Source: Leucobacter sp. UT-8R-CII-1-4 (lineage in GTDB: Bacteria; Actinomycetota; Actinomycetes; Actinomycetales; Microbacteriaceae). From it: DNA of 64,000 nt. The stretch is from NCBI RefSeq assembly GCF_030010235.1, contig NZ_JASCRS010000002.1:248001-312000 (forward strand), written 5' to 3'. The position numbers and the translations under genes were made by a program. The notes below the pieces were generated by a model. The model was not told where the DNA came from, did not search any database, and worked only from the letters and a program-made list of their open reading frames with translations. This document shows positions 1 to 64,000 of this stretch, one piece after another; positions within the stretch are counted from its first letter, which is position 1, and each line of letters begins with the position of its first letter.

Positions 1-1307
1 TCAAGCTGTTGCCCGTTGGCGCTCTCGACTTTGCCGAGGTACTGAGCGCGCGAGGTAAGTGGTTTCACGCCAATTCCAGAGGCTTCTGCCTCGAGCGCTC
101 GGGCAAGTGGTGCGCTGATCGCATTGGCTGCCGCGAGCACGGCGGAAGGGTTTCGCCAGCTGGTAGACAGACTCAGCGTGGTTGCGCTTCCGTGTGCCTC
201 TCCGGGAGCCGCAAAATCTTGGTGGAACGTTTGCAGGTTGCTTGCCGATGCCCCGCGGAAGCCATAAATGGACTGGTGCGGATCACCTACGGCCATCACT
301 GCGTTGCCTTGAAATAGGGTCGCCAGCAGTGTGGTTTGCCCGACTGAGGTGTCTTGAACCTCGTCGAGCAGCACAATTGGGGTGCGTGCACGCAACGCGC
401 GAACAGCGTCAACAGAACGTCTGGTGGTTTCAACTGCCAGTGCGAGCTGATCTGAGAACTCGATCAAGCCCCGTCGCTGCTTTTCTTCGGCGAAACGCCT
501 GGCAAGCCGGACAGCGAGACGAGTTGCTTGCATGTTCTCAAGGATCTCGTCGATCTTTTTGTACCTGCCGGCACTCTTTTTGTCGTTATAGGGCAGTTCA
601 GCAAGTGCCTCAGTCTCGACGATTCGCTCTTCGATCGCGTCGAAATTCGTGAGGTTATCTGCAACCGCATGATCGAGAGTAAGAATTTGTCTCACCATGA
701 CGGAAATAGAGTCGTTGCCCTCAGCAAGTGCGGCTTCGTCACTGTTGCACACTACATCGCGTGCTATTCCCCACGCGACCGAGTGATCAATCACGGTTGC
801 GCCAGCGGCTACCCCCGCATACGCGCCGAATTCTTGCACAATTGAAGAAGCGAATGCGTTGTATGTACTCACCTCAGGCAGATCAAGCCCTTCGGCCATC
901 AGCTCGATCACGTCTTCGGCACGGCGCGTTTCAGCGGGGCTCAGCATACCCAGCTGTTTGGCTTGAGCAAGACGTTCTGCGAAATGCACCAACCGGCCTG
1001 CAACTCGCTCGCCTAGTTCACCCGCAGCTTTTCGTGTGAAGGTCAATCCGAGAATCTGCGATGGTGTTGCCAGACCGTTCGCCACGAGCCACACCACTCG
1101 ATTTGCCATGGTTTCAGTTTTGCCGCTGCCCGCACCAGCAACCACAAGCACGCTGCCCTGAATCGGCTGCTCAATCACTGCGGTTTGTTCTGGCGTAGGC
1201 AGAATCGCATTCTCTGGGTGCTCTGCCGTTAGTTGGGCGATCCGCTGCGCCGAAAATACCGCTTGCAAGGTCGTCTTTGCCTGTGTTGGTGATGATGATG
1301 TGCTCAT
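1..1307 (-). CDS. adnB: AdnB-like UvrD-family ATP-dependent helicase (3' end outside window)
   Basis: Superfamily 1 DNA helicase of the UvrD/RecB class. Only the first about 435 residues are in the window; the gene runs off the left edge. Reading the minus strand from the ATG at 1307 gives a Walker A motif (GAGSGKTETMANR, about residue 58), a DExx box seen as LLDEVQDT, and a following GDPHQSIYGFRGAS motif, all typical of SF1A motors. The ATG overlaps the stop of the upstream gene as ATGA (1304-1307), so the two are translationally coupled. In mycobacteria the adnA-adnB pair forms a heterodimeric motor-nuclease that resects double-strand breaks, and this second gene encodes the lead motor. The C-terminal nuclease domain expected in AdnB cannot be checked here. 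The AdnB name rests on gene order and motifs; UvrD/PcrA-like helicase is the safe call. Confidence 0.85.
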   Translation of the reverse strand, partial: MSTSSSPTQAKTTLQAVFSAQRIAQLTAEHPENAILPTPEQTAVIEQPIQGSVLVVAGAGSGKTETMANRVVWLVANGLATPSQILGLTFTRKAAGELGERVAGRLVHFAERLAQAKQLGMLSPAETRRAEDVIELMAEGLDLPEVSTYNAFASSIVQEFGAYAGVAAGATVIDHSVAWGIARDVVCNSDEAALAEGNDSISVMVRQILTLDHAVADNLTNFDAIEERIVETEALAELPYNDKKSAGRYKKIDEILENMQATRLAVRLARRFAEEKQRRGLIEFSDQLALAVETTRRSVDAVRALRARTPIVLLDEVQDTSVGQTTLLATLFQGNAVMAVGDPHQSIYGFRGASASNLQTFHQDFAAPGEAHGSATTLSLSTSWRNPSAVLAAANAISAPLARALEAEASGIGVKPLTSRAQYLGKVESANGQQL

Positions 1308-4300
1308 GAGTGACTCACCGCCGGAATAATGTGCAAACTGCATGCACGGCTCGGGCCGAACTGATTTGTGCAATGGTGTTCGAGCTGAGCGGTAAACGAT
1401 GCCGCCGCCATTGTGCGCGCCACACTCAATACCCGTTCTTCTAGTTCGTGCTGTTGCGCTGGCGAAAGTTCATCTTGGCGAATCTCTGTGAACAGTTCAC
1501 CCCGGCTCTGTTGGGTTTTGGTAACGGTATCTGGGTGTACGTAGAGAAGCTTTGCACCACCGGATGACTCTGCCCGGATGGGCTCACCATTGCCATCGAC
1601 AAATGCCCCGCGCAGCACCCCGAGTTGGTACGACTGCAATTGCGCGTGCTGTTCAAGTTCTGATGCCGTGGGCTTGCGCCGCCCTGTTTTCAGGTCCACA
1701 ACGGTGATTTCAAAGCCACCATCTGGCACTGCTCTCGCCTCGATACGGTCAGCATCGCCGCGCAGTCTCGCGAATTCAATGGGCAGCATAAATGATGCCT
1801 CGTGCGCAAGTAGAGTTTGGCCGCTGCGTTCGAAGTCTCTGAGATAGCTCGCTAACGATTCAGCCATGTGAACGGTGTCTCGTTTGGCCCGGTCAGCCTG
1901 CCACTCTGCCTCGAATTTCAGGCTCTTCCAGTGTTTTTCGACCTCGCCAAGTAAGTCTTCTGCCGTGGCGTTCTGCCCTGAGGTGTCGAGCGCCTGGTGC
2001 AGAAGGGTTCCGATATTTGCTCGATAGTCGGATTCACCACCGGCTAGTCGGCTGACGATCCAGTCAAGCGGGCACTCTTCTGCGCGCTCCATTTGTGATG
2101 GACTCACCGAGATCGTAGCTTCGGGGTCATTTTCGATATCGGCTATCGGTTTTACGCTGCTTGGCGGAAGAATTCCGTACCACTCGTTCGGCGAGGCCCC
2201 GGGTACGCCATCTTGCGCAAGCGCAACAAGCGCATCGCGGGCCTCAGTATCTGTGGGATCAACGACGAGACGACGGCGCATTTCTGCGACCATTCCGCGC
2301 AGTGTCAGTCGACTGCTTGGCAAACTCCGCTCAACTCGATGCTGCTCTCCGAGTGTAAAAAACACGCTCGGATGCAGATCTTCACTCGCCACTGCCACCA
2401 CAAGCGCTTCCTGTCGCGCACGCGCAACGGCGTGCAGAAAGAGCCGTAGCTCGTCATGCACAGTATCGCGACGGGAGGGTCGTGCGGCTTCTTCGCCTCG
2501 TAGCCAGCGCTCAAGAGCAGTCACCCCAAGCATTGATCCTCGAGCGCGAAGGTTGGGCCAATTGCCGTCTTGCACTCCAAGCACGCAGACCACGTCAAAT
2601 TCCCGCCCGATAACCCCCTGCGGGGTTGCAATCGTCACCACGTCGCGTTCGCTTCGTGCCGCGAGGGAATCTTCGGGAACATTGCTTACGAGCAATTCTT
2701 CGAGTACTAGCTCAATTGGACGGTCGCTGTCTTGTTCTTCGTGCCGTTGCAGCGCAAAAAACAGGCCGACAACAGCGTCAAGAGCACGGTGCGCTTCATC
2801 AGAGCGAGCGCCGTGAGTGTCAAGTGCCTGTTGCTGCAACTCGTCGGCAAGCCCGCTGCCCTGCCAGATCTGCCAAAGCACCTCACGAGGAGTGCCCCCG
2901 GAGTTGTGTACCGTTTCTGCGGCGGCAGCCAGCTTGCCCAGCCGGTGCAGCCGACGGGCACCACGCAGATCTAGAGCCGGCTCTTGGCCCGGGTGCATAA
3001 AAAATTCTAGGATCAATTCGTCAGCTACCGTGCTGTGACGGTCTTCTTGCTGAGCCGCACGAACCTCTTGCAGACGCAGTGCACCTTTTAAGCGACGCAG
3101 AGAAATAGGATCGAGTCCGCCGATTGTGCCGCCGAGCAGTTCAAGCACGTCGCGAGTGGAGCAAGGCAAGATACCTAACGCGTGCTGAGTGAGACGAATA
3201 AGCTCACGTACCAGTTGGTGCTCACGCAACACAATGCCTCCGGCAGCTACGCTGCTTGGCACTTGGTGACCGGCAAGTACCCGAGCGACACGTTTCACCT
3301 CACTTCGGCTGCGGCAAATCACTGCCATTTCTGACCACGGCGTTGGAGAGTGACCGGCGAGACCGAGATGAGCTGCCCTGAGACGATGCGCGATAACACC
3401 AAGCTGTTCAGGCACTGTGCTGACCGAAGCAAAACGAACGGCTTCGGTGCCGAGACGGTCAGGCCCCGAAGCTGTGGCTTTTCGTTGTCGGCCCGCCCCC
3501 GCCGTGCCAACTCTTGAACTTAATGACCCCACGAAGCCACGAATGGTTTGGCCGTGGCGGTACACCGTTTCAAGAAGCACGCACTGCTCTTTGGCTTCTG
3601 CGCGGTTTGTATCTTGCTGTTTGCGAGTGAGCTCAGCGCTCAGATGTGACATCACTCGAGTTCGCTCGCCGTGGAACGCACCTGTGGCAATATCTGGATC
3701 ACCAAACACCCAAATTTTGGTACCGCGTTCGGCAAGAGCAGCCAATAGTGCAAGACCGCCCTCACCAAGTTCGCCCGCATCGTCAACGAGCACGAGTCTT
3801 GGCACTTCGAGTTCGGCGTTTCCTCTTAATGCAACGCAGGCGAGCCGTTGCATCGCACTCGACGAGAGTTCATTTTGGCGTGTTCTTGCGAGTTCTTCTT
3901 GTACCGCGCTGAGCAGCAGCAGTGCCTCGATCCACTGAGCAGAAAACTCTTCGCTCACTCGCAAAGATGCGTCGCTGCGCTGCTGCAGCATTGTTATCAG
4001 CTCTGCGGGGCGCAGATTGAAGTCGTCAAGCACCCGACTCAATTCGCGGGTCTCGGCGCGAAATGCCTCATGAAGGAGCACTTCTGGAGCAATCGTGAGC
4101 TGCAAGTCGCTCGATGGTTGCTGAGAAAGCACTGCCTCGATGGCGCGTTCAACGGCCTCGTCGTGAGCCGTGCCGGTCAAGAGCCGTGGCGCATCTTCAC
4201 CTCTCAAGGCTGCCTGACGCTGCAGTATTGCAAAAGCGAGCGATGGTGCGGTGCGGACGAATGTGCCACCCAATGCCCGGTCGAGCGCTCGTTCTATACG

Positions 4301-4501
4301 CGAGCGAAGAGCGGCTGCCACAATTCGGTTCGGTGCGAGCACCAGTACGTCTTCTTCGTTCCACCCCTCACGGGAGATGGCGCGCGTGAATACCTCAGCG
4401 AGCAGGCGGGTTTTGCCTGTTCCTGGTGCACCGAGCACCCGGGCGTGCTGTGCCGGGTCAAGCTCGAACACCTGCTGCTGCACGGTATCGAAATTGCTCA
4501 T
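1304..4501 (-). CDS. adnA: AdnA-like ATP-dependent helicase/nuclease subunit
   Basis: Protein of 1065 aa, the usual AdnA length. It has an N-terminal Walker A (LGAPGTGKTRLLAEV, about residue 23), UvrD-like motor regions in the middle, and a C-terminal PD-(D/E)xK nuclease block with VVDLKTGRRKP, a RecB-family signature. By analogy to mycobacterial AdnAB it acts with the downstream gene in end resection during recombination. The open frame extends upstream to 5071, but ATG 4501 is chosen because the protein family begins near here and a TACGCT -10-like box lies exactly 6 nt before it, the pattern of a leaderless mRNA. It is divergent from the penicillin-acylase gene with 124 bp between starts. 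An AddB-like subunit is the main alternative name. Confidence 0.87.
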   Translation of the reverse strand: MSNFDTVQQQVFELDPAQHARVLGAPGTGKTRLLAEVFTRAISREGWNEEDVLVLAPNRIVAAALRSRIERALDRALGGTFVRTAPSLAFAILQRQAALRGEDAPRLLTGTAHDEAVERAIEAVLSQQPSSDLQLTIAPEVLLHEAFRAETRELSRVLDDFNLRPAELITMLQQRSDASLRVSEEFSAQWIEALLLLSAVQEELARTRQNELSSSAMQRLACVALRGNAELEVPRLVLVDDAGELGEGGLALLAALAERGTKIWVFGDPDIATGAFHGERTRVMSHLSAELTRKQQDTNRAEAKEQCVLLETVYRHGQTIRGFVGSLSSRVGTAGAGRQRKATASGPDRLGTEAVRFASVSTVPEQLGVIAHRLRAAHLGLAGHSPTPWSEMAVICRSRSEVKRVARVLAGHQVPSSVAAGGIVLREHQLVRELIRLTQHALGILPCSTRDVLELLGGTIGGLDPISLRRLKGALRLQEVRAAQQEDRHSTVADELILEFFMHPGQEPALDLRGARRLHRLGKLAAAAETVHNSGGTPREVLWQIWQGSGLADELQQQALDTHGARSDEAHRALDAVVGLFFALQRHEEQDSDRPIELVLEELLVSNVPEDSLAARSERDVVTIATPQGVIGREFDVVCVLGVQDGNWPNLRARGSMLGVTALERWLRGEEAARPSRRDTVHDELRLFLHAVARARQEALVVAVASEDLHPSVFFTLGEQHRVERSLPSSRLTLRGMVAEMRRRLVVDPTDTEARDALVALAQDGVPGASPNEWYGILPPSSVKPIADIENDPEATISVSPSQMERAEECPLDWIVSRLAGGESDYRANIGTLLHQALDTSGQNATAEDLLGEVEKHWKSLKFEAEWQADRAKRDTVHMAESLASYLRDFERSGQTLLAHEASFMLPIEFARLRGDADRIEARAVPDGGFEITVVDLKTGRRKPTASELEQHAQLQSYQLGVLRGAFVDGNGEPIRAESSGGAKLLYVHPDTVTKTQQSRGELFTEIRQDELSPAQQHELEERVLSVARTMAAASFTAQLEHHCTNQFGPSRACSLHIIPAVSHS

Positions 4502-4507
4502 GTGATC

Positions 4508-4513
4508 AGCGTA
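4508..4513 (-). promoter_or_regulatory. Putative leaderless -10 box of the adnAB operon
   Basis: TACGCT on the minus strand, with 6 nt to the ATG at 4501. The spacing places the transcription start at or next to the A of ATG. No Shine-Dalgarno sequence is present. Confidence 0.45.
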
Positions 4514-4625
4514 GGGGCGACCTCTGACATTTTGCGATTCCGACGCGTAATAGCTGTTGAGACTGTAAATGTCCGAGGTGCATGACAGACTGAGGCTGTT
4601 CGAATTACCACTAGGAGAACCTGCA

Positions 4626-7253
4626 ATGACGCAAGAACCCTCAACTACAGAAACCCCGACAAAGCAGAAAAAGCCGCATCGCTTTCTTCGTTTTCTGGGC
4701 TGGACTGTCGCTGTTCTTCTAGTGTTAGGCCTTGGCGCAGGCGGCTTTGGCTGGTTCACAGCCCAGCGCTCATTCCCACAAACCACCGGCACATTGACTG
4801 CTGCTGGGCTTGAAGACAAGGTCACGGTGCAGCGAGACTCGAGTGGTATTCCAACGATCACCGCGACAACGAGCCATGACCTCTTCTTTGCGCAAGGACT
4901 GGTGCACGCACAAGATCGTTTTTGGGAGATGGACTTCCGCCGCCATCTCACCTCAGGCAAGCTCAGTGAGCTCTTTGGCGAATCGCAGCTTGGCACTGAC
5001 AAGTTTTTGCGCTCACTCGGTTGGCACAGCATCGCCGAAGAAGAGTTCACCGCACTCAGCCCAGAGGTCAAAGCTTTCTATGAAGCCTATTCGGCCGGAG
5101 TAAACGCCTACCTCGCCGAACGTCAGGGCGCATCGCTTTCGCTCGAGTACGCAGTACTCGGGCTACAGAACGCCGATTACGAGCCCGAGCCCTGGAGCCC
5201 AGCAGATTCGATTGCTTGGTTTAAGGCTATGGCGTGGGATCTGCGCACCAATATCGAAGACGAAACCGAGCGCGCACTCGTCGCTCAAACGCTTGATCCT
5301 GAACTACTCAGCGAACTCTACCCCGGGTATCCCTTCGATGAGCACCCGGTCATCGTCGATAAAAACTGGGCACTTGAGTTGCCTGCCGCTAGCCTGCAGC
5401 GCGAGGGCAGCGACCTGGTTTCCCGCGTGCAAGATCGAGTTTCAGAGCTCCTCGACGGGGCTCTTTCTTCGGTCGACGAGCTGATTACCTCGCAAGGTGA
5501 AGGCGTCGGCTCAAACTCCTGGGTTGTCGCTGGATCACACACCGAAACAGGCAGCCCACTGCTAGCAAATGATCCGCACCTCGGTGCTTCGCTCCCCTCT
5601 GTATGGACGCAATTGCAATTGCGCTGTGAGACGCTCAGCGATGCCTGCCCCTTTGATGTTGCTGGCTTCAGTTTCTCCGGCCTTCCGGGCATTGTGATTG
5701 GACATAACCAAGACGTGGCGTGGGGGTTCACGAACCTCACCACTGATGTCGCTGATCTATACATTGAACGAGTCGACGGAGACAGCTACTGGCAAGACGG
5801 CAAGCAGTGGCCTCTGACGGTTCGAAACGAAACAATCAAGGTTGCTGGCGGCGAAGACGTGAAGCTTGAAGTACGCTCGACGCAGCACGGACCAATCGTC
5901 TCTGGCCTAACACCAGATTTCACTTCCATTGCAGAGACTCCGCGGATCGGTATTGGTTCTGGGGCACGTGAAACGGTGAATGACCCGTCTCAATCCGATG
6001 CGGAAGTTGCCGATCTCTCGGGTGAATTCGAGGTCAGTTTGCGTTGGACCGCGCTGGACCCGGGCAGCACCGGCGAGGCAATTTTCGCGCTAAACCAGGC
6101 GAAAAACTTCGAAGATTTTAGGGCCGCGGCAGCGCTCTTTGATGTTCCCGCCCAGAACCTCATCTATGCAGATGTATCAGGCAATATCGGCTATCAGGCA
6201 CCTGGCCGTTTGCCGATTCGTGGCGCAGGTGACGGCTGGCTACCACAGCCAGGCTGGGACAGCGCCTACGATTGGCAAGGATTCATTCCGTTTGAAGATC
6301 AACCATCGTCATACAATCCTGAGTCCGGCTATATCGTGACGGCCAACAACGCCATCGTGAGCGACTCTTACCCGTATTTCCTCAGCCGCGACTGGGACTA
6401 CGGCTACCGTGCAGCACGAATCGTTGAGCTTCTAGAGGAATCTTTTGAAGCAGGCCCCGTGAACGCCCAAACCATGGCAGATATTCAAATGGATAATCAG
6501 ATGCCAGCGGCGACTTCGTTGCAGCAGGCGTTTAGTGAAATCACTCCGAACGAACAGGGCGCGGCTGAGGCACTCGCCGCGCTGCAATCCTGGAATGGTC
6601 AAAACGATATGGGCAGTTCCGAAGCGGCATACGCAAACGTACTCTGGGAACACGTGACCGAACTGATGGTGGGTGACCAGGCAGCGCGCATCACTCGTGA
6701 CGATCAGAGTCGTTACGCGAAGTTCTTTGAGAATCAGCTCGCAGAGCCCAACTCTATTTGGTGGCAAAACGAGAAAGCCGACGTCTCAAATCGCGATGAA
6801 CTACTCACGCTTGCCGCTGATCAGGCTTATACCGAATTGGTTGCAGCCCAGGGCAGCAACCAAGCGAAATGGGATTGGGGTAAATTGCACGCGATTCCTC
6901 TCGTGCACGGCACCTTTGGCACCAGCGGGATCGCACCGATTGAGTGGGTTTTCAATCGCGGCCCATACGAAGTGGGAGGAGGCTCAGGTGTTGTCAATGC
7001 CACTGGCTGGGGCCTTGGCGAGGGTTATGCCACCACCACTGTTCCGTCGATGCGAATGGTCATTGACCCAAGTAATTGGGATGCCTCAACTTGGATACAT
7101 CTCACTGGTGCGAGCGGACACGCTTTCAACAAGCACTACACCGACCAAACTCAAGATTGGGCCAATGGTGTGCAACGCCCGTGGTCTTACTCTCAAGCCT
7201 CGGTAGACGACACCACGAAAGACACGCTCACGCTGATACCGGCAGACAGCTAG
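4626..7253 (+). CDS. Penicillin acylase family protein (N-terminal nucleophile hydrolase)
   Basis: Protein of 875 aa. ATG 4626 has a strong SD (AGGAGA, 4613-4618); longer in-frame starts lack one. Residues about 20-45 form a hydrophobic segment after a basic stretch (signal peptide or membrane anchor), so the enzyme works outside the membrane. The alpha-chain region contains a GLVHAQDRFWEMD motif. The autoprocessing site is seen at about residues 295-299 as G/SNSW, making Ser296 the likely N-terminal nucleophile of the beta chain, followed by LLANDPHLG. These are the marks of penicillin G acylase, aculeacin and acyl-homoserine-lactone acylases, which hydrolyse amide bonds. The substrate cannot be told from sequence; quorum-signal or N-acyl-peptide hydrolysis are options. 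The stop is followed by an unusual block of simple repeats. Confidence 0.9.
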   Translation: MTQEPSTTETPTKQKKPHRFLRFLGWTVAVLLVLGLGAGGFGWFTAQRSFPQTTGTLTAAGLEDKVTVQRDSSGIPTITATTSHDLFFAQGLVHAQDRFWEMDFRRHLTSGKLSELFGESQLGTDKFLRSLGWHSIAEEEFTALSPEVKAFYEAYSAGVNAYLAERQGASLSLEYAVLGLQNADYEPEPWSPADSIAWFKAMAWDLRTNIEDETERALVAQTLDPELLSELYPGYPFDEHPVIVDKNWALELPAASLQREGSDLVSRVQDRVSELLDGALSSVDELITSQGEGVGSNSWVVAGSHTETGSPLLANDPHLGASLPSVWTQLQLRCETLSDACPFDVAGFSFSGLPGIVIGHNQDVAWGFTNLTTDVADLYIERVDGDSYWQDGKQWPLTVRNETIKVAGGEDVKLEVRSTQHGPIVSGLTPDFTSIAETPRIGIGSGARETVNDPSQSDAEVADLSGEFEVSLRWTALDPGSTGEAIFALNQAKNFEDFRAAAALFDVPAQNLIYADVSGNIGYQAPGRLPIRGAGDGWLPQPGWDSAYDWQGFIPFEDQPSSYNPESGYIVTANNAIVSDSYPYFLSRDWDYGYRAARIVELLEESFEAGPVNAQTMADIQMDNQMPAATSLQQAFSEITPNEQGAAEALAALQSWNGQNDMGSSEAAYANVLWEHVTELMVGDQAARITRDDQSRYAKFFENQLAEPNSIWWQNEKADVSNRDELLTLAADQAYTELVAAQGSNQAKWDWGKLHAIPLVHGTFGTSGIAPIEWVFNRGPYEVGGGSGVVNATGWGLGEGYATTTVPSMRMVIDPSNWDASTWIHLTGASGHAFNKHYTDQTQDWANGVQRPWSYSQASVDDTTKDTLTLIPADS

Positions 7254-7265
7254 CCGCAGAGAGAC

Positions 7266-7325
7266 AGAACAGAACAGAACAGAACAGAACAGAACAGAAC
7301 AGAACAGAACAGAACAGAACAGAAC
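7266..7325. repeat. Pentanucleotide microsatellite, (AGAAC) x 12
   Basis: Twelve perfect tandem copies of AGAAC begin 12 bp after the stop codon of the penicillin-acylase gene. The array is non-coding. Perfect arrays of this kind are prone to slipped-strand copy-number change. Confidence 0.97.
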
Positions 7326-7414
7326 GGCTAGGTCCGTAACAATCTTCGTGCCCCTGCCGAGTAAGGCTAGGTCCGTAACAATCTCCGTGCCCCTGCTGAG
7401 TAAGGCTCGGTCCG
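7326..7414. repeat. 39-bp direct repeat, 2.3 copies
   Basis: Two tandem 39-bp units (7326-7364 and 7365-7403) differ at two positions, and a third partial copy begins at 7404. The units directly follow the AGAAC array. Each starts GGCTAGGTCCGTAACAATC. Confidence 0.93.
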
Positions 7415-7415
7415 G

Positions 7416-7447
7416 TTGCGGGAGTGGAAAGTTATCCACTCCCGCAA
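7416..7447. terminator. Bidirectional hairpin terminator between convergent genes
   Basis: Perfect 13-bp inverted repeat (arms 7416-7428 and 7435-7447, loop of 6 nt) between the penicillin-acylase gene and the convergent PH-domain gene. There is no long T run, so termination strength is uncertain. Confidence 0.6.
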
Positions 7448-7452
7448 TTGCG

Positions 7453-7824
7453 TTACTGAGACTGCAGTACAGCCCAAGCGATCAGCGAGTCAAGACGGCG
7501 CACATCGACGCCCTTGGCAAGCTTCACTTTGATGTGACCTGCTCTCGTCCAGAGTTCTAGCTCGGAGTTCCAATCGAGCGTTCCGGCGTTTTCGCTCGAC
7601 CACATATTGATTGAGCTATAAGGCAGCGAATAGACCTCAACCTTTTTGCCAGTGATCCCCTGAGCGTCACGCACGATCAATCTCTTTGTCGTGAAGATAG
7701 CCGAGTCTCGATAGGTCTGAAAAGCCGCAACGGCTTGCTCACCTTGCAACAGCATTGCGGCAACATCTGCGGGAATTGGAATTTCTCGCTGCAGTGTCCA
7801 GGCAAGAATAGGCGCTGTTTCCAT
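7453..7824 (-). CDS. Bacterial PH-domain protein (YvbH-like)
   Basis: Small cytoplasmic protein of 123 aa that consists of one bacterial pleckstrin-homology-like domain. The segment TTKRLIVRDAQGITGKKVEV followed by YSLPYSSI is typical of this family. The start ATG 7824 is chosen because AAAGGA lies 6 nt upstream; the frame stays open further upstream without an SD. The cellular role of these domains is not known, and a scaffolding or stress role is often supposed. It is divergent from the DUF3107 gene and monocistronic. Confidence 0.8.
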   Translation of the reverse strand: METAPILAWTLQREIPIPADVAAMLLQGEQAVAAFQTYRDSAIFTTKRLIVRDAQGITGKKVEVYSLPYSSINMWSSENAGTLDWNSELELWTRAGHIKVKLAKGVDVRRLDSLIAWAVLQSQ

Positions 7825-8006
7825 GCGCAGTCCTTTCACGTTGAGCGGCACTACGAGCGCTGAGTTCAGCAAGCCGCAGTCGAACTATAAACGAAGCTGC
7901 GCTGTGGGCGAAATAGGCCAATGTTCTCACCTCTTCGGTGAGGCCTCGTTCTAGACTCGCAGTGAGACGTAGCCCATCAGGGCGCCACAATTCATCAGGA
8001 GGAACA

Positions 8007-8231
8007 GTGGAAGTTCGCATCGGCATCAAGCACTCCCCTCGAGAGCTCTCTTTCGAAATCGACGCGACCGCTGACGAGGTTCGTGCCCTGATCGAGAAGG
8101 CAGCGGCAGATGATTCTGAATTCCTCAGCCTCACTGATTCGAAGGGTCGCCAGTACCTCGTTGACACTGATTCGGTTTCGTACGTTGAGCTCGGTGCAGA
8201 GTCAGGCCGCAAGGTCGGCTTCATCAACTAG
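8007..8231 (+). CDS. DUF3107 family protein
   Basis: Protein of 74 aa starting EVRIGIKHSPRELSFEIDA after the initiator, the conserved N-terminus of the actinobacterial DUF3107 family. The start is GTG 8007, preceded by a strong SD (AGGAGGAACA). The family often lies near the ferritin-like protein and DEAD-box helicase genes that are also found here, but its function is unknown. A hairpin terminator follows directly. Confidence 0.88.
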   Translation: MEVRIGIKHSPRELSFEIDATADEVRALIEKAAADDSEFLSLTDSKGRQYLVDTDSVSYVELGAESGRKVGFIN

Positions 8232-8242
8232 TTTTTGACGCA

Positions 8243-8274
8243 AAAGGGCTCGGTGATCCACCGGGCCCTTTTTT
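8243..8274 (+). terminator. Rho-independent terminator after DUF3107 gene
   Basis: GC-rich stem (AAGGGCTCGGTG pairing with CACCGGGCCCTT, one G-T pair, 3-nt loop), followed by a run of T residues. Confidence 0.85.
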
Positions 8275-8284
8275 ATGCTCGGGG

Positions 8285-8845
8285 TTAGCCGAGCACCCGG
8301 TACAGGCGCGAGGCTGCCTCAATCACGGCGGGGTGAGATTCGCTGAGTTGCTCAATGCCGACGAGTTTCAATCCGGGCGGCACGGCGCCATCAACGCCCC
8401 AGAGCATCACCGAGGTCTCTGCGGGCAGTTGCGAAGACCACCATGAGACACCGGAGTGCGTACCAGCGGTGTTCGCGTAAAACTCACGCGCAATGTTTTG
8501 CGTGGTGCCAATGTCTTGCACGACTATCTGGCTTGGGCGCACCTCAAGTTTGGTCAGCACGCGCGCATCATCGAGGTCGAGCAGCGTGCGGTCCTCGTCG
8601 AGTTCAAAGATGGCAAGCGCCCGTGGCTGACCGGCAGGCGTCAAAAACACTTCGGGGATCCAGCGTTGTTTGTTGTAAAAGCTTTCGGCGATTGCGCCTA
8701 CTGCGCTGCGCGAAAGATACCAAGAGTCGTAGAGGTCTGCGTTGTCCCAGCGGCCGTGCAGTTGCGGTCGGGGCAAGAAACTCCAGTGACCGGGCTTGCC
8801 TCGTCGGGCTCCCGGCACCCGCGGATAGCAGCGGTAGAGTCGCAT
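8285..8845 (-). CDS. RES-domain toxin of a type II toxin-antitoxin system
   Basis: Protein of 186 aa beginning MRLYRCYPRVPG, the typical RES-domain start, with a conserved YDSWYLS segment. Characterised RES toxins such as MbcT break down NAD+. The gene begins 2 bp after the stop of the Xre/MbcA-like antitoxin gene, the standard antitoxin-first order. A longer reading frame would overlap the antitoxin; ATG 8845 is preferred because the RES domain begins exactly there. No truncation is seen, so the toxin is likely functional and held in check by its neighbour. Confidence 0.85.
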   Translation of the reverse strand: MRLYRCYPRVPGARRGKPGHWSFLPRPQLHGRWDNADLYDSWYLSRSAVGAIAESFYNKQRWIPEVFLTPAGQPRALAIFELDEDRTLLDLDDARVLTKLEVRPSQIVVQDIGTTQNIAREFYANTAGTHSGVSWWSSQLPAETSVMLWGVDGAVPPGLKLVGIEQLSESHPAVIEAASRLYRVLG

Positions 8846-8847
8846 CG

Positions 8848-9207
8848 TTACGCGTACGCGCCTTCGTCTTCGGCGTCGAGCGCGCCAATGACCTCGGCGA
8901 TTCGGCCGAGCCGAATGCACTCACGCGGGGTGGATCCGCGCAAAAACTGGTTGGGCGAATCGAGCCAAATTGGCACAACTTTTTCGTGCATCACCGATTC
9001 GGCTCTGGCCACGATGTAGGCGAAATCCATAATTGCACGCGCAGATTCTGCCGATGGAATCTGCACGCCCTGCTTCCATCTGGTCACCTGCGAGGGTCGC
9101 ACACCAACCAGCTCAGCTAGCAGAGCACCATTGCCTGCGGCCTCAAGCAGCATACGAAAACCATCGCCAAAGGCGGAACCCGTTTGGAGTGGTGTCGTTG
9201 CGCTCAT
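8848..9207 (-). CDS. Xre/MbcA/ParS-type antitoxin
   Basis: Protein of 119 aa. The N-terminal half contains a helix-turn-helix (LLAELVGVRPSQVTRWKQG). The C-terminal half has the toxin-binding MbcA/ParS signature (WLDSPNQFLRGSTPRE) and ends EDEGAYA, matching the RES-Xre pairing. It neutralises the RES toxin and probably represses its own promoter. ATG 9207 is chosen over the GTG six bases upstream because the TAGAAT box is 6 nt before it. A palindrome lies directly upstream. Confidence 0.87.
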   Translation of the reverse strand: MSATTPLQTGSAFGDGFRMLLEAAGNGALLAELVGVRPSQVTRWKQGVQIPSAESARAIMDFAYIVARAESVMHEKVVPIWLDSPNQFLRGSTPRECIRLGRIAEVIGALDAEDEGAYA

Positions 9208-9213
9208 GCACAC

Positions 9214-9240
9214 ATTCTACGCGCAATCTGAGAATTGCGC
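9214..9240 (-). promoter_or_regulatory. Promoter and palindromic operator of the RES/Xre operon
   Basis: The -10 box TAGAAT (9214-9219) is 6 nt from the antitoxin ATG (leaderless pattern). Immediately upstream is an inverted repeat with 7-bp arms GCGCAAT/ATTGCGC around 6 nt (9221-9240), placed in the promoter spacer where an Xre-type antitoxin could block transcription. Confidence 0.55.
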
Positions 9241-9288
9241 AGCGGTGGATCGCCCGCGCTTACCCAAGTCAGAGCTTAGGCGCAGGGC

Positions 9289-10608
9289 TTAGGCGCGGCG
9301 TTGCAAAAGCACGGCGACTTCAAGGTGCGAAGTATGCGGGAACATATCGAAAACGCGCCCCTCGCGAACCACATAAGAAGGCATTACGGCCAGATCACGG
9401 GCAAGGCTTTCCGGATTGCAACTTGAGTACACCACGGTCGCGATCCCGCTGGTTTCGATCCAGCTCGCAAGTTCGGCGCCGATCCCCCGACGCGGCGGGT
9501 TCACTACAAGCATCTCTGGGAGCGAACCAGGCTGGGCCGAAAGCGCATATTCCGTGGCGTCGGCTGCAACAAATTTGGCATTCAGCCCCGCGTCACGGGC
9601 CGAACGTTTCGCAGAGTCAATTGCCGCCTCGCTCAACTCAACGCCGAGTACGCGCACCCCGTTAGCGCTCTTCTCCGAAGGCTGTGCGGCGAAAGCCTTG
9701 TCACTCATTGCCGCAGCGCAGTGCAGCGCGAATCCGCCGACACCGCAGTAGAGATCCCACAGGGAGCTCGGCTGAATGTCTGCGGCCCACGCTGAAACCT
9801 GCGAATACAGCTCGCGGGCTACCGCTGTGTTTGTCTGAAAGAAACTCTGCGGCATGAGGTGCAGCGTGAGCGGCTGAGATTCGAAGCCCAAGCGCATCGG
9901 CAGTGATGAGCCGAGCAGCATTTCTTCGCGCTCACCCTCAAGCACCGCCTTGTGCTCCGGCAATAGATTGACCGAGATCACGGCAGCGCTCGGCACGGCC
10001 GCACGCAAACGCGACAGCGCGGCACGGATCACGCCGAGTGCGTGCTCAGTGCGAACCACAAAACGCACCATGAGCGAGCTCACACCATCGACTTCTGGTG
10101 CCACCGTAATGTGCACGAATTTCAGTTCGCCGCGTCGGGCGGGTACGTCGTAGGGTTCGAGCCCAGTCGACTCAAGAAAATCAGCGATCGCGGGGATTAC
10201 TTCAGCAATCTCGGGGGCCTGAATGGCACACTCACGGAGATCAATGCCCTGGCGATCTGGCCCCAGAATGCCGAGGGTCACTTCACTCGCCGATCCACCG
10301 ACCACAAGCTTTACGCGGTTGCGAAAAGCGCGGTCGCCACCGGTGAAAGCAGGCAGCCATTTCGGCACCTGCGGCAGCAGCTCACGGCAATACTCGGTTT
10401 TGTCGTGCAACTGGGTCGAATATGGCGTTTCGATGAGCGTGCATGAGCGGCAGCGGTTTGCTTCGAAGTAGTGACAGCGCAAACGCGCCCCCACCCCGGG
10501 CAAATCCGCGCCAGCCGCAGGCACGACCGCGCCCGAGGAGCCAGAGCTTGGCAACGCCGCAGCAGACGCCGCACCGCCAAAGAGGGACGAATTTTCGCGA
10601 ACAGCCAT
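9289..10608 (-). CDS. rlmC: 23S rRNA (uracil-C5)-methyltransferase, RlmC/RlmD family
   Basis: Protein of 439 aa that methylates C5 of a 23S rRNA uridine with S-adenosylmethionine. Four cysteines for a [4Fe-4S] cluster are visible (C45, C53, C56, C127). The SAM-binding segment is LWDLYCGVGGFALH, followed by VNPPRRG and the catalytic cysteine motif SSCNP near residue 405. Length and lack of a TRAM domain favour RlmC (U747) over RlmD, though family paralogues are hard to separate by eye. The first 40 residues are Ala/Ser/Gly-rich and probably a non-conserved extension. It starts 8 bp after the ferritin-like gene and is probably co-transcribed with it. Confidence 0.85.
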   Translation of the reverse strand: MAVRENSSLFGGAASAAALPSSGSSGAVVPAAGADLPGVGARLRCHYFEANRCRSCTLIETPYSTQLHDKTEYCRELLPQVPKWLPAFTGGDRAFRNRVKLVVGGSASEVTLGILGPDRQGIDLRECAIQAPEIAEVIPAIADFLESTGLEPYDVPARRGELKFVHITVAPEVDGVSSLMVRFVVRTEHALGVIRAALSRLRAAVPSAAVISVNLLPEHKAVLEGEREEMLLGSSLPMRLGFESQPLTLHLMPQSFFQTNTAVARELYSQVSAWAADIQPSSLWDLYCGVGGFALHCAAAMSDKAFAAQPSEKSANGVRVLGVELSEAAIDSAKRSARDAGLNAKFVAADATEYALSAQPGSLPEMLVVNPPRRGIGAELASWIETSGIATVVYSSCNPESLARDLAVMPSYVVREGRVFDMFPHTSHLEVAVLLQRRA

Positions 10609-10616
10609 GTTGCGAA

Positions 10617-11336
10617 CTACGCGGTAAGTCCGAGATCATCCATTCGGCGCGAATGATCAGCGATCAGCTCAGTGAAGATCGGCTCAACGTGGCTGGCGAC
10701 AAACGTGCGCCCCTCGCTCAGCGACAGCACCTCGCGTGACACGAGCAGAGTGTCACCAACGAGCCTGCGCCCCCAGAGGGCGAGACGGTTAGCGAGCTGC
10801 GGATCCACCGCAATCTCGTTCGCAAGCAGCCTGTTCAGATCATCGCGACTCGAATTATCGACCAGAATCTCGATCGCTTCGGTTCGAAAGTTGTCGTCAA
10901 TGCCGCGAGCAAGAGCAGCGAAGAAGCCGTCAAAGAGACCACCGACCAGGTAGATCGAAAGCACGTGCTGGTGCCAATCGGGCGTATCAATGCGCTCGAT
11001 ATAACGATCGATGACGGGAGTGTACGGTTCCATCACAAGATGTGGTTCGCGACCGCGACGACGCAGTTCCTCGCTTAAGCGCTGATGTTTTGCGAGTGTC
11101 ACACCGGCAGAGCGGGCGAGAACCTCTTTTGATTCGAGATCTGGCGCCCCGGCCACGGCACGTGCAGCGGCTTCGTAGAGCGAAAGCTGCAGGTAGGTAG
11201 TGAGACCAAGAAATGGCATGATTCCGGGCGCAAACTCAGATAGTTGCAGGCGCACCGCATCTTCGCCCGCCTCGCGCGAACCGAGTTTGCGCGTGGGCAT
11301 CTTCTCTTTGCGCAGCCGCTTGATCCACTCGAACAC
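10617..11336 (-). CDS. Ferritin-like fold protein (actinobacterial)
   Basis: All-helical protein of 239 aa of the actinobacterial ferritin-like family that commonly lies beside a DEAD-box helicase gene, as here. Helical segments with scattered Glu and His (for example SLYEAAARAVAGAPDLESKE and PDWHQHVLSIYLVGGLFDGF) fit a MiaE-like four-helix bundle. Whether a di-iron site is intact cannot be judged by eye. The start is GTG 11336, with TACACT 6 nt upstream, so the message is probably leaderless. It is followed at 8 bp by rlmC. Confidence 0.75.
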   Translation of the reverse strand: MFEWIKRLRKEKMPTRKLGSREAGEDAVRLQLSEFAPGIMPFLGLTTYLQLSLYEAAARAVAGAPDLESKEVLARSAGVTLAKHQRLSEELRRRGREPHLVMEPYTPVIDRYIERIDTPDWHQHVLSIYLVGGLFDGFFAALARGIDDNFRTEAIEILVDNSSRDDLNRLLANEIAVDPQLANRLALWGRRLVGDTLLVSREVLSLSEGRTFVASHVEPIFTELIADHSRRMDDLGLTA

Positions 11337-11342
11337 GTCGCC

Positions 11343-11348
11343 AGTGTA
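11343..11348 (-). promoter_or_regulatory. Putative leaderless -10 box, ferritin-like/rlmC operon
   Basis: TACACT on the minus strand, 6 nt before the GTG start at 11336. Confidence 0.45.
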
Positions 11349-11450
11349 CCCGCCTCGGGCCGCAACATCCGCATAGACTGTGTGGAGTGGCTAATCTATG
11401 AGCCGCAACACACCGTACATATACGTCGGAGCCAGTGGAGCGCCGGCGTG

Positions 11451-11490
11451 CTACGCCTGGGAGAGTCAGGGCGTAGTTACCCTCACTGAC
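11451..11490 (+). promoter_or_regulatory. Structured 5' leader of the DEAD-box helicase gene
   Basis: CTACGCC (11451-11457) pairs with GGCGTAG (11470-11476). A second pairing, GTCAG (11465-11469) with CTGAC (11486-11490), would compete sterically with the first and reach the SD region just before the GTG at 11501. This is a possible RNA switch seen by eye only. Confidence 0.3.
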
Positions 11491-11500
11491 AGGATTCCCC

Positions 11501-13039
11501 GTGACAACGTTCACCGAACTCGGCGTCGACCAGGACATGGTTGATGCCCTCGCAGCTCAGGGCATCGTTGATGCCTTCCCCATTCAAGAGCAGACCATTC
11601 CGCTTGCGATTGATGGCCAAGACATTATTGGTCAAGCAAAAACTGGTACCGGTAAGACCTTCGGATTTGGCCTGCCGCTGCTGCAGCGCATCGGCTCAAA
11701 TCCAGAGCCTGGCGTGCAGGCTCTCGTTGTGGTGCCGACTCGCGAGCTCGCTGTGCAGGTATTCGAAGATCTCGATCTTGCTGCCAGCGGCCGCGCCGTG
11801 CAGGTGACTGCCATCTACGGCGGCAAGGCCTACGAGGGCCAGATTGAGCAGCTGAAGGCCGGCGCTCAGGTGGTCGTTGGCACCCCTGGCCGTCTGCTCG
11901 ACCTTGCAGGTCAGCGTCTGCTTGACCTCAAGAATGTGCGCGAAATGGTGCTCGACGAGGCCGACAAAATGCTTGATCTTGGCTTCCTTGCAGACATCGA
12001 GAAGCTGTTTGCACAGACCCCTGAGAAGCGCCACACCATGCTTTTCTCGGCAACGATGCCCGGCACCATTGTTGCGCTGGCTCGTCGCTTCATGCGCAAC
12101 CCGATTCACATTCGCGCAACCGATCCCGACGAGGGCGCGATGCAGTCGAATATTGAGCACAATATTTACCGTGCTCACTCGCTCGACAAAGACGAGGTGA
12201 TTGGCCGAATTTTGCAGGCTGAGGGTCGCGGCAAGACTGTGATCTTTATGCGCACCAAGCGTGCCGCTGCGAAGCTCCAGGAAGAGCTGACCGACCGCGG
12301 CTTTTCTGCTGCGAGCGTGCACGGCGATCTGAACCAGGATCAGCGTGAGCGCGCTATGGCGGCTTTCAAGTCGGGCAAGAAAGAGATTCTGATTGCCACC
12401 GACGTTGCTGCTCGCGGTATCGATGTTGACGATGTCACTCACGTCATCAACCACACAGTGCCAGACGACGAGAAGACTTATCTGCACCGCGTTGGCCGTA
12501 CCGGGCGTGCAGGCCGCAGCGGCGTTGCAGTCACGTTTGTTGACTGGGAAGACATGCACAAGTGGGCGCTGATCAACAAAGCGCTTGAGTTTGGCATTCC
12601 CGAGCCGGTTGAGACGTACAGTTCGTCACCGCATCTTTACACTGACCTCAACATTCCAGAGGGCACCAAGGGTCGTCTGAAGGCGACTCCGGTAAAGGAG
12701 CGGGCACCTCGCGCAGAGGGCTCGCGCCGCAACAGCGAGGCGAAAGAGGGCGGCGAGGATCGCCCAGCGCGCACCCGCAACCGTCGCCGCACGCGCAGCG
12801 ACAATCCGCAGGGTCGCGGTCGCCATGAGGCTCACGGCCACGAGAGCCACGGCCATGATGCTGAGGGCAAGAGCGAGCCGGGTACCTCTAACGAGGTAGC
12901 AGCCGACGGCGCGCCACGTCGCCGTCGCCGTCGCGGTGGTCGCGGCCGCGGTCAGGGCAGTACTTCGAGTGAACAGTCGAGTGCTGGCACCGAGAGTGCA
13001 GCAGGCAACGACTCGGCAAGCGCAACTTCAGCCGAGTAA
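11501..13039 (+). CDS. DEAD-box ATP-dependent RNA helicase
   Basis: Protein of 512 aa with the full DEAD-box motif set: Q motif region (FPIQEQTIP), Walker A (AKTGTGKT, about residue 46), VLDEADKM (about 150), SAT, and HRVGRTGRAGR. Residues after about 390 form a basic, low-complexity tail rich in Arg, Gly and His (for example HEAHGHESHGHDAEGK and a run of Arg), as in RhlE/CsdA-like helicases, where the tail binds RNA. It likely unwinds rRNA or mRNA structures, for example in the cold. The start is GTG 11501 with AGGA 6 nt upstream. A structured leader precedes it and a strong terminator follows. Confidence 0.93.
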   Translation: MTTFTELGVDQDMVDALAAQGIVDAFPIQEQTIPLAIDGQDIIGQAKTGTGKTFGFGLPLLQRIGSNPEPGVQALVVVPTRELAVQVFEDLDLAASGRAVQVTAIYGGKAYEGQIEQLKAGAQVVVGTPGRLLDLAGQRLLDLKNVREMVLDEADKMLDLGFLADIEKLFAQTPEKRHTMLFSATMPGTIVALARRFMRNPIHIRATDPDEGAMQSNIEHNIYRAHSLDKDEVIGRILQAEGRGKTVIFMRTKRAAAKLQEELTDRGFSAASVHGDLNQDQRERAMAAFKSGKKEILIATDVAARGIDVDDVTHVINHTVPDDEKTYLHRVGRTGRAGRSGVAVTFVDWEDMHKWALINKALEFGIPEPVETYSSSPHLYTDLNIPEGTKGRLKATPVKERAPRAEGSRRNSEAKEGGEDRPARTRNRRRTRSDNPQGRGRHEAHGHESHGHDAEGKSEPGTSNEVAADGAPRRRRRRGGRGRGQGSTSSEQSSAGTESAAGNDSASATSAE

Positions 13040-13050
13040 CACTTCTGTGT

Positions 13051-13092
13051 GAAAGCGTGTCTGTCCAGTTTGGGCAGACACGCTTTCTTTTT
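13051..13092 (+). terminator. Strong Rho-independent terminator
   Basis: Perfect 13-bp stem (13051-13063 with 13075-13087), followed by a T run. It ends the helicase transcript upstream of the convergent ychJ-like gene. Confidence 0.92.
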
Positions 13093-13159
13093 GTCGAGCG
13101 TTGGTGTTGGGTACGCGAAGAGCACAGCAGGTAGGACTGCCGGCTCGTTTACCAACTAT

Positions 13160-13549
13160 TCAGTCGAGCTCGTCGAGGTAAAACCAGTGTCCGTTTTCAC
13201 GTACAAATCGGCTTCGCTCGTACTGCTCGATGCGGCCTTCCGGGCTGCGCGCAATCGCGGTGAAGGTCACTCGCCCGGCGTCATCGAAGGGGCCACCGGC
13301 CTCGGTCGACTCGATGATTAGTCGCTGCCAGCGAATCTCTGGGTCTGTCTCAAAATCGTTTGGTCTGGTGCTTGGGTGCCAGCTGCGAAGCAGGTAATCA
13401 TCGTTGCCGAGCGCGAAGGCGCTGTATCGCGAACGCATCAAGCGTTCAGCCGTCGGCGCTGGCTCGCCGGCATGCAGTGGGCCGCAGCATTCACCGTAGC
13501 TCACTCCCCTGCCGCACGGGCACGGCTGATCAGCAGCAAGCTCACTCAT
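13160..13549 (-). CDS. YchJ family protein with SEC-C-like zinc motif
   Basis: Protein of 129 aa. The N-terminus CPCGRGVSYGECCGPLHAG is a SEC-C-type metal-binding motif, followed by a YchJ (UPF0225) domain with RSRYSAFALG and YLLRSWHPSTRP. The role of the family is unclear. ATG 13549 overlaps the stop of the PHP gene as ATGA, so the two are coupled. A longer frame upstream would run into the PHP gene. Confidence 0.88.
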   Translation of the reverse strand: MSELAADQPCPCGRGVSYGECCGPLHAGEPAPTAERLMRSRYSAFALGNDDYLLRSWHPSTRPNDFETDPEIRWQRLIIESTEAGGPFDDAGRVTFTAIARSPEGRIEQYERSRFVRENGHWFYLDELD

Positions 13550-14382
13550 CGTGGCACCGCCACGAGTGAGCGTATTGTTTCCCAGGTTTCTTGGCTGCTC
13601 GTGCACTCACCCAGACGATTGGCTTTGCCCGCTCCGTGGTAGTCGCTCGCCCCGGTCACGTGCAGACCAAAACCTGTGGCGGCTTCGGCAAGGCCAGGCA
13701 TCCATTCTGCTCGGTTTTCGGGGTGATTCAGCTCGATTCCCCAGAGCCCCGCCGAAACGAATGCTGCGAGCGCTGAGTGATCAACTGGCCTGGTCATTCG
13801 ACCTGCTGCGGGATGGGCCAGCACGGCCACTCCCCCCGCGGCCCGCACCATTCGAATAGCGTCGACCGTCTCAATCGCGTAGGTGGGCACGTAGTAAGGC
13901 GATCGCGGGTGCAGTACCTCGGTAAACGCCTGTCCTCGATCGGCGTAGTATCCGGCTTCGACGAGCGCATCGGCGATGTGGGGCCGCCCGAGCGTGCGAT
14001 CCTCGCCGCCAGAAATAATCGTCTGCCAGTCAATGTCGAAGTCTGCAGCAAGTCGCCTCACCATTTCGCGGGCGCGACCATGTCGCGACTCTCGCACGCG
14101 CTCAAGTGCCACGTTGAGCTCTCGTGAATCAGGCTCAATGCCGTATGCCAGCAGGTGCGTCGAACGGTAGTCGTGTTTTGTTGTCACTTCCATGCCTGGC
14201 AAGAACTCGATCCCGAGCTTGGCCGAAGTGCTGCGTGCCTCGTGCCATCCCTCGACGGTGTCGTGATCGGTGAGCGCGAATCCGGCAAGACCAATCGAGG
14301 CAGCCTCGATCGCAATCTCTGCGGGGGTCGTCGTGCCGTCGCTGCGCGTTGAGTGCGTGTGCAGGTCGTAGCGGGCTGTCAT
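13546..14382 (-). CDS. PHP-domain phosphoesterase
   Basis: Protein of 278 aa with the PHP metal motifs DLHTHSTRSDGT (motif I), LTDHDTVEGW (motif II), AHPAAG (motif III) and ASDYHG (motif IV). It is related to YciV/RNase AM, a 5'-nucleotidase/exonuclease acting on short RNAs and 3',5'-bisphosphates. It acts in the cytosol with two or three divalent metals. TAACAT lies 6 nt before the ATG (leaderless). It is the first gene of a two-gene operon with the YchJ protein. Confidence 0.88.
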   Translation of the reverse strand: MTARYDLHTHSTRSDGTTTPAEIAIEAASIGLAGFALTDHDTVEGWHEARSTSAKLGIEFLPGMEVTTKHDYRSTHLLAYGIEPDSRELNVALERVRESRHGRAREMVRRLAADFDIDWQTIISGGEDRTLGRPHIADALVEAGYYADRGQAFTEVLHPRSPYYVPTYAIETVDAIRMVRAAGGVAVLAHPAAGRMTRPVDHSALAAFVSAGLWGIELNHPENRAEWMPGLAEAATGFGLHVTGASDYHGAGKANRLGECTSSQETWETIRSLVAVPR

Positions 14383-14388
14383 AGTGCC

Positions 14389-14394
14389 ATGTTA
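14389..14394 (-). promoter_or_regulatory. Putative leaderless -10 box, PHP-ychJ operon
   Basis: TAACAT on the minus strand, 6 nt before the ATG at 14382. Confidence 0.45.
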
Positions 14395-14429
14395 GACCCG
14401 GGTAAGCTCCAAGACTCAGTCAGAGGTGC

Positions 14430-14435
14430 GAGAAT
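14430..14435 (+). promoter_or_regulatory. Putative leaderless -10 box, aminopeptidase P gene
   Basis: GAGAAT, one mismatch from TAGAAT, 6 nt before the ATG at 14442. No SD is present. Confidence 0.3.
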
Positions 14436-14441
14436 GACTGT

Positions 14442-15869
14442 ATGAGTGAGACGAAGACCCCTGATCACAGTGCCTCGGCAAGCCACGAGGCCGAAATCGA
14501 CAACAGCAACCGCAGCACCACCCCGCAGACGGACAAGTTTTTGAACTACATCATGTCGGGCTGGGGCGAAGCCGATCAGAGCTTGCCTGCGGAACGAAAG
14601 GTTGCGAGTTTCGCCGCGCAGCGACGTCAGGCCCTCGGCGCACAGTTTGTGGGCCAGCGCCTCGTGATTCAGGCGGGTGCGATGAAGCAGCGCTCAAACG
14701 ACACGTTCTATCAGTTCCGCGCGCACAGCGCGTTTTCGCACCTCACCGGTTGGGGCAGCGAAAGCGAGCCGGGCGCGATTCTGGTGCTTGACCCGGTTTC
14801 AGAGGGCGCTGGATCGGCGAGCACTCACGAGGCGACGATCTATTTCCGCGAGCGGGCCGGGCGCGACAGTGAAGAGTTTTTCGCCAACCCTGAGATTGGT
14901 GAGTTCTGGATCGGGCCGCGCCCTTCGCTCGCCCAGGTCGCTGCAGACCTTGGCGTGCGGACTGCGCACCTGGCAGACTTTGCACCGCAGGCCGACGATC
15001 TGACACTCGAAGACAGCGAGCTGGCTCGCGTGACTTCAGAGCTGCGTCTGGTGAAAGACAGCTACGAGCTTGAAGAGATGCAGGCGGCAGTTGATGCGAC
15101 CGCGCGTGGCTTCGATGAAGTGCTGGCCGGTCTTGACCGCGCAGTTGCAGAGCCTCGCGGCGAGCGCGTGGTTGAGGGTGTCTTCAATATGCGGGCCCGC
15201 CTTGACGGCAACACGGTTGGCTATGAGACTATTGCGGCAGCGGGCCACCATGCGTGCACACTGCACTGGATCGAAAACAATGGTGTTGTGCGCGAGGGCG
15301 ATCTCATGCTGCTTGATGCTGGCGTTGAGATGGACAGTCTGTACACGGCAGACATTACCCGCACTATTCCGATTAGTGGCAGTTTCTCCGAGGTACAGCG
15401 CCGGGTGTATGAGGCTGTGCTTGAGGCCGCCGACGCTGCTCGCGCGATTGTGCGCCCAGGTATTCGTTTCGGTGATGTGCACGATGCCGCGATGGTGGTT
15501 ATTGAGCGTAAGACCCGCGAGTGGGGTTTGCTGCCTGAGGTTGATGGTGGCGACGATACGCCGTATCACCGCCGCTACATGGTGCACGGCACGAGTCACC
15601 ATCTCGGCCTTGATGTGCATGATTGCGCGCAGGCTCGCCGGGAGCTGTATCTTGATGGCAAGCTCGAGGAGGGCATGGTGTTCACAATCGAGCCTGGTCT
15701 GTACTTCCAGCCTGACGATCTGACCGTGCCAGCTGAGTACCGTGGAATCGGTGTGCGCATTGAGGACGACATTGTCGTGACGGCCGATGGTTGTGTAAAT
15801 CTTTCTGCTGACATTCCGCGTGATGCCGATGCCGTTGAGGCTTGGGTCAAGGAGATGCGCGGCCGCTAG
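14442..15869 (+). CDS. pepP: Aminopeptidase P family metallopeptidase (Xaa-Pro aminopeptidase)
   Basis: Protein of 475 aa (M24B family). An N-terminal aminopeptidase-P domain (about residues 50-200) is followed by a pita-bread catalytic domain. Metal ligands are visible: LLDAGVEMDSLYTADITRT (two Asp), HGTSHHLGLDVHD (His), FTIEPGLYF (Glu) and GVRIEDDIVVT (Glu). It releases N-terminal residues before proline, using Mn2+ or similar, in peptide turnover. The first 35 residues are polar and non-conserved. The gene is monocistronic, with a terminator after it. Confidence 0.92.
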   Translation: MSETKTPDHSASASHEAEIDNSNRSTTPQTDKFLNYIMSGWGEADQSLPAERKVASFAAQRRQALGAQFVGQRLVIQAGAMKQRSNDTFYQFRAHSAFSHLTGWGSESEPGAILVLDPVSEGAGSASTHEATIYFRERAGRDSEEFFANPEIGEFWIGPRPSLAQVAADLGVRTAHLADFAPQADDLTLEDSELARVTSELRLVKDSYELEEMQAAVDATARGFDEVLAGLDRAVAEPRGERVVEGVFNMRARLDGNTVGYETIAAAGHHACTLHWIENNGVVREGDLMLLDAGVEMDSLYTADITRTIPISGSFSEVQRRVYEAVLEAADAARAIVRPGIRFGDVHDAAMVVIERKTREWGLLPEVDGGDDTPYHRRYMVHGTSHHLGLDVHDCAQARRELYLDGKLEEGMVFTIEPGLYFQPDDLTVPAEYRGIGVRIEDDIVVTADGCVNLSADIPRDADAVEAWVKEMRGR

Positions 15870-15886
15870 TCGCTCTCCCGACGCAT

Positions 15887-15926
15887 AATGCCCGCCCCGT
15901 AGTCGTGTACGGGGCGGGCATTCTTG
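15887..15926 (+). terminator. Bidirectional terminator
   Basis: 15-bp stem AATGCCCGCCCCGTA (15887-15901) pairs with its complement at 15908-15922, lying between the convergent pepP and small coiled-coil genes. Confidence 0.85.
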
Positions 15927-15944
15927 TCTATAGGAGTTGATGCT

Positions 15945-16142
15945 TTAGTCGTCGCGAAGGTGGTCCTTGGCTTCGTTGCGTGCTTTTGTGGCGTCGCGCT
16001 CGGCCTCGGCTTTCTTCACGTTCGCTTCGGCCTTGACCTCTTCGACCTTGTCCTTTGCGCGATCTACCTGGTCTTCTACTGCTCGGCTCACTTTTTTCGC
16101 GGCTGCCTCAGCAGTTTCTTTCGCATCGTCGAGAATACCCAT
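15945..16142 (-). CDS. Small charged helical protein (CsbD/LEA-like)
   Basis: Protein of 65 aa, rich in Ala, Lys, Glu and Asp, with no hydrophobic segment. It reads MGILDDAKETAEAAAKKVSR followed by repeats of Lys/Glu-rich 11-mers, so it should form one long amphipathic helix like LEA or CsbD-type stress proteins. The start at 16142 is set by the strong SD AAAGGAG, 6 nt upstream; the frame is open further up without reason to use it. Its position next to a general-stress membrane protein supports a stress role, but this is inference. Confidence 0.75.
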   Translation of the reverse strand: MGILDDAKETAEAAAKKVSRAVEDQVDRAKDKVEEVKAEANVKKAEAERDATKARNEAKDHLRDD

Positions 16143-16253
16143 GGTTTCTCCTTTCATCGTGGGCCTACAGTTACCCACAGGTGTGCGAGCGAGGTCAAGG
16201 AATTTCACCAGCTGTTCAGAGAACTCTCACTAGTTTTCAAGCCAAGAGCAGCA

Positions 16254-16301
16254 GAAAGAAAAACGCCCCCGATGGCACTACTGCACAGTGCAATCGGGGG
16301 C
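16254..16301 (-). terminator. Terminator of the stress-protein gene
   Basis: On the minus strand a stem CGCCCCCGATTGCAC (16287-16301) pairs with GTGCCATCGGGGGCG (16264-16278), one mismatch, followed by a T run. Confidence 0.8.
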
Positions 16302-16330
16302 GAATCGAGCAACCCGTGGGTTACCGGGGG

Positions 16331-16825
16331 CTACTCAGGCTGAGAAAGAATACGCCTTGCTTCATGAACAAGGGTCTCGTTTGTGATCAGGTCGTATCGC
16401 GCGGCCACAAACTGCATCACCGAAGAAAAATCACGACGCTGACGATTCATCGAGTAAGACAGCACACCGAAAAGCATGCCGAAGCCAGCACCGATCACGA
16501 TTGCTGAAATAAACAGCCCCGCGATGCCCTCGTTCTCAGGCTGGAACAAAAACAGCAGCAGCCCCAAAAAGAGACCCAGGTACGCGCCAGAAAGCGCACC
16601 CATCAGAGCTACCCGGGCGTAGCTCAGCTTGCCAGTTACTCGTTCAACGCTGCGCATATCGTTGCCGAGGATCGACACAGCGCTCACCGGAAAGTTTGCT
16701 CTGGCGAGGCGATCCACCGCCTGCTTTGCATCAATGTAATGGTCGTAGGTCGAAATGACCTCGCCTTTTGGTAGCTCAGGCATCTGCGGCATGCGACGCG
16801 TTGGCATTGGGTTGCTGTTACTCAT
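16331..16825 (-). CDS. General stress protein 17M-like membrane protein
   Basis: Protein of 164 aa. Residues about 25-60 match the YflT/GsiB-type stress domain start (VISTYDHYIDAKQAVDRLAR followed by FPVSAVSILGNDMR). Two membrane helices follow (about 70-95 and 100-125), separated by QPENEGIAG. The protein sits in the membrane with a cytosolic N-terminal domain. The start ATG 16825 is preceded at 6 nt by CAGAAT, so it may be leaderless. It is divergent from the MgtE-like gene with only 37 bp between starts. Confidence 0.78.
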   Translation of the reverse strand: MSNSNPMPTRRMPQMPELPKGEVISTYDHYIDAKQAVDRLARANFPVSAVSILGNDMRSVERVTGKLSYARVALMGALSGAYLGLFLGLLLFLFQPENEGIAGLFISAIVIGAGFGMLFGVLSYSMNRQRRDFSSVMQFVAARYDLITNETLVHEARRILSQPE

Positions 16826-16831
16826 ACATCG

Positions 16832-16856
16832 ATTCTGCCACTCTTCCCGCTAATCT
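16832..16856. promoter_or_regulatory. Compact divergent promoter region, both sides leaderless
   Basis: On the plus strand TAATCT (16851-16856) lies 6 nt before the GTG at 16863. On the minus strand CAGAAT (16832-16837) lies 6 nt before the ATG at 16825. The two -10 boxes are 13 bp apart, so the -35 regions overlap the opposite promoter. Confidence 0.45.
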
Positions 16857-16862
16857 TGTGGT

Positions 16863-18113
16863 GTGAGTAGCTCTAGGGTGTTTGTAGGCCGCCTCGCTGG
16901 ACGCGGGGTGTTCGACCCTGCGGGCGAGCGCATCGGAAAACTGCGTGACGTGCTGGTCGTCTACCGAGCGCAGACCGCCCCGCGCGTGGTCGGCCTCATC
17001 GTTGAGATTCCCGGTAAACGCCGCGTCTTCGTGCCGATTGGTCGAGTTACCTCGATGAGTTCTGGGCAGATCATTATGACTGGCCTGATCAATGTGCGCC
17101 GCTTCGAACAGCGCGGGGGCGAGACTCGAATTCTGGCTGAAATGATCGGCCAAGAAGTGCGCCTCACCGAGGGCGATGTGAAGGCTCGAATCGAAGACGC
17201 TGCCATTGACCGATTGAAGTCCGGCGAATGGGTAGTGAGCCAGCTTTTTGTGCGCTTGCCAAAACCGTCTGCACCTTTCGCCAAGGGCGACTCACGCACC
17301 GTTCGTTGGAGCGATGTGCAGCGGCAGTCTGACGGCACCGCTCCGCACTCAGCCGAGCTGCTCATTCAGACTCTTGTAGATCTCAAACCAGCGGATCTTG
17401 CCGAAGCCCTTCTCGAACTTCCCATTGGCCGAATGGGCACTGTGATTGCTGAGCTTGCCGATGACCGTGTGGCAGACGCGCTCGAAGAAATGACCGAGAG
17501 CGATCAACTTGCCTTGCTGGCGCTACTCCCCCGCGACCGTGCGGCAGACGTGCTCGATCACATGGAAGCAGACGACGCGGCCGACCTCATTTCGGCGCTA
17601 CCCGCAGCCCAAGGTGAGCAACTCCTTGAGCTCATGGAGCCGGAAGAAGCCGAAGATGTGCGCCGCCTGCTCGAATATGACGCAGACACCGCTGGCGGCC
17701 TGATGAGCCCTAGCCCAATCGTGCTCTCAGCCGAATCCAGCGTCGCCGAGGGACTTGCCATGATTCGTCGCAGCGAGGTGCCAGTAGCAATGGCTTCGGC
17801 TGTCTACGTCACACACCCGCCCTACGAGACCCCAACCGGCGAGTACCTTGGCATGGCCCATTTTCAGCATATGCTGCGGGTGCCGCCACACGAGCGACTT
17901 TCAGCATTGCTAGATACCGAGGTTGAAGCAGTGCCGGTGCACGCGAGCACAGCTGAGGTTGCCCGCAGGCTTGCCAGCTATGACATGGTTGCACTGCCCG
18001 TGGTGGATCACAGCGGGCAGCTTGTTGGCGTTGTCACGGTCGACGATGTGCTCGACCATCTTCTGCCCGATGATTGGCGTCACGCCGATGACGAGTCAGG
18101 GAGTGCGCAATGA
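16863..18113 (+). CDS. PRC-barrel/MgtE N-terminal/CBS-domain protein without membrane part
   Basis: Protein of 416 aa. Residues about 5-90 look like a PRC-barrel domain (FDPAGERIGKLRDVLVVYRA). Residues about 155-275 are the helical MgtE N-domain (LKPADLAEALLELP and DHMEADDAADLISALP). Residues about 280-405 are a pair of CBS domains ending in LVGVVTVDDVLDHLLPDDW. MgtE proper continues with five membrane helices, which are absent here, so this is not a transporter by itself. The stop overlaps the start of the DUF1003 membrane protein as ATGA, which suggests a Mg2+- or nucleotide-sensing partner. Actinobacteria widely keep this arrangement. Confidence 0.87.
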   Translation: MSSSRVFVGRLAGRGVFDPAGERIGKLRDVLVVYRAQTAPRVVGLIVEIPGKRRVFVPIGRVTSMSSGQIIMTGLINVRRFEQRGGETRILAEMIGQEVRLTEGDVKARIEDAAIDRLKSGEWVVSQLFVRLPKPSAPFAKGDSRTVRWSDVQRQSDGTAPHSAELLIQTLVDLKPADLAEALLELPIGRMGTVIAELADDRVADALEEMTESDQLALLALLPRDRAADVLDHMEADDAADLISALPAAQGEQLLELMEPEEAEDVRRLLEYDADTAGGLMSPSPIVLSAESSVAEGLAMIRRSEVPVAMASAVYVTHPPYETPTGEYLGMAHFQHMLRVPPHERLSALLDTEVEAVPVHASTAEVARRLASYDMVALPVVDHSGQLVGVVTVDDVLDHLLPDDWRHADDESGSAQ

Positions 18114-18727
18114 GTGTGTTTCGTCGAAATCAAGACTTCGATGCGCCACAGCAGAGCGCGAGCGGCCGACAACGCCTCAACCTGCGCATCGGCGAGGGCG
18201 GCAATGACTCGGGCAACGAGGTCTTCGGTCGATGGACCGAAGGTATCGCTCGAGGCATGGGCACCCCGTGGTTCTTGCTCGCGCTAACCCTGTTTTGTGT
18301 GGTGTGGCTTGCGTGGAACACGCTCGGGCCAAACGAATGGCGTTTTGACTCTGCGGCGCTTGGCTTTACAGCGCTGACGCTGATTTTGTCATTGCAGGCG
18401 TCGTATGCCGCACCAATGATTCTGCTTGCGCAGAACCGTCAAGACGACCGTGACCGAGTGCAGATTGAGCAGGACCGTCAGCGGGCAGAACGAAATCTTG
18501 CAGACACTGAGTTTCTCGCTCGCGAGGTGGTTGCGCTTCGCCTCGCTATGAAAGATCTGCCCGACCGCGAATTCGTGCGCGCCGAGCTTCGTGCCCTACT
18601 TACCGATCTGCTTGAGAACGATGCAGATGAGCATGCCGCGCAAGCCGAGCAGAACGCCACACCCATCACCGAGTCGCTCACCGTGATTCGCCCTGATCAA
18701 CTAGATAAGCCTCAAACAGAAAAGTAA
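18110..18727 (+). CDS. DUF1003 membrane protein
   Basis: Protein of 205 aa with two membrane helices (about residues 55-75 and 85-107, GTPWFLLALTLFCVVWLAWN and ALGFTALTLILSLQASYAAP) and the DUF1003 motif LLAQNRQDDRDR. The C-terminal half is a charged coiled coil. The function of the family is unknown. It is coupled to the MgtE_N/CBS protein by an ATGA overlap and followed after 9 bp by mrp, forming a three-gene operon. Confidence 0.88.
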   Translation: MSVFRRNQDFDAPQQSASGRQRLNLRIGEGGNDSGNEVFGRWTEGIARGMGTPWFLLALTLFCVVWLAWNTLGPNEWRFDSAALGFTALTLILSLQASYAAPMILLAQNRQDDRDRVQIEQDRQRAERNLADTEFLAREVVALRLAMKDLPDREFVRAELRALLTDLLENDADEHAAQAEQNATPITESLTVIRPDQLDKPQTEK

Positions 18728-18736
18728 CCAAACTAC

Positions 18737-19897
18737 GTGTCGAAAGAGATCGAGCAGGCCGTCTGGCGCTCACTTGAGTCGGTTCGCGACCCCGAGATCA
18801 TGCAGCCCATTACCGGACTCGGAATGGTGCGCAGAGTCGAGGTAGACGACGACGGGCAGGCACGGGTTGGCATTTCGCTCACGATCGCTGGCTGCCCCGC
18901 AGCGCGGCGCATCGAGGCAGAGACCCACGACGCGGTAGCGCAGACAGCTGGTGTGAGTTCAACAGAAATCACTGTCGACGTGATGAGCCCGAGCGAACGA
19001 CAGGCTTTCATTGAACGGGTGCGTGGTTCCCGCGGCAATCGGGTGAGCCAATTTGGCCCCGAGTCCCTCACCCGTGTCATCGCCGTCACCAGTGGCAAGG
19101 GCGGTGTTGGCAAGTCGAGTATCACCACCAATCTCGCGGCAGCATTTGCCGCTCAGGGTTTAAGCGTTGGCATTATCGATGCCGATATTTTTGGGTTCTC
19201 GATCCCCGCGCTGATGGGTCTGGCTCACGACGGTCAGGTCGCCGCACCAACCCGCGTTGACGATCTCATGCTGCCTCCAGTGGCTCACGGCGTGAAGGTC
19301 ATTTCGATCGGCATGTTCCTTGGCGACAAGGATCCTCGCACCACAGCAGTCTCTTGGCGTGGACCGATGCTGCATCGCACTATTGAGCAGTTCTTGCGCG
19401 ATGTTTGGTTTGGCGACCTTGATGTTTTGCTGCTGGATTTACCACCCGGTACCGGCGATATCGCGATCAGCGTCGGCCAGCTACTGCCGCAGGCCGAGGT
19501 GGTTGTGGTGACCACCCCGCAGGCGGCCGCTGCAGATGTCGCCGTGCGCAGTGCTCTGGTTGCTCGGCAAACCGGTCAACGCGTGGTGGGTGTCATTGAG
19601 AACATGGCCGGGCTGATGCAGCCAGATGGCACCGTACTCGAACTCTTTGGTTCGGGCGGCGGCAAGATTGTGGCAGAGCGTCTCACCGAAGTTGAGAACC
19701 CTGACGGCACGAAGGTGCCCTTGCTTGGTTCCGTGCCGCTCAGCCCAGCGTTTCGTGAGAGTGGCGACGAGGGTAGACCTGCGGTGCTCGCTGCACCGCA
19801 CGATCCCGCGTCGGCTGAAATCCTGAGGATTGCTCGTGCGCTGACAATTCGGCCCCGTGGTCTGGCTGGTACCGGCCTGCCTATTTCGCCAGCGTAA
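18737..19897 (+). CDS. mrp: Mrp/ApbC family iron-sulfur carrier P-loop ATPase
   Basis: Protein of 386 aa. The N-terminal MIP18/DUF59 domain (about residues 5-90, SVRDPEIMQPITGLGMV) is followed by the Mrp ATPase with deviant Walker A SGKGGVGKSS (about 118) and DLPPGTGD. It is thought to deliver Fe-S clusters to apoproteins in the cytosol. The CxxC motif that binds the cluster in enterobacterial Mrp is missing: the site reads ENMAGLMQPDGT, as commonly seen in actinobacteria, so cluster binding may differ. The start is GTG 18737. It ends 2 bp before the stop of convergent tatB. Confidence 0.9.
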   Translation: MSKEIEQAVWRSLESVRDPEIMQPITGLGMVRRVEVDDDGQARVGISLTIAGCPAARRIEAETHDAVAQTAGVSSTEITVDVMSPSERQAFIERVRGSRGNRVSQFGPESLTRVIAVTSGKGGVGKSSITTNLAAAFAAQGLSVGIIDADIFGFSIPALMGLAHDGQVAAPTRVDDLMLPPVAHGVKVISIGMFLGDKDPRTTAVSWRGPMLHRTIEQFLRDVWFGDLDVLLLDLPPGTGDIAISVGQLLPQAEVVVVTTPQAAAADVAVRSALVARQTGQRVVGVIENMAGLMQPDGTVLELFGSGGGKIVAERLTEVENPDGTKVPLLGSVPLSPAFRESGDEGRPAVLAAPHDPASAEILRIARALTIRPRGLAGTGLPISPA

Positions 19898-19899
19898 GA

Positions 19900-20421
19900 C
19901 TAGGTAGCTTCGTCGTCGAAGTTCAGGCCGCTTGCTGCGGCCCGAGGCTCGGTGCCGAGCGCGGTTGCGGTCACACCAGCGGCCTCGCTCGCACTAGCGC
20001 CCTCGCTCCCACCGGCAGCGGCAGCACCCGCAGCACCCATAGCGGCGGCGCCGCCGAGCGCACCAGCCGCAACCTCATCGGCTCGCGCTTGCACCCGATC
20101 ACGACGCGCCTGCGCAGCCTCCATGGCTTTTGCCTTGCGAGCTTCGACCTGGGCCTCGCGCTCGTCTTCAATCAGTGCATCACGAATAATCCGGCGAGGA
20201 TCGTATTGCCTCGGATCGAGCTGCTTCCAGTCGACTTCGTCGAACTCGGGCCCCATTTCGTCACGCAAACGATCTTTGGCACCATTTGCCATTCGTTTGA
20301 TCGAACGCACAAACTCGCCAAGCTTCTTCGCATAGAGGGGCAACTTATCTGGCCCGACCACGAAGAGCGCAATCAACAAGATAACAAATATCTTGTCAAG
20401 CGTGAGCCCACCGAATCCCAT
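19900..20421 (-). CDS. tatB: Sec-independent translocase subunit TatB
   Basis: Protein of 173 aa. A short N-terminal membrane helix (LDKIFVILLIALFVVGPDKLP) is followed by an amphipathic helix (YAKKLGEFVRSIKRMANGAK), the Tat A/B layout. The GPDKLP motif with Glu/Asp-rich tail favours TatB over TatA. The last 60 residues are Ala/Gly-rich and disordered. It recognises twin-arginine substrates with TatC, whose gene is not in this window. The start at 20421 is chosen because the family begins MGFGGLTLDK and TACGAT lies 6 nt upstream; the longer frame has no support. Confidence 0.9.
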   Translation of the reverse strand: MGFGGLTLDKIFVILLIALFVVGPDKLPLYAKKLGEFVRSIKRMANGAKDRLRDEMGPEFDEVDWKQLDPRQYDPRRIIRDALIEDEREAQVEARKAKAMEAAQARRDRVQARADEVAAGALGGAAAMGAAGAAAAGGSEGASASEAAGVTATALGTEPRAAASGLNFDDEAT

Positions 20422-20427
20422 GCTGCC

Positions 20428-20433
20428 ATCGTA
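20428..20433 (-). promoter_or_regulatory. Putative leaderless -10 box of tatB
   Basis: TACGAT on the minus strand, 6 nt before the ATG at 20421. Confidence 0.45.
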
Positions 20434-20533
20434 GCGCCTAGAGCTGCGAAGCTCACACCGCGCGGCAACCCGAGAAATCACGGTATTGCTTGTACCCTAA
20501 ACTCAGTCATCCCGCCAGAAACTCGGAGGAACC

Positions 20534-21166
20534 TTGAGTCGGCTCGAACGCAATTGGCAATATGCCGAACAGTACCCCAACGAAAGCGACGCTCAAGTGT
20601 CGGCTCGTCGGTACTCCATCGAGTTCGGTATCGAGCCCGTCAGCCGCGCAGTGGCAGCTCAGCTTTCCGGCATTGTCGCGGCAACCGCGGCAACCGCGAT
20701 CTGCGAGCTCGGCACGGGCGTTGGCGTTAGCGGTCTCGCTCTCATGCGCTACGCACCAAACGCGACGCTCACCTCTATCGAAATCGATCCTGAGCACATG
20801 CGTCAGGCACGAGCCATCTTTGCTGAGGCTGGCGTGCCCGGCGCACAGCTGCGCCTGATCGAAGGCGATGCTTCGCAGGTAGTTTCCCGCCTGAATCTTG
20901 GCGCCTACGACACCGTGTTGATTGATGCCGATGCGAGCCGCCTACTCGAGTATGTCGAGCAGGCCCTGCAGATCGTGCGCCCAGGTGGCACGATTCTGGT
21001 GCCAAGTGCGTTCGCGCATGGCAAGGTCACCGATCCAGCGTCGCGTGATGAAATCACCCAGAACATGCGCGATCTTCTTGCGATGGTAGCTGATTCACCT
21101 GCGATCGCTCCTGTGCTCTCGCCTGCCGGCGATGGCCTGCTGATGCTCACCCGCCTCAAAGACTGA
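20534..21166 (+). CDS. SAM-dependent O-methyltransferase (family 3)
   Basis: Protein of 210 aa with Rossmann-fold methyltransferase motifs: SAM-binding CELGTGVGVSGLALMRYAP, SIEIDPEH, EGDASQVV and DTVLIDADASR, followed by LQIVRPGGTILV. The family includes catechol- and caffeoyl-CoA-type O-methyltransferases; the natural substrate here is unknown. The start is TTG 20534 with a strong SD (GGAGGAACC). Actinobacteria often keep this gene next to tatB/mrp, as here. A terminator is found at 21274. Confidence 0.87.
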   Translation: MSRLERNWQYAEQYPNESDAQVSARRYSIEFGIEPVSRAVAAQLSGIVAATAATAICELGTGVGVSGLALMRYAPNATLTSIEIDPEHMRQARAIFAEAGVPGAQLRLIEGDASQVVSRLNLGAYDTVLIDADASRLLEYVEQALQIVRPGGTILVPSAFAHGKVTDPASRDEITQNMRDLLAMVADSPAIAPVLSPAGDGLLMLTRLKD

Positions 21167-21273
21167 AGGAAGCCCCGACTCACGAATACTGATCGGCCCA
21201 GGTAATCGTTCCATCAGTCAGCTGATGGCGCACTCCAGCCGCAATGAATTCGGCGAATCTAGCTGATAGACAC

Positions 21274-21309
21274 GAAAAGCCCCCGTCAACCTCGACGGGG
21301 GCTTTTCTC
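21274..21309. terminator. Bidirectional terminator
   Basis: Perfect 14-bp stem GAAAAGCCCCCGTC (21274-21287) with 21294-21307. The arms supply a T run on both strands. It separates the methyltransferase gene from the convergent DUF3117 gene. Confidence 0.92.
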
Positions 21310-21320
21310 TTGGTATGTGG

Positions 21321-21491
21321 TTAACCGTCGAGAACGGCGTTCAGCACGTCTCTCAGTTCGGTCGCCTCTGCGTCGTTCACCGAGACGACCAGGCGGCCAC
21401 CGCCCTCGAGCGGCACGCGAACCACGATCACGCGAGTCTCGCGCACCGCTTCCATTGGTCCATCGCCGGTCCGGGGTTTCATTGCAGCCAT
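21321..21491 (-). CDS. DUF3117 family small protein
   Basis: Protein of 56 aa, easily missed because of its size. It begins MAAMKPRTGDGPMEAVRETR and contains VPLEGGGRLVV, the hallmark of the actinobacterial DUF3117 family. The SD GAGGAG lies 6 nt before ATG 21491. Its function is unknown; the fold is predicted to be a small beta-rich domain. It lies downstream of dapE in the same direction, 61 bp away. Confidence 0.88.
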   Translation of the reverse strand: MAAMKPRTGDGPMEAVRETRVIVVRVPLEGGGRLVVSVNDAEATELRDVLNAVLDG

Positions 21492-21552
21492 TGCTTCTCC
21501 TCTATGTGAGCCTACGTTTCTATTGTATCGGGCATCACCCGTACGCGAAAAA

Positions 21553-22656
21553 CTAGATTGACTCAGATTTCAGCCAATGACGCAGCGCATCGGCGGTTTG
21601 TGTGATCTGCGAAACAGGAACTCGCTCGTCATCGGCATGTGCCAACGACGGATCTCCCGGCCCAAAATTCACCGCAGGCACCCCGAGCGCCGAGAACCGC
21701 GAAACATCAGTCCAGCCGACTTTCGCCCGCGGTTTCGCGCCAACTGCGGCCACAAATCCCTGCGCAAAAGGAGCGTCAAGGCCCGGCCGTGCACCCTCTG
21801 CCAGGTCAGTCACCTCAAACTCATCGACGTCTGCAAAAAATTCGCGCACAAATTGCACGGCCTCTTCGCCGCTCTGGTTCGGTGCAAAACGGTAATTCAC
21901 ATCAATATCGCAACGATCTGGAATCACATTGCCTGCGACACCTCCGCTCACTCGCACCGCATTCAAACCCTCGCGGTAGTCAAGTCCATCGACGTGCACA
22001 GTACGCGGTTCATAGTTTGCGAGACGCTCCAAAAGTTCACCAGCACGGTGGATCGCGTTCACACCCATCCACGCCCGCGCAGAGTGAGCCCGCTTGCCAA
22101 GCATCGACACCCGCACCCGGAGAGTTCCGTTGCAGCCGCCCTCAATGGCACCAGCAGTGGGTTCGCACAAGATCGCAAAATCTGCGTCAAAAAGCTCCGG
22201 GTGATTTCTAGTTGCCCGACCAAGACCGTTCAACTCACTTGCCACTTCTTCGTGGTCGTACCAAACCCAAGTCACGTCAACGTTTGGCTCAGAAAGTTCA
22301 AGCGCAAGCGAAAGCTGCACCGCAGCTCCAGCCTTCATATCGACAGTGCCACGCCCCCAGATCACTGGCTCGCCCTGCTCATCAAGCTCGTCGCGCACCG
22401 GCAAATTGTTATTGATCGGCACCGTGTCGATATGGCCCGCAATAATGACCCGTTTTGCGCGGCCAAGATTCGTGCGAGCAATCAGCGCATCACCATCACG
22501 CAGCACAGACAGATGCGGCGCCGTACGCAGCAGTGCCTCAATCGAGTCGGCGATCCCCCGCTCGTTACCTGAGACAGATTGAATATTGCAAAGCTGCCGC
22601 GTTAGCTCGACGGGATCGCTCGGATCTAGGACAGGTGTTTCGGCCAGATTGCTCAC
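21553..22656 (-). CDS. dapE: Succinyl-diaminopimelate desuccinylase
   Basis: Protein of 367 aa (M20 peptidase family) that removes succinate from N-succinyl-LL-diaminopimelate in lysine and peptidoglycan precursor synthesis. Zinc ligands are visible: [38 protein letters not shown] and a late [15 protein letters not shown]. The start is GTG 22656, with TAGAGT 6 nt upstream on the minus strand and no SD, so the mRNA is probably leaderless. It is divergent from dapD, which encodes another step of the same pathway, with only 17 bp between the two starts. Confidence 0.93.
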
Positions 22657-22673
22657 ACTATTACTCTAGAGGT
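22657..22673. promoter_or_regulatory. Overlapping bidirectional leaderless promoter of dapE and dapD
   Basis: The whole intergenic region is 17 bp. TACTCT (22662-22667, plus) is 6 nt before the dapD ATG. TAGAGT (22663-22668, minus) is 6 nt before the dapE GTG. The two -10 boxes share five base pairs, so one near-symmetric element seems to drive both genes and each -35 region must lie inside the opposite coding sequence. Confidence 0.6.
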
Positions 22674-23618
22674 ATGAGTAATTCTCGATTCGCGTGGGCC
22701 GAAGGCCTCGCCACAATTGCCGCTGACGGACTCCTGCTCGATGCTTGGTTTCCCTCACCGCAACTCGGTGAGCGCCCAGCAGATCATGCGCAATCACCAG
22801 AAATGCTCGCTGAACAGGGGCACGACGAAACCCGAAACGTCTCGATCCGCGCCATCGTCGTAAGCATCGACCTTGATGTGGCACCCGCCAGCACTGAAGA
22901 TGCCTACCTTCGTCTGCACCTGCTTTCACACTGTCTGGCACAACCAAACTCGATCAACCTTGACGGGATCTTTGGCAAGCTGCCAAATGTTGCCTGGACT
23001 AACGCAGGCCCAATGGCACTCGCGGATTACAGCGCGCGGCTCCCGCTCCTCAAACGCAAAGGCATTACCGCGGTTGGCGTCGACAAGTTTCCGCGGCTCA
23101 CAGATTACGTGTTGCCCGAAGGCGTGCGAATCGCCGACGCCTCACGAGTTCGCCTGGGCGCACACCTTGCACCCGGCACCACAGTAATGCACGAGGGATT
23201 CGTGAACTTTAATGCCGGCACCCTCGGCGCTTCTATGGTTGAAGGTCGCATCTCGCAAGGAGTTGTGGTCGGCGAAGGCAGCGACATTGGTGGCGGCGCA
23301 TCGATCATGGGAACGCTCTCAGGCGGTGGCACACAGCGCATATCAATTGGTGAGCGGGCGCTGCTGGGTGCGAACGCCGGCATCGGTATCTCAATTGGCG
23401 ATGACTGCGTAGTCGAAGCCGGGCTCTACGTGACAGCAGGTACCAAAGTGCTGCTGCCACAGGGACACTCTGGCAGCAGCGAACCGACCGAGATCAAAGC
23501 ACTTGCACTCTCGGGCTTGCCCAGCCTGCTGTTTCGCCGCAACTCAACAAGCGGCGCAGTCGAGGTTATTCCGCGCAGCGGCAGCGGCATCGCGTTAAAC
23601 GCCGCGCTGCACGCGTAG
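22674..23618 (+). CDS. dapD: 2,3,4,5-tetrahydropyridine-2,6-dicarboxylate N-succinyltransferase
   Basis: Protein of 314 aa of the actinobacterial DapD type. It transfers succinyl from succinyl-CoA to tetrahydrodipicolinate in DAP synthesis. The C-terminal half is a left-handed beta-helix with hexapeptide repeats ([38 protein letters not shown] and [19 protein letters not shown]). The ATG at 22674 is preceded by the shared 17-bp promoter; an AGAGG stretch is too close to the ATG to serve as SD. The longer open frame upstream overlaps dapE and is rejected. Confidence 0.93.
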
Positions 23619-23684
23619 CCTCGCCTTCGGGTCACTCACCCGCTCGCTGCGCGTTACTCTGCGCAGAATGACGACGGGACAGCA

Positions 23685-23724
23685 AAGGCCCGCTCACTGT
23701 GACAAGCTCAGTGCGCGGGCCTTG
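23685..23724. terminator. Terminator between convergent dapD and gltA
   Basis: 15-bp stem AAGGCCCGCTCACTG (23685-23699) with 23709-23723, one mismatch. It is GC-rich and short T runs flank both sides. Confidence 0.8.
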
Positions 23725-23732
23725 TTGTAGTT

Positions 23733-25022
23733 TTAGCGGTTCAGATGGCGCTCTGGGCTGCCAATGTAGAGCTGCTGTGGGCGACCAATCTTGGTCTGCA
23801 TGTCTTCGCGAGCTTCACGCCACTGCGCGATCCAACCGGGCAGACGACCGATCGCAAACAGCACGGTGAACATGCGGGTCGGGAAGCCCATTGCCTTGTA
23901 GATCACGCCGGTGTAGAAGTCGACGTTCGGGTAGAGCTTACGCTCCTTGAAGTAATCATCTTCAAGAGCGATCTGCTCAAGCTCCTGCGCCAACGCGAGC
24001 AGTGGATCGTTCACACCAAGCTCAGCAAGAACCTTGCCTGCGCTTTCGCGAACAATACGAGCGCGTGGATCATAGTTCTTGTAGACGCGGTGGCCAAAGC
24101 CCATCAGCTTGACACCCGCCTCCTTGTTCTTGACCTTCTCCACGAAGGCGCCAACGCCCTGGCCGCTCTCCTGAATCTGAGCGAGCATCGAAAGCACGGC
24201 TTCGTTTGCGCCACCGTGCAGCGGGCCCGAGAGCGCGTTGATACCGGCAGAGACCGACGAGAACATATTTGCTCCAGTCGACCCAACCAGACGAACGGTA
24301 GAAGTCGAAGCGTTCTGTTCGTGATCGGCGTGCAGAATGAGCAGTTTGTCGAGCGCGTCAACAAGAACCGGGTTCAGCACATACTCTTCAGCGCGGTTGC
24401 CGAAGTTCAGGCGCAAGAAGTTCTCAACAAAACTCAGGTTGTTGTCTGGGTACAGGAAGGCCTGCCCGATCGACTTCTTGTGAGCGTAAGCGGCAAGTAC
24501 CGGCAGCTTTGCGAGCAGACGAATGGTGTTGACGTGCACGAACTCTTCGACCGAAGTGTCGAGCGAGTCTTCGTAGTAGGTCGACATTGTCTGCAGGCCA
24601 CCCGAGAGCACCGCCATCGGGTGAGCCGTGTGCGGCACACCCTCAAAGTAGTAGCGCATGTCTTCGTGCAGCAGCGTGTGTCGACGAATCTCACCGTCGA
24701 AGGAAGCCAGTTGATCGGCAGTCGGCAATTCGCCGTAGATCAGCAGATAAGCAACCTCAAGAAAGCTCGACTTTGCAGCCAGCTCTTCGATTGGATAGCC
24801 ACGGTAACGCAAAATGCCCTGGTCGCCATCGATAAAGGTGATAGCTGACTTTGTTGAGGCAGTGTTTACGAATCCATAGTCGAGCGCTGTATGGCCTGTT
24901 TGACGGGTCAGCGCGCTCACATCGATAGCGGGGTTTCCGTCTGTTGCAGTCAGCACAGGCAGCTCTGCCTCGCGCCCAGCAACGGTCAGCCTTGCGGTCT
25001 GGCCCTGCGTCGATTCGGTCAC
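23733..25022 (-). CDS. gltA: Citrate synthase
   Basis: Protein of 429 aa (type II hexameric-like length). It condenses oxaloacetate and acetyl-CoA to citrate. Catalytic residues lie in LHADHEQNASTSTVR, GPLHGGANEAVL, GFGHRVYKNYDPRA and PNVDFYTGVIY. The start GTG 25022 is preceded by the strong SD GAGGAGG. The protein begins MTESTQGQTARLTVAGREAE, normal for actinobacterial GltA. It is monocistronic, and a palindromic AT-rich stretch sits upstream. Confidence 0.95.
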   Translation of the reverse strand: MTESTQGQTARLTVAGREAELPVLTATDGNPAIDVSALTRQTGHTALDYGFVNTASTKSAITFIDGDQGILRYRGYPIEELAAKSSFLEVAYLLIYGELPTADQLASFDGEIRRHTLLHEDMRYYFEGVPHTAHPMAVLSGGLQTMSTYYEDSLDTSVEEFVHVNTIRLLAKLPVLAAYAHKKSIGQAFLYPDNNLSFVENFLRLNFGNRAEEYVLNPVLVDALDKLLILHADHEQNASTSTVRLVGSTGANMFSSVSAGINALSGPLHGGANEAVLSMLAQIQESGQGVGAFVEKVKNKEAGVKLMGFGHRVYKNYDPRARIVRESAGKVLAELGVNDPLLALAQELEQIALEDDYFKERKLYPNVDFYTGVIYKAMGFPTRMFTVLFAIGRLPGWIAQWREAREDMQTKIGRPQQLYIGSPERHLNR

Positions 25023-25126
25023 GTTGCCTCCTCGTGATTCGTTGCAGTGAACCGTCGCCCCTCTTGAAGGCGACGTGTTCCCAGCTTAGCCCGTTCACCA
25101 GGGCAAATTCGCCCTCCTACCCTTGA

Positions 25127-25155
25127 TTCGATACCAAAAAATATCTCGATATCGA
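25127..25155. promoter_or_regulatory. AT-rich palindromic upstream region of gltA
   Basis: The 178-bp gap between gltA and dapC contains TTCGATACC (25128-25134 region) and a perfect palindrome TCGATATCGA (25146-25155) separated by an A-rich tract. It could hold the gltA promoter or an operator. No regulator can be named from sequence. Confidence 0.25.
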
Positions 25156-25200
25156 AACAAACGCAGTATTTCCGCCGAGGAACCCCTACAACTACAGCGT

Positions 25201-26322
25201 TCAGCTTCTGGGCGTGTCTACAACGCTCTCGAGCAGTCGTGCCGCTGATTCAGCAATGTCGGCATCGCTAGCGGTAAGTGCGAGACGCACATGCTGAGGC
25301 GAATGCTCTCCGTAGAAATATCCCGGTCCTGCAACAATGCCAAGTTCGGCCAGACGGTCGATACTTTGCCAAGCATCTTCACCCCTGGTAGCCCAGAGAT
25401 ACAGCCCGGCTTCACTGCCTTCAATCACAAATCCCGCGGCTTCAAGGGCCGGCTGCAATTGCGCACGACGACGACGGTAGCGGTCGCGCTGCTCAGTCAC
25501 GTGCTGCTCATCTTGCAACGCAGCGATCATCGCCTGCTGCACGGGGCCAGGCACCATCAAACCCGCGTGTTTGCGCACCGTGAGCAGTTTGGCAACGAGC
25601 TCGCGATCCCCCGCCAAGAATGCTGCCCGGTAGCCCGCAAGATTGGATTGTTTACTCAGCGAGTAGATCGCGAGTACGCCGGAATGATCCTCGCCAACGA
25701 CGCGTGGATCAAGCACCGACGGTATCGGCTCTTCGTGCCAGGGCGCGTTCCATCCGAACTCGGCGTAGCATTCATCACCGACGAGGATCGCCCCAAGCTC
25801 GCGCGCCCGCTGCACCGCTGCACGCAACTCGGCCACGTCAAGCACACGTCCGTCAGGGTTGCCCGGTGAGTTGAGCCACACCAAGCGAGTGTTTTCTGGC
25901 CACTCGGCTGGATCATCTGCGGCGACGGCTGTCGCACCAACAAGCGCCGCACCCATCGCATACGAGGGGTACGCGACCCGAGGAAACACAACGGCTTCGC
26001 CAGCTTCAAGGCCAAGCAGCATCGGCAAGAGCGCGACCAGCTCCTTTGAGCCAACCGTCGGCAACACGGCATCGGCGCTCACAGAGACGTTTCGGCGACG
26101 ACGATACCAGTCGGCGATCGCCGCACGCAGTTGAGGAGTGCCCGCCGTAGTTGGATACGCGTGCGCGTCAGTCGCTTCGGCGAGCGCCTCACGAACCGGG
26201 GCCGGCGTGGGATCTACCGGCGAACCGATCGAAAGATTGATTGCCCCGTGCGGGTGTTCCGCCGCTTTCGCCGAGTAGGGCGCCATAGCGTCCCACGGGT
26301 AATCGGGCAGACTCCCCCGCAT
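25201..26322 (-). CDS. dapC: Succinyldiaminopimelate transaminase
   Basis: Protein of 373 aa, PLP-dependent fold type I aminotransferase of the actinobacterial DapC family. The PLP lysine is in IYSLSKQSNLAGYR; NSPGNPDGR and GDECYAEFGW are also typical. It converts N-succinyl-2-amino-6-ketopimelate to succinyl-DAP with glutamate, between the DapD and DapE steps. ATG 26322 lies 2 bp after the ferredoxin gene, so both are in one operon, a standard actinobacterial arrangement. Confidence 0.92.
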   Translation of the reverse strand: MRGSLPDYPWDAMAPYSAKAAEHPHGAINLSIGSPVDPTPAPVREALAEATDAHAYPTTAGTPQLRAAIADWYRRRRNVSVSADAVLPTVGSKELVALLPMLLGLEAGEAVVFPRVAYPSYAMGAALVGATAVAADDPAEWPENTRLVWLNSPGNPDGRVLDVAELRAAVQRARELGAILVGDECYAEFGWNAPWHEEPIPSVLDPRVVGEDHSGVLAIYSLSKQSNLAGYRAAFLAGDRELVAKLLTVRKHAGLMVPGPVQQAMIAALQDEQHVTEQRDRYRRRRAQLQPALEAAGFVIEGSEAGLYLWATRGEDAWQSIDRLAELGIVAGPGYFYGEHSPQHVRLALTASDADIAESAARLLESVVDTPRS

Positions 26323-26324
26323 AA

Positions 26325-26645
26325 CTATTCTCCGAGCTTCGGCAGAGCCGCAACTAGTGGGTGGTCAAAGTCATAGGCGCCAACCTTTGCTGCGCCGCCC
26401 GGCGAACCAATCTCGTCGAAGAACTCGACGTTGGCCTTGTAATAGTCGGCCCAAACATCCGGCAGATCATCTTCGTAGTAGATCGCTTCAACGGGGCAAA
26501 CTGGTTCGCACGCACCGCAATCAACACACTCATCCGGGTGAATGTAAAGCATACGTTCACCCTCGTAGATGCAATCGACTGGGCACTCGTCAATACAAGC
26601 CCGGTCTTTTACGTCTACGCACGGAAGTGCGATTACATATGTCAC
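26325..26645 (-). CDS. fdxA: 7Fe ferredoxin (3Fe-4S/4Fe-4S)
   Basis: Protein of 106 aa. Cysteine pattern: [17 protein letters not shown] for the first cluster, [12 protein letters not shown] for the second, the seven-iron ferredoxin layout. It carries electrons in the cytosol. GTG 26645 is chosen because the family begins MTYVIALPC and a GGGGG stretch lies 8 nt upstream; a GTG six bases earlier is possible. It is the first gene of the fdxA-dapC operon, with TAGGAT about 40 nt upstream as a possible -10 box. Confidence 0.92.
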
Positions 26646-26703
26646 GAACACGCCCCCTTTTGTCTGCGACTTCTCCAGCTATCCTACTCTCGCGAGCTGT
26701 GCG

Positions 26704-27177
26704 CTATGACCAAAGACTGAGGCCCATACCCAGCCAGCACGCCAAGATCAACACCGGCCCAAACGCCAATCTTTTTCGTTTTCGTACGACGCTCAGCGCC
26801 CCAGCTATGCCCGCAAGCCCGGCAATCGCCAGCGGCACCAAAAGCACTGCGGCAAGTGTTCCCGCCCAACCAGCCATCAAGCCGATGAGGGGCGCGAGTT
26901 TCACGTCACCCGCGCCGAGCGAACTTGGCGCGAGCAACCAAAGCAGCAAAAACACCGCACCGTAACAACAAGCCGCGATAAGACATCTGCGCAGGATCGC
27001 CCAGCCCTGCTCATTCCCAGCGAATAAGGCTGCGCCCGCCAAGAGCCCCGCGACTGCCAAACTCCCCCAGCCAACTATGACGTTGGGCAGACGATGCTCA
27101 CGAAGATCAACCACGACAAGCCAAAGAGACACCACACCAAACACCACGAACGCAGCGATGGTGAGAGCGGTCGTCAT
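26704..27177 (-). CDS. Small A24-family prepilin peptidase
   Basis: Integral membrane protein of 157 aa with about five helices. The two catalytic aspartates of type IV prepilin peptidases are visible: DLREHRLPN near residue 25 and LGAGDVKLAPLIGL near residue 85 (GxGD motif). The N-terminal methyltransferase domain of PilD is absent, so this is the short TadV/CpaA-like form that only cleaves prepilin leaders. No pilin or tad genes are nearby. ATG 27177 is chosen since the first helix starts directly after it; the open frame extends 54 codons upstream into argB. Confidence 0.83.
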   Translation of the reverse strand: MTTALTIAAFVVFGVVSLWLVVVDLREHRLPNVIVGWGSLAVAGLLAGAALFAGNEQGWAILRRCLIAACCYGAVFLLLWLLAPSSLGAGDVKLAPLIGLMAGWAGTLAAVLLVPLAIAGLAGIAGALSVVRKRKRLAFGPVLILACWLGMGLSLWS

Positions 27178-27223
27178 CTTGCGCCCGACTATTGCCCGTC
27201 GAGGGCTGATCCTCGCCCAAACA

Positions 27224-28126
27224 CTACGGAGTGACCTCGGTACCGATGCCGCGTGCCGTGAAGATCTCAAGCAGCACAGAGTGCGGCTCGCGACCATCAA
27301 TAATGGCGGCCTTGTGCACCCCGCCGCGCACCGCGTCAAGGCAGGCCCGCATTTTTGGAATCATGCCTGACTCAAGCTCTGGAAGCAGCGCTTCAAGGTC
27401 GTCAGCAGTAATGCTCGAAACCAGCGAGTCACGGTCTGGCCAGTTTGAATACAGCCCTGCCACATCGGTGAGAATCACAAGTTTCTCGGCACCGAGTGCC
27501 GTAGCGAGGGCGCCAGCGGCCGCATCGGCATTGATATTGAGTGAAGCGCCAGCCTGGTCACCATCTGGGGCGATACCAGCGATTACAGGAATAAGTCCAT
27601 CTTCGAGCATCGAAAGCACCGGTTCGACGCGCACATCGACCACGTCCCCCACCAGCCCAAGATCGATCATCTCGCCATCCACCTCGATCGGGTCACGACG
27701 GCGACCAACAAACAGGCCAGCATCTTCACCCGTGGTGCCCGCAGCAAATGGGCCGTGCGCATTGATCTGCTCGACCAGTTCAGGAGTCACCTTGCCGGTG
27801 AGCACCATACGCACCACATCCATAGCCTCAGGAGTAGTGACCCGGTAGCCGCCCTTAAACTCGCTCTGAATGTCGAGTCGTTTCAACATCTCGCTGATCT
27901 GTGGACCGCCACCGTGCACAACGACCGGGCGAATGCCGGCCAGGCGCAGGTAAACCACATCTTCCGCAAAGGCGCGCAACAGATCTTCGTTCACCATCGC
28001 ATTGCCGCCGAACTTGATCACCATAATGGCGTCGCGAAACTTCTTCAGCCACGGCAGCGATTCGATCAGCACCTCAGTTTTCAGGGCTGCTTCTTCATGC
28101 GGAACAGTGCTTGTCGTTTGAGTCAT
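27224..28126 (-). CDS. argB: Acetylglutamate kinase
   Basis: Protein of 300 aa, amino-acid kinase family. It phosphorylates N-acetylglutamate in arginine synthesis. Conserved segments: [38 protein letters not shown] and ILTDVAGLY. The SD GAGGAG precedes ATG 28126. It is the last gene of argC-argJ-argB, 12 bp after argJ. The usual following genes argD, argF, argR, argG and argH are not here: a prepilin peptidase and fdxA-dapC follow instead. Confidence 0.95.
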
Positions 28127-28138
28127 CTGGGTTGCTCC

Positions 28139-29302
28139 TCAGGATGAGTACGCTGAGTTTTCGTGCACGTACTCGTTCGTGAGGTCGTTCGTGCGAATGG
28201 TAGCGGTGTGCTCGCCGGCGAACAGTTCGATCAGCACGTGAGTTTTGCGCGGAGTCAAATCGCACTCCTCGTTTGGGCGATCCGGGCCTCCAGCATGGCA
28301 GAGACGCACCCCGTTGAAGCTGACGTCAACCGCATACGGATCGAAAGCAGCCTCAGTCGTGCCGATTGCGGCGAGCACGCGACCCCAGTTTGGATCGTTA
28401 CCGTAGATCGCCGTCTTAAACAGGTTGTTTCGCGCAACCGAGCGAGCCACCTCGACGGCATCTCGCTCGCTCACCGCGCCAGTGACCTCAATATCGATAT
28501 TGTGGCTGGCACCCTCGGCATCGGCCTGCAACTGAGCCGCCAGGCTGTCGCTCACCTCAGCAATAGCGCGAACGAACTCAGCCTCATCGGGGGTCACCCC
28601 GCTCGCACCCGACGCAAGCAGCGTAACCTGGTCGTTGGTCGACATGCAGCCATCGCTGTCAAGCCGATCAAAAGTCGTGCCGGTTGCACCGCGCAGTGCA
28701 CGGTCAAGACCCTCATTGCTCACAACAGCGTCGGTCGTAATCACTACGAGCATGGTGGCAAGACCCGGCGCAAGCATGCCAGCGCCCTTAGCCATTGCGC
28801 CGACAACCCAGCCGGCTTCGCTCTGATAACTGGCCGTCTTCTGCACCGAGTCAGTGGTCAAAATGGCGGCAGGAGCAGTCTCGTCGTTTTCGCTCAGCGC
28901 AGCAAAAAGTGCGGGAACATTGTCGACGATCTTATTACGGAACGTCTGATCACCAGTGCCGATCAGACCAGTGGAGCACACCAGAATCTGCTCTGCGTCT
29001 GAACCTTCGCCAAGCGCCCCTGCTACCGCTTCAGCGGTGAGCTTCGTCGTCTCATAGCCAAAATCACCGGTAAAGCAGTTTGCGCCGCCCGAGTTCAGAA
29101 TGATCGCGTGAGCCGCGCCATTCTGCGCAACCTTCCGACTCCACAGAATTGGGTTTGCTTGCGCTCGATTGCTGGTAAACACCACCGCACTCGCTCGCTC
29201 CGGGCCGTCATTCACGACCAGAGCCAGGTCTGGCTTACCAGTGCTCTTAAGCCCTACAGCGATACCGGCCGAGCGGAATCCCTTTGCGAAGGTGACGGTC
29301 AC
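28139..29302 (-). CDS. argJ: Bifunctional glutamate N-acetyltransferase/amino-acid acetyltransferase
   Basis: Protein of 387 aa that transfers acetyl from N-acetylornithine to glutamate, recycling the acetyl group. The autoproteolytic site with the Thr nucleophile is in KGAGMLAPGLATMLVVITTD. TSNRAQANPI and NGVRLCHAGGP are further family segments. GTG 29302 is used because the conserved N-terminus VTFAKGFRSAGI begins there and a purine-rich SD precedes it; the open frame upstream is 29 codons longer. It is 76 bp downstream of argC. Confidence 0.93.
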   Translation of the reverse strand: MTVTFAKGFRSAGIAVGLKSTGKPDLALVVNDGPERASAVVFTSNRAQANPILWSRKVAQNGAAHAIILNSGGANCFTGDFGYETTKLTAEAVAGALGEGSDAEQILVCSTGLIGTGDQTFRNKIVDNVPALFAALSENDETAPAAILTTDSVQKTASYQSEAGWVVGAMAKGAGMLAPGLATMLVVITTDAVVSNEGLDRALRGATGTTFDRLDSDGCMSTNDQVTLLASGASGVTPDEAEFVRAIAEVSDSLAAQLQADAEGASHNIDIEVTGAVSERDAVEVARSVARNNLFKTAIYGNDPNWGRVLAAIGTTEAAFDPYAVDVSFNGVRLCHAGGPDRPNEECDLTPRKTHVLIELFAGEHTATIRTNDLTNEYVHENSAYSS

Positions 29303-29378
29303 GAGTTGCTCTCTTTCTGTTGAGCGTTCAAAGTAAAGTCTTGACGGAACAGTACGCAACAGCGCACTTACGCACGAG

Positions 29379-30452
29379 CTACGGTGCAACGCCGTTCACG
29401 CTGAGCCCAGTCTGCTCTGCAATGCCGAGCGCAATGTTCGCCGACTGAATCGCCGCGCCAGCGGTACCCTTGGCAAGATTGTCGAGTGCAGCGACCACAA
29501 CGACCCGGCCTGCAGCCTCATCGATAGCGATACCCATTAGGCAAGTGTTTGCGCCGAGAGTATCAGCCGTGCGAGGAAACACGCCCTCAGGCAAGACGTG
29601 CACAAATGGCTCGTCTGCATAGGCCGCCACCCAAGCTTCACGAACCTCGGCAGCAGTCACACCAGTGGCAATACGAGCGGTTGAAGTCGCGAGAATCCCC
29701 CGGCTCATTGGCACAAGCACCGGGGTGAAGCTGAGGCGCGGTTCAGCCTTGCCATCGCGACCAGCACCGGCACCTCGCAACGCCTGCTGAATCTCAGGAA
29801 TGTGACGGTGCGTGCCGCCAACGGCATAGGGATTAGCCGTGCCCATCAGCTCTGCGCCGAGAAGATGCGTTTTCGCGGCCTTGCCTGCACCACTTGGACC
29901 AACTGCGAGCACAGTCACAATGTCGTCAGCCTCGATCACACCGGCAGCAACACCCGGAGCGAGAGAAAGCGCAACAGTGCTGGCGTTGCAGCCCGGCGCT
30001 GCGATCCTCGTCGCGCCAAGCAGCGCTTCGCGCTGTTTCGAAAAGCTGCCGCCCTCGCCCTGCACCAGCAGCTCAGGCACACCGTAGCTCCACGCTTCGA
30101 AATGCTCGCCGCCGTAAAACTTCGCCCAGTCAGCGCTATCACGGAGACGATGATCGGCGCCAGCGTCAACCGCGAGACCAACATTCTTCAGCTGAGCAGT
30201 AAGCGCCCCTGAAGCACCGTGTGGCAGCGCAAAAAACACCACATCGTGGTTATCAAGAATCTCTGGGCTGGTCGCCTGCAGCGTGAGGTGCGCAAGCGAT
30301 CGCAGATGCGGTTGATGCGCAATCAGTGGATCGCCGGCGCTGGAGTGACCCGTCACCGTGCGAATCTCGAACTCGGGATGCGCAGCCAAAAGGCGCAACA
30401 ATTCTCCGCCCGCGTATCCAGAGGCACCTGCAACAGCAACGCTGTAAGTCAT
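29379..30452 (-). CDS. argC: N-acetyl-gamma-glutamyl-phosphate reductase
   Basis: Protein of 357 aa. The N-terminal NADP-binding [18 protein letters not shown] and the catalytic cysteine in APGCNAST are clear, as is GTHRHIPEI. It catalyses step three of arginine synthesis and is first in the argCJB operon. ATG 30452 is preceded by AAGGGTGG about 10 nt upstream; a GTG four codons earlier is the alternative. The 159-bp region up to gltD must contain the promoter, but no convincing ArgR box was recognised. Confidence 0.94.
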
Positions 30453-30611
30453 TAAGAAAACCACCCTTCAGGTACCAAGTTACCGGAGGCGGCATGCTGA
30501 CGGAGCCGAATAACGTGCGAAGAGCGTGCTCGCTGAAGAAAACAGCAAACTTTTCACCGCGTCCCGCACGCTATTCTTTACCGCCCAATGAGCGCTGCCT
30601 GGCTCCCCCGG

Positions 30612-32069
30612 CTACGCGAACGCTCGGTCGTTTGCGCCAACAGGTGAAGGCAATACTGACGGTGCACCGCTCAGAAACGCATCAACCGAAGCCGCAACAG
30701 CACGGCCCTCGGCAATGGCCCAAACGATCAACGATTGACCGCGGCCCGCGTCACCGGCCACAAACACTCCAGACTCAGCGGTGGCAAAGTCAGCGGTACG
30801 AGCGAGTGCGCCACGCTTGGTCGTCTCGACCCCAAGACCGTTTTCTGCAATCGCCTCGGGGCCAGTAAAGCCCATAGCGATCAACACCAGATCCGCGTCA
30901 ATCAGGTGTTCGGTACCGAGGATCGGCTCACGCCCCTGCTCCGTGAACCCAGTCTCGGCGACCATAAGACCGCGCAACTTGCCAAGCTCATCGGCAACGT
31001 ACTCGACGGTTGAGGCAAGATAGCGCCGCTCGCCGCCTTCTTCATGCGAACTCGACACCTCAAAAAGTGTTGGATGCACGGGCCACGGTTGGCTTGTGCT
31101 GCGCACAGTCGGTGGGCGTTTGCCGATGGCGAGATTAGTCACTGATCGGGCACCCTGCCGATGCGCAGTACCCACACAATCGGCACCAGTATCGCCGCCG
31201 CCAATGACGACAACGTGCTTGCCGCGAGCGTGCAGCGCCCCACTCGGTTCAACACCGAGCGTTTCGGCCCGGTTCTGAGCGGTCAGGTAATCCATTGCAT
31301 AGTGAATACCTGCCAGCTCACGCCCCGGCAGTTCAAGCGGCCTCGGCAGAGTTGCTCCCGTCGCAACAACCACGGCGTCATACCGGCGACGAAGCTCAGA
31401 CCAGCTCATGTCTTTGCCGATTTCAATGCCGGTACGAAATCGTGTGCCCTCTTGTTTCATCTGGTCGACACGACGTTCAACCAATTGTTTTTCGAGTTTG
31501 AATGAGGGAATACCGAGCGAAAGAAGACCGCCGACCCGCTCGTCACGTTCGTAAACGGCAACCGTATGTCCGGCCCTCGTAAGTTGTTGCGCTGCGGCAA
31601 GTCCAGCCGGACCAGAGCCCACAATCGCGACAGTTTTTCCGCTCAAACGCTCTGGCAGAATCGGCACGACCCACCCCTCAGCAAAACCCTGGTCAATCAG
31701 TGAGTTCTCAATCTGTTTGATCGTCACAGGGTCTTGATTGATGCCAAGCACACAGGCAGATTCGCACGGCGCAGGGCAGGCCCGACCAGTGAACTCAGGG
31801 AAATTATTGGTCGCGTGCAGGCGGTCAAGCGCTTCTCGTTCGCGGCCCCTCCAGGTGAGGTCATTCCACTCAGGAATGAGATTGCCAAGCGGGCAACCCT
31901 GGTGGCAAAACGCCACTCCACAGTCCATACAGCGGGACGCTTGCCGGGCAACAACCTCAGGGTTCGCCGGATCGACCACCTCGCGCCAGTCCATGAGGCG
32001 AAGCGCAACCGGACGTTTTGCAGCAAGCTCGCGCTCTCGAATCTTCAAAAAACCACGCGGATCAGCCAC
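30612..32069 (-). CDS. gltD: Glutamate synthase small subunit (NADPH)
   Basis: Protein of 485 aa. N-terminal Fe-S cysteines (CMDCGVAFCHQGCPLG and CPAPCESACVLG) are followed by an FAD-binding GSGPAGLAAAQQL and an NADPH-binding GGGDTGADCVG. It passes electrons from NADPH to the large subunit for 2-oxoglutarate amination. GTG 32069 overlaps the last 8 bp of gltB, so translation is coupled and stoichiometry kept. Confidence 0.95.
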   Translation of the reverse strand: MADPRGFLKIRERELAAKRPVALRLMDWREVVDPANPEVVARQASRCMDCGVAFCHQGCPLGNLIPEWNDLTWRGREREALDRLHATNNFPEFTGRACPAPCESACVLGINQDPVTIKQIENSLIDQGFAEGWVVPILPERLSGKTVAIVGSGPAGLAAAQQLTRAGHTVAVYERDERVGGLLSLGIPSFKLEKQLVERRVDQMKQEGTRFRTGIEIGKDMSWSELRRRYDAVVVATGATLPRPLELPGRELAGIHYAMDYLTAQNRAETLGVEPSGALHARGKHVVVIGGGDTGADCVGTAHRQGARSVTNLAIGKRPPTVRSTSQPWPVHPTLFEVSSSHEEGGERRYLASTVEYVADELGKLRGLMVAETGFTEQGREPILGTEHLIDADLVLIAMGFTGPEAIAENGLGVETTKRGALARTADFATAESGVFVAGDAGRGQSLIVWAIAEGRAVAASVDAFLSGAPSVLPSPVGANDRAFA

Positions 32070-35000
32070 GAGTCACCTCCAAAATTTGTGACCAAGCAAG
32101 CTCCCCGTCGGGGTCACGCCCCTCAGCACGAGCCTGCTCATGAATATCAAGCACTCGCGCGTAATCGCGAGGGATCAAGTGCGTAAAACGAGCCCAAAGC
32201 CGTTCCGGGTCAAGCGCTATGTCGGCCAGCAACTCGGCCGCCAACTGCGAACCCGTCTGCTCAAGGTGACGCTGCAATAGCCGCAATACCCGCTCTCGCC
32301 GAGGCTGATCGAGTGCCTGCAGCACAAGCGATCCGCTGAGCAGCTCTGCCGCGTTCACATTGAGCGGGTCAAGATCTAGCAGCACAGCTTCACCGCCAGA
32401 CATACCGGCACCAATATTGCGGCCAGTCGCACCAAGAATCAGCGCGAAGCCGCCCGTGAAGTATTCGAGGGCATGATCGCCGGTGCCCTCAACCACCGCA
32501 GTCGCGCCCGAACCGCGCACCAAGAATCGCTCACCAACAGTGCCAGCGATCCAAAGCTCACCACTGGTTGCGCCGTAACCGATCACATTGCCTGCGATCA
32601 CGTTGCCCGCCGCAGAGTGACCGGCGTTCGGGTGCGGACGCACCGTAATCTCACCACCAGACAGCCCCTTGCCGACATAGTCATTGGCGTCGCCAACGAG
32701 CCGCAGCGTGATGCCGGCCGGTAGAAAAGCTCCGAGTGATTGGCCGGCTGATCCGGTGAGCGTCACATCAATCGTGCCGCCCGGAAGCCCATCTGCCCCG
32801 AATCGTTTGGTGAGTTCGTGGCCGAGCATGGTGCCAACTGCCCGATCAATATTGCGAATAGAAAGCGCAATATGCTTCGGCTCACGATTCAACAGCGCAG
32901 CCTCGGCCGCAACGATCAGCTGGTGATCAAGGTGCGAGTCGAGGTCGTGCTGCTGCGCAACGCCGTGTTTACGTGGCTCATCTTCATCGAATATCGGACC
33001 GCGCAAGATGGGCGTGAGATCCAGGCCCTCGGCTTTCCAGTGCCGCACGGCTTCATCAAGGTCGAGTGCGGCCGTATCGCCGACCGCTTCGTCAAGCGTT
33101 CGGTACCCGAGAGCAGCAAGAATCTCACGCACCTCCTCAGCAATAAACGTGAAGAAGTTCACCACGTGTTGAGCCTGACCTGTATACCTGCTGCGCAGTT
33201 CAGGGTTTTGGGTGGCAACTCCCACCGGGCAGGTATCAAGGTGGCACACCCGCATCATGATGCAACCCGAAACAACCAAAGCTGAAGTCGCAAAGCCGAA
33301 TTCTTCAGCCCCAAGGAGCGCAGCGATCACCACATCGCGACCAGTTTTCAACTGACCGTCAACCTGCACAATCACCCGTTCACGGAGCCCGTTAAGCATC
33401 AGCGTTTGTTGCACCTCAGCAAGACCCAACTCCCAGGGCGCACCCGCGTGTTTCAGCGAATTCATTGGGCTCGCACCGGTACCGCCATCGTGACCAGAGA
33501 CCAGCACCACATCGCTCAACGCCTTCGCCACACCGGCCGCCACCGGGCCGATACCCGATTGCGACACAAGTTTCGTCGAAATGCGCGCGGCAGGGTTTGC
33601 TCGCTTCAGATCAAAAATCAGCTGCTTCAGGTCTTCAATCGAATAGATGTCGTGATGCGGCGGTGGCGAAATAAGGCCCACACCGGGCGTCGCATGCCGA
33701 GTTTTGGCGATCCACGGATACATCTTTTGCGGTGGAAGCTGCCCACCCTCACCCGGCTTCGCGCCCTGAGCCAACTTGATCTGAATTTCATCGGCATGAG
33801 TGAGATACATGCTGGTCACGCCGAAACGTCCAGAAGCGACCTGTTTGATAGCGCTTCGGCGCGCTGGATCCACCAGCCGCTCGTCGCTCTCACCGCCCTC
33901 GCCGGTATTCGACTTGCCACCGATCTGATTCATGGCGATGGCAAGCGTCTCATGAGCCTCAGGCGAAATAGAACCGTAGCTCATGGCACCGGTCGCGAAT
34001 CGGCGCATAATGTTTTCGATCGGCTCAACCTCGCTCAACTCAACCGCGGGCCGTTGCGGCGCAAAGCGAAACAGGCCGCGCAACGTCATCAAACGCTCTT
34101 GTTGCTCGTTCACCCGGGCGGTGTATTCGGCAAAGATTTCTCGCTTGCCACTCTGTGTAGCGTGCTGCAATTTAAATATGGTTTGCGGATCAAAAAGGTG
34201 CGGTTCTTCGCCGCGACGCCAACGATACTCACCGCCGGTCGCGAGCCGCTGATGCGCAAACGCCGCCTGATTATCTGGGTATGCTCTGCGGTGCCGCGCA
34301 GCAACCTCAGCCGCCAACACATCAAGGCCAACACCACCGAGTTTTGAAGAGGTACCAGTGAAGTAGCGTTCAACAAGCTCTCTTGCGAGACCGACAGCTT
34401 CAAATGTTTGCGCCCCGCAATAGCTTGCCACTGTAGAGATACCCATTTTGCTCATCACTTTGAGCAGCCCCTTGCCGAGCGCCTTAATCAGGTGATGTAC
34501 CGCTTCGTCAGCTTCAAGATGTTCAATCTCACCGGATCGCACCAGCGCTTCAACACTCTCCATCGCAAGATACGGGTTCACTGCCGCCGCCCCATAACCA
34601 ATCAGCGCAGCAACGTGATGTACCTCGCGCACATCGCCCGCCTCAGCAACGAGAGCAACCCGCATACGCGTGCCCTCGCGAATGAGATGGTGATGCACAG
34701 CAGAAACCGCAAGAAGCGATGGGACCGGAGCCAAATCTTTGTCGCTATCGCGATCAGAAATGATCAAAAACTCGGCGCCAGCCTCGACCGCGGCACTCGC
34801 CTCACGGCACATCGCTTCGAGTCGATCCGCAAGCCCACGAGCATGGTAATCAACCGGGTAAAGACCCCGGATCGTGACCGTGCGCTCACGCACAGGGTCA
34901 TCCCCGAAATGCTGAATTCTGGCGAGATCGTCATTGTCAATCACCGGGAAATCAAGCATCACCTGCCGAGCATGCTCAGGCCCCTGATCAAGCAGATTCG

Positions 35001-36651
35001 CCACCGGCCCCATGCTCGTGACCAGGCTAGTTACAAGCTCCTCGCGCAGAGCGTCAAGAGGCGGGTTCGTCACCTGAGCAAACTGCTGCACAAAGTAGTC
35101 AAAGAGCGACCTCGATCGGTCACTCAACACAGCAATCGGGGTGTCAGTGCCCATTGCGGCAAGGGGTTCCGCGCCCTCGCGTGCCATCGGAGTGAGCAGC
35201 ACGCGCAACTCTTCCTCGGTGTATCCGAAGGTGCGCTGGCGCCGAACAATAGAAGCTGCCGGGTGCACCAAGTGTTCACGCTCAGGCACATCAGCGAGGC
35301 GAATCAAACCGGCCCGCAACCACTCCCCCCAAGGCGCAGACCCGGCAAGCTCACGCTTCACCTCGGCGTCTTCGCGAATCTGACCCGTACCAAGATCCAC
35401 CGCGATCATGCGGCCAGGCTGAAGTCGACCACGACGCAACACACGCTCGGGCGCAAACTCCAGCACACCCGTCTCGCTCGCGATCACCAACAAACCATCA
35501 TCAGTGATCTGATAGCGCCCCGGCCGCAAGCCATTGCGGTCAAGCAAAGCAACAAGCTCACGACCATCGGTCGCGATCATCGCCGCCGGACCATCCCAGG
35601 GTTCCATGACGAGCGAGTGATACTCAAGAAAATCACGAAGTTCCTGGCTCAGACCGTGCTCAAGCTCCCACGCTTCCGGAACCATCATGGCGAGCGCGTG
35701 CGGCAGACTCCGACCCGACTGAACCAGCAGTTCAAGCACCTCATCAAAACTTGCAGAATCGCTACCTCCGGGCGAACAGATAGGCAGCAATTGCGAAATA
35801 TCGCCGAGCGCCGGTGAGGCTAACTGTGCTTGACGAGCACGCATCCAATTTCGGTTTCCGCGCACCGTATTGATTTCGCCGTTGTGCGCGACCATTCGCA
35901 GCGGCTGCGCCAGGTGCCACGACGGGAAGGTGTTCGTAGAGTAACGCGAGTGCACAATCGCGAACTTCGCCGCAAAACGCTCGTCACGAAGCTCCGGGTA
36001 AAACTCGGGCAATTGCAGGGTGGTCACCATGCCCTTGTAGACAATGGTGTGGCTACTCAGTGAAGGCGCATAGGCACCGGTTTCGTGCTGCAACCGCTTT
36101 CTCGTGCGAAAAGCTGCACGCTCAAGCTGGTCTTGGCCGGTTGCCGATCCAGCGTGTGCCACAAGAAAAATCTGTTCGATGCAGGGTGCCGCTTCTTTCG
36201 CAGCCGCACCAAGCACCTCAGCTCGCACATCAACGCTTCGCCAAGTGAGCACCTCCAGTCCCTCTTCGTCTGCAATCGCGGCGATACGGTACTTCACCGC
36301 ACGACGTTCGGTACTCTGCTGAGGTAAAAAAATAAGGCCGGTCGCATAGCGGCCGGCCTGTGGGAGATGCACCTCGGGAGTGCGCTCCAGCAAGGTGGAG
36401 CGCAGAAAACGATCGGGAAGTTCGCAGAGCACACCTGCTCCGTCGCCGGTGCCTGCATCGCTTCCAACCGCACCGCGATGCTCAAGGTTTTCGAGCGCTT
36501 CAAGGGCAAGCTCAACAATGCGGTGGCTCGCCTCACCAGTCAGTGAGACCACACTTGCGAGACCGCAGGCGTCGTGTTCCTCTGCGGGGTCGTAGAGACC
36601 GGTGGGCGCGGGGCGGTGAAGCGAGGTAACGGAATCTTGCACCTTCGACAT
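32062..36651 (-). CDS. gltB: Glutamate synthase large subunit
   Basis: Protein of 1529 aa, full length. The class II glutamine amidotransferase nucleophile is Cys29 in [12 protein letters not shown], exposed by removal of a propeptide. The FMN domain includes [17 protein letters not shown] and [18 protein letters not shown]. The 3Fe-4S cysteines are in [20 protein letters not shown]. The C-terminal GXGXG beta-helix ends the protein. It forms glutamate from glutamine and 2-oxoglutarate with GltD. ATG 36651 is used because the conserved region follows; longer frames have no SD. It is divergent from amtB, 235 bp apart. Confidence 0.95.
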   Translation of the reverse strand: [1529 protein letters not shown]

Positions 36652-36763
36652 CCTCTCGTGCAGGGGAAAACACTGACACTGCAGAGGCCGCTTCTGCAGC
36701 CCTTGCAGTTTTTGGAGATTTGAGACTAACACAGCAAAAGTTGTGTTTTTGACGCAAGCGGCC

Positions 36764-36803
36764 TCGAAACAAACATGGTTTCGAACTGTTACTTTTCAGC
36801 AAC
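36764..36803. promoter_or_regulatory. Candidate nitrogen-control sites between gltB and amtB
   Basis: A perfect inverted repeat TCGAAAC-N7-GTTTCGA (36764-36784) is followed by GTTAC-N6-GCAAC (36788-36803), which resembles the actinobacterial GlnR box (gTnAC-N6-GaAAC). The position between gltBD and an ammonium transporter makes nitrogen regulation likely. Which regulator binds is inference. Confidence 0.4.
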
Positions 36804-36886
36804 AAACGGGCAAAAGCGTCGAAACAGACGCGAGTCAGACTGTGAACACCGGCATTGAGGCCGGCAACACACGAAAGGTGAAAACC

Positions 36887-38080
36887 ATGGAACTGACTGC
36901 ACCAGAAGTGTGGACACTCGCGAGCACAGCGCTTGTGCTCGTCATGACGCCGGGGCTTGCACTCTTTTACGGAGGCCTAGTTCGAGTGCGATCCGTAGTC
37001 AACATGATGCTCTTTAGCGTGAGCGCGATGGGCGTTGTCGGAGTGCTCTGGATTCTGTTCGGGTACAGCATGAACTACTTTGCCGAGGGAGAATCAGGTT
37101 TCGCAGGCAACCCGTTCAAAGACTTTGGGCTGCTGAACACCGCGCCAGAAAACTTCATCAGTGTCGGCTTCGGCGCAGCCTTCGCCATGATCACAGCCGC
37201 ACTCATTTCAGGAGCGATTGCCGACCGAGTTGGCCTCGGCTCTTGGGTACTCTTTGTCGGTGTCTGGTCGAGCGTGGTGTACTTTCCAGTCGCCGCCTGG
37301 GTGTGGGGCGGCGGTTGGATTCAGAACCTGGGTGCAACGCTCGGTCTCCCCGAGGTCATTGACCTCGCCGGCGGCACGGTGATTCACATCAATGCCGGTG
37401 CCGCGGCGCTCGCGCTCGCGCTCGTTGCCGGCAAACGTTTGGGGTTTGCGCCTGGATCGCACCCACCGCACAGCGTGCCTCTCGTCACGATCGGCGCAGC
37501 GCTGCTCTGGTTTGGTTGGATCGGCTTTAACTCCGGCCTCGCCACCACTCCGGCAGAAGCGGGCCTGATCCTCGTGAACACCCTCGGTGCACCTGCCGCA
37601 GGCATCATCGGCTGGATCGTGGTTGACGTGATTCGCGGGAAGAAGCCCGGAGTGATCGGCGCCGCCTCTGGCGCGATTGCCGGCCTGGTCGCCATTACTC
37701 CTTCAGCCGCGAACCTCGCCCCGCTCTGGGCGCTCTTGCTCGGATTGATCGCCGGTATCGCCTGCGCCTACGCCATCGACTGGAAATACCGGCTCGGTTA
37801 TGACGATTCGCTTGACGTGGTCGGCTTGCACCTCGTCGCCGGCGTTATCGGCTCGCTCTACCTCGGCTTCTTCGCCTTTGACGACGGGCTGCTGCTCGGC
37901 GGAGGTGCCGGCCTGCTGCTGGTGCAGACAATATCTGTCGTCGCCGTCGCCGCATATTCGTTTGTTGTTTCGCTCGCCATCGCTCTTGTGGTGAAGCGTC
38001 TCACCGGTTTGCGGGTGCCCGCCGAGGTGGAAGAGGGCGGCATCGACGAAATGGCGCACGGCGAGGCGGCGTACGCCTAG
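36887..38080 (+). CDS. amtB: Ammonium transporter (Amt family)
   Basis: Membrane protein of 397 aa with about 11 helices. The twin histidines of the pore are seen in GGTVIHINAGAAALALAL and DVVGLHLVAGVIGSLY. FYGGLVRVRSVVNMM is the N-terminal family signature. It conducts ammonium into the cell to supply glutamine and glutamate synthesis. ATG 36887 has an SD (AAAGGTG); the frame is open upstream but without a site. No glnK/glnD follow, unlike many actinobacterial amtB operons. Confidence 0.95.
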   Translation: MELTAPEVWTLASTALVLVMTPGLALFYGGLVRVRSVVNMMLFSVSAMGVVGVLWILFGYSMNYFAEGESGFAGNPFKDFGLLNTAPENFISVGFGAAFAMITAALISGAIADRVGLGSWVLFVGVWSSVVYFPVAAWVWGGGWIQNLGATLGLPEVIDLAGGTVIHINAGAAALALALVAGKRLGFAPGSHPPHSVPLVTIGAALLWFGWIGFNSGLATTPAEAGLILVNTLGAPAAGIIGWIVVDVIRGKKPGVIGAASGAIAGLVAITPSAANLAPLWALLLGLIAGIACAYAIDWKYRLGYDDSLDVVGLHLVAGVIGSLYLGFFAFDDGLLLGGGAGLLLVQTISVVAVAAYSFVVSLAIALVVKRLTGLRVPAEVEEGGIDEMAHGEAAYA

Positions 38081-38148
38081 CCCCTCGCCCCGTCGGCCCC
38101 TCCGCCGGCGCCCTTCCTTGCACCGTCGCCCCCCTTGCCTCGGCGCCC

Positions 38149-38239
38149 CCTCCGCCGAGATCGCCACGTTTGCCGAAACACACTGGTTTTTCGCGTAAAA
38201 ACGAGGCGATCTCGGCAAAACCAGGCGATCTCGGCGGAA
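38149..38239. repeat. Inverted repeat with a duplicated right arm
   Basis: TCCGCCGAGATCGCC (38149-38163) is the exact complement of GGCGATCTCGGCGGA (38225-38239). A further copy of GGCGATCTCGGC lies at 38203-38214, so two different hairpins can form. The rest of the 38081-38249 gap after amtB is C-rich low-complexity DNA. It may serve as terminator for amtB and the convergent lysR. Confidence 0.7.
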
Positions 38240-38249
38240 GCGGGTGGGG

Positions 38250-39185
38250 CTATGGCTGAAGCGTGATCGCGTGTTCAGCAGATTTCGCGAGTGACGCCGC
38301 TTCGATTGCGAGGGTTTCACGCACCGCAAGCACCGCAGGTGACTCCGAGTTCGAAGAGCGAGCCGCAGTGAAGATTGATCGGTGCGGGTCACCGGGCAAC
38401 TCAACCATTCGCAGCCGCGTCTCGGCCCGGACGAGTCCGGGCAGCAACGCAACCGCATTGCCTGATTCCACGAGTCGAACGTGTGCTTGAAGGTCTGCGG
38501 TTTCATAGCGCACATCCGGCTCGAAGCCTGCGGTGCGGCAAGCCTGCTCCGCCCAGTGACGCGAAGCTGCGCCGCGCGGCTCCATCACCCATGGCAATAA
38601 CGCTGCATCTTCAAGACGCCCGACAAGATCGAAATCGGCGTCAGCCGCGCCTACCCGGGGCAGCGCAAGTTGAATGGTATCGAAGGTGAGCGGCGCATGA
38701 TCGAGCCCGGCAAATTGTGCCGTCGCATGCCCCGGATACTGCTCGGCAACCACAAGGTCGAAGCCGCGCACACTTGTTTCGTGTAGCGCAGTCTCGGGTT
38801 CATGCTGCACCATCTCGACCCGCAAACTCGGATACTCGGTGCGGAGTCTTCTCAATGCCTGCGGCATGATCGCAAGCACCGCAGTCTGAAACACCGCGAT
38901 TCGGATCGATCCCGCCACCTCGCCACGCACCCGATGGGCAGCGGTTTCTGCACGTTCGAGGCCAGCGAGCAAAGCTGCGGTTTCACTCACAAGCGCGTCG
39001 GCCGCTGCGGTGAGTTCGAGGGTGCGACCTACCCGCCGAAAGAGCGGGGTGCCCACCTCGCGTTCAAGTAATGCGAGTTGCTGCGATACCGCAGAGGGTG
39101 TGTAGTTCAATGCCTCGGCAACCTGCACCACCGTACCGCGTTCGGAGAGTTCCCAAAGCAAGCGCAAGCGTTTCATTTCGAGCAT
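38250..39185 (-). CDS. LysR family transcriptional regulator
   Basis: Protein of 311 aa. An N-terminal winged helix-turn-helix (LLWELSERGTVVQVAEALNY then TPSAVSQQLALLEREVG) is followed by a substrate-binding domain of the LysR type. ATG 39185 is used, with GGAG 8 nt upstream. It is divergent from putA and a palindrome lies between them, so it likely controls putA, perhaps in response to proline. That target is an inference from position. Confidence 0.87.
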   Translation of the reverse strand: MLEMKRLRLLWELSERGTVVQVAEALNYTPSAVSQQLALLEREVGTPLFRRVGRTLELTAAADALVSETAALLAGLERAETAAHRVRGEVAGSIRIAVFQTAVLAIMPQALRRLRTEYPSLRVEMVQHEPETALHETSVRGFDLVVAEQYPGHATAQFAGLDHAPLTFDTIQLALPRVGAADADFDLVGRLEDAALLPWVMEPRGAASRHWAEQACRTAGFEPDVRYETADLQAHVRLVESGNAVALLPGLVRAETRLRMVELPGDPHRSIFTAARSSNSESPAVLAVRETLAIEAASLAKSAEHAITLQP

Positions 39186-39203
39186 CGTCACCACTCCACA
39201 ACA

Positions 39204-39220
39204 GTTAAGCCCTACTTAAC
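39204..39220. promoter_or_regulatory. LysR-type operator between lysR and putA
   Basis: Inverted repeat GTTAAG-N5-CTTAAC (39204-39220), containing a T-N11-A-like core, in the 151-bp divergent region. It is a good candidate site for the divergent LysR protein. Confidence 0.5.
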
Positions 39221-39336
39221 ATTATTGCTCAGAAAGGATCGCTTTACTTCAAGCTTTTCAAGATCCACACTTGGCTCATCGGGCAAGAGTCCTCGCAGCC
39301 GCGCGAAACTCGCACCCCGACAGGAAAGGAACACCG

Positions 39337-42300
39337 TTGTCTCAGGCAACCCCACGCCCCCAGGATCTCGCCGACGAGTCCGTCAAGCTCGCTCGCAAGT
39401 GGATTACCGAAGCTGCAAGCATCCCGGCCGACGCTTCAGCCGCGCGTCTTGCCGGTGTGCTGCGCGATCCAAACGGCCTCGATTTCACTGTCGGTTTTGT
39501 TGACGGGGTTGTTCGCCCAGAAGATCTTGATGTCGCCGCCAAAAAGCTCAAAGAGCTCGTGCCGCTAACACCTGGTTTCCTTCCCGGCCTGATGCGTGGC
39601 GCTATCGGCTTCGGAGGTGCACTCGCGAAACCAATGCCTGGCGTTGTGGTGCCAATCGCGCGCAAAGTGCTGCGTCAAATGGTGAGTCACCTCATCATCG
39701 ATGCGACCGATTCGAAGCTTGGCCCGGCCATTGCGAAGATCAAGCGCGATGACCTTCGCCTCAATGTAAATCTTCTCGGCGAGGCGATTCTTGGCCAGGG
39801 TGAGGCAGAGCGTCGGCTCGCCGGCACCCACAAATTGCTCGACCGGCCAGACATTGACTACGTATCGATTAAAGTCTCGTCAACCGTCGCGCCGCACAAT
39901 CACTGGGCATTCGATGAGGCAATCAATCACATTGAAGACCAACTGGTTCCACTATTCGAGCGTGCCGCAGCGGCCTCACCGCAAAAGTTCATCAACCTCG
40001 ATATGGAAGAGTACAAAGACCTCAACCTCACGCTTGAAGTATTCACCAGGATCCTCGACCGTCCCGAGTTTCTGAACCTTGAAGCAGGCATCGTGTTGCA
40101 GGCCTACTTACCCGACGCACTCGGCGCAATGATGCGTTTACAAGACTGGTCTGCTGCCAGGGTCGCACGCGGTGGTGCCGCAATTAAGGTACGCCTGGTC
40201 AAGGGCGCAAACCTACCCATGGAACTCGTCGATGCCGCAATCCACGGCTGGCCAGCAGCCACATGGGGATCAAAGCAAGATTCAGATACCAGCTACAAAG
40301 CAGTTCTTGACTACGCCCTCACTCCAGAGCGCGTAAAACATGTGCGTCTCGGGGTCGCTGGTCACAACCTTTTTGACCTCGCGCTCGCCTGGTTGCTCGC
40401 TAAGGGCCGCGGCGCTGAATCAGACCTCGAAGTCGAAATGTTGCTAGGCATGGCAACCGGACAGGCCGAAGCAGTGCGACGTGATGTAGGCGGCCTCTTG
40501 CTCTACGTGCCAGTGGTGCATCCAGCAGAATTTGATGTCGCAATTTCTTATCTGATTCGCCGTCTTGAAGAGGGCGCAAGCCAGGAAAACTTTATGTCGG
40601 CCGTCTTCGAGCTGAACGACAATTCTCAGCTCTTCAAGCGCGAGAAAAACAGATTCCTTGCCTCGCTCGCAGCGCTTGAGCAGATCACCGCAGATGGCGA
40701 TCCAGCGAATTTCTCGGTGCCACCGCCGAACCGTTTTCAGGATCGCAGGTTCTATGATCAGGCCGGTGCCGAAGCGCGCATAGCCGCACTCGTCGATCAG
40801 GGCCGAGTCGGTGACTTTGAAAACACCCCGGACAGCGATCCCGACCTTCCAGGCAACCACCTCTGGGGTCGCGATATTGCCGATCGGATGGTTGCTTCGC
40901 AGCTCGGCAACGACCTTGTTGCGAATGCCCTCGTTGACTCGGCAAACGCTCTTGAGGAGATCATTGCGCGCGGTGTCGCCGCGGCTGAGAGTTGGCAGGC
41001 GCTCGGGGCCGACGAGCGCGCTCGAATTCTTTATCGTGCTGGCGAGAAGCTCGAAGAACGGCGCGCACAATTGCTTGAGGTGATGGGTTCCGAATGCGGC
41101 AAGACACTCGATCAGGGTGACCCAGAGGTCTCTGAAGCAATCGACTTTGCCAATTACTATGCAATGCTCGGGCAAGTATTGGAGCAGGTCGACGGCGCTA
41201 CGTACAAACCACAAAAGCTCACCGCGGTCATTCCACCCTGGAATTTTCCTGTGGCGATCCCAGCCGGTGGCGCGCTTGCGGCACTCGCTGCTGGCTCATC
41301 GGTCATCATCAAACCAGCTTCGAACTCTGCCCGCTCGGGTGCCGTCATGGTCGAAGCGTTGTGGGCGGCTGGAGTCCCGCGAGATGTCTTGCAATTTGTG
41401 CAATTCGCTGATCGTGGCCTCGGCTCACAGCTCGTCGCCGATCCGCGTATCGACCGGCTGATCTTGACCGGCGCATATGAGACAGCTGTCAAGTTCCGTG
41501 AGCTGCGCGCAGACCTGCCGATCCTCGCTGAGACCAGTGGCAAAAACGCAATGATCGTCACACCCAACGCAGATCTTGACCTCGCCGCAAAAGATGTTGT
41601 GCAATCAGCATTCGGGCATGCCGGCCAGAAATGCTCGGCGGCATCACTCGTGATCCTTGTCGGCTCAGTCGCTACCTCAAAACGTTTCCGCGGTCAGCTG
41701 ATCGATGCGGCCAGCTCACTAAAAGTTGGCACCCCGGAAAACCTTGAAACCCAGATTGGTACCATCATCACCGCCCCCGACGGCAAGCTGCTGCGCGGCC
41801 TGACAACGCTGAGCGCAGGTGAAAAGTGGCTACTCGAGCCCCATCCGCTCGAAAGCGAAAGCCCCCTTGCTTATGACAAACAGGGCGGCAACAAGCTCTG
41901 GAGTCTAGGAGTGCGCGAGGGTGTGCAGCGGGGTTCGGAATACCACCTCACCGAATACTTTGGCCCGATCCTTGGCATTATGACCGCAGATACCCTCGAC
42001 GAGGCTATCGACATGGTGAATGAGATTGACTACGGCCTGACAAGCGGCCTGCACTCCCTCGATCGCGAGGAAATTGCCCTGTGGTTGAATCGGGTTCAGA
42101 CGGGCAACCTCTATGTGAACCGTGGCATCACCGGCGCAATCGTTCGACGCCAACCATTTGGCGGCTGGAAGAAATCGGCAATTGGCGTGGGTACAAAAGC
42201 TGGCGGCCCAAGCTATCTCTACGGCCTCGGCGAGTGGATCGACGCACCAGTCACTGCCGCTCTGACGGCACCGCTGCAGAGTGTGGCACCGATCCTGAGC

Positions 42301-42894
42301 GCTGCACAGCAGTCAGGAATAGCTAAAGCTGAGCTCGATTGGCTACGCGCGGCTCTCGGAACTGATGCCAGCGCTTGGAAGTCTGAGTTTGGGATCGCAC
42401 GAGACGCCTCATGCGTTGGTATTGAACGCAATCTGCTCCGTTACTGTGTGGTGCCAGTCACGATTCGAGCGGCAGATGATGTGCCGTTCCACCAGCTTGT
42501 TCGTGCTGTTGCCGCCGGTGTCGCTGCGGGCAGCACTTCGACTGTGAGCACACCAAGCGCACTCCCTGAGCCGATCAGCACCGCGTTGAGGGCGGCGGGT
42601 GTTGAGCTTTTCCATGAAGACGATCAGGCCTGGGCCGCTCGCCTTGGCAGGATGGCCGCTCAGCACGGCCCCAGTGCGAGCGCGCGCGTACGTCTACTCG
42701 CTGGGGCGAGCAAGGCAAAGGCCCTGCAATTGATTACCGAAGCCACCGGCGGCAAACCCGACATTGCGGTGTACAGCAATGACGTTGTCTCTGCCGGACG
42801 GGTAGAGATGCTGCCGTTTCTGCACGAGCAGGCGATCTCAATCACGGCACACCGCTTTGGCACACCAAACAAGCTGACTGAAGGCATCCTCTAG
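39337..42894 (+). CDS. putA: Bifunctional proline dehydrogenase/glutamate-semialdehyde dehydrogenase
   Basis: Protein of 1185 aa that oxidises proline to glutamate in two steps. The FAD-dependent proline dehydrogenase domain covers about residues 80-460 (VSIKVSS, NLDMEEYKDLNLT, QAYLPDA, VRLVKGAN). The aldehyde dehydrogenase domain follows from about 550 (TAVIPPWNFPVAIPAG), with the catalytic Cys766 in GHAGQKCSAAS. There is no N-terminal ribbon-helix-helix domain, so it does not repress itself; the adjacent LysR protein may do so. The start is TTG 39337, preceded by AAAGGA. The terminator downstream is shared with tRNA-Glu as it was before the island inserted. Confidence 0.95.
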   Translation: MSQATPRPQDLADESVKLARKWITEAASIPADASAARLAGVLRDPNGLDFTVGFVDGVVRPEDLDVAAKKLKELVPLTPGFLPGLMRGAIGFGGALAKPMPGVVVPIARKVLRQMVSHLIIDATDSKLGPAIAKIKRDDLRLNVNLLGEAILGQGEAERRLAGTHKLLDRPDIDYVSIKVSSTVAPHNHWAFDEAINHIEDQLVPLFERAAAASPQKFINLDMEEYKDLNLTLEVFTRILDRPEFLNLEAGIVLQAYLPDALGAMMRLQDWSAARVARGGAAIKVRLVKGANLPMELVDAAIHGWPAATWGSKQDSDTSYKAVLDYALTPERVKHVRLGVAGHNLFDLALAWLLAKGRGAESDLEVEMLLGMATGQAEAVRRDVGGLLLYVPVVHPAEFDVAISYLIRRLEEGASQENFMSAVFELNDNSQLFKREKNRFLASLAALEQITADGDPANFSVPPPNRFQDRRFYDQAGAEARIAALVDQGRVGDFENTPDSDPDLPGNHLWGRDIADRMVASQLGNDLVANALVDSANALEEIIARGVAAAESWQALGADERARILYRAGEKLEERRAQLLEVMGSECGKTLDQGDPEVSEAIDFANYYAMLGQVLEQVDGATYKPQKLTAVIPPWNFPVAIPAGGALAALAAGSSVIIKPASNSARSGAVMVEALWAAGVPRDVLQFVQFADRGLGSQLVADPRIDRLILTGAYETAVKFRELRADLPILAETSGKNAMIVTPNADLDLAAKDVVQSAFGHAGQKCSAASLVILVGSVATSKRFRGQLIDAASSLKVGTPENLETQIGTIITAPDGKLLRGLTTLSAGEKWLLEPHPLESESPLAYDKQGGNKLWSLGVREGVQRGSEYHLTEYFGPILGIMTADTLDEAIDMVNEIDYGLTSGLHSLDREEIALWLNRVQTGNLYVNRGITGAIVRRQPFGGWKKSAIGVGTKAGGPSYLYGLGEWIDAPVTAALTAPLQSVAPILSAAQQSGIAKAELDWLRAALGTDASAWKSEFGIARDASCVGIERNLLRYCVVPVTIRAADDVPFHQLVRAVAAGVAAGSTSTVSTPSALPEPISTALRAAGVELFHEDDQAWAARLGRMAAQHGPSASARVRLLAGASKAKALQLITEATGGKPDIAVYSNDVVSAGRVEMLPFLHEQAISITAHRFGTPNKLTEGIL

Positions 42895-42961
42895 AGCCTT
42901 CACTAGCGGGGTCGGGGAGCAAAAACTCCTCGGCCCTGAACGAAATACAACAGGGCAATAA

Positions 42962-42991
42962 AAAAGCCCCCGGCGCAAACCGGGGGCTTTT
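42962..42991. terminator. Bidirectional terminator downstream of putA
   Basis: Stem AAAAGCCCCCGG (42962-42973) with CCGGGGGCTTTT (42980-42991), T/A runs on both sides. It overlaps the left attachment repeat by a few bases and was probably the original terminator of tRNA-Glu. The remainder of the 353-bp gap up to 43248 holds the tRNA fragment and the integrase arm-type repeats. Confidence 0.9.
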
Positions 42992-43042
42992 CTCACTGTG
43001 ACCCCAGCGGGATTCGAACCCGCGTTACCGCCGTGAGAGGGC
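42988..43042. other. Left attachment site (55-bp direct repeat, tRNA-Glu 3' fragment)
   Basis: These 55 bp are identical to 57039-57093. They contain the last 44 nt of tRNA-Glu (42999-43042), from the anticodon loop to the discriminator base, but the 5' part of the tRNA is absent. This marks the distal end of the integrated element. Confidence 0.93.
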
Positions 43043-43146
43043 TGACGCAGCCTAATCTGAGGGCTCGATTCGGGCACGATTCCGCATAATTCCGGGGTTT
43101 TTGATGCTCGTCATGGTCGCTCAATTCCCCTCGTTTCAGATGCAAC

Positions 43147-43168
43147 GTGTCCAAAATGTGTCCAAATT
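43147..43168. repeat. Tandem 11-bp repeats, candidate integrase arm-type sites
   Basis: GTGTCCAAAAT and GTGTCCAAATT stand head to tail (43147-43157 and 43158-43168), 105 bp inside the left attachment site. A third copy, GTGTCCAAAT, is at 56947-56956 inside the right end. Confidence 0.6.
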
Positions 43169-43209
43169 TCGATGAGTTCCTGACGGTGGCGGTTCGATCC
43201 GCTCGCGCC

Positions 43210-43221
43210 CCGACCATGATG
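43210..43221 (+). promoter_or_regulatory. Island motif CCGACCATGATG, copy 1
   Basis: The motif lies 26 bp before the start of the Xis-like gene, in a promoter position. The same 12 bp occur at 45853-45864 and, as a 16-bp inverted pair, at 54330-54397. Confidence 0.65.
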
Positions 43222-43247
43222 AAGGCGACATCGAGAAAGGAACGAAA

Positions 43248-43448
43248 ATGGACGATCTGATGAGCATCGACAAGGTCAGCGAAGAGTCCGGCTTCACCCG
43301 CCAGCGGCTCGCAAAGATGAGGTGGTTGGGCGGCGATGCGACTACGCCGTTCATCAAGTTGAGCCGCACCGATATTCGGTACAGTCGCGCCGACGTGGTC
43401 GAGTGGTTCGAGTCGCGGAAACTGACGAGCACCGCTGCCGCAATCTGA
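43248..43448 (+). CDS. Xis/AlpA-like helix-turn-helix protein
   Basis: Protein of 66 aa. SIDKVSEESGFTRQRLAKMR is a MerR/AlpA-type helix-turn-helix, then a wing and RADVVEWFESRK, the usual end of excisionase-type DNA-binding domains. It has a clear SD (AAAGGA) before ATG 43248. As the first gene inside the left attachment site it may direct excision together with the integrase at the other end. Alternatively it is an island regulator acting on the CCGACCATGATG motif, one copy of which precedes it. Confidence 0.7.
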   Translation: MDDLMSIDKVSEESGFTRQRLAKMRWLGGDATTPFIKLSRTDIRYSRADVVEWFESRKLTSTAAAI

Positions 43449-43489
43449 CTAGCGACAGAGCATGATCGTGCAGATCGAAAAGGGTGCAA

Positions 43490-43540
43490 CCCCCGCCTGC
43501 CAGGCTCGAAAGGATGCGAAAACATCACCTGGGGCGGGGG
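43490..43540 (+). terminator. Possible hairpin after the Xis-like gene
   Basis: Imperfect stem CCCCCGCC-TGCCAGG with CCTGGGGCGGGGG (43490-43540). There is no T run, so it is only a weak terminator candidate. Confidence 0.3.
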
Positions 43541-43607
43541 CTGCGGGTCAGGGCACCACCCCTGACCGTCTGGGTCAGCCGCAAGCGGCGCGTAGCGCTT
43601 CGTTCTC

Positions 43608-44213
43608 TTAGGCTGTCGGGGCGCGATAGTTATCCACGTAGAACCCCCAAGTCTTCATTGTGAAATACTGCGCGGTGATTTCGGTGTTCAACCCCGCACT
43701 CATGCAGTTGTCTGAGCGGTAGGTCACCGCGTGAGCGATCTCGTGACGAACGACCATGCGAGCACGCTCTCCGCCAGCATTGGCTACCACGTTTGCAATG
43801 CGGACGTGGTTGACACTGCCGTAGCTGATGTTGCCGTCGATGTAGGAGACGCCTACGCCCCACGCAGCAGCTTCGGACTCAATCCAGTGGCGGAAGGATC
43901 CGCCACCGGAGTAACCAGAGCCACCACCGTAGCTTGCGCGGGCAGCTTCCTCAGCGGCGACGCGCTCCGCTTCGATGCGGGCGTCTTCCGCATCCTGCCA
44001 GGCGGTGACCTCGTCAGTGATGACCTGGCTCGCACTTGCGATCTTCGGAGTAGCCGTGGCGATGCTCTGCTCGACGACCTCACGGAAGTCTGCGCCGGTT
44101 GCGGTGTGAGCGTCGGTCTTGACCGTGAACTCGTCGAGGATCTCCTGGAGCTTGTTCCGCGATTCCTGCGACGCCTTATCGGCTGACGATACGACGAGCG
44201 GTGCTGCGGTGCC
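43608..44213 (-). pseudogene. 5'-truncated secreted metallopeptidase-like gene
   Basis: About 201 residues remain, with no start codon at the upstream end. A helical region (SSADKASQESRNKLQEILDE) leads into a Gly/Ser linker and then a domain with HEIAHAVTYRSDNC. HEIAH fits the HExxH zinc-protease motif, and NTEITAQYFTMKTWG follows it. The reading frame stays open upstream to 44771 but that part is antisense to a better coding frame on the plus strand. Most likely the N-terminal part, including a signal or membrane segment, was lost. The remnant lies head to head with another truncated gene. Confidence 0.6.
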
Positions 44214-44906
44214 GATCCGGTCTTCTCTACCTCCGAGTCGATCCACGTCACCGCAGAGGGTGAGTTCACCTCCGAGAGCTTCGTGCCCGAGGAGTTCGGC
44301 AAGTACCTCTGGATCGAGACGCTGACCACGATCCCTGCGGAAAGCGAGGAAGCCCTCGTCATCCACCGTGGTGAGTGCGGCATCGCCGAAGAGTCCAGCG
44401 TGATCGTGGACGTGACCACCAAGGCTCAGACCGACAATGGCGACCAGACAGTAGACCTTGGGGAGCAGACCTGGGACAAGGCGATCCTCAACGGCTACGT
44501 GCCGGAGGGAGCGACGGTCACCATCCGTGGATACCGCGCAGATGCGAGCGTGACGGTTGCCGAGGCGTGTACCGAATCGAACATGGCCTACGAGTGGACG
44601 AGCGAGAAGCTGCAGGGTGGCATGGTCGAGAACTTGGAGATCGACTCCGCCAAGTTCACCCCGGAGAAGATGACCTCTGACACGAAGTTGTACTTCGTCG
44701 AAACCACTCGCGATGCACTTGGGCGCACAGTGAGCACCGGTGAATGTGGCGATCCTGACGAGATACTTCACGTCGAAGGCGGAGACGGTGTGATCGCTTG
44801 GACTGGTGGTGATGCTTCACCCGCACTGTGGGTCGGTGGAGCAGCGCTCCTCGGACTCTTCGGAGCAGCAGCGGTCTACATGATCCGCCGCCGCGCAACT
44901 GCATAA
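44211..44906 (+). pseudogene. 5'-truncated cell-surface protein with sortase-type C-terminus
   Basis: About 231 residues remain, the C-terminal part of a large surface protein: beta-rich repeats (SIHVTAEGEFTSESFVPEEF and WDKAILNGYVPEGATVTIRG) and a cell-wall sorting signal. The end reads IAWTGG, 9 residues, a hydrophobic helix (ALWVGGAALLGLFGAAAVYM), then IRRRATA. The motif IAWTG matches the LAXTG type used by class E sortases. No proper start or signal peptide precedes it; GTG 44283 is the first possible start codon. Its 5' border abuts the truncated peptidase gene at 44211. Confidence 0.62.
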
Positions 44907-44923
44907 TCCACCACGAGGGCAGA

Positions 44924-44969
44924 TTCGACCCCGACCCCGGTGCTACTCAGCGTCAGCGTCGGGGTCGAA
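44924..44969. terminator. Hairpin between convergent remnants and small Zn-protein gene
   Basis: Perfect 12-bp arms TTCGACCCCGAC (44924-44935) and 44958-44969. The right arm overlaps the last codons of the minus-strand gene ending at 44943. Confidence 0.6.
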
Positions 44970-45176
44970 CTGTTCCATGCGTTCGGGCTCACTCATCCAC
45001 AAGCACTCGATTTCGTCACAGCCCAGATACAAGCCCATCTCTGCTTCAAAGACGCGCGCCATCGCACCGCACTCTGGGCAGATCGCGGGAGAGACGGTCA
45101 TGCCGCCGAAGATACTCGCACACGGCGGCGAGTAGTCGAACTCGACACGATTGCGCTCGGGCTCGCTATGAGACAC
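44943..45176 (-). CDS. Small zinc-ribbon-like hypothetical protein
   Basis: Up to 77 aa. It contains CPECGAMARVFEAEMGLYLG followed by CDEIEC, a two-pair cysteine arrangement that suggests a zinc ribbon. The tail is acidic. GTG 45176 overlaps the end of the upstream gene by 11 bp; ATG 45101 (52 aa) is the alternative start and keeps all cysteines. It lies in an operon with the membrane protein at 45166-45813. The function is unknown. Confidence 0.5.
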   Translation of the reverse strand: MSHSEPERNRVEFDYSPPCASIFGGMTVSPAICPECGAMARVFEAEMGLYLGCDEIECLWMSEPERMEQFDPDADAE

Positions 45177-45813
45177 CGCCACGGAGCCGCGCCAGATCAT
45201 CGAAGATCTTGCGGCGCTCTGGATCGAGGGGATGCACCGGCTCATATCCGCGACGAGACCAGAACAGCCCTGCGGAGTCCCGGAAGGAAATCTCGGGGAG
45301 GAAGTGACTCTCGATCTCTGGAGTGGCGATACAAATGCGCGTTGTCTTCTCGCCCGGTCGAATGAACTCTGAGCCGATGGAACCCGGCACGATCGCCTGC
45401 TTCCGAAGGTCGTACAACTGCGTCTGAAAAGCACCGATCACTTCGGTGCTGCCGTTGATGATCTCGATGTCGATGATCTGCATGTCTTCGAGAGCGATGT
45501 ACTCATGCGGACGATCAGGATCGCTACCGAGGACGTTCCCGCCGACCTGCGTCATCGAATACTCACCATCCCGGCGCGAGATCGGGTCACCCTTACGGTA
45601 GATCGCGCCTCCAAGAACGGACGCATAGACGAGCCGTGCCTGCGCTTCGTTCCGCGCTCTGACATCTTCGGCGTACACCGCCTGAGCGATCCGATTCGCC
45701 TCCGAGCTTGCCTCGTTTGCCTTGCGACTGAACCCGAGTGCGATTCCCGCGACGACGACCGCACCGAGCGTCACGACAACCATCGCCCAATCGGCTACCG
45801 AACCTGCCAACAT
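45166..45813 (-). CDS. Membrane-anchored hypothetical protein
   Basis: Protein of 215 aa with one N-terminal membrane helix (about residues 8-27, AMVVVTLGAVVVAGIALGFS), a short helical stretch, and a soluble domain of about 160 residues rich in beta strands (YIALEDMQIIDIEIINGSTE). No catalytic motif was recognised. It has a strong SD (AGGGAGGAGG) and sits divergent from the serine resolvase gene. Island genes of this shape are often unknown; no function is proposed. Confidence 0.7.
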   Translation of the reverse strand: MLAGSVADWAMVVVTLGAVVVAGIALGFSRKANEASSEANRIAQAVYAEDVRARNEAQARLVYASVLGGAIYRKGDPISRRDGEYSMTQVGGNVLGSDPDRPHEYIALEDMQIIDIEIINGSTEVIGAFQTQLYDLRKQAIVPGSIGSEFIRPGEKTTRICIATPEIESHFLPEISFRDSAGLFWSRRGYEPVHPLDPERRKIFDDLARLRGGVS

Positions 45814-45852
45814 CCACCCTCCTCCCTACGTCTCGTTCTAATGGTAGCCGCG

Positions 45853-45864
45853 CCGACCATGATG
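45853..45864 (+). promoter_or_regulatory. Island motif CCGACCATGATG, copy 2
   Basis: It lies in the intergenic region between the divergent membrane-protein gene and the serine resolvase gene, 39 bp from the start of the former. Identical to copies at 43210 and 54330-54397. Confidence 0.6.
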
Positions 45865-45946
45865 TCCGCAAGACGACCGGTTGACGGACGTTTGGGCAAC
45901 CCGCGTAAATCCGCAGATATCAATGTCCGCAAACCCCGTCCGTCAA
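45862..45946. other. Candidate res site of the serine resolvase
   Basis: Two direct copies of ATGTCCGCAA (45862-45871 and 45923-45932) and an inverted pair TTGACGGACG (45881-45890)/CGTCCGTCAA (45937-45946) are packed into 85 bp directly upstream of the resolvase gene. Multiple short subsites with a TGTCCG/CGGACA core are typical of Tn3-type resolution sites. Confidence 0.5.
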
Positions 45947-45977
45947 TTCAAAACCACGGACACCTTTGGAGGACACC

Positions 45978-46535
45978 ATGCTGATCGGATACGCACGAGT
46001 CTCAACGACCGAGCAGAACCTCGACCTCCAGACCGATGCGCTCCTCAGAGCGGGATGCGAGAAGGTATTCGTCGACCACGGCGTCAGTGGCACCAAGGCT
46101 CCGTTGAGCCGCCCGGAGTTCGCAGACCTCTGGAAGCAGCTGCGTGACGGGGATGTGCTTGTGATCTATCGTCTTGACCGCCTCGCGCGTAACGCTCGCT
46201 CTGCACTGGAGATTGTCGAAGGTCTCGACGAGAAGGGCGTCGCGCTGCGCTCGCTCAACGACGGCATCTCCACAGAAGGGGCGACCTCACGCTTGATCCT
46301 GACAATCATGGCAGCGGTGGCACAGCTTGAGGTCGAGATTCTGCGGGAGCGTACCCGTGACGGACTCGAAGCGGCTCGTGCACGCGGGCAGAAGCTCGGG
46401 CGGCGAGAAGCCCTGACAAACGAGCAGAAGGAGCACGCACGTTCGCTCCGCGCCGACGGCAAGTCGCTCCGCGAGATCGCGCGCCTCCTCGGTGTGGGGA
46501 AGACCACGATCGCGAAGGTCGTGGAACTACCGTGA
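45978..46535 (+). CDS. Serine recombinase (resolvase/invertase family)
   Basis: Protein of 185 aa. The catalytic serine is in the N-terminal IGYARVSTTEQNLDLQ, followed by YRLDRLARN and LERTRDGLEAAR-like helix E (LRERTRDGLEAARARGQKLG), and a C-terminal Hin-type HTH (REIARLLGVGKTTIAKV). Full length for Tn3 resolvase or Gin-type invertases. It has a strong SD (GGAGG). A res-like repeat cluster lies just upstream. No transposase is present, so it either resolves island multimers or is a relic of a transposon. It converges on the DUF4238 gene, 3 bp apart. Confidence 0.92.
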   Translation: MLIGYARVSTTEQNLDLQTDALLRAGCEKVFVDHGVSGTKAPLSRPEFADLWKQLRDGDVLVIYRLDRLARNARSALEIVEGLDEKGVALRSLNDGISTEGATSRLILTIMAAVAQLEVEILRERTRDGLEAARARGQKLGRREALTNEQKEHARSLRADGKSLREIARLLGVGKTTIAKVVELP

Positions 46536-46538
46536 CCG

Positions 46539-47558
46539 CTATTCTGCGGGCGAAGGTTGCAGAAAGATCGGCTCCCCGCTGAACTCGATGCGGTCGCCGA
46601 CGAACTGGAAACTGAGTGGATCAGGTTCCGGCAGATCGTCTGGGACGAACTTGGCGTCGTCAGGGTGGTGGTAAATCCATTCGCGGGCACCCCGCACTGT
46701 CATCTCATTGAAGAGCTTCTCGACGGCGGCGGTGCCCTGCATCGTCTGATCGAAATGACCAGCGCGTACACGCTCGACCGGAACAAGGTCTGCAAACACC
46801 ATCGGGTCGGACATCAGGATGCCGACTTTTCGCGACAAAGGGAACGTGATGCCCCACGCCGTCATGAAACCAGTCCCACCCCACGGGTCATCGTCGTCAT
46901 CGGGATGCGGGATGAGCCCGACTGGGGAGTCCGATACGATCAATGACCGTTGCTCGAACCGATGAACCGTCCAGGGTCGACCCGAGATGTACGGCAGAAG
47001 CTGCTCTGCCGTCATGACAATTTGCTTCACAAACTTGAGGTTCGTCATCGACACAAGGGTCGCCCCAGGCTCCATGACTCGATCCCAGAGTGCATCGACC
47101 TCCGCGTCTGTTGCCTCGCGTCCCTGACTCTCCGCGATTCTGCGACGCAACGCTGGTTTCCCACCCGCGCCGATCTGCATTCGTAGAGCTTCGCTCGCAA
47201 CGTGCTCCATGCTCCGCTTCATTTCCGGACCACGCGCGGCTTGGAGCGCAATGAAAAACGCGAGCCCGTTACGATCCTCTTCGGTCAACCGCGTTCGCCC
47301 TTCGATCACTTGGCGAATGATCCGGCTCGCGTCGCCTTCCACCTCGCTCAGTATCTTTTCGAATGCGTCAGGCGCTTGTCCGACAGCATCTACGGAGTAC
47401 AGGTGTTTCTTTGCCGCGACCGATTTCGTCGTTGCTGTGAAGGTTGTGTCGCCAGGCAGTCGGACAGCGCAAATCAAGTCTTTGTCGGTGGCGAACCCGC
47501 GCAGCAGCATCCTCGGCACAAAATGATGCCACTTTGCGGGGTTTTGCTCTGCGCTCAC
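46539..47558 (-). CDS. DUF4238 family protein
   Basis: Protein of 339 aa starting WHHFVPRMLLRGFATDKDLI after the first residues, the typical DUF4238 opening (HHxVPRxxLRxFA). The family is widespread near restriction and defence genes but its biochemistry is unknown; the conserved His and Arg could be catalytic. The start is GTG 47558, 10 bp after the HEPN-like gene, so it is the third gene of the restriction-modification operon. Acidic run DDDDDPWGG near residue 220. Confidence 0.8.
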   Translation of the reverse strand: MSAEQNPAKWHHFVPRMLLRGFATDKDLICAVRLPGDTTFTATTKSVAAKKHLYSVDAVGQAPDAFEKILSEVEGDASRIIRQVIEGRTRLTEEDRNGLAFFIALQAARGPEMKRSMEHVASEALRMQIGAGGKPALRRRIAESQGREATDAEVDALWDRVMEPGATLVSMTNLKFVKQIVMTAEQLLPYISGRPWTVHRFEQRSLIVSDSPVGLIPHPDDDDDPWGGTGFMTAWGITFPLSRKVGILMSDPMVFADLVPVERVRAGHFDQTMQGTAAVEKLFNEMTVRGAREWIYHHPDDAKFVPDDLPEPDPLSFQFVGDRIEFSGEPIFLQPSPAE

Positions 47559-47568
47559 GGTGTGCGAC

Positions 47569-48405
47569 CTAAGACCTGTGTAGAGGAAAGCGACGCCGCC
47601 GCCGAAGGTATGAATCTGGCATCATCCAGTCATCGAAGAACTCTGTGAATACCGGTAAGCCACGCCCATAGTCAAGGGTGCTGATTGTGTGCGACAGGAA
47701 CCGGATGGGTCGGATCGCGAGGAGCATCCCCTCGACGCCGATCCGTTTGTCGTCCTGCAACTGCGTCGTCATCGCTTCGAAAGAACTCAACCGGTCGCCG
47801 CTAAGTGAGACGTGATCGATGATTGCCAGCGGCACGTTCTCATCCATGTATCGAGCAAACCCGCGATGCATGGCGTCTTGCCGTTGTTGACCAGGGTTCA
47901 CGCGACGCTCCGGAACGTAAGTGCGAACGAGCGTCACCCACCGCGAGATCGGATCATCAATCGTTGCGCCGTCACCCTGCGTAAGACGGTTGAGGTTGTA
48001 GTAGCGATCCTTCTCAGCGAACTTGTTGAGAAAGCCGACGACCGCTTTCGACCCTGCATTTGCAGAAGGTGCGTCAACGAGGTCAACGCCATTTGCCGAC
48101 GCAACTGCCTCAACATCGCGGACGAGGCGCGTCAGATTGTGACGGTAGTTCTCCACTTCACCCGGCGGTGGGAAGCGACCCGTCCGTTGATACTGATCGC
48201 AAACAAGGATTAGCTTGCTTAGTCGTTCAATACCCTGAGACAGCCCGAAGAACGCCTCATACATGCGCCCTGGATCACCGAAGAAGGAGTGTCGGATCGA
48301 TGTCGTCCCTGCACCCAGTAGCGCCCGCGTCAAGTGCGCCTCCTGGATAATGGCACGCTGGATTGCTGTTTGGTCGGGGCGCGCTGAGGGCGTGGAGGGC
48401 GTCAT
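47569..48405 (-). CDS. HEPN-like protein coupled to the restriction enzyme
   Basis: Protein of 278 aa, no sure family match by eye. Residues about 50-100 read EAFFGLSQGIERLSKLILVC followed by a TGRFPPPGEVENYRHNLTRLV stretch, similar in pattern to HEPN proteins (helical, with a GHDL-like loop). RHNL resembles the usual H in that loop, but the RNase motif Rx4-6H is not clearly present. The C-terminal half is of unknown type and ends very basic. Its ATG overlaps the stop of the Type ISP gene by one base (TGATG), so translation is coupled. The obvious guess is a modulator or abortive effector for the restriction system. Confidence 0.5.
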   Translation of the reverse strand: MTPSTPSARPDQTAIQRAIIQEAHLTRALLGAGTTSIRHSFFGDPGRMYEAFFGLSQGIERLSKLILVCDQYQRTGRFPPPGEVENYRHNLTRLVRDVEAVASANGVDLVDAPSANAGSKAVVGFLNKFAEKDRYYNLNRLTQGDGATIDDPISRWVTLVRTYVPERRVNPGQQRQDAMHRGFARYMDENVPLAIIDHVSLSGDRLSSFEAMTTQLQDDKRIGVEGMLLAIRPIRFLSHTISTLDYGRGLPVFTEFFDDWMMPDSYLRRRRRFPLHRS

Positions 48406-51400
48406 CAACCCAAGACCTCCAGCGCAGGCAATCCCTTGACGATCTTGACGGTCTCGACGCTCACCGTGGTGATGCGCTTAATGAGGTCGAGGATGTAGCG
48501 GGGGTCGCCATGTTCGTCGCCCCACGCGTTCGGGTCGTTGATGATGCCGGACGCTTTGTCGGTCTTGACTTGGTAGCGCTCAACGATCCAGTCAAGCGCT
48601 GAGCGCGAGCCGAGCAGGTACTCGTGCGCCTCCTCCGGGATGCCAGTGATTGTGATGTCGTCGTTGTAGATGATGGTGGTCTTGTCATCCTTGCGACCAT
48701 CCTTCGCGTAGCGCATCTTCGTCACGCGCAACGAGGCGTTGGGCTTCACGTTCTCCGTCAGCGCATACGGCTCCACGGTCTCGTAGTTGAGGTGGAGATC
48801 AGAGAGCGCACGACCCGCCGCAACGAACTCCTTGAACGCCTTCACCTTAGGGATGCGGGGCAGCATTTTCATGAGGTCAGCTTCGAAATCGGCGCGGTAC
48901 TCCCGCGAATGGAGTAGCCCGTAGACATAGAAGAAGATGTCGTCCTTCGAAGTCTTCACACCGTATGCGTTTCGATAGTCGACCAGAATCTCATCTGTGA
49001 TGTTGTCAATCCGTTCGAATGCTGGGCTATCACCTTCATCGAAGATGTCGAGCGCGCGCGAGTCCACGACGACGGGGCGGTAGCTGAAGCGCGGAAAGAA
49101 CTGCCCCCCGCTCCCCGCTCCAGTCACATGCAAATCCGGGAGACAGTCGAGCATCAACACGGAGAACGGAACGGCAGACCCCGCGCCGACGTAATAGATT
49201 CCGATGTTCTCTGTATCTTGACTCGGAAACGCCTCGTTGAGCTTGTAGACCATGTCGTTGAGATCACGGTCGAAAACTACGTGCTGTTTCTGGAATGCTC
49301 GGTACATCGCAGTCCGCGAAGTAGACTGCCCGGTCGGTAGCTTTTCGCCCCGGTCTAGTCGTGTAGCATCAGCGCGATTCCAACTCATTTGCGTCGCATC
49401 TACGTTCCGTTTGAACGCTTGCCCCCGTCTAGCAGCGAGAGCCCGCCGATCGACTTCGCCGTTGAAGAACGCGACCATCGCGCTCACATTCTGCGACAGG
49501 TCTTTCTCGGAGAAGCTATAGACCCAAGAATCCCGAGCAGTCGCAAGTCCACGCCCGTAAGACTCAAATACCCGAGTCTCACGCGCCTTGGCTTTATCTT
49601 TCTCTCCGATCGGAGCGAACTTCGCGAAGTCATCGTTACGCTTGTTGATCCAGTCGCCTTCGGGAGTCGGATCGATTAGCTTCCAGGGAATGACACTCGC
49701 AGAGCCGAAGGCGCTGATCTTGCCGAGCTTCTGCGCCGTGTCGAGATAGTCGCCGATGTCATAGTAGTGAAGCTTGCCGGGGAGCTGTTGCTTCGGGTTC
49801 TTGACAAGTAGTGCAATCGCAATAGTCGCGCGAGACCCAGACCCAAAGACCTTTCCCCCTTCCTTGCGAGACTGCTCACCAGCCGTTCGCTGATTCCCTC
49901 GTAGGTTGAAGACGTAGACGCTCGTAAACTCGTCCATCAGGCTCAGACGAAGACCATCAGCGGTATTACCGTCGATGTACCCACCGTTGGAGACATATCC
50001 AACAATGCCGTTGTCCCCCACGCGATCGGAAGCCCAACGAATCGCACGTATGTAGGAGTCGTAGAGATTGTTCTTATTCGTCGCGGTCGAACGCGCTGCA
50101 TAGGAATCACGGATGTGTGAGTCGAGCGTCGGATACGAGTTGTTCTGGTTGTCGTCGTTCCCCGAAGTCTGCCCCTTCGAGTATGGCGGATTCCCGATCA
50201 CCACACGGATGTCGCGTTCCTTCTGCGCTACTACACGATCGTTGTTCGTCTTGAACACGCCCATGTCATCGAGTTCGTCATCGTCCTCAAACATTTGGAA
50301 GGTGTCGGTTAGGACGATGCCATCGAACGGCACGTAGTTGCCGCCCTGGAGTGAGTGGTAGGTCTCCTCGATGTTGATTGCAGCAACGTAATACGCGAGC
50401 AGCACGATCTCGTTCGCGTGAAGCTCATAGCGGTACTTCCGCGCGAGATCATGCGGCTTGATGAGCCCCGACTGGAGCAGGCGCACGATAAATGTCCCCG
50501 TCCCGGTGAACGGGTCGAGGATGTGCACACCTTCATCGGAGAGCGAGGTGTCGAACTCATCTTTCAGAATGTCGTTGACGCTATGGATGATGAAATCCAC
50601 GATCTCGTTCGGGGTATAGACGATGCCGAGCTTTTCACTTGTGCGAGAAAACGCCGTCGAGAAGAACTTCTCGTAAAGTTCCTTCACGATCGTTTGCTTC
50701 GCGCCGGGGTCGTCGATACCGGCAGCACGGGTGCGCACGCTTTCATAGAACTTCTCGAGCTTTACCGTCTCGGTGTCGAGATTCGCTTCGTCAAGAACCT
50801 TGACCATCTGGTTCATCACCTGCGAGACAGGGTTGTTCTCTGAGAACTCGTACCCCTCGAACAGTGCGTCGAACACGGGCTGCGTGATGAGATGCTGCGA
50901 AAGCATCTGCACCGCGTCGTTGTGAGAAATGTCGGGGTTCAGGTTGAGACGCAGCCCCTCGGTGAACGCCTCGAACTCTTCTCGAATTAGCTTGTTCTCA
51001 CCACCGATGAGCGCTTCGATGCGAGTGGTGTGAGCCTCAGCGATCGAGGCAACGTCCTTCGCCCAGTTCTCCCAATATCGTCGCTCGCCGACCTTCTGCA
51101 CGATCTTGGAGAGAATCGCATCGCGCCACGCCTCGATCTTCGAGAAGTCGAGCTGGAGCGCGGTGTTGATCTTGTCCGCACCCTTGGTTGCGGTGTCTTC
51201 TTCGTCTTCGCTCTTGCCGCCGCCAGCGCCAATGACATCGACCATAAGCCGGTTGGTCTTCTTGGTGAGGTCGATCTTGTTGACCTCGGCGTCGAAACGC
51301 TCGTCGTGCGCGCGGAGCGCCTGGAGCACCTGCCAGACCACTCGGTACTTATCGTTGTTGTTCAGAGCTTGATCGGGTTCAACATCGCTTGGGACTGCGA

Positions 51401-53225
51401 TCGGGAGAATGACGTACCCGAACTTCTTGCCCTTCATCTTCCGCATCACTCGACCAACGGACTGCACCACATCGACCACAGACTTACGCGGGTTCATGAA
51501 CATCACCGCGTCAAGGGCGGGAACGTCCACACCCTCAGACAGGCACTTTGCGTTCGAGAGAATACGCACGGTATTCTCCGGTGATGGCTGTTTCAGCCAG
51601 TCGATCTTCTCGTTGCGCACGAGCATTGACTGGGTGCCATCGACGTGTTGCGACTCTGTGTGAAGCAGCTTCGAGGTGTCTTCACCGGACGCTTCGAGGC
51701 GTTGGATTTCGCCCTCGATGACGTGCTGGAACGCGTCGGAGAGCCTGCGCGACGTGGCGATGTCCTTCGCGAACATGACTGCGCGCTGCATCGGGATGGG
51801 GTCATCCGCGTACTCGTCTTTGCGCACTGATCGTTTCGAGAGACCGTTCCAGGTGCCGACGATCTTGGCGGTGTCTTCCATCGCCAGTTCGTAGCCGTCC
51901 TGAGACATGAGCGATTGGAACTCACGCGCCACGAAGTCTTCGTCCACGGCGAGCACGAGAACCTTGTAATCGGTGAGCCGTCCCATGCTGACGGCTTCAC
52001 CGAACCCGAGGCGGTGGAACTCCGGACCGTAGACCGTCTCGTCGTCCATGTCGGCGAGCTTCGCGCCGATCTCGCCCGCCTTCTTGCGGGTGCCGTCCGA
52101 GAAGATGCGCGGGGTTGCCGTCATGTAGAGGCGCTTCGCGCCCTGCACGAAGGTCTGGTCGTGCACCTTCATGAAAGCGGATTCGTCTTCTTCCGCCATC
52201 GCCGCGCCGGTGGTTCTGTGCGCCTCGTCGCAGATGATGAGATCAAACTCCGGCAGCCCGAGACCCTGAGCCTTCGAGATGACCGCGAGCGACTGATAGG
52301 TCGAGAACACGACCGTCAGCTTGTTGGATGCGTCGCCCTGGTTGAACTGAGTGATGAGCGCGTTTGCGTTGGTCGTTGCCGGGAAGGCAAGGTCACGCAC
52401 CGGGATGTCTTCTTCGGTTCGACGCTTACCGACCGACACGTCAGAACACACAGCGAACGAACGCAGCGGCACCTCAGCCTGGATCGTCCACTCTTTGAGC
52501 GTCTGCGACAAGAGAGCGATCGAGGGAACGAGGAACAGCACCGTTCCGCCGAGCGGGACGGTCTTCTCAGCGAGGCGTAGCGATGTGAATGTCTTGCCGG
52601 TGCCGCACGCCATGATGAGCTTGCCCCGGTCATGTTCACCGAAGCCCTCGACCACGTTGGAGATCGCGGTCTCCTGGTAGTCGAACGGCGTCTTGTGAGC
52701 TTTCTTCGAAAGGCTCCCCGGCTCGCCCCAGACGAATTGTGACCAGTCGATCGACGATTCATCCAAGTCCTGCACGCGCAGACGCTCTACTGGGATCGTC
52801 TGGTCGGTGATCGCATCTTCGGCGTTCTTGCCCCAGGTGTCGGAGGTGGAAACGACCAGGCGTGATGTGAACTCGGGAACGTAGTCCACGGTCATCTTTC
52901 CCGAGGCGGAAAGGAACGAGTCCAGCATCCCCTTAGTCACCGTCGTCTTCGGCGCGAAGAACTTGCACTGGATCGCCGTGAGTTCACCGGTGTCGCGGCT
53001 GCGAGCCACCAAGTCGATACCCGTGTCGGGGCGGTTGCCGCGCTCCGGGTACTCAGACCAGCGCCACACCTCGTCGTAGAGCGCTTCGTACTGCGGCTCC
53101 GTCTTGAGGAACGCCTGCATCAGGCGCTCGAAGTGAGAGCCCTTGTCATACTCGTCGAAGGCAACCTTGCGGTATTGCGCAAGCACGTCGTGGATACTGC
53201 TGACACTGACATCGTTGTTAGTCAC
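48405..53225 (-). CDS. Type ISP-like single-chain restriction-modification enzyme
   Basis: Protein of 1606 aa combining all RM functions, like LlaGI and LlaBIII. Order: Mrr-like nuclease (Asp71 and QCK at 86-88 in DTGIDLVARS... AIQCKFF), SF2 translocase (Walker A CGTGKT, Lys211; DEAH 333-336; MTATPR), a helical coupler, N6-adenine methyltransferase (DPFTGTGTF from Asp904; NPPYS from Asn1012), and a C-terminal target-recognition domain. Such enzymes methylate one strand and cut after two head-on translocating enzymes meet. No separate S or M gene is needed. The start is uncertain: GTG 53225 is used, GTG 53252 is the alternative, though its AAGGAG is too close. First gene of an operon with the HEPN-like and DUF4238 genes. 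Confidence 0.88.
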   Translation of the reverse strand: MTNNDVSVSSIHDVLAQYRKVAFDEYDKGSHFERLMQAFLKTEPQYEALYDEVWRWSEYPERGNRPDTGIDLVARSRDTGELTAIQCKFFAPKTTVTKGMLDSFLSASGKMTVDYVPEFTSRLVVSTSDTWGKNAEDAITDQTIPVERLRVQDLDESSIDWSQFVWGEPGSLSKKAHKTPFDYQETAISNVVEGFGEHDRGKLIMACGTGKTFTSLRLAEKTVPLGGTVLFLVPSIALLSQTLKEWTIQAEVPLRSFAVCSDVSVGKRRTEEDIPVRDLAFPATTNANALITQFNQGDASNKLTVVFSTYQSLAVISKAQGLGLPEFDLIICDEAHRTTGAAMAEEDESAFMKVHDQTFVQGAKRLYMTATPRIFSDGTRKKAGEIGAKLADMDDETVYGPEFHRLGFGEAVSMGRLTDYKVLVLAVDEDFVAREFQSLMSQDGYELAMEDTAKIVGTWNGLSKRSVRKDEYADDPIPMQRAVMFAKDIATSRRLSDAFQHVIEGEIQRLEASGEDTSKLLHTESQHVDGTQSMLVRNEKIDWLKQPSPENTVRILSNAKCLSEGVDVPALDAVMFMNPRKSVVDVVQSVGRVMRKMKGKKFGYVILPIAVPSDVEPDQALNNNDKYRVVWQVLQALRAHDERFDAEVNKIDLTKKTNRLMVDVIGAGGGKSEDEEDTATKGADKINTALQLDFSKIEAWRDAILSKIVQKVGERRYWENWAKDVASIAEAHTTRIEALIGGENKLIREEFEAFTEGLRLNLNPDISHNDAVQMLSQHLITQPVFDALFEGYEFSENNPVSQVMNQMVKVLDEANLDTETVKLEKFYESVRTRAAGIDDPGAKQTIVKELYEKFFSTAFSRTSEKLGIVYTPNEIVDFIIHSVNDILKDEFDTSLSDEGVHILDPFTGTGTFIVRLLQSGLIKPHDLARKYRYELHANEIVLLAYYVAAINIEETYHSLQGGNYVPFDGIVLTDTFQMFEDDDELDDMGVFKTNNDRVVAQKERDIRVVIGNPPYSKGQTSGNDDNQNNSYPTLDSHIRDSYAARSTATNKNNLYDSYIRAIRWASDRVGDNGIVGYVSNGGYIDGNTADGLRLSLMDEFTSVYVFNLRGNQRTAGEQSRKEGGKVFGSGSRATIAIALLVKNPKQQLPGKLHYYDIGDYLDTAQKLGKISAFGSASVIPWKLIDPTPEGDWINKRNDDFAKFAPIGEKDKAKARETRVFESYGRGLATARDSWVYSFSEKDLSQNVSAMVAFFNGEVDRRALAARRGQAFKRNVDATQMSWNRADATRLDRGEKLPTGQSTSRTAMYRAFQKQHVVFDRDLNDMVYKLNEAFPSQDTENIGIYYVGAGSAVPFSVLMLDCLPDLHVTGAGSGGQFFPRFSYRPVVVDSRALDIFDEGDSPAFERIDNITDEILVDYRNAYGVKTSKDDIFFYVYGLLHSREYRADFEADLMKMLPRIPKVKAFKEFVAAGRALSDLHLNYETVEPYALTENVKPNASLRVTKMRYAKDGRKDDKTTIIYNDDITITGIPEEAHEYLLGSRSALDWIVERYQVKTDKASGIINDPNAWGDEHGDPRYILDLIKRITTVSVETVKIVKGLPALEVLG

Positions 53226-53332
53226 GGATGCACTCGCTTCAATTAGGGACACACTCCTTCCCAATCTATCGAGTGCCACCGTTGAACATAGAGAGCACAC
53301 GCACGCACCCGCCTCCGTGAGTCACACTTCGG

Positions 53333-53827
53333 TCAGAAGGGCTCCTCGTCCGCCGCGATCCCAAACGAATCGAAATCTTGTGTGCGCACGCGAGGTTCGT
53401 CGTCGTCCTCGGGAAACGACATCAGAGCCACATAGTGAGCCACCTTCTCGACCACCACATCAAAGGGTGGCTCCTCACCCCACGGCACCACAATGCGCTC
53501 CACACGATCTGCACGCATATGGTGAGGTGGTCGTCCCGAGTCGTCGTGGAGGAACCACAACTGCCGCGTCCACATCGCTTGCTCTGAGAGCGCAGCCGGG
53601 GTCGTCGTCTTGAGACCGATGTAATCGAGCCGCGATCGCACCTGGGATGCCCACTCGGAAAGCTGTCCGTCACCGAAGAGAAAAATCACCTCGGCGCTGC
53701 GCAGCCACTTCTTCACGTCCCAGTCGAACTGCGCACACGCATTCACGATCGTGTCGTCCTCGACCAGCGGTGACGCGATCGCGCTCGCATCGACCAACAC
53801 CGTCCCCCGCGACCGTCGTACACTCAT
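53333..53827 (-). CDS. Degenerate HAD/PIN-like protein, partner 2
   Basis: Protein of 164 aa. It begins GTVLVDASAIASPLVEDD, then a region with ACAQFDWDVKKWLRSAEVIF and LFGDGQLSEWASQVRSRL. The layout (strand with Asp, helix, strand VIFLFGD, helix) resembles the HAD domain of the swiss-army-knife type, and also a PIN start, but the full catalytic sets are missing. The acidic tail ends IAADEEPF. ATG 53827 overlaps the stop of the previous gene as ATGA. It lies between the restriction operon and the integrase; the role is unknown. Confidence 0.5.
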   Translation of the reverse strand: MSVRRSRGTVLVDASAIASPLVEDDTIVNACAQFDWDVKKWLRSAEVIFLFGDGQLSEWASQVRSRLDYIGLKTTTPAALSEQAMWTRQLWFLHDDSGRPPHHMRADRVERIVVPWGEEPPFDVVVEKVAHYVALMSFPEDDDEPRVRTQDFDSFGIAADEEPF

Positions 53828-54258
53828 ATCTTCCTCCGCGCGGGAGTCAAAAGCGGCTCCTCGATGTCTTCGATACTCGGTGGATCGACGCGCAGCCCCA
53901 CCGCAAGCAACCGAACCGGCACCACCGCAGCGCGCAGGCGCTCCGCAGGCGCATCTAGCGCGAGAAGCCACCCCGACGCAGCACCGCGTGCTTTACGGAC
54001 GTGGGAGTCGCGCGTAACCGCCCCTGCGGTAGCCGTGGGCGAGTGTGTCGCCGCTCCCACGATGTCGGTGACGCTCAACATCCCGATCCGTCGGCGCACC
54101 GTGCCGTCCATCAGCGGAGAGGTGATGATGATGACTTCGAGTGGATAGATCGCACGGATGCGCAGCAGCAGATCATCGAGGTCGGATACCCTCACGTCGG
54201 TCACAGCAGGAAGCCCGAGCACGCGGGCGTCCAAATAGAAGACGGCTGTCTTGGGCAT
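53824..54258 (-). CDS. Degenerate HAD-like protein, partner 1
   Basis: Protein of 144 aa. AVFYLDARVLGLPA corresponds to HAD motif I but has only one Asp. LEVIIITSP resembles motif II. The C-terminal part KARGAASGWLLALDAPAERL followed by VRLLAVGLRVDP is laid out like the end of HAD-type swiss-army-knife phosphatase domains. It is therefore probably a HAD relative that has lost activity. It has a good SD (AGGAG) before ATG 54258 and is coupled to partner 2. Confidence 0.5.
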   Translation of the reverse strand: MPKTAVFYLDARVLGLPAVTDVRVSDLDDLLLRIRAIYPLEVIIITSPLMDGTVRRRIGMLSVTDIVGAATHSPTATAGAVTRDSHVRKARGAASGWLLALDAPAERLRAAVVPVRLLAVGLRVDPPSIEDIEEPLLTPARRKI

Positions 54259-54329
54259 TCGGGCTCCTGGTGAAGGTGAGAGGCGGCTGCGGCACTCAAC
54301 TGCGCAGCCGCCCCCTGGATCGGACACGA

Positions 54330-54397
54330 CTACATCATGGTCGGGCTCGTCGAGATTCCGTCTGGTTCCGTTTGGTCGCGTCCCGACCATGATGTAG
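54330..54397. promoter_or_regulatory. 16-bp inverted pair of the island motif (copies 3 and 4)
   Basis: CTACATCATGGTCGGG (54330-54345) and its exact complement CCCGACCATGATGTAG (54382-54397) face each other across 36 bp in the divergent region between the HAD-like pair and the integrase gene. Each copy points at one gene; the right copy is 24 bp before the integrase start. They look like operators or promoter cores shared by both transcription units. Confidence 0.7.
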
Positions 54398-54421
54398 CGG
54401 ATTCGAAAAGGATGGTTAGAC

Positions 54422-56026
54422 GTGGCAGCAAAAAACGGCATCGAGCCGTACGACACGAAAAAAGGCACGCGCTACAAAGCGCGGTACTGGAAACCCGATG
54501 GCAAGCAGGGGTCGAAGGGCAGTTTTGAGACCCGCGCGGCAGCGAAAGCGTTCCAGCTTGAGATGGAGGTCAAGCGTGCACAAGGCACGTTCGTTGACCC
54601 CGCTCACGGTCGGGTCACGGTCGCATCGGTTGCTGAGGAGTGGTTGGCTACGCGCGAGGCTGACCCCGCCACTAAGCGCTCCACGTATGCCCGCGTGCGC
54701 GGTATCGTCCGCACGCGCATCATCCCCGATCTCGGTGAGCACCGCATCGGTTCCGTCACGCGGGGAGATGTGAACGAGTGGATTCGCACCCTCACCGGAG
54801 AGGCGGAGACAGTGCGCAAGCAGGTGAGCGTTCTGCGGGGGATTTTCGAGTTCGCAATCGAGCACAACCGCATCCACACCAACCCTGCCAGCAAGGTCAA
54901 GCAGCCACGGGTTCCCAAAAAACAGAAACGCTACCTGACAGACGAGCAGATTGCGACGCTCTACGAAATCGTGGGTCGGACAAACAACGGCGAGGCGCAC
55001 GGCTACGACCTCATCGTCGCTCTTCTCGCGTACACCGGGCTGCGCTGGAGCGAGCTTGCCGGACTCCGGATTGGGGATGTTGACCTCAAGACTCGACGGC
55101 TCTCCATCGCGCACACGGTCGTTCTCGTCGATGGGGTTCCCACTGAGGGTGTACCCAAGTCGTACTCCACGCGCTCGGTTCCGATTCCAGACATCATCGC
55201 TGCGCTCGTGCGCACCCATATCGTCCGCCGCCGGGAGGAGCTTGCGGTTGATGCGAAACGTCTCAAAGATCAGCTTGCGCTTCTTGACGCGAAAAGCGCC
55301 GAACTCGAACGTGTCCGTGCGCGAGGAGTGGTGCTTGCGGCTCGGCTCGACGAGGTGCGTGAACGGAATGCCACCCTGACCGCTCGTATCGCCGGACTTG
55401 AAGCCGACCGTGACGCGCGTGCGGTTGCCGGAATGCCGACTGAGCCCGTAGATGTCCGCATCGCCGCCGCCGCAAAAACATTGAGCAAGCTCCCTCGCAT
55501 CGAGGGACTGGAGAAGAACGTCGCCCTCATCCCGGAGCGCATTGCCCGCCTAGAGAAACAGATCGCGAAAGCGCCGCGCCAGGCAGAGATTCTGCGTGAT
55601 GCTCTGCGGGTGCTGGAACAAGAACCCCTGTTCGTCGGCGTGCGCACGCGGTCGTGGTTGCGCAACGCGAGTTTCCGCACGGGCTGGCTTACCCCGGCTG
55701 TCGCGGAGATGGACGCGCTCGCCGCTAAAGCCGCCACCGAGAACGATGACATCCCACCAAAGCCGCTGGGCGACGTAAAGCCGCACGAATTGCGGCACAC
55801 CTATGCAAGCCTCGCAATCTCCGAGGGCGCGAACGTGAAGGCGCTCCAACGTGCGCTCGGACACGAGAAAGCCTCAGTCACATTGGACGTGTATGCCGAC
55901 CTTTTTGAGGACGACCTGGACGACATAGCGATTCGTCTCGATGCCAGTATCCGCGCCATGTCGGAAGAATCCGACCTATCCACGGGAAATCCGATTCCCT
56001 ACTACGACACCATCTGGGACGTGTGA
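54422..56026 (+). CDS. int: Tyrosine site-specific integrase with coiled-coil insertion
   Basis: Protein of 534 aa. An AP2-like arm-binding N-terminus (about 1-55), a SAM-like core-binding domain (65-155), then the catalytic domain with Arg208 (TGLRWSEL), Lys246, HELRH (His455, Arg458), His481 (ALGHEKASV) and nucleophile Tyr491. Ordinary relatives are about 400 aa. Here about 130 extra residues (about 270-400), almost all predicted coiled coil (REELAVDAKRLKDQLALLDA; ERVRARGVVLAARLDEV), separate Arg208 from HELRH. It recombines the tRNA-Glu attachment sites. GTG 54422 has an SD (AAAGGA). Confidence 0.92.
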   Translation: MAAKNGIEPYDTKKGTRYKARYWKPDGKQGSKGSFETRAAAKAFQLEMEVKRAQGTFVDPAHGRVTVASVAEEWLATREADPATKRSTYARVRGIVRTRIIPDLGEHRIGSVTRGDVNEWIRTLTGEAETVRKQVSVLRGIFEFAIEHNRIHTNPASKVKQPRVPKKQKRYLTDEQIATLYEIVGRTNNGEAHGYDLIVALLAYTGLRWSELAGLRIGDVDLKTRRLSIAHTVVLVDGVPTEGVPKSYSTRSVPIPDIIAALVRTHIVRRREELAVDAKRLKDQLALLDAKSAELERVRARGVVLAARLDEVRERNATLTARIAGLEADRDARAVAGMPTEPVDVRIAAAAKTLSKLPRIEGLEKNVALIPERIARLEKQIAKAPRQAEILRDALRVLEQEPLFVGVRTRSWLRNASFRTGWLTPAVAEMDALAAKAATENDDIPPKPLGDVKPHELRHTYASLAISEGANVKALQRALGHEKASVTLDVYADLFEDDLDDIAIRLDASIRAMSEESDLSTGNPIPYYDTIWDV

Positions 56027-56059
56027 CGACTACACCGCTTAAGACTCGCGCTCGTCCGC

Positions 56060-56854
56060 TTAATCAGCGGGTTGGTTCTCCACGAACGTCTGCGTAGCCT
56101 CGGTTACTTCACTCCGTTGGACCGGCATCAGCAGTGCGTCTGCCCCATCACCGAATACGCGCTCGACAACCACCTCTGGGTCTTCGGTCAGTAGGTCAGG
56201 ATGGGCTTCCAAGATCAGATCGACCTTCTCGTTAATCTGCTCGGGTGTGAGTTCGCGCAAAGCACTCGCAAGTGACTGAGTGCCTTCGTCGTTGAGTATG
56301 CGCGCACTGACCAAGGTCTCCCACTGCTCTACGCTAATCGCGGCGTGTGCTCGTCCCGCTGCACGATGCGCGAGCGATTCGAAGAACAGCGCGAACCACT
56401 GTTCTTTCGTAAGTTCGACCGCTGTGACGTCAACTTCATCTTCGACTTGACGCAACTCAGTAGAAGGAAGTGCGGTTGACACTTCGACCTCGGAAGCTGC
56501 CGCTTCCGCGATTTCACTCTCTTGCGTCTTCAACTTCTTGTCAGCCAAAAACTGTTTGATCTTGGGGACGCCTTTGACTACCAGTAGTGTGCCGCCGATA
56601 CTAACACCCGCGACTACAGCCGCAAGGATAACTTTCTCTCGGGTGCCGCTACCACTGGACTTCTCGATGGCATTTGTCGCATACAGAACAACTTGCTCCC
56701 GGACTCCGCTCGCACCGTGCACAAGCGGGCTTAGTCCACCGGGGCTCTTAAGCGACGGAGACAGCGTGCTGCCCACGCTGCGCTCCACGACCATCAGTTC
56801 GCGGATGACCTCAGGAACTACTTCTCCACCACCGGCTGCCATAACTCCAACCAT
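56060..56854 (-). CDS. Island hypothetical membrane protein
   Basis: Protein of 264 aa. One membrane helix (about residues 75-95, ILAAVVAGVSIGGTLLVVKG) separates an N-terminal part from an acidic cytosolic or external part (SEIAEAAASEVEVSTALPST; AELTKEQWF-like). It could be a membrane sensor or lipid-bound effector; no known domain was recognised. ATG 56854 is used because TAAGGA stands before it; an ATG 20 codons earlier lacks an SD. It sits between the integrase and the right attachment site, the place where moron or defence genes are often found. Confidence 0.6.
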   Translation of the reverse strand: MVGVMAAGGGEVVPEVIRELMVVERSVGSTLSPSLKSPGGLSPLVHGASGVREQVVLYATNAIEKSSGSGTREKVILAAVVAGVSIGGTLLVVKGVPKIKQFLADKKLKTQESEIAEAAASEVEVSTALPSTELRQVEDEVDVTAVELTKEQWFALFFESLAHRAAGRAHAAISVEQWETLVSARILNDEGTQSLASALRELTPEQINEKVDLILEAHPDLLTEDPEVVVERVFGDGADALLMPVQRSEVTEATQTFVENQPAD

Positions 56855-56946
56855 AGCGTCCTTAGCTCGTGCTAAACAGACCCACCCGGAGACCGCGCCA
56901 TGTAGGTGATCCATGTCAAATCAGTTGGGGGAAACCTCCGCGCTCT

Positions 56947-56956
56947 GTGTCCAAAT
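56947..56956. repeat. Right-end copy of the integrase arm-type repeat
   Basis: GTGTCCAAAT, 82 bp inside the right attachment repeat, matches the two tandem copies at 43147-43168. Confidence 0.5.
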
Positions 56957-56998
56957 CTGGAGGACGTCCCGGTCGCTGACCTACGGTAGGCAAAAGAG

Positions 56999-57040
56999 AA
57001 AGCCCCCGATCCCTGTGTTTCAAAGGGATTCGGGGGCTTT
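56999..57040. terminator. Terminator behind tRNA-Glu, supplied by the island
   Basis: AAAGCCCCCGATCCCT (56999-57014) pairs with AGGGATTCGGGGGCTTT (57024-57040), with one bulged base and T runs on both strands. It now terminates tRNA-Glu in place of the original hairpin at 42962. Confidence 0.85.
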
Positions 57041-57093
57041 TTCTCACTGTGACCCCAGCGGGATTCGAACCCGCGTTACCGCCGTGAGAGGGC
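57039..57093. other. Right attachment site (55-bp direct repeat within tRNA-Glu)
   Basis: Identical to 42988-43042. It covers the tRNA from the anticodon loop to the 3' end plus 11 bp. Because integration restores the tRNA, the intact gene lies at this end next to the integrase. Confidence 0.93.
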
Positions 57094-57122
57094 GGCGTAC
57101 TAGGCCGCTATACGATGGGGCC
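57050..57122 (-). tRNA. tRNA-Glu (anticodon CUC)
   Basis: 73-nt cloverleaf on the minus strand. The acceptor GGCCCCA pairs with TGGGGTC (one G-T), the anticodon stem CCGCC/GGCGG encloses CTCTCAC with anticodon CTC, and the T arm is GCGGGTTCGAATCCCGC. CCA is not encoded. The 3' half is shared with the left attachment site, so the present 3' end came in with the island. Confidence 0.95.
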
Positions 57123-57248
57123 TTGTGCTTCGGACCATTTCGGTGCCGCGGCAACTCATTAAGTTTGCCACAGCAGTCAAGCTTGCGCAAAATCGCCCAA
57201 AGTTTGCGGCGTGTCACCGGCGCTCGCGACATAGCGAGCATGCTTGTT

Positions 57249-57254
57249 TACACT
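57249..57254 (+). promoter_or_regulatory. Putative leaderless -10 box, MBL-fold gene
   Basis: TACACT, 6 nt before the ATG at 57261. Confidence 0.45.
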
Positions 57255-57260
57255 GAATCT

Positions 57261-57947
57261 ATGCAGTGTTTTCGCCTCGCTCACGCCGGTCTTGTCATCG
57301 AAGATGAGGGCGCCTCGCTCTTCATCGATCCGGGCAATTTCTCAACCCAGCAAGACATCGTCTTGGCGCTCGCATCAACCGCACCCCCAGCGGCAATTGT
57401 GATCACGCACGAGCATGCCGACCACTGGGATGCCGCACACATCGCGAGTATTCTCGAAGTTGCGCCAGAGGCGAAAGTGCACACCACGGTCGCAACGAAG
57501 GCTGCGCTCCTCAAAGCGGGTATCGCAGACGCACGTGTTTCGACGGTGACCGAGGGCGATCGCGTCACGGCTGGCCCCTTCGCGCTCGACTTTTACGGTC
57601 GCCGCCATGAGGTGCTGCACTCAAGCATTCCGGTGATCGACAATATCGGCGTGCGTGTAAACGACACCGTAGCCTGGGGTGGAGACTCGTTGACCCGCGC
57701 TCCGCTTGAAACTCCCGTGCTTGGTGTGCCGATCGGCTCTCCTTGGTCGACCGTCGCGCAGGTGATGGATTTTGTGCTCAACTGCGCAGCACCACGCGTG
57801 TTTTTGACGCATGACGGCATGCTCAGCGATCGCGGCCTCGCGCTCTACACCGACCGTGTGGCTAGCTGTTTGGCAACGTACGGCGGCGAGCTGCTCACGC
57901 TTCCAAGACTCGACGAGGATCGCAGCGCCCGCCTCTCGCTCGGCTAA
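57261..57947 (+). CDS. MBL-fold metallo-hydrolase (UlaG-like)
   Basis: Protein of 228 aa with the zinc motif THEHADHWD (HxHxDH) and FLTHDG. Family members hydrolyse esters, lactones or phosphodiesters; the substrate here is unknown. ATG 57261 is used since the fold begins there (CFRLAHAGLVIEDEGASLFI) and a -10 box is 6 nt away; the open frame runs upstream through the tRNA but cannot be real. Its stop overlaps the stop of the convergent VOC gene by 4 bp. Confidence 0.87.
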   Translation: MQCFRLAHAGLVIEDEGASLFIDPGNFSTQQDIVLALASTAPPAAIVITHEHADHWDAAHIASILEVAPEAKVHTTVATKAALLKAGIADARVSTVTEGDRVTAGPFALDFYGRRHEVLHSSIPVIDNIGVRVNDTVAWGGDSLTRAPLETPVLGVPIGSPWSTVAQVMDFVLNCAAPRVFLTHDGMLSDRGLALYTDRVASCLATYGGELLTLPRLDEDRSARLSLG

Positions 57948-58339
57948 GCAGGCAGCGCCGCAAAAAGATCGATTGAGTTTCCGTCGGGGTCGAGCAGCGT
58001 CGCGTAGCGCTGTCCCCAATGGGCGTTCCAAGGCGCGACGTGCCCGGTGAATCCTGCTGCGGTCAGCTCAGCGTATGTCGCATCAACGGCGGCAGGTGTG
58101 CCCTTGTCAAAGGCGAGGGCAACTCGATGACTACCGACCGGCGCAGTGTAATTCGGGTCAAACGACTGAATCACTTCGAGGGTGTCCCAAGCGATGAGCA
58201 CTCCGTCGTCGAGTCGAGCTTCGACGTGGGGTTCCGTCTCTGCGCCGGATTCGATGTGCACTCCGAGTGCACGGTAGAACGCGAGCGAGGCCCCCATATC
58301 GCTCACGACGATTCCGATAAAACCAAGTTTGAGACTCAT
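57944..58339 (-). CDS. VOC family (glyoxalase/bleomycin-resistance-like) protein
   Basis: Protein of 131 aa in one VOC domain: LGFIGIVVSDMGASLAFYRAL at the start and YATLLDPDGNSIDLFA at the end, the typical beta-alpha-beta-beta-beta pairs. It may bind a metal or small ligand (glyoxalase I, dioxygenase or bleomycin-binding types). The substrate is not evident. TACGCT lies 7 nt before the ATG, so the mRNA may be leaderless. It starts right after the response regulator gene, but on its own promoter. Confidence 0.85.
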   Translation of the reverse strand: MSLKLGFIGIVVSDMGASLAFYRALGVHIESGAETEPHVEARLDDGVLIAWDTLEVIQSFDPNYTAPVGSHRVALAFDKGTPAAVDATYAELTAAGFTGHVAPWNAHWGQRYATLLDPDGNSIDLFAALPA

Positions 58340-58344
58340 AGTTC

Positions 58345-59028
58345 TCAGCGTAATTCTTCGTTCGCAGACACGCCCAGCGAGAATCTACCCAATTGCACTC
58401 GTGAGCTTGCACCAGTTTTTGAGTAGAGCGCGCCGACGTGGGTTTTCACGGTGGTAAGCCCAATATGCAGTCGTTCTGCAATCTCTTGATTGCTGAGCCC
58501 CTCGGCTAGGAGCATGAGAACTTCGCGCTCGCGTGCGGTGAGCTGAGCGACTTCAATCGGGTCAGCGGTCGGCGCCTGCGCCGAGAGTTCAGCTGCGGTC
58601 AGGCGTGCAATTACCCCGCCTGCGATCGCGGGGTCGAGCACGTGGCGATCCGCTGCGACATGATGTACCGCCTGAATCAGTTCGGCGCCCTTCACACTCT
58701 TCAGCAAGTATCCGTGCGCGCCTGCTGCGAGCGCGCTGGAAATCAGCTCGTCTGAGTCAAATGTCGTCAGAATGATCACTCTGGTTTTCGTCTCGTTGGT
58801 GATGCGTTCGGTTGCCCACACCCCATCGGTGCCAGGCATTCGAATGTCAACGAGTGCGACGTCGGGTGACTCGCTGATGCAGAGGGCGGCAGCGTCAATG
58901 CCGTTTTCAGCCTCGCCGACGATGCTGATGCCGGGGTCGGTGGAGAGGATCGCGCGCACGCCGCTGCGCACGGCTTCGTGGTCGTCAACCAGCACAACTC
59001 GAACCTGTGGTGTTGCGTTCTCACTCAT
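58345..59028 (-). CDS. NarL/FixJ-type response regulator
   Basis: Protein of 227 aa. The receiver domain has the acidic pair Asp15/Asp16 and phosphoacceptor Asp61 (VALVDIRMPG), with LTTFDSDE and LLKS. The C-terminal LuxR-type HTH is LTAREREVLMLLAEGLSNQE followed by IAERLHIGLTTVKTHV. It activates or represses genes when phosphorylated by its neighbour. ATG 59028 overlaps the histidine kinase stop as ATGA. Confidence 0.93.
   Translation of the reverse strand: MSENATPQVRVVLVDDHEAVRSGVRAILSTDPGISIVGEAENGIDAAALCISESPDVALVDIRMPGTDGVWATERITNETKTRVIILTTFDSDELISSALAAGAHGYLLKSVKGAELIQAVHHVAADRHVLDPAIAGGVIARLTAAELSAQAPTADPIEVAQLTAREREVLMLLAEGLSNQEIAERLHIGLTTVKTHVGALYSKTGASSRVQLGRFSLGVSANEELR
58347..58352 (-). 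promoter_or_regulatory. Putative leaderless -10 box, VOC gene
   Basis: TACGCT on the minus strand, 7 nt before the ATG at 58339. It lies inside the 3' end of the response-regulator gene. Confidence 0.35.
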
Positions 59029-60218
59029 GAGCGCTCCGTTTCTAGGGTCAGTTCGGCCAGCCAATTTTCGGCTTCGCTCGCTCGTGATTCAAGGCTCATT
59101 CCAGTGCCCTCAAGCAGCATGTCGGCCCCGTTAATGCCGATACCGCTCCCCCGTGTGTGCGAGGTACCAGGCGAATAGGCGTTTTTCACACTCACGCGAT
59201 TTTTTTGAGCACTCAACTCGATGTCGCCAGAACCGTGTTTTACTGCGTTTGCGATGAGCTCTTGGATGACCCGCAAGGCAACTCGAGTGTTTGCCGCAGG
59301 CAACCTCGTCAGCAGTGCGTACAGCCCCGGCTTGCCCTCGTCAGCCCATCGCAGTTGGCGAGCGCCCGGCAGCTGGCGATCCAACTCGCCCAAAGTTTCG
59401 TTGATGAGTTGCTCGGTGGGCACTTCCGGTTGTTCGTTCAAATCGTCGACAGCTTTCAACACCTGGATCAGACGGCGTAATTGTGCATCGGCCTGAGCAG
59501 CTCCGAGCGCAGCTTGGTCAAGACTTTCCGATAGCGCGGGTACGCCGCTCGGCAACGATTCGGCAGCGGCAGCCAGTTGTAGTTTTGCGGCCTCGACGTG
59601 CAGGCCGGATACGGCGATCTGATTGGCGACGAGGTCATGCAGGTCGTGTGCGATGCGCTGCCGCATCTGTTGGGTCGACTGCGCGTGTTGTTCGGCAAGC
59701 GCGGCGCTGATGCGCAGGCGTTCGCTGCGCACGTTCCAGCCCCAGAGGGTGGCCACGAGCAGAAACAGTGTCCACTGAACTACGACAACGTATGCGACTG
59801 CTTCTGTGCGGAACCAAATCAGCACCGTGCCGAACATGGTCACGATGAAGCCGAAGATTAGCCAGAGCAGAATTCGAACGCCTCTCGCGCTGCCATATTT
59901 CACGGCGCAATAAAGGAGGTCGGTCAGAATCAAGATCGCGCCGAGGGTACCACCGAACAGTACATCGGCGAGGATCAGGGGCATGCCCAGCGCAAGCGCG
60001 AGAAACGGGCGTTGCGAGCGTTGCGTGGTGACGGCGGCGAGAGCAAGCAAAATAAGCAGAAAAGCGGTGCCGCTGGTATGGAACACGGCAAGCGGCGGCC
60101 ACAGCGGGTACGCACCGAGCTGCAGCAGCGCCAAACCGGCGATCAACCAGAACACCGCGATCACGGTGTCGCGGCCACGCGGATTCGCGTTTAACCGCGA
60201 GATACTGCGCCTGATCAT
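59025..60218 (-). CDS. DesK/NarX-type sensor histidine kinase
   Basis: Protein of 397 aa. The first 165 residues form about five or six membrane helices without a large outer loop, so it senses something in the membrane. His191 lies in QRIAHDLHDLVANQI (HisKA_3). The ATPase N box is ELIANAVKHG and the G box GSGIGINGADMLLEGTG. It phosphorylates the coupled NarL-type regulator. Such pairs respond to envelope stress or membrane-active compounds. ATG 60218 is taken (GGGGG upstream); a longer frame is open. Confidence 0.9.
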   Translation of the reverse strand: MIRRSISRLNANPRGRDTVIAVFWLIAGLALLQLGAYPLWPPLAVFHTSGTAFLLILLALAAVTTQRSQRPFLALALGMPLILADVLFGGTLGAILILTDLLYCAVKYGSARGVRILLWLIFGFIVTMFGTVLIWFRTEAVAYVVVVQWTLFLLVATLWGWNVRSERLRISAALAEQHAQSTQQMRQRIAHDLHDLVANQIAVSGLHVEAAKLQLAAAAESLPSGVPALSESLDQAALGAAQADAQLRRLIQVLKAVDDLNEQPEVPTEQLINETLGELDRQLPGARQLRWADEGKPGLYALLTRLPAANTRVALRVIQELIANAVKHGSGDIELSAQKNRVSVKNAYSPGTSHTRGSGIGINGADMLLEGTGMSLESRASEAENWLAELTLETERS

Positions 60219-60325
60219 GCCCCCATTTTGCCGCAAGCTGTGCACGAAAGTCTCATTCGTTCGAATGAGACGGATCAGGCTGCTCGAAGGATCACAGCAA
60301 CTGGTGCACGAACAAGACTGGCTGC

Positions 60326-60919
60326 ATGAGCATTATTGTGATCGGCATTCTGGCCTGTGAGGTCAGCTTCTGGCTGGTGTTAGCGGCGGGGCTCGCCACG
60401 CGGTACTTTCTCGGCAAACAGAAACTCTCGACCGTGCTGTTGCTTTGCGTGCCGGTGCTCGACCTCCTTCTGCTCTCACTGATCTCGTGGGACATGCTGG
60501 TCAATGGCACTACCGCAGATTTCGCACACGGACTCGGCGCGATCTATCTCGGTTTCACCGTCGCGTTTGGGCACCAGATCATCACGAAAGCAGATGTCTG
60601 GTTTTCGCACCGATTCGCGGGCGGCCCGGCACCGGCGGCGCTGCCGAAGACGGGCCCTGCGAGAGTGAAGTACGAGTGGAATCAGTGGTTTCGAATGCTC
60701 GGCTGCGCGGTGATTGCGAGTGTGGTGCTTCTTGGAATCACGTTCTTGGTTGGCGATGCCACACGCACCGCTGAGCTCACTTCGTGGATCGGCAGGGTTT
60801 GGATCGTGACCGCGATCTGGTTTGTCGGGTGGCCCGTATGGCACTCGGTCGGCCTGGCGCTTGCAAAGCCGGGAGCGGCAACGCCACCTTCAACGGAACC
60901 GGGTTCTGGGCGGGAGTAG
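60326..60919 (+). CDS. Polytopic membrane protein of unknown function
   Basis: Protein of 197 aa with about five membrane helices (about 3-27, 36-57, 67-85, 128-147 and 154-175) and a polar loop with ALPKTGPARVKYEWNQWF. It is divergent from the two-component operon, which could control it. No transport signature is seen. The start lacks an SD, so it could lie a few codons downstream. It ends directly against the convergent DUF1622 gene. Confidence 0.75.
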   Translation: MSIIVIGILACEVSFWLVLAAGLATRYFLGKQKLSTVLLLCVPVLDLLLLSLISWDMLVNGTTADFAHGLGAIYLGFTVAFGHQIITKADVWFSHRFAGGPAPAALPKTGPARVKYEWNQWFRMLGCAVIASVVLLGITFLVGDATRTAELTSWIGRVWIVTAIWFVGWPVWHSVGLALAKPGAATPPSTEPGSGRE

Positions 60920-61318
60920 TTAGGCGTTTGCCGCCTCGCCTGTTGTGGTCTGTTGTACAGGCGTCTCGCGATCCGCCGTTTTGTTTTTCTTCTGCCATGG
61001 CCAGCGACCTGACATTTCCAGCTCAAGCGACCAGCTCAGGAAGGTACGAATAATCACGATGCCTGCGAGCACACCAATGCTCTCGAAGGTCGGAGTGACC
61101 GCAACCGTACGAATGATGTCGGCCGCGACCAGCAGTTCAAGGCCGAGCAGGATCGAACGGCCGAGCAAGCGACGAAAGCGGGTGTATACATCGCTGCGTT
61201 TCTGCGCCATATCTCGTAGCGCAGCCACGCCCGCGATCAAGGCGCCGATCACAATCGCACCGACACCAACGGCGTCGATCGCCTTGCCAATAATCTCGAT
61301 GAACTCCTGAAATTCCAT
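60920..61318 (-). CDS. DUF1622 membrane protein
   Basis: Protein of 132 aa with three membrane helices. GLELLVAADIIRTVAVTPTF and IRTFLSWSLELEMSGRWPW are the DUF1622 signature. The family is widespread and its function unknown. ATG 61318. The last 30 residues are polar and rich in Thr, Gln and Lys. Confidence 0.85.
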   Translation of the reverse strand: MEFQEFIEIIGKAIDAVGVGAIVIGALIAGVAALRDMAQKRSDVYTRFRRLLGRSILLGLELLVAADIIRTVAVTPTFESIGVLAGIVIIRTFLSWSLELEMSGRWPWQKKNKTADRETPVQQTTTGEAANA

Positions 61319-61350
61319 GCTCTAACCATGTCATCTCGGGCGCGCGGGGG

Positions 61351-61893
61351 CTAGATGCGCAGCATCTTCAGGTGAGCGCGAAGCTTTTTGCATGCCCAGT
61401 CGTAGTGACTTGAGGTGGCCGAGACGCAGTATGAGCCAAGGCTGGTGGTACCGGTCCACGAGAAATGCGCTTTCACAAACAACTCTTCGTCGCTGAACGT
61501 TTCTATGAGCTGTAGTACTTGTATGTGGCTCTGCTGCACGAGACGCCATGCATCGTCAGTCGAAGTCTTCTGGTGTGCATGCCAGAACTCGATATTCATC
61601 TCGCCGTAGTTTTTCCAGTTGTATGGCGATGGCAAGAACGGCTCTGCGCGGCCCTGTTCGTAGTTGGCTTCGACCCAATTGAGCAGCAAGCGATGCCATT
61701 CGTAAAGGTGAATCAGCACGTCACGCAGATTTTTGTCTCGCTCCCAGTGTGCCTCTTTCTGGGCGAAGCCCGCGCCGAAATCAAACGCCGCGTTGCGTTC
61801 TTCGACACTCATCGACTCAATGAGTTTGCTCAGCTTTGTGAATTGCGTTTGCGAAGCGCTTTGTAATTCATCTTTGTGTTGCGGCCTGGCCAT
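61351..61893 (-). CDS. ClbS/DfsB family four-helix bundle protein
   Basis: Protein of 180 aa. It begins MARPQHKDELQSASQTQFTK, continues with RDKNLRDVLIHLYEWHRLLL and ends in an Arg/Leu-rich helix, matching the ClbS/DfsB group of DinB-like proteins. ClbS protects colibactin producers by hydrolysing the toxin; most relatives are of unknown use. The only clue to its role here is that it is next to an APH-like kinase, another detoxification-type family. TACATT 6 nt before ATG 61893 suggests a leaderless mRNA. Confidence 0.82.
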   Translation of the reverse strand: MARPQHKDELQSASQTQFTKLSKLIESMSVEERNAAFDFGAGFAQKEAHWERDKNLRDVLIHLYEWHRLLLNWVEANYEQGRAEPFLPSPYNWKNYGEMNIEFWHAHQKTSTDDAWRLVQQSHIQVLQLIETFSDEELFVKAHFSWTGTTSLGSYCVSATSSHYDWACKKLRAHLKMLRI

Positions 61894-61899
61894 ATGCCG

Positions 61900-61905
61900 A
61901 ATGTA
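61900..61905 (-). promoter_or_regulatory. Putative leaderless -10 box, ClbS/DfsB gene
   Basis: TACATT on the minus strand, 6 nt before the ATG at 61893. Confidence 0.45.
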
Positions 61906-61947
61906 CCCCAGCGGGGTGTCAAACGCAGCGTAGTTTGTGCGAGGTGA

Positions 61948-62715
61948 CTATTCAGCGTTCCACAGCTCTCGATAAAATCTGATGCGTTCTGGATCGGGCT
62001 CGATGCCGTATGCACGCCAAAATATCGATTCGTCATAGTCGCGATAGTTCCATTCAAATGACAGTGTCATTACCGCGAGGTCGGCCCACCGGTCGGCCAC
62101 GCCGAGCCGCGCCAAATCAACGTGCGCGAGAAAGTTGCCGTCGTTTCCAAGCAAGGTATTTGGAACACAGGGATCGCCCTGACACAGCACAAGTTTGTCG
62201 ATGGCAGGAGCGTGCTGGACGAGCGCTTCGGCTGCGGCGCTCTCGCTAGCTCGTTTCGTATTGCTCCACTCGAAGGGGCAGTCTTCGATCGCAACACTGT
62301 GCAGCTGGCGAAGCCCCGCGCCAAGGGCTGGAAGAGCTATTTCTGGGCGGGCTTTCCATCGCTCAGACACCGCAGATTCGCCGGGTAAGGCCCTCGAAAC
62401 CATTATTTCTTCGTGCTCTGTCACGAGAAGCTCTACGACTTGAGGAGCGGGGTGCCGGCCTTCGATCCAGCGCAGACGATTCGCTTCTTCGCTGAGGGAC
62501 TCGCCACTCGTTCGCGGATTCCACTTCACATAAAAATCGACCGCGCCACCTGGCCCAGCATGTGCGATTGAAAACGTCAAACCGCCCACACCGTTTCGCC
62601 AGACCGGATGCAGTTCCGCGTTTGCAAAGCCCCACCGCTCCATCGCTTCTTGCAGTGCTTCTGGCTGCGGAGTGTCTGCGGGTGGCGCCGAAGCGAGGTC
62701 AGAGGGATCACTCAT
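61948..62715 (-). CDS. Aminoglycoside 3'-phosphotransferase-like kinase
   Basis: Protein of 255 aa, the normal APH(3') length. The catalytic loop is VLCQGDPCVPNTLLGNDGNF, where known APH(3') enzymes have HGD: the Asp is kept but His is replaced by Gln. The DFG-equivalent is HVDLARLGVADRWADLAVM. The ATP-site lysine is probably in FYVKWNP. ATG 62715 has an SD (GAGGG). Whether it phosphorylates aminoglycosides or an unrelated small alcohol is open. Confidence 0.8.
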   Translation of the reverse strand: MSDPSDLASAPPADTPQPEALQEAMERWGFANAELHPVWRNGVGGLTFSIAHAGPGGAVDFYVKWNPRTSGESLSEEANRLRWIEGRHPAPQVVELLVTEHEEIMVSRALPGESAVSERWKARPEIALPALGAGLRQLHSVAIEDCPFEWSNTKRASESAAAEALVQHAPAIDKLVLCQGDPCVPNTLLGNDGNFLAHVDLARLGVADRWADLAVMTLSFEWNYRDYDESIFWRAYGIEPDPERIRFYRELWNAE

Positions 62716-62742
62716 GGCCCTCATTCTCTCGCGTCGTTTCGC

Positions 62743-62845
62743 AAGCCCACAAGCGCACCTTCACTAAGCCCACAATCGGGCCTTCGCTAAGCCCACAAGC
62801 AAACCTCCGCCAAGCCCACGAGCAGACCGCCGCTCAGCCGCAAGC
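62743..62845. repeat. 23-bp tandem repeats, four copies and a partial
   Basis: Four head-to-tail 23-bp units start at 62743, 62766, 62789 and 62812, each beginning AAGCCCAC, with a degenerate fifth unit running into the GNAT promoter. They fill the region between the divergent APH-like and GNAT genes. Confidence 0.88.
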
Positions 62846-62848
62846 AAG

Positions 62849-62854
62849 TAATAT
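62849..62854 (+). promoter_or_regulatory. Putative leaderless -10 box, GNAT gene
   Basis: TAATAT, 7 nt before the ATG at 62862. Confidence 0.45.
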
Positions 62855-62861
62855 TTCAGAA

Positions 62862-63401
62862 ATGCTCATTGACACCCCGCGCCTGCAACTTCGCGAAATG
62901 ACTGCGAACGATCTGCCTGCTTTGCGTGCGATCTTGCAAGATGAGCAAACGATGACTGCTTACGAGGGCGCGTTTGATGAGCCGATGGTGCTGCAATGGC
63001 TGCAGCGAATGCTCGACCGCTATCGCGAAGATGGCTACGGGCTTTGGGCGGTTGAGCTGCGCGAGACTGGCACCATGATTGGCCAGTGTGGCCTCACCAA
63101 ACAGCACATTCTCGATGCTGACGTTGTCGAGGTTGGCTATCTCTTTCAGCGGGCACACTGGGGCAATGGTTACGCCGTAGAGGCGGCGCGTGCTTGCCGA
63201 GACTATGCCTTTGAGTTTCTCGATACAGACCGAGTTTGGGCGCAAGTGCGCGATACCAACTTGGCGTCCATGAATGTGGCGATTCGCCTTGGTATGACGG
63301 TTCGCGGGCGGTTTGTGAAGCACTACCGTGGGGTCGAGATGCCTCACTTGGTGTTCGCGATCGACAAATTTGGCGCGCTGGATCGTCCCGCAGATCATTA
63401 A
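62862..63401 (+). CDS. GNAT family N-acetyltransferase (RimJ/RimL type)
   Basis: Protein of 179 aa: LIDTPRLQLREMTANDLPAL, IGQCGLTKQ, VGYLFQRAHWGNGYAVEAAR (acetyl-CoA loop) and NVAIRLGMTVRGRFVKHYRG. It moves acetyl from acetyl-CoA to a protein N-terminus or small amine. Promoter: TAATAT, leaderless. The open frame extends far upstream through the tandem repeats but the domain starts at 62862. Confidence 0.92.
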   Translation: MLIDTPRLQLREMTANDLPALRAILQDEQTMTAYEGAFDEPMVLQWLQRMLDRYREDGYGLWAVELRETGTMIGQCGLTKQHILDADVVEVGYLFQRAHWGNGYAVEAARACRDYAFEFLDTDRVWAQVRDTNLASMNVAIRLGMTVRGRFVKHYRGVEMPHLVFAIDKFGALDRPADH

Positions 63402-63552
63402 TTTCACGCTTTTCGCGGCCACAAATCTCAAAGCTCAAGAATTCCCGAGTATTTCAGGCACCTGCAGCTTAAGTGGGTAGGGTCTTTGTGGCGTCACAGC
63501 CTTCGCTACCGCACGCCATTTTGTCAGCGAATACAGCCCAGAAGGAGCCTCA

Positions 63553-64000
63553 ATGCCGCGCCTCGCGCAGATTTTTGCACGCCTCTCGGTTGGAACGCTC
63601 GTCGGCATCGCGGCAATCTTCAACATCACCGCATGTTCGGCACTCCCCTTTCCGAATATGGCCGCCAAACAGAATTGCCCAAAAGCTCACGACCTGAACG
63701 AAGCTTGGGCAAATCTGCTGATTGAAAGCGGCACCGGACTCACCCCCGAAGACTTCACCTCGCCTGATTCGAGCCCCTTTACACTCGGCGGACTGAATGA
63801 TGTGAAAGTAAAAGAACTTCGAGAAGTAGTGAGCGAAGCATGCGTCTATGCGCTGCAACACGACGCCATTGGCTACGACGGGGCAAGCGGGGTACTGATC
63901 TATTCGACCAAGCCTGTCGATCGCAGCAAGGTTGACGCTGTGCTCAAGGCAAACGGATGGCGCAGCGAAACCACAGTGAAAAGCCCCAAACAAGACCAGA
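63553..64000 (+). CDS. Putative lipoprotein (cut by the window end)
   Basis: At least 149 aa, 3' end outside the window. A signal peptide with a lipobox (NITAC, Cys28) directs it to the membrane surface by lipid attachment. SD AAGGAG lies 7 nt before ATG 63553. The visible mature part (KAHDLNEAWANLLIESGTGL and VLIYSTKPVDRSKVDAVLKA) matches no known domain by eye. The 63402-63552 gap before it holds no other gene. Confidence 0.75.
   Translation, partial: MPRLAQIFARLSVGTLVGIAAIFNITACSALPFPNMAAKQNCPKAHDLNEAWANLLIESGTGLTPEDFTSPDSSPFTLGGLNDVKVKELREVVSEACVYALQHDAIGYDGASGVLIYSTKPVDRSKVDAVLKANGWRSETTVKSPKQDQ

Follow-up and report, generated by a model that had tools for sequence, protein, structure and literature searches.

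A Type ISP restriction enzyme on a tRNA-Glu island of Leucobacter sp., followed by two genes of plausibly defensive function

The anticodon nuclease PrrC is held silent by the Type Ic restriction-modification (R-M) system EcoprrI, to which it is linked, and is released when a phage blocks restriction. For R-M systems of Types I and III, a hypothesis of replaceable toxin genes has been put forward (PMC3506569). The Type ISP enzymes, for their part, are reported to function as single polypeptides (PMC3874165, PMC4666363), with LlaGI and LlaBIII combining in one chain, and in this order, a nuclease bearing the PD-QXK motif (PMC3874165), an SF2 translocase, a coupler, a methyltransferase, and a recognition domain. 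Among titles and abstract openings we recognized no paper on a Type ISP enzyme with accessory genes, and the 2026 paper PMC13335696, in the portion of its text consulted, mentions Type ISP for counts and motifs only.

In the window, meaning the whole stretch of 64,000 nucleotides that was analysed, a Type ISP gene is followed on the minus strand by the gene of a 278-aa protein and then by a DUF4238 gene (Table 1). All three lie where the preliminary description had placed them, with the same spacing: the ISP and 278-aa genes meet in TGATG, the ATG at 48405 beginning with the A that closes the ISP stop codon, and the DUF4238 GTG at 47558 stands 10 bp beyond the 278-aa stop, which ends at 47569. 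The 1606-aa chain described at that stage would start at the in-frame GTG at 53225, which start is possible, as is equally the 1631-aa form from the GTG at 53300; the interval then delimited, 47569–53225, covered the ISP and 278-aa genes but omitted the DUF4238 gene and the surrounding island. The ISP gene and its two partners are probably co-transcribed, and the 164-aa ORF upstream possibly belongs to the same operon. As conserved parts of a system we rejected both this ORF and the 144-aa ORF that precedes it, since neither had a significant relative in the loci compared (the former being without a PHROG, the latter with a best PHROG match of merely E=0.23). Promoter and terminator scans of the locus gave nothing above chance worth reporting.

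Table 1. Features of the locus and its island, in positions of the window.
Feature	Positions	Strand	Basis or remark
Attachment repeat 2, far island end	42982..43042	-	61-nt direct repeat
Excisionase-like protein, 66 aa	43248..43448	+	phrog_66 excisionase and transcriptional regulator E=4e-4
Serine recombinase (resolvase)	45966..46535	+	PF00239 E=5e-43
DUF4238 protein, 339 aa, GTG start	46539..47558	-	PF14022 E=6e-42; PADLOC DUF4238-Pers E=6e-7
278-aa protein, unnamed family	47569..48405	-	ATG overlaps ISP stop by one base
Type ISP restriction-modification enzyme	48405..53300	-	Pfam domains, LlaBIII/LlaGI matches, intact motifs
Type ISP C-terminal specificity domain	48483..49571	-	PF18135 E=9e-98
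N6-adenine methyltransferase domain (DPFTGTGTF, NPPY)	50139..50690	-	N6_Mtase E=4e-8; motifs
ISP coupler domain	50709..51077	-	PF22240 E=5e-50
SF2 translocase first half (Walker A, DEAH)	52107..52691	-	ResIII E=2.5e-25
Mrr-type nuclease domain, DTGID ... AIQCK = PD-QxK site	52719..53105	-	Mrr_cat_2 E=4e-44; motif alignment
Small ORF, 164 aa	53333..53827	-	ends 32 bp ahead of ISP start; 4-base overlap with preceding ORF
Small ORF, 144 aa	53824..54258	-	upstream of 164-aa ORF, overlaps it
Tyrosine integrase	54422..56026	+	Phage_integrase E=2e-17; phrog_1 integrase E=4e-69
Attachment repeat 1	57033..57093	-	3' part of tRNA-Glu gene (57049-57122) and bases behind

Judged from its sequence, the first gene encodes a Type ISP enzyme with intact motifs whose homology to LlaBIII extends along almost the entire chain, as had been proposed from the outset: the Pfam domains follow the order Mrr_cat_2, ResIII/Helicase_C (the latter at residues 547–620, E=2e-7), ISP_coupler, N6_Mtase, and Type_ISP_C; LlaBIII (4xqk) aligns to residues 36–1629 of 1631; and LlaGI (5ffj) also matches. 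The PD-QxK, Walker A, DEAH, motif VI, DPFTGTG, and NPPY motifs are all intact. In PADLOC the models that match best are those for Type IIG and Type I enzyme-methyltransferases. From LlaGI and LlaBIII, whose single-chain order it shares, the enzyme differs in the two closely spaced genes behind it.

The trio lies inside a 14-kb element that is flanked by 61-nt direct repeats of tRNA-Glu, 97% identical to each other, and that carries a tyrosine integrase, so that the island setting first suggested is well founded. Among the matches listed from 41 congeneric genomes, its own included, no empty tRNA-Glu site was seen in which both long flanks are joined; in some of those genomes the tRNA-Glu continues for a few tens of bases beyond the junction (G953 contig 402: query 279-393, 56-141), which run-on may hint, if faintly, at an empty site.

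We put at roughly 0.5 the probability that the locus represents a self-sufficient ISP restriction enzyme followed, on one island, by second-line defence cargo that can be exchanged. The enzyme would be the first line, with predicted adenine methylation on one strand of an asymmetric site, ATP-driven translocation, and a cut when two enzymes meet; behind it would stand operon-linked, exchangeable cargo, here the 278-aa and DUF4238 genes; and the whole would arrive together, as a single island, into tRNA-Glu.

The preliminary description had instead envisaged a defined three-part defence module, to be abandoned if the partners were found among unrelated neighbours. Relatives of the 278-aa or DUF4238 protein were found at none of 80 named ISP loci (those listed of at least 567) and at none of 23 same-family ISP loci—the two sets total 103, with one locus in both and several contigs ending near ISP—nor at 14 plasmid ISP loci. 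Conversely, searches of 16 loci carrying the 278-aa family, seven of which have short flanks, revealed neither an ISP nor a DUF4238 gene, and 19 other DUF4238 loci showed neither an ISP nor a 278-aa gene within 1.5 kb. Neither downstream family was thus seen to follow ISP at the other loci compared, a result that goes largely against the module, which we rejected as a conserved system; because the trio is not kept at the other ISP loci compared, it looks like bundled cargo rather than a new fixed machine.

What stands behind the ISP gene does differ from locus to locus. Six same-family relatives of 62–73% identity are followed by RloC/PrrC-like AAA_13 proteins directly behind ISP (L045, L049), a CoiA-like nuclease (L046), a pentapeptide-repeat protein (L048), a 109-aa ORF (L044), or nothing close (L047). 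In a Pfam scan, 13 of 39 ISP loci had a defence-type gene downstream (RloC/PrrC-like, OLD-like, Mrr, GmrSD, Cap4, Piwi, or ApeA) compared with 3 of 20 upstream (p=0.22); over nearly the same ISP loci on both sides the figures were 8/19 and 3/20 (p=0.08), so that the downstream excess is not significant. The cargo would also be optional, since a gene table, itself incomplete, lists for 10 of the 14 plasmid ISP loci no gene on the same strand that touches or overlaps ISP. This picture of related R-M genes accompanied by differing genes of toxin or nuclease type resembles the one proposed for Types I and III (PMC3506569), with the differences that the genes here lie behind a Type ISP enzyme and that the statistics are only suggestive.

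That both genes owe their place behind ISP to chance, being merely read through and functionally unlinked, we hold to be rather unlikely, although the coupling statistics agree with it as does the absence of the partners from the other ISP loci compared. At 35 of 86 usable ISP loci, an ORF of 100 aa or more begins on the same strand no further than 30 bp from the ISP stop; among the other ORFs of 400 codons or longer in these loci, 106 of 296 are followed in this way (Fisher p=0.45). The tight coupling from which functional partnership had been argued is therefore real here but ordinary, equal to background, and we rejected it as a peculiarity of ISP. A serine recombinase, moreover, adjoins the trio, convergent with the DUF4238 gene across a gap of 3 bp, and one lies within 4 kb in 5 of the 16 loci of the 278-aa family, which recombinases may reflect a mobility of the family's own. 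Against a chance association stands the DUF4238 family, which has an anti-phage-tested member, so that at least this gene fits a defence island.

In the DUF4238 protein PF14022 spans the whole domain (profile positions 2–281 of 281). The PADLOC DUF4238-Pers model, which we take to represent the published anti-phage DUF4238 system, matches weakly and within the N-terminal third of the protein. That system, from a hotspot of P2-like phages, shares the Pfam family name and is a single-gene defence whose DUF4238 protein alone blocks T7 (PMC9122126), as distinct from the present gene behind an R-M gene. By analogy with that relative, the protein may act alone against phage, and the view of the preliminary description that the partners are functional in defence stays plausible for both. 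An AlphaFold2 model of the DUF4238 protein was not usable (mean pLDDT 42.6), and a PDB sequence search with it returned nothing at E up to 1.

The 278-aa protein matched no family in Pfam (E up to 1), NCBIfam, PADLOC, or PHROGs. On conjugative plasmids of enterobacteria its relatives occur by themselves (two such plasmids examined in detail were typed IncX1), and one relative of 53% identity has no detectable ISP nearby. Because both partner families are met without ISP elsewhere, on plasmids and chromosomes, each partner probably works without it. The 278-aa protein would arrest or kill cells once infected, perhaps acting as a HEPN RNase of the AbiV kind.

The HEPN-like character attributed to this protein was not confirmed. 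Residues E61, K65, H90, and R135 (numbered on the 279-residue ORF) are invariant in all 14 aligned relatives, two close pairs among them, and the family thereby shows the Ex3[KR] and the alternative His N-terminal to the conserved Arg that characterize the AbiV/HEPN-T variant lacking Rx4-6H (PMC3710099). The canonical Rx4-6H itself had no family-conserved position in the 14 sequences, several of which contained no copy. Ten relatives searched against Pfam at E up to 10 gave insignificant matches only—the best of HEPN type being PF05168 at E=0.059, in one of the ten—and HEPN by Pfam was accordingly rejected. In hhalign the family scored 14.9 against four AbiV sequences, with E61-K65 on their E-E-x-x-x/E..K motif, which score 3 of 60 shuffled decoys exceeded and unrelated controls approached (13.5–13.8); against HEPN-T it scored 10.4, inside the decoy range. 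The structure prediction that had been suggested for 47569–48405 gave, with two sequences as input, an all-helical model of mean pLDDT 35.7, not usable and without support for a HEPN fold, and a PDB sequence search with a 6-row profile of the family found nothing at E up to 1. The family further differs from AbiV/HEPN-T in an extra C-terminal half, and its helices can be placed only tentatively, from that no-confidence model.

These observations bear on a PrrC-like guard, in which the 278-aa protein would be a latent toxin silenced by ISP binding and freed when a phage blocks restriction, a mechanism that we consider unlikely. Common to this locus and EcoprrI-PrrC are an R-M gene and a linked candidate second-line effector; the one-base overlap with ISP is compatible with coupled synthesis; the invariant AbiV-like residues and the AAA_13 proteins behind the two other ISP genes point the same way; and linkage to R-M operons is reported for at least 16 HEPN clades, with the PrrC analogy proposed (PMC3710099, PMC3506569). 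Nevertheless, a single ISP polypeptide here takes the place of HsdMSR, the partner is no ABC-HEPN protein and has relatives without R-M nearby, and silencing is hypothetical. The HEPN fold has neither profile nor AlphaFold2 support, the conserved linkage expected of such a guard was not seen at the 80, 23, and 14 ISP loci, and the relatives without a detectable ISP gene nearby, that of 53% identity included, argue that a linked ISP cannot be what silences the family as a whole.

Quite improbable, in our estimation, is the most novel proposal: that the 278-aa protein represents an undescribed AbiV-like HEPN (E-K-H-R) abortive-infection family on enterobacterial conjugative plasmids, that a 3' exchange site of ISP swaps it with RloC-like, OLD-like, Mrr, GmrSD, Cap4, and Piwi genes, and that ISP is the sensor whose failure fires the effector behind it. 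That one of the partners holds restriction back once the island has reached a host with unmethylated DNA, as the preliminary description had also suggested, is highly improbable: newly entered islands face self-restriction in principle, but the partners lie downstream of ISP, gave no match to a DNA-binding family in the libraries searched, and went undetected at the other ISP loci compared, and the head-to-head rule is reported to limit self-cleavage of replicated DNA (PMC4666363), a fully unmethylated host not being covered by it.

If it is the rule for ISP operons to close with second-line genes that can be exchanged, the coupling of immunity to suicide considered for Types I and III would reach the simplest ATP-dependent restriction enzymes, and the gene downstream of ISP would be a place to look for new effectors, among them the 278-aa family, which is present on many enterobacterial conjugative plasmids and nameless in four family libraries. 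Viral contigs searched with the queries P0002, P0003, A5, and A4 gave no match; a relative of the plasmid-borne form of the 278-aa gene (L175) and a distant relative of DUF4238 (L176) were each seen once among such contigs.

The gene layout that the preliminary description had given for the window (contig C3:248001–312000 of a 3.0-Mb genome) was borne out (Table), and the Type ISP enzyme is an unremarkable addition to its class, with the nuclease AIQCK, Walker A, DEAH, motif VI, DPFTGTGTF, and NPPY motifs all intact, and with LlaBIII (4xqk, spanning residues 36–1629) and LlaGI (5ffj, best stretch 200–1408) as PDB relatives. According to PMC4666363 and PMC3874165, such enzymes are single polypeptides that methylate one strand and cut upon the collision of two enzymes from head-to-head unmodified sites, which mechanism spares newly replicated host DNA because one site of each pair is still methylated. 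Two small ORFs upstream, which may be the start of the same operon, had no significant relatives among the loci compared.

Table. Features of the window and of comparison loci, each in its own coordinates
Locus	Feature	Position	Strand	Remarks
Window	Type ISP enzyme	53300–48405	-	1631 aa from GTG; 1606 aa from in-frame GTG at 53225
Window	Mrr_cat_2	ISP residues 66–194		Pfam
Window	ResIII	ISP residues 204–398		Pfam
Window	Helicase_C	ISP residues 547–620		Pfam
Window	ISP_coupler	ISP residues 742–864		Pfam
Window	N6_Mtase	ISP residues 871–1054		Pfam
Window	Type_ISP_C	ISP residues 1244–1606		Pfam
Window	278-aa gene	48405–47569	-	ATG 48405 within ISP stop (TGATG)
Window	DUF4238 gene	47558–46539	-	
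Window	Small overlapping ORFs, 144 and 164 aa	54258–53824; 53827–53333		Between integrase and ISP
Window	Tyrosine integrase	54422–56026	+	Inside repeats
Window	Excisionase-like protein, 66 aa	43248–43448	+	Inside repeats
Window	Serine recombinase	45966–46535	+	Converges on DUF4238 gene
Window	61-nt repeat, two copies	42982–43042; 57033–57093		97% identical
Window	tRNA-Glu	57049–57122		
L104	Cap4 nuclease	14924–16186		+21 bp from ISP stop
L145	GmrSD	14920–16614		+5 bp from ISP stop
L147	Piwi-domain protein	14884–16899		-4 bp from ISP stop
pE001 (L009), pEGKP3.5 (L010)	Distant 278-aa relative	8992–9813		Annotated hypothetical; no ISP

The three genes had been proposed as a possible new defence module, which arrangement did not recur at those loci of homologous enzymes that were searched. 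ISP homologues (E up to 1e-50) were present in 23 of the 299 genomes of the family, this one included; the other 22 contributed 23 loci with longer flanks (L044–L063, L067–L069), a few being ISP fragments only, and an ISP alignment run against species genomes furnished the best 80 of at least 567 confirmed stretches (L071–L150), L071 being the same place as L045. Neither the 278-aa family profile nor a single-sequence DUF4238 search matched at the 23 family loci or at those best 80 of at least 567, an absence that is not absolute since several contigs stop near the ISP gene and a one-sequence search may miss distant DUF4238 proteins; both partners were likewise missing from 14 plasmid ISP loci with 4-kb flanks.

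The 278-aa protein has relatives in 5 of the 299 genomes of the family and in 6 of 396 of the order (the own genome counted in both); a protein search also retrieved 133 plasmid records, for the most part conjugative plasmids from Klebsiella, Escherichia, and Salmonella. For the version on pE001 (IncX1, IncX3 by typing), megablast gave matches in 232 plasmid records, of which 55 match over 80% or more of the gene. At 16 loci carrying a family member, that of the closest relative (53% identical; L003/L064) among them, tblastn revealed no relative of ISP or of DUF4238; nine of these have several kilobases on both sides, except for L064 with 4.9 kb on one. DUF4238, found in 18 of the 299 family genomes (own included), had an ISP or 278-aa gene within 1.5 kb only in the window itself among 20 loci, one of them below cut-off.

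Searches of Pfam, PADLOC, NCBIfam, and PHROGs placed the 278-aa protein in no family. Across 14 aligned sequences, including two close pairs, E23, G34, E61, K65, H90, R135, and W157 were invariant, and there was no conserved Rx4-6H, which is the main HEPN motif, an Ex3[KR] motif being also noted (Anantharaman 2013, PMC3710099). In that work, AbiV and AF0298-like proteins lack the main-motif His and have another conserved His N-terminal to that motif, a variant to which the 278-aa family conforms in its E61xxxK65, H90, and R135. A profile comparison aligned E61 and K65 with their Glu and Lys counterparts in AbiV proteins at a score of 14.9, with 3 of 60 shuffled decoys higher and unrelated controls at 13.5–13.8, and the AlphaFold2 model built from two sequences was all-helical but carried no confidence. 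That the protein is a HEPN is no more than a reasonable guess.

Coupling behind the ISP gene is optional and ordinary: in 35 of 86 usable loci (those extending through the ISP C-terminus and 700 bases or more past it, with L045 omitted as a duplicate), an ORF of 100 aa or longer began on the same strand within 30 bp of the ISP stop, versus 106 of 296 for the other ORFs of 400 codons or more at these loci (p = 0.45), and in 10 of 14 annotated plasmid loci (hand-picked among 60 listed matches out of 165 records) no gene abutted, according to a gene table incomplete by its own description. The genes overlapping ISP in the other four were a hypothetical near CBASS-type genes, a hypothetical before an exonuclease, tcmP, and an ATP-binding protein. 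On a Curtobacterium plasmid (L195) the ISP gene lies near a CBASS-like cluster, being followed by an overlapping 183-aa hypothetical and then by SAVED (opposite strand), DncV-like cyclase, and ThiF-family genes.

The downstream genes differ among six same-family ISP relatives of 62–73% identity (L044–L049). We scanned with Pfam 40 proteins from 39 loci, chosen among those with a sizeable same-strand downstream ORF, most starting within 120 bp of ISP (those of L044, L051, and L057 further off), and by our own reading of the Pfam names 13 of the 39 had a defence type: AAA_13 (L045, L049), OLD-like AAA_15 ATPases (L054, L082, L124, L140, with TOPRIM reaching cut-off only in the last two), Mrr (L075, L088), ApeA_NTD1 (L101), the Cap4, GmrSD, and Piwi-domain genes of the Table, and, with the least certainty, an AAA_21/SMC-like ATPase (L144). 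The AAA_13 proteins, which in PADLOC match PDC-S06 first and PrrC weakly, are presumably of the RloC/PrrC kind; their ORFs start at -17 (L045/L071) and +9 bp (L049) from the ISP stop in two genomes from the same family as the window, an arrangement that parallels the linkage of PrrC with Type Ic R-M. Not counted were CoiA-like (L046; weakly L114), DNA glycosylase-like (L076, L097), and DUF4357 proteins (L100, L113), weak GHKL ATPases (L051, L110), a HipA_C match below cut-off (L095), a DEDDh exonuclease matching PADLOC PDC-S48 (L058), DUF4942, EcsC, NA37, a transposase, a pentapeptide protein, DUF222, and ordinary enzymes (L044); several proteins had no Pfam family or spurious ones only. The nearest sizeable upstream ORFs at 20 loci, chosen by length and some perhaps spurious, included three defence types (Abi_2, SIR2-STAND, and a HEPN with nucleotidyltransferase); this count leaves out a non-specific endonuclease at L146. 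The downstream and upstream frequencies, 13/39 versus 3/20 (p = 0.22), or 8/19 versus 3/20 in the same loci (downstream without L108; p = 0.08), at most suggest an exchange site behind ISP.

The occurrence of both partner families without ISP leads us to favour, with a probability of roughly 0.5, the reading that the partners would be an additive, exchangeable second-line cargo behind the enzyme; a DUF4238 protein alone conferred strong resistance to T7 (PMC9122126). That the two genes are passengers is unlikely. Also unlikely is a guard silenced by ISP, for which the precedent is the PrrC model—an RNase silenced by the R-M complex until a phage attacks the latter, proposed to extend to many HEPN genes of R-M operons (PMC3710099, PMC3506569, PMC2610378)—and against which the partner families living without ISP speak, at least as regards obligatory silencing. 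For second-line cargo in general, the theme of R-M operons with such genes is already known; what is new is a modest variant, namely this gene combination and a conserved unnamed family on conjugative plasmids, and among titles and abstract openings we found no study devoted to accessory genes in Type ISP operons, most subscription journals being outside that scope.

The segment bounded by the 61-nt repeats, of which the copy at 57033–57093 covers the 3' portion of tRNA-Glu, is in our reading an integrative element of 14 kb; no clean empty tRNA-Glu site was seen in 41 genomes of the genus, counting its own. The window has a serine recombinase near its 278-aa gene, as do, within 4 kb, 5 of the 16 loci of that family (L064, L009, L010, L011, L017), some flanks being short; by a crude count, 6 of 80 ISP loci have one within about 5 kb.
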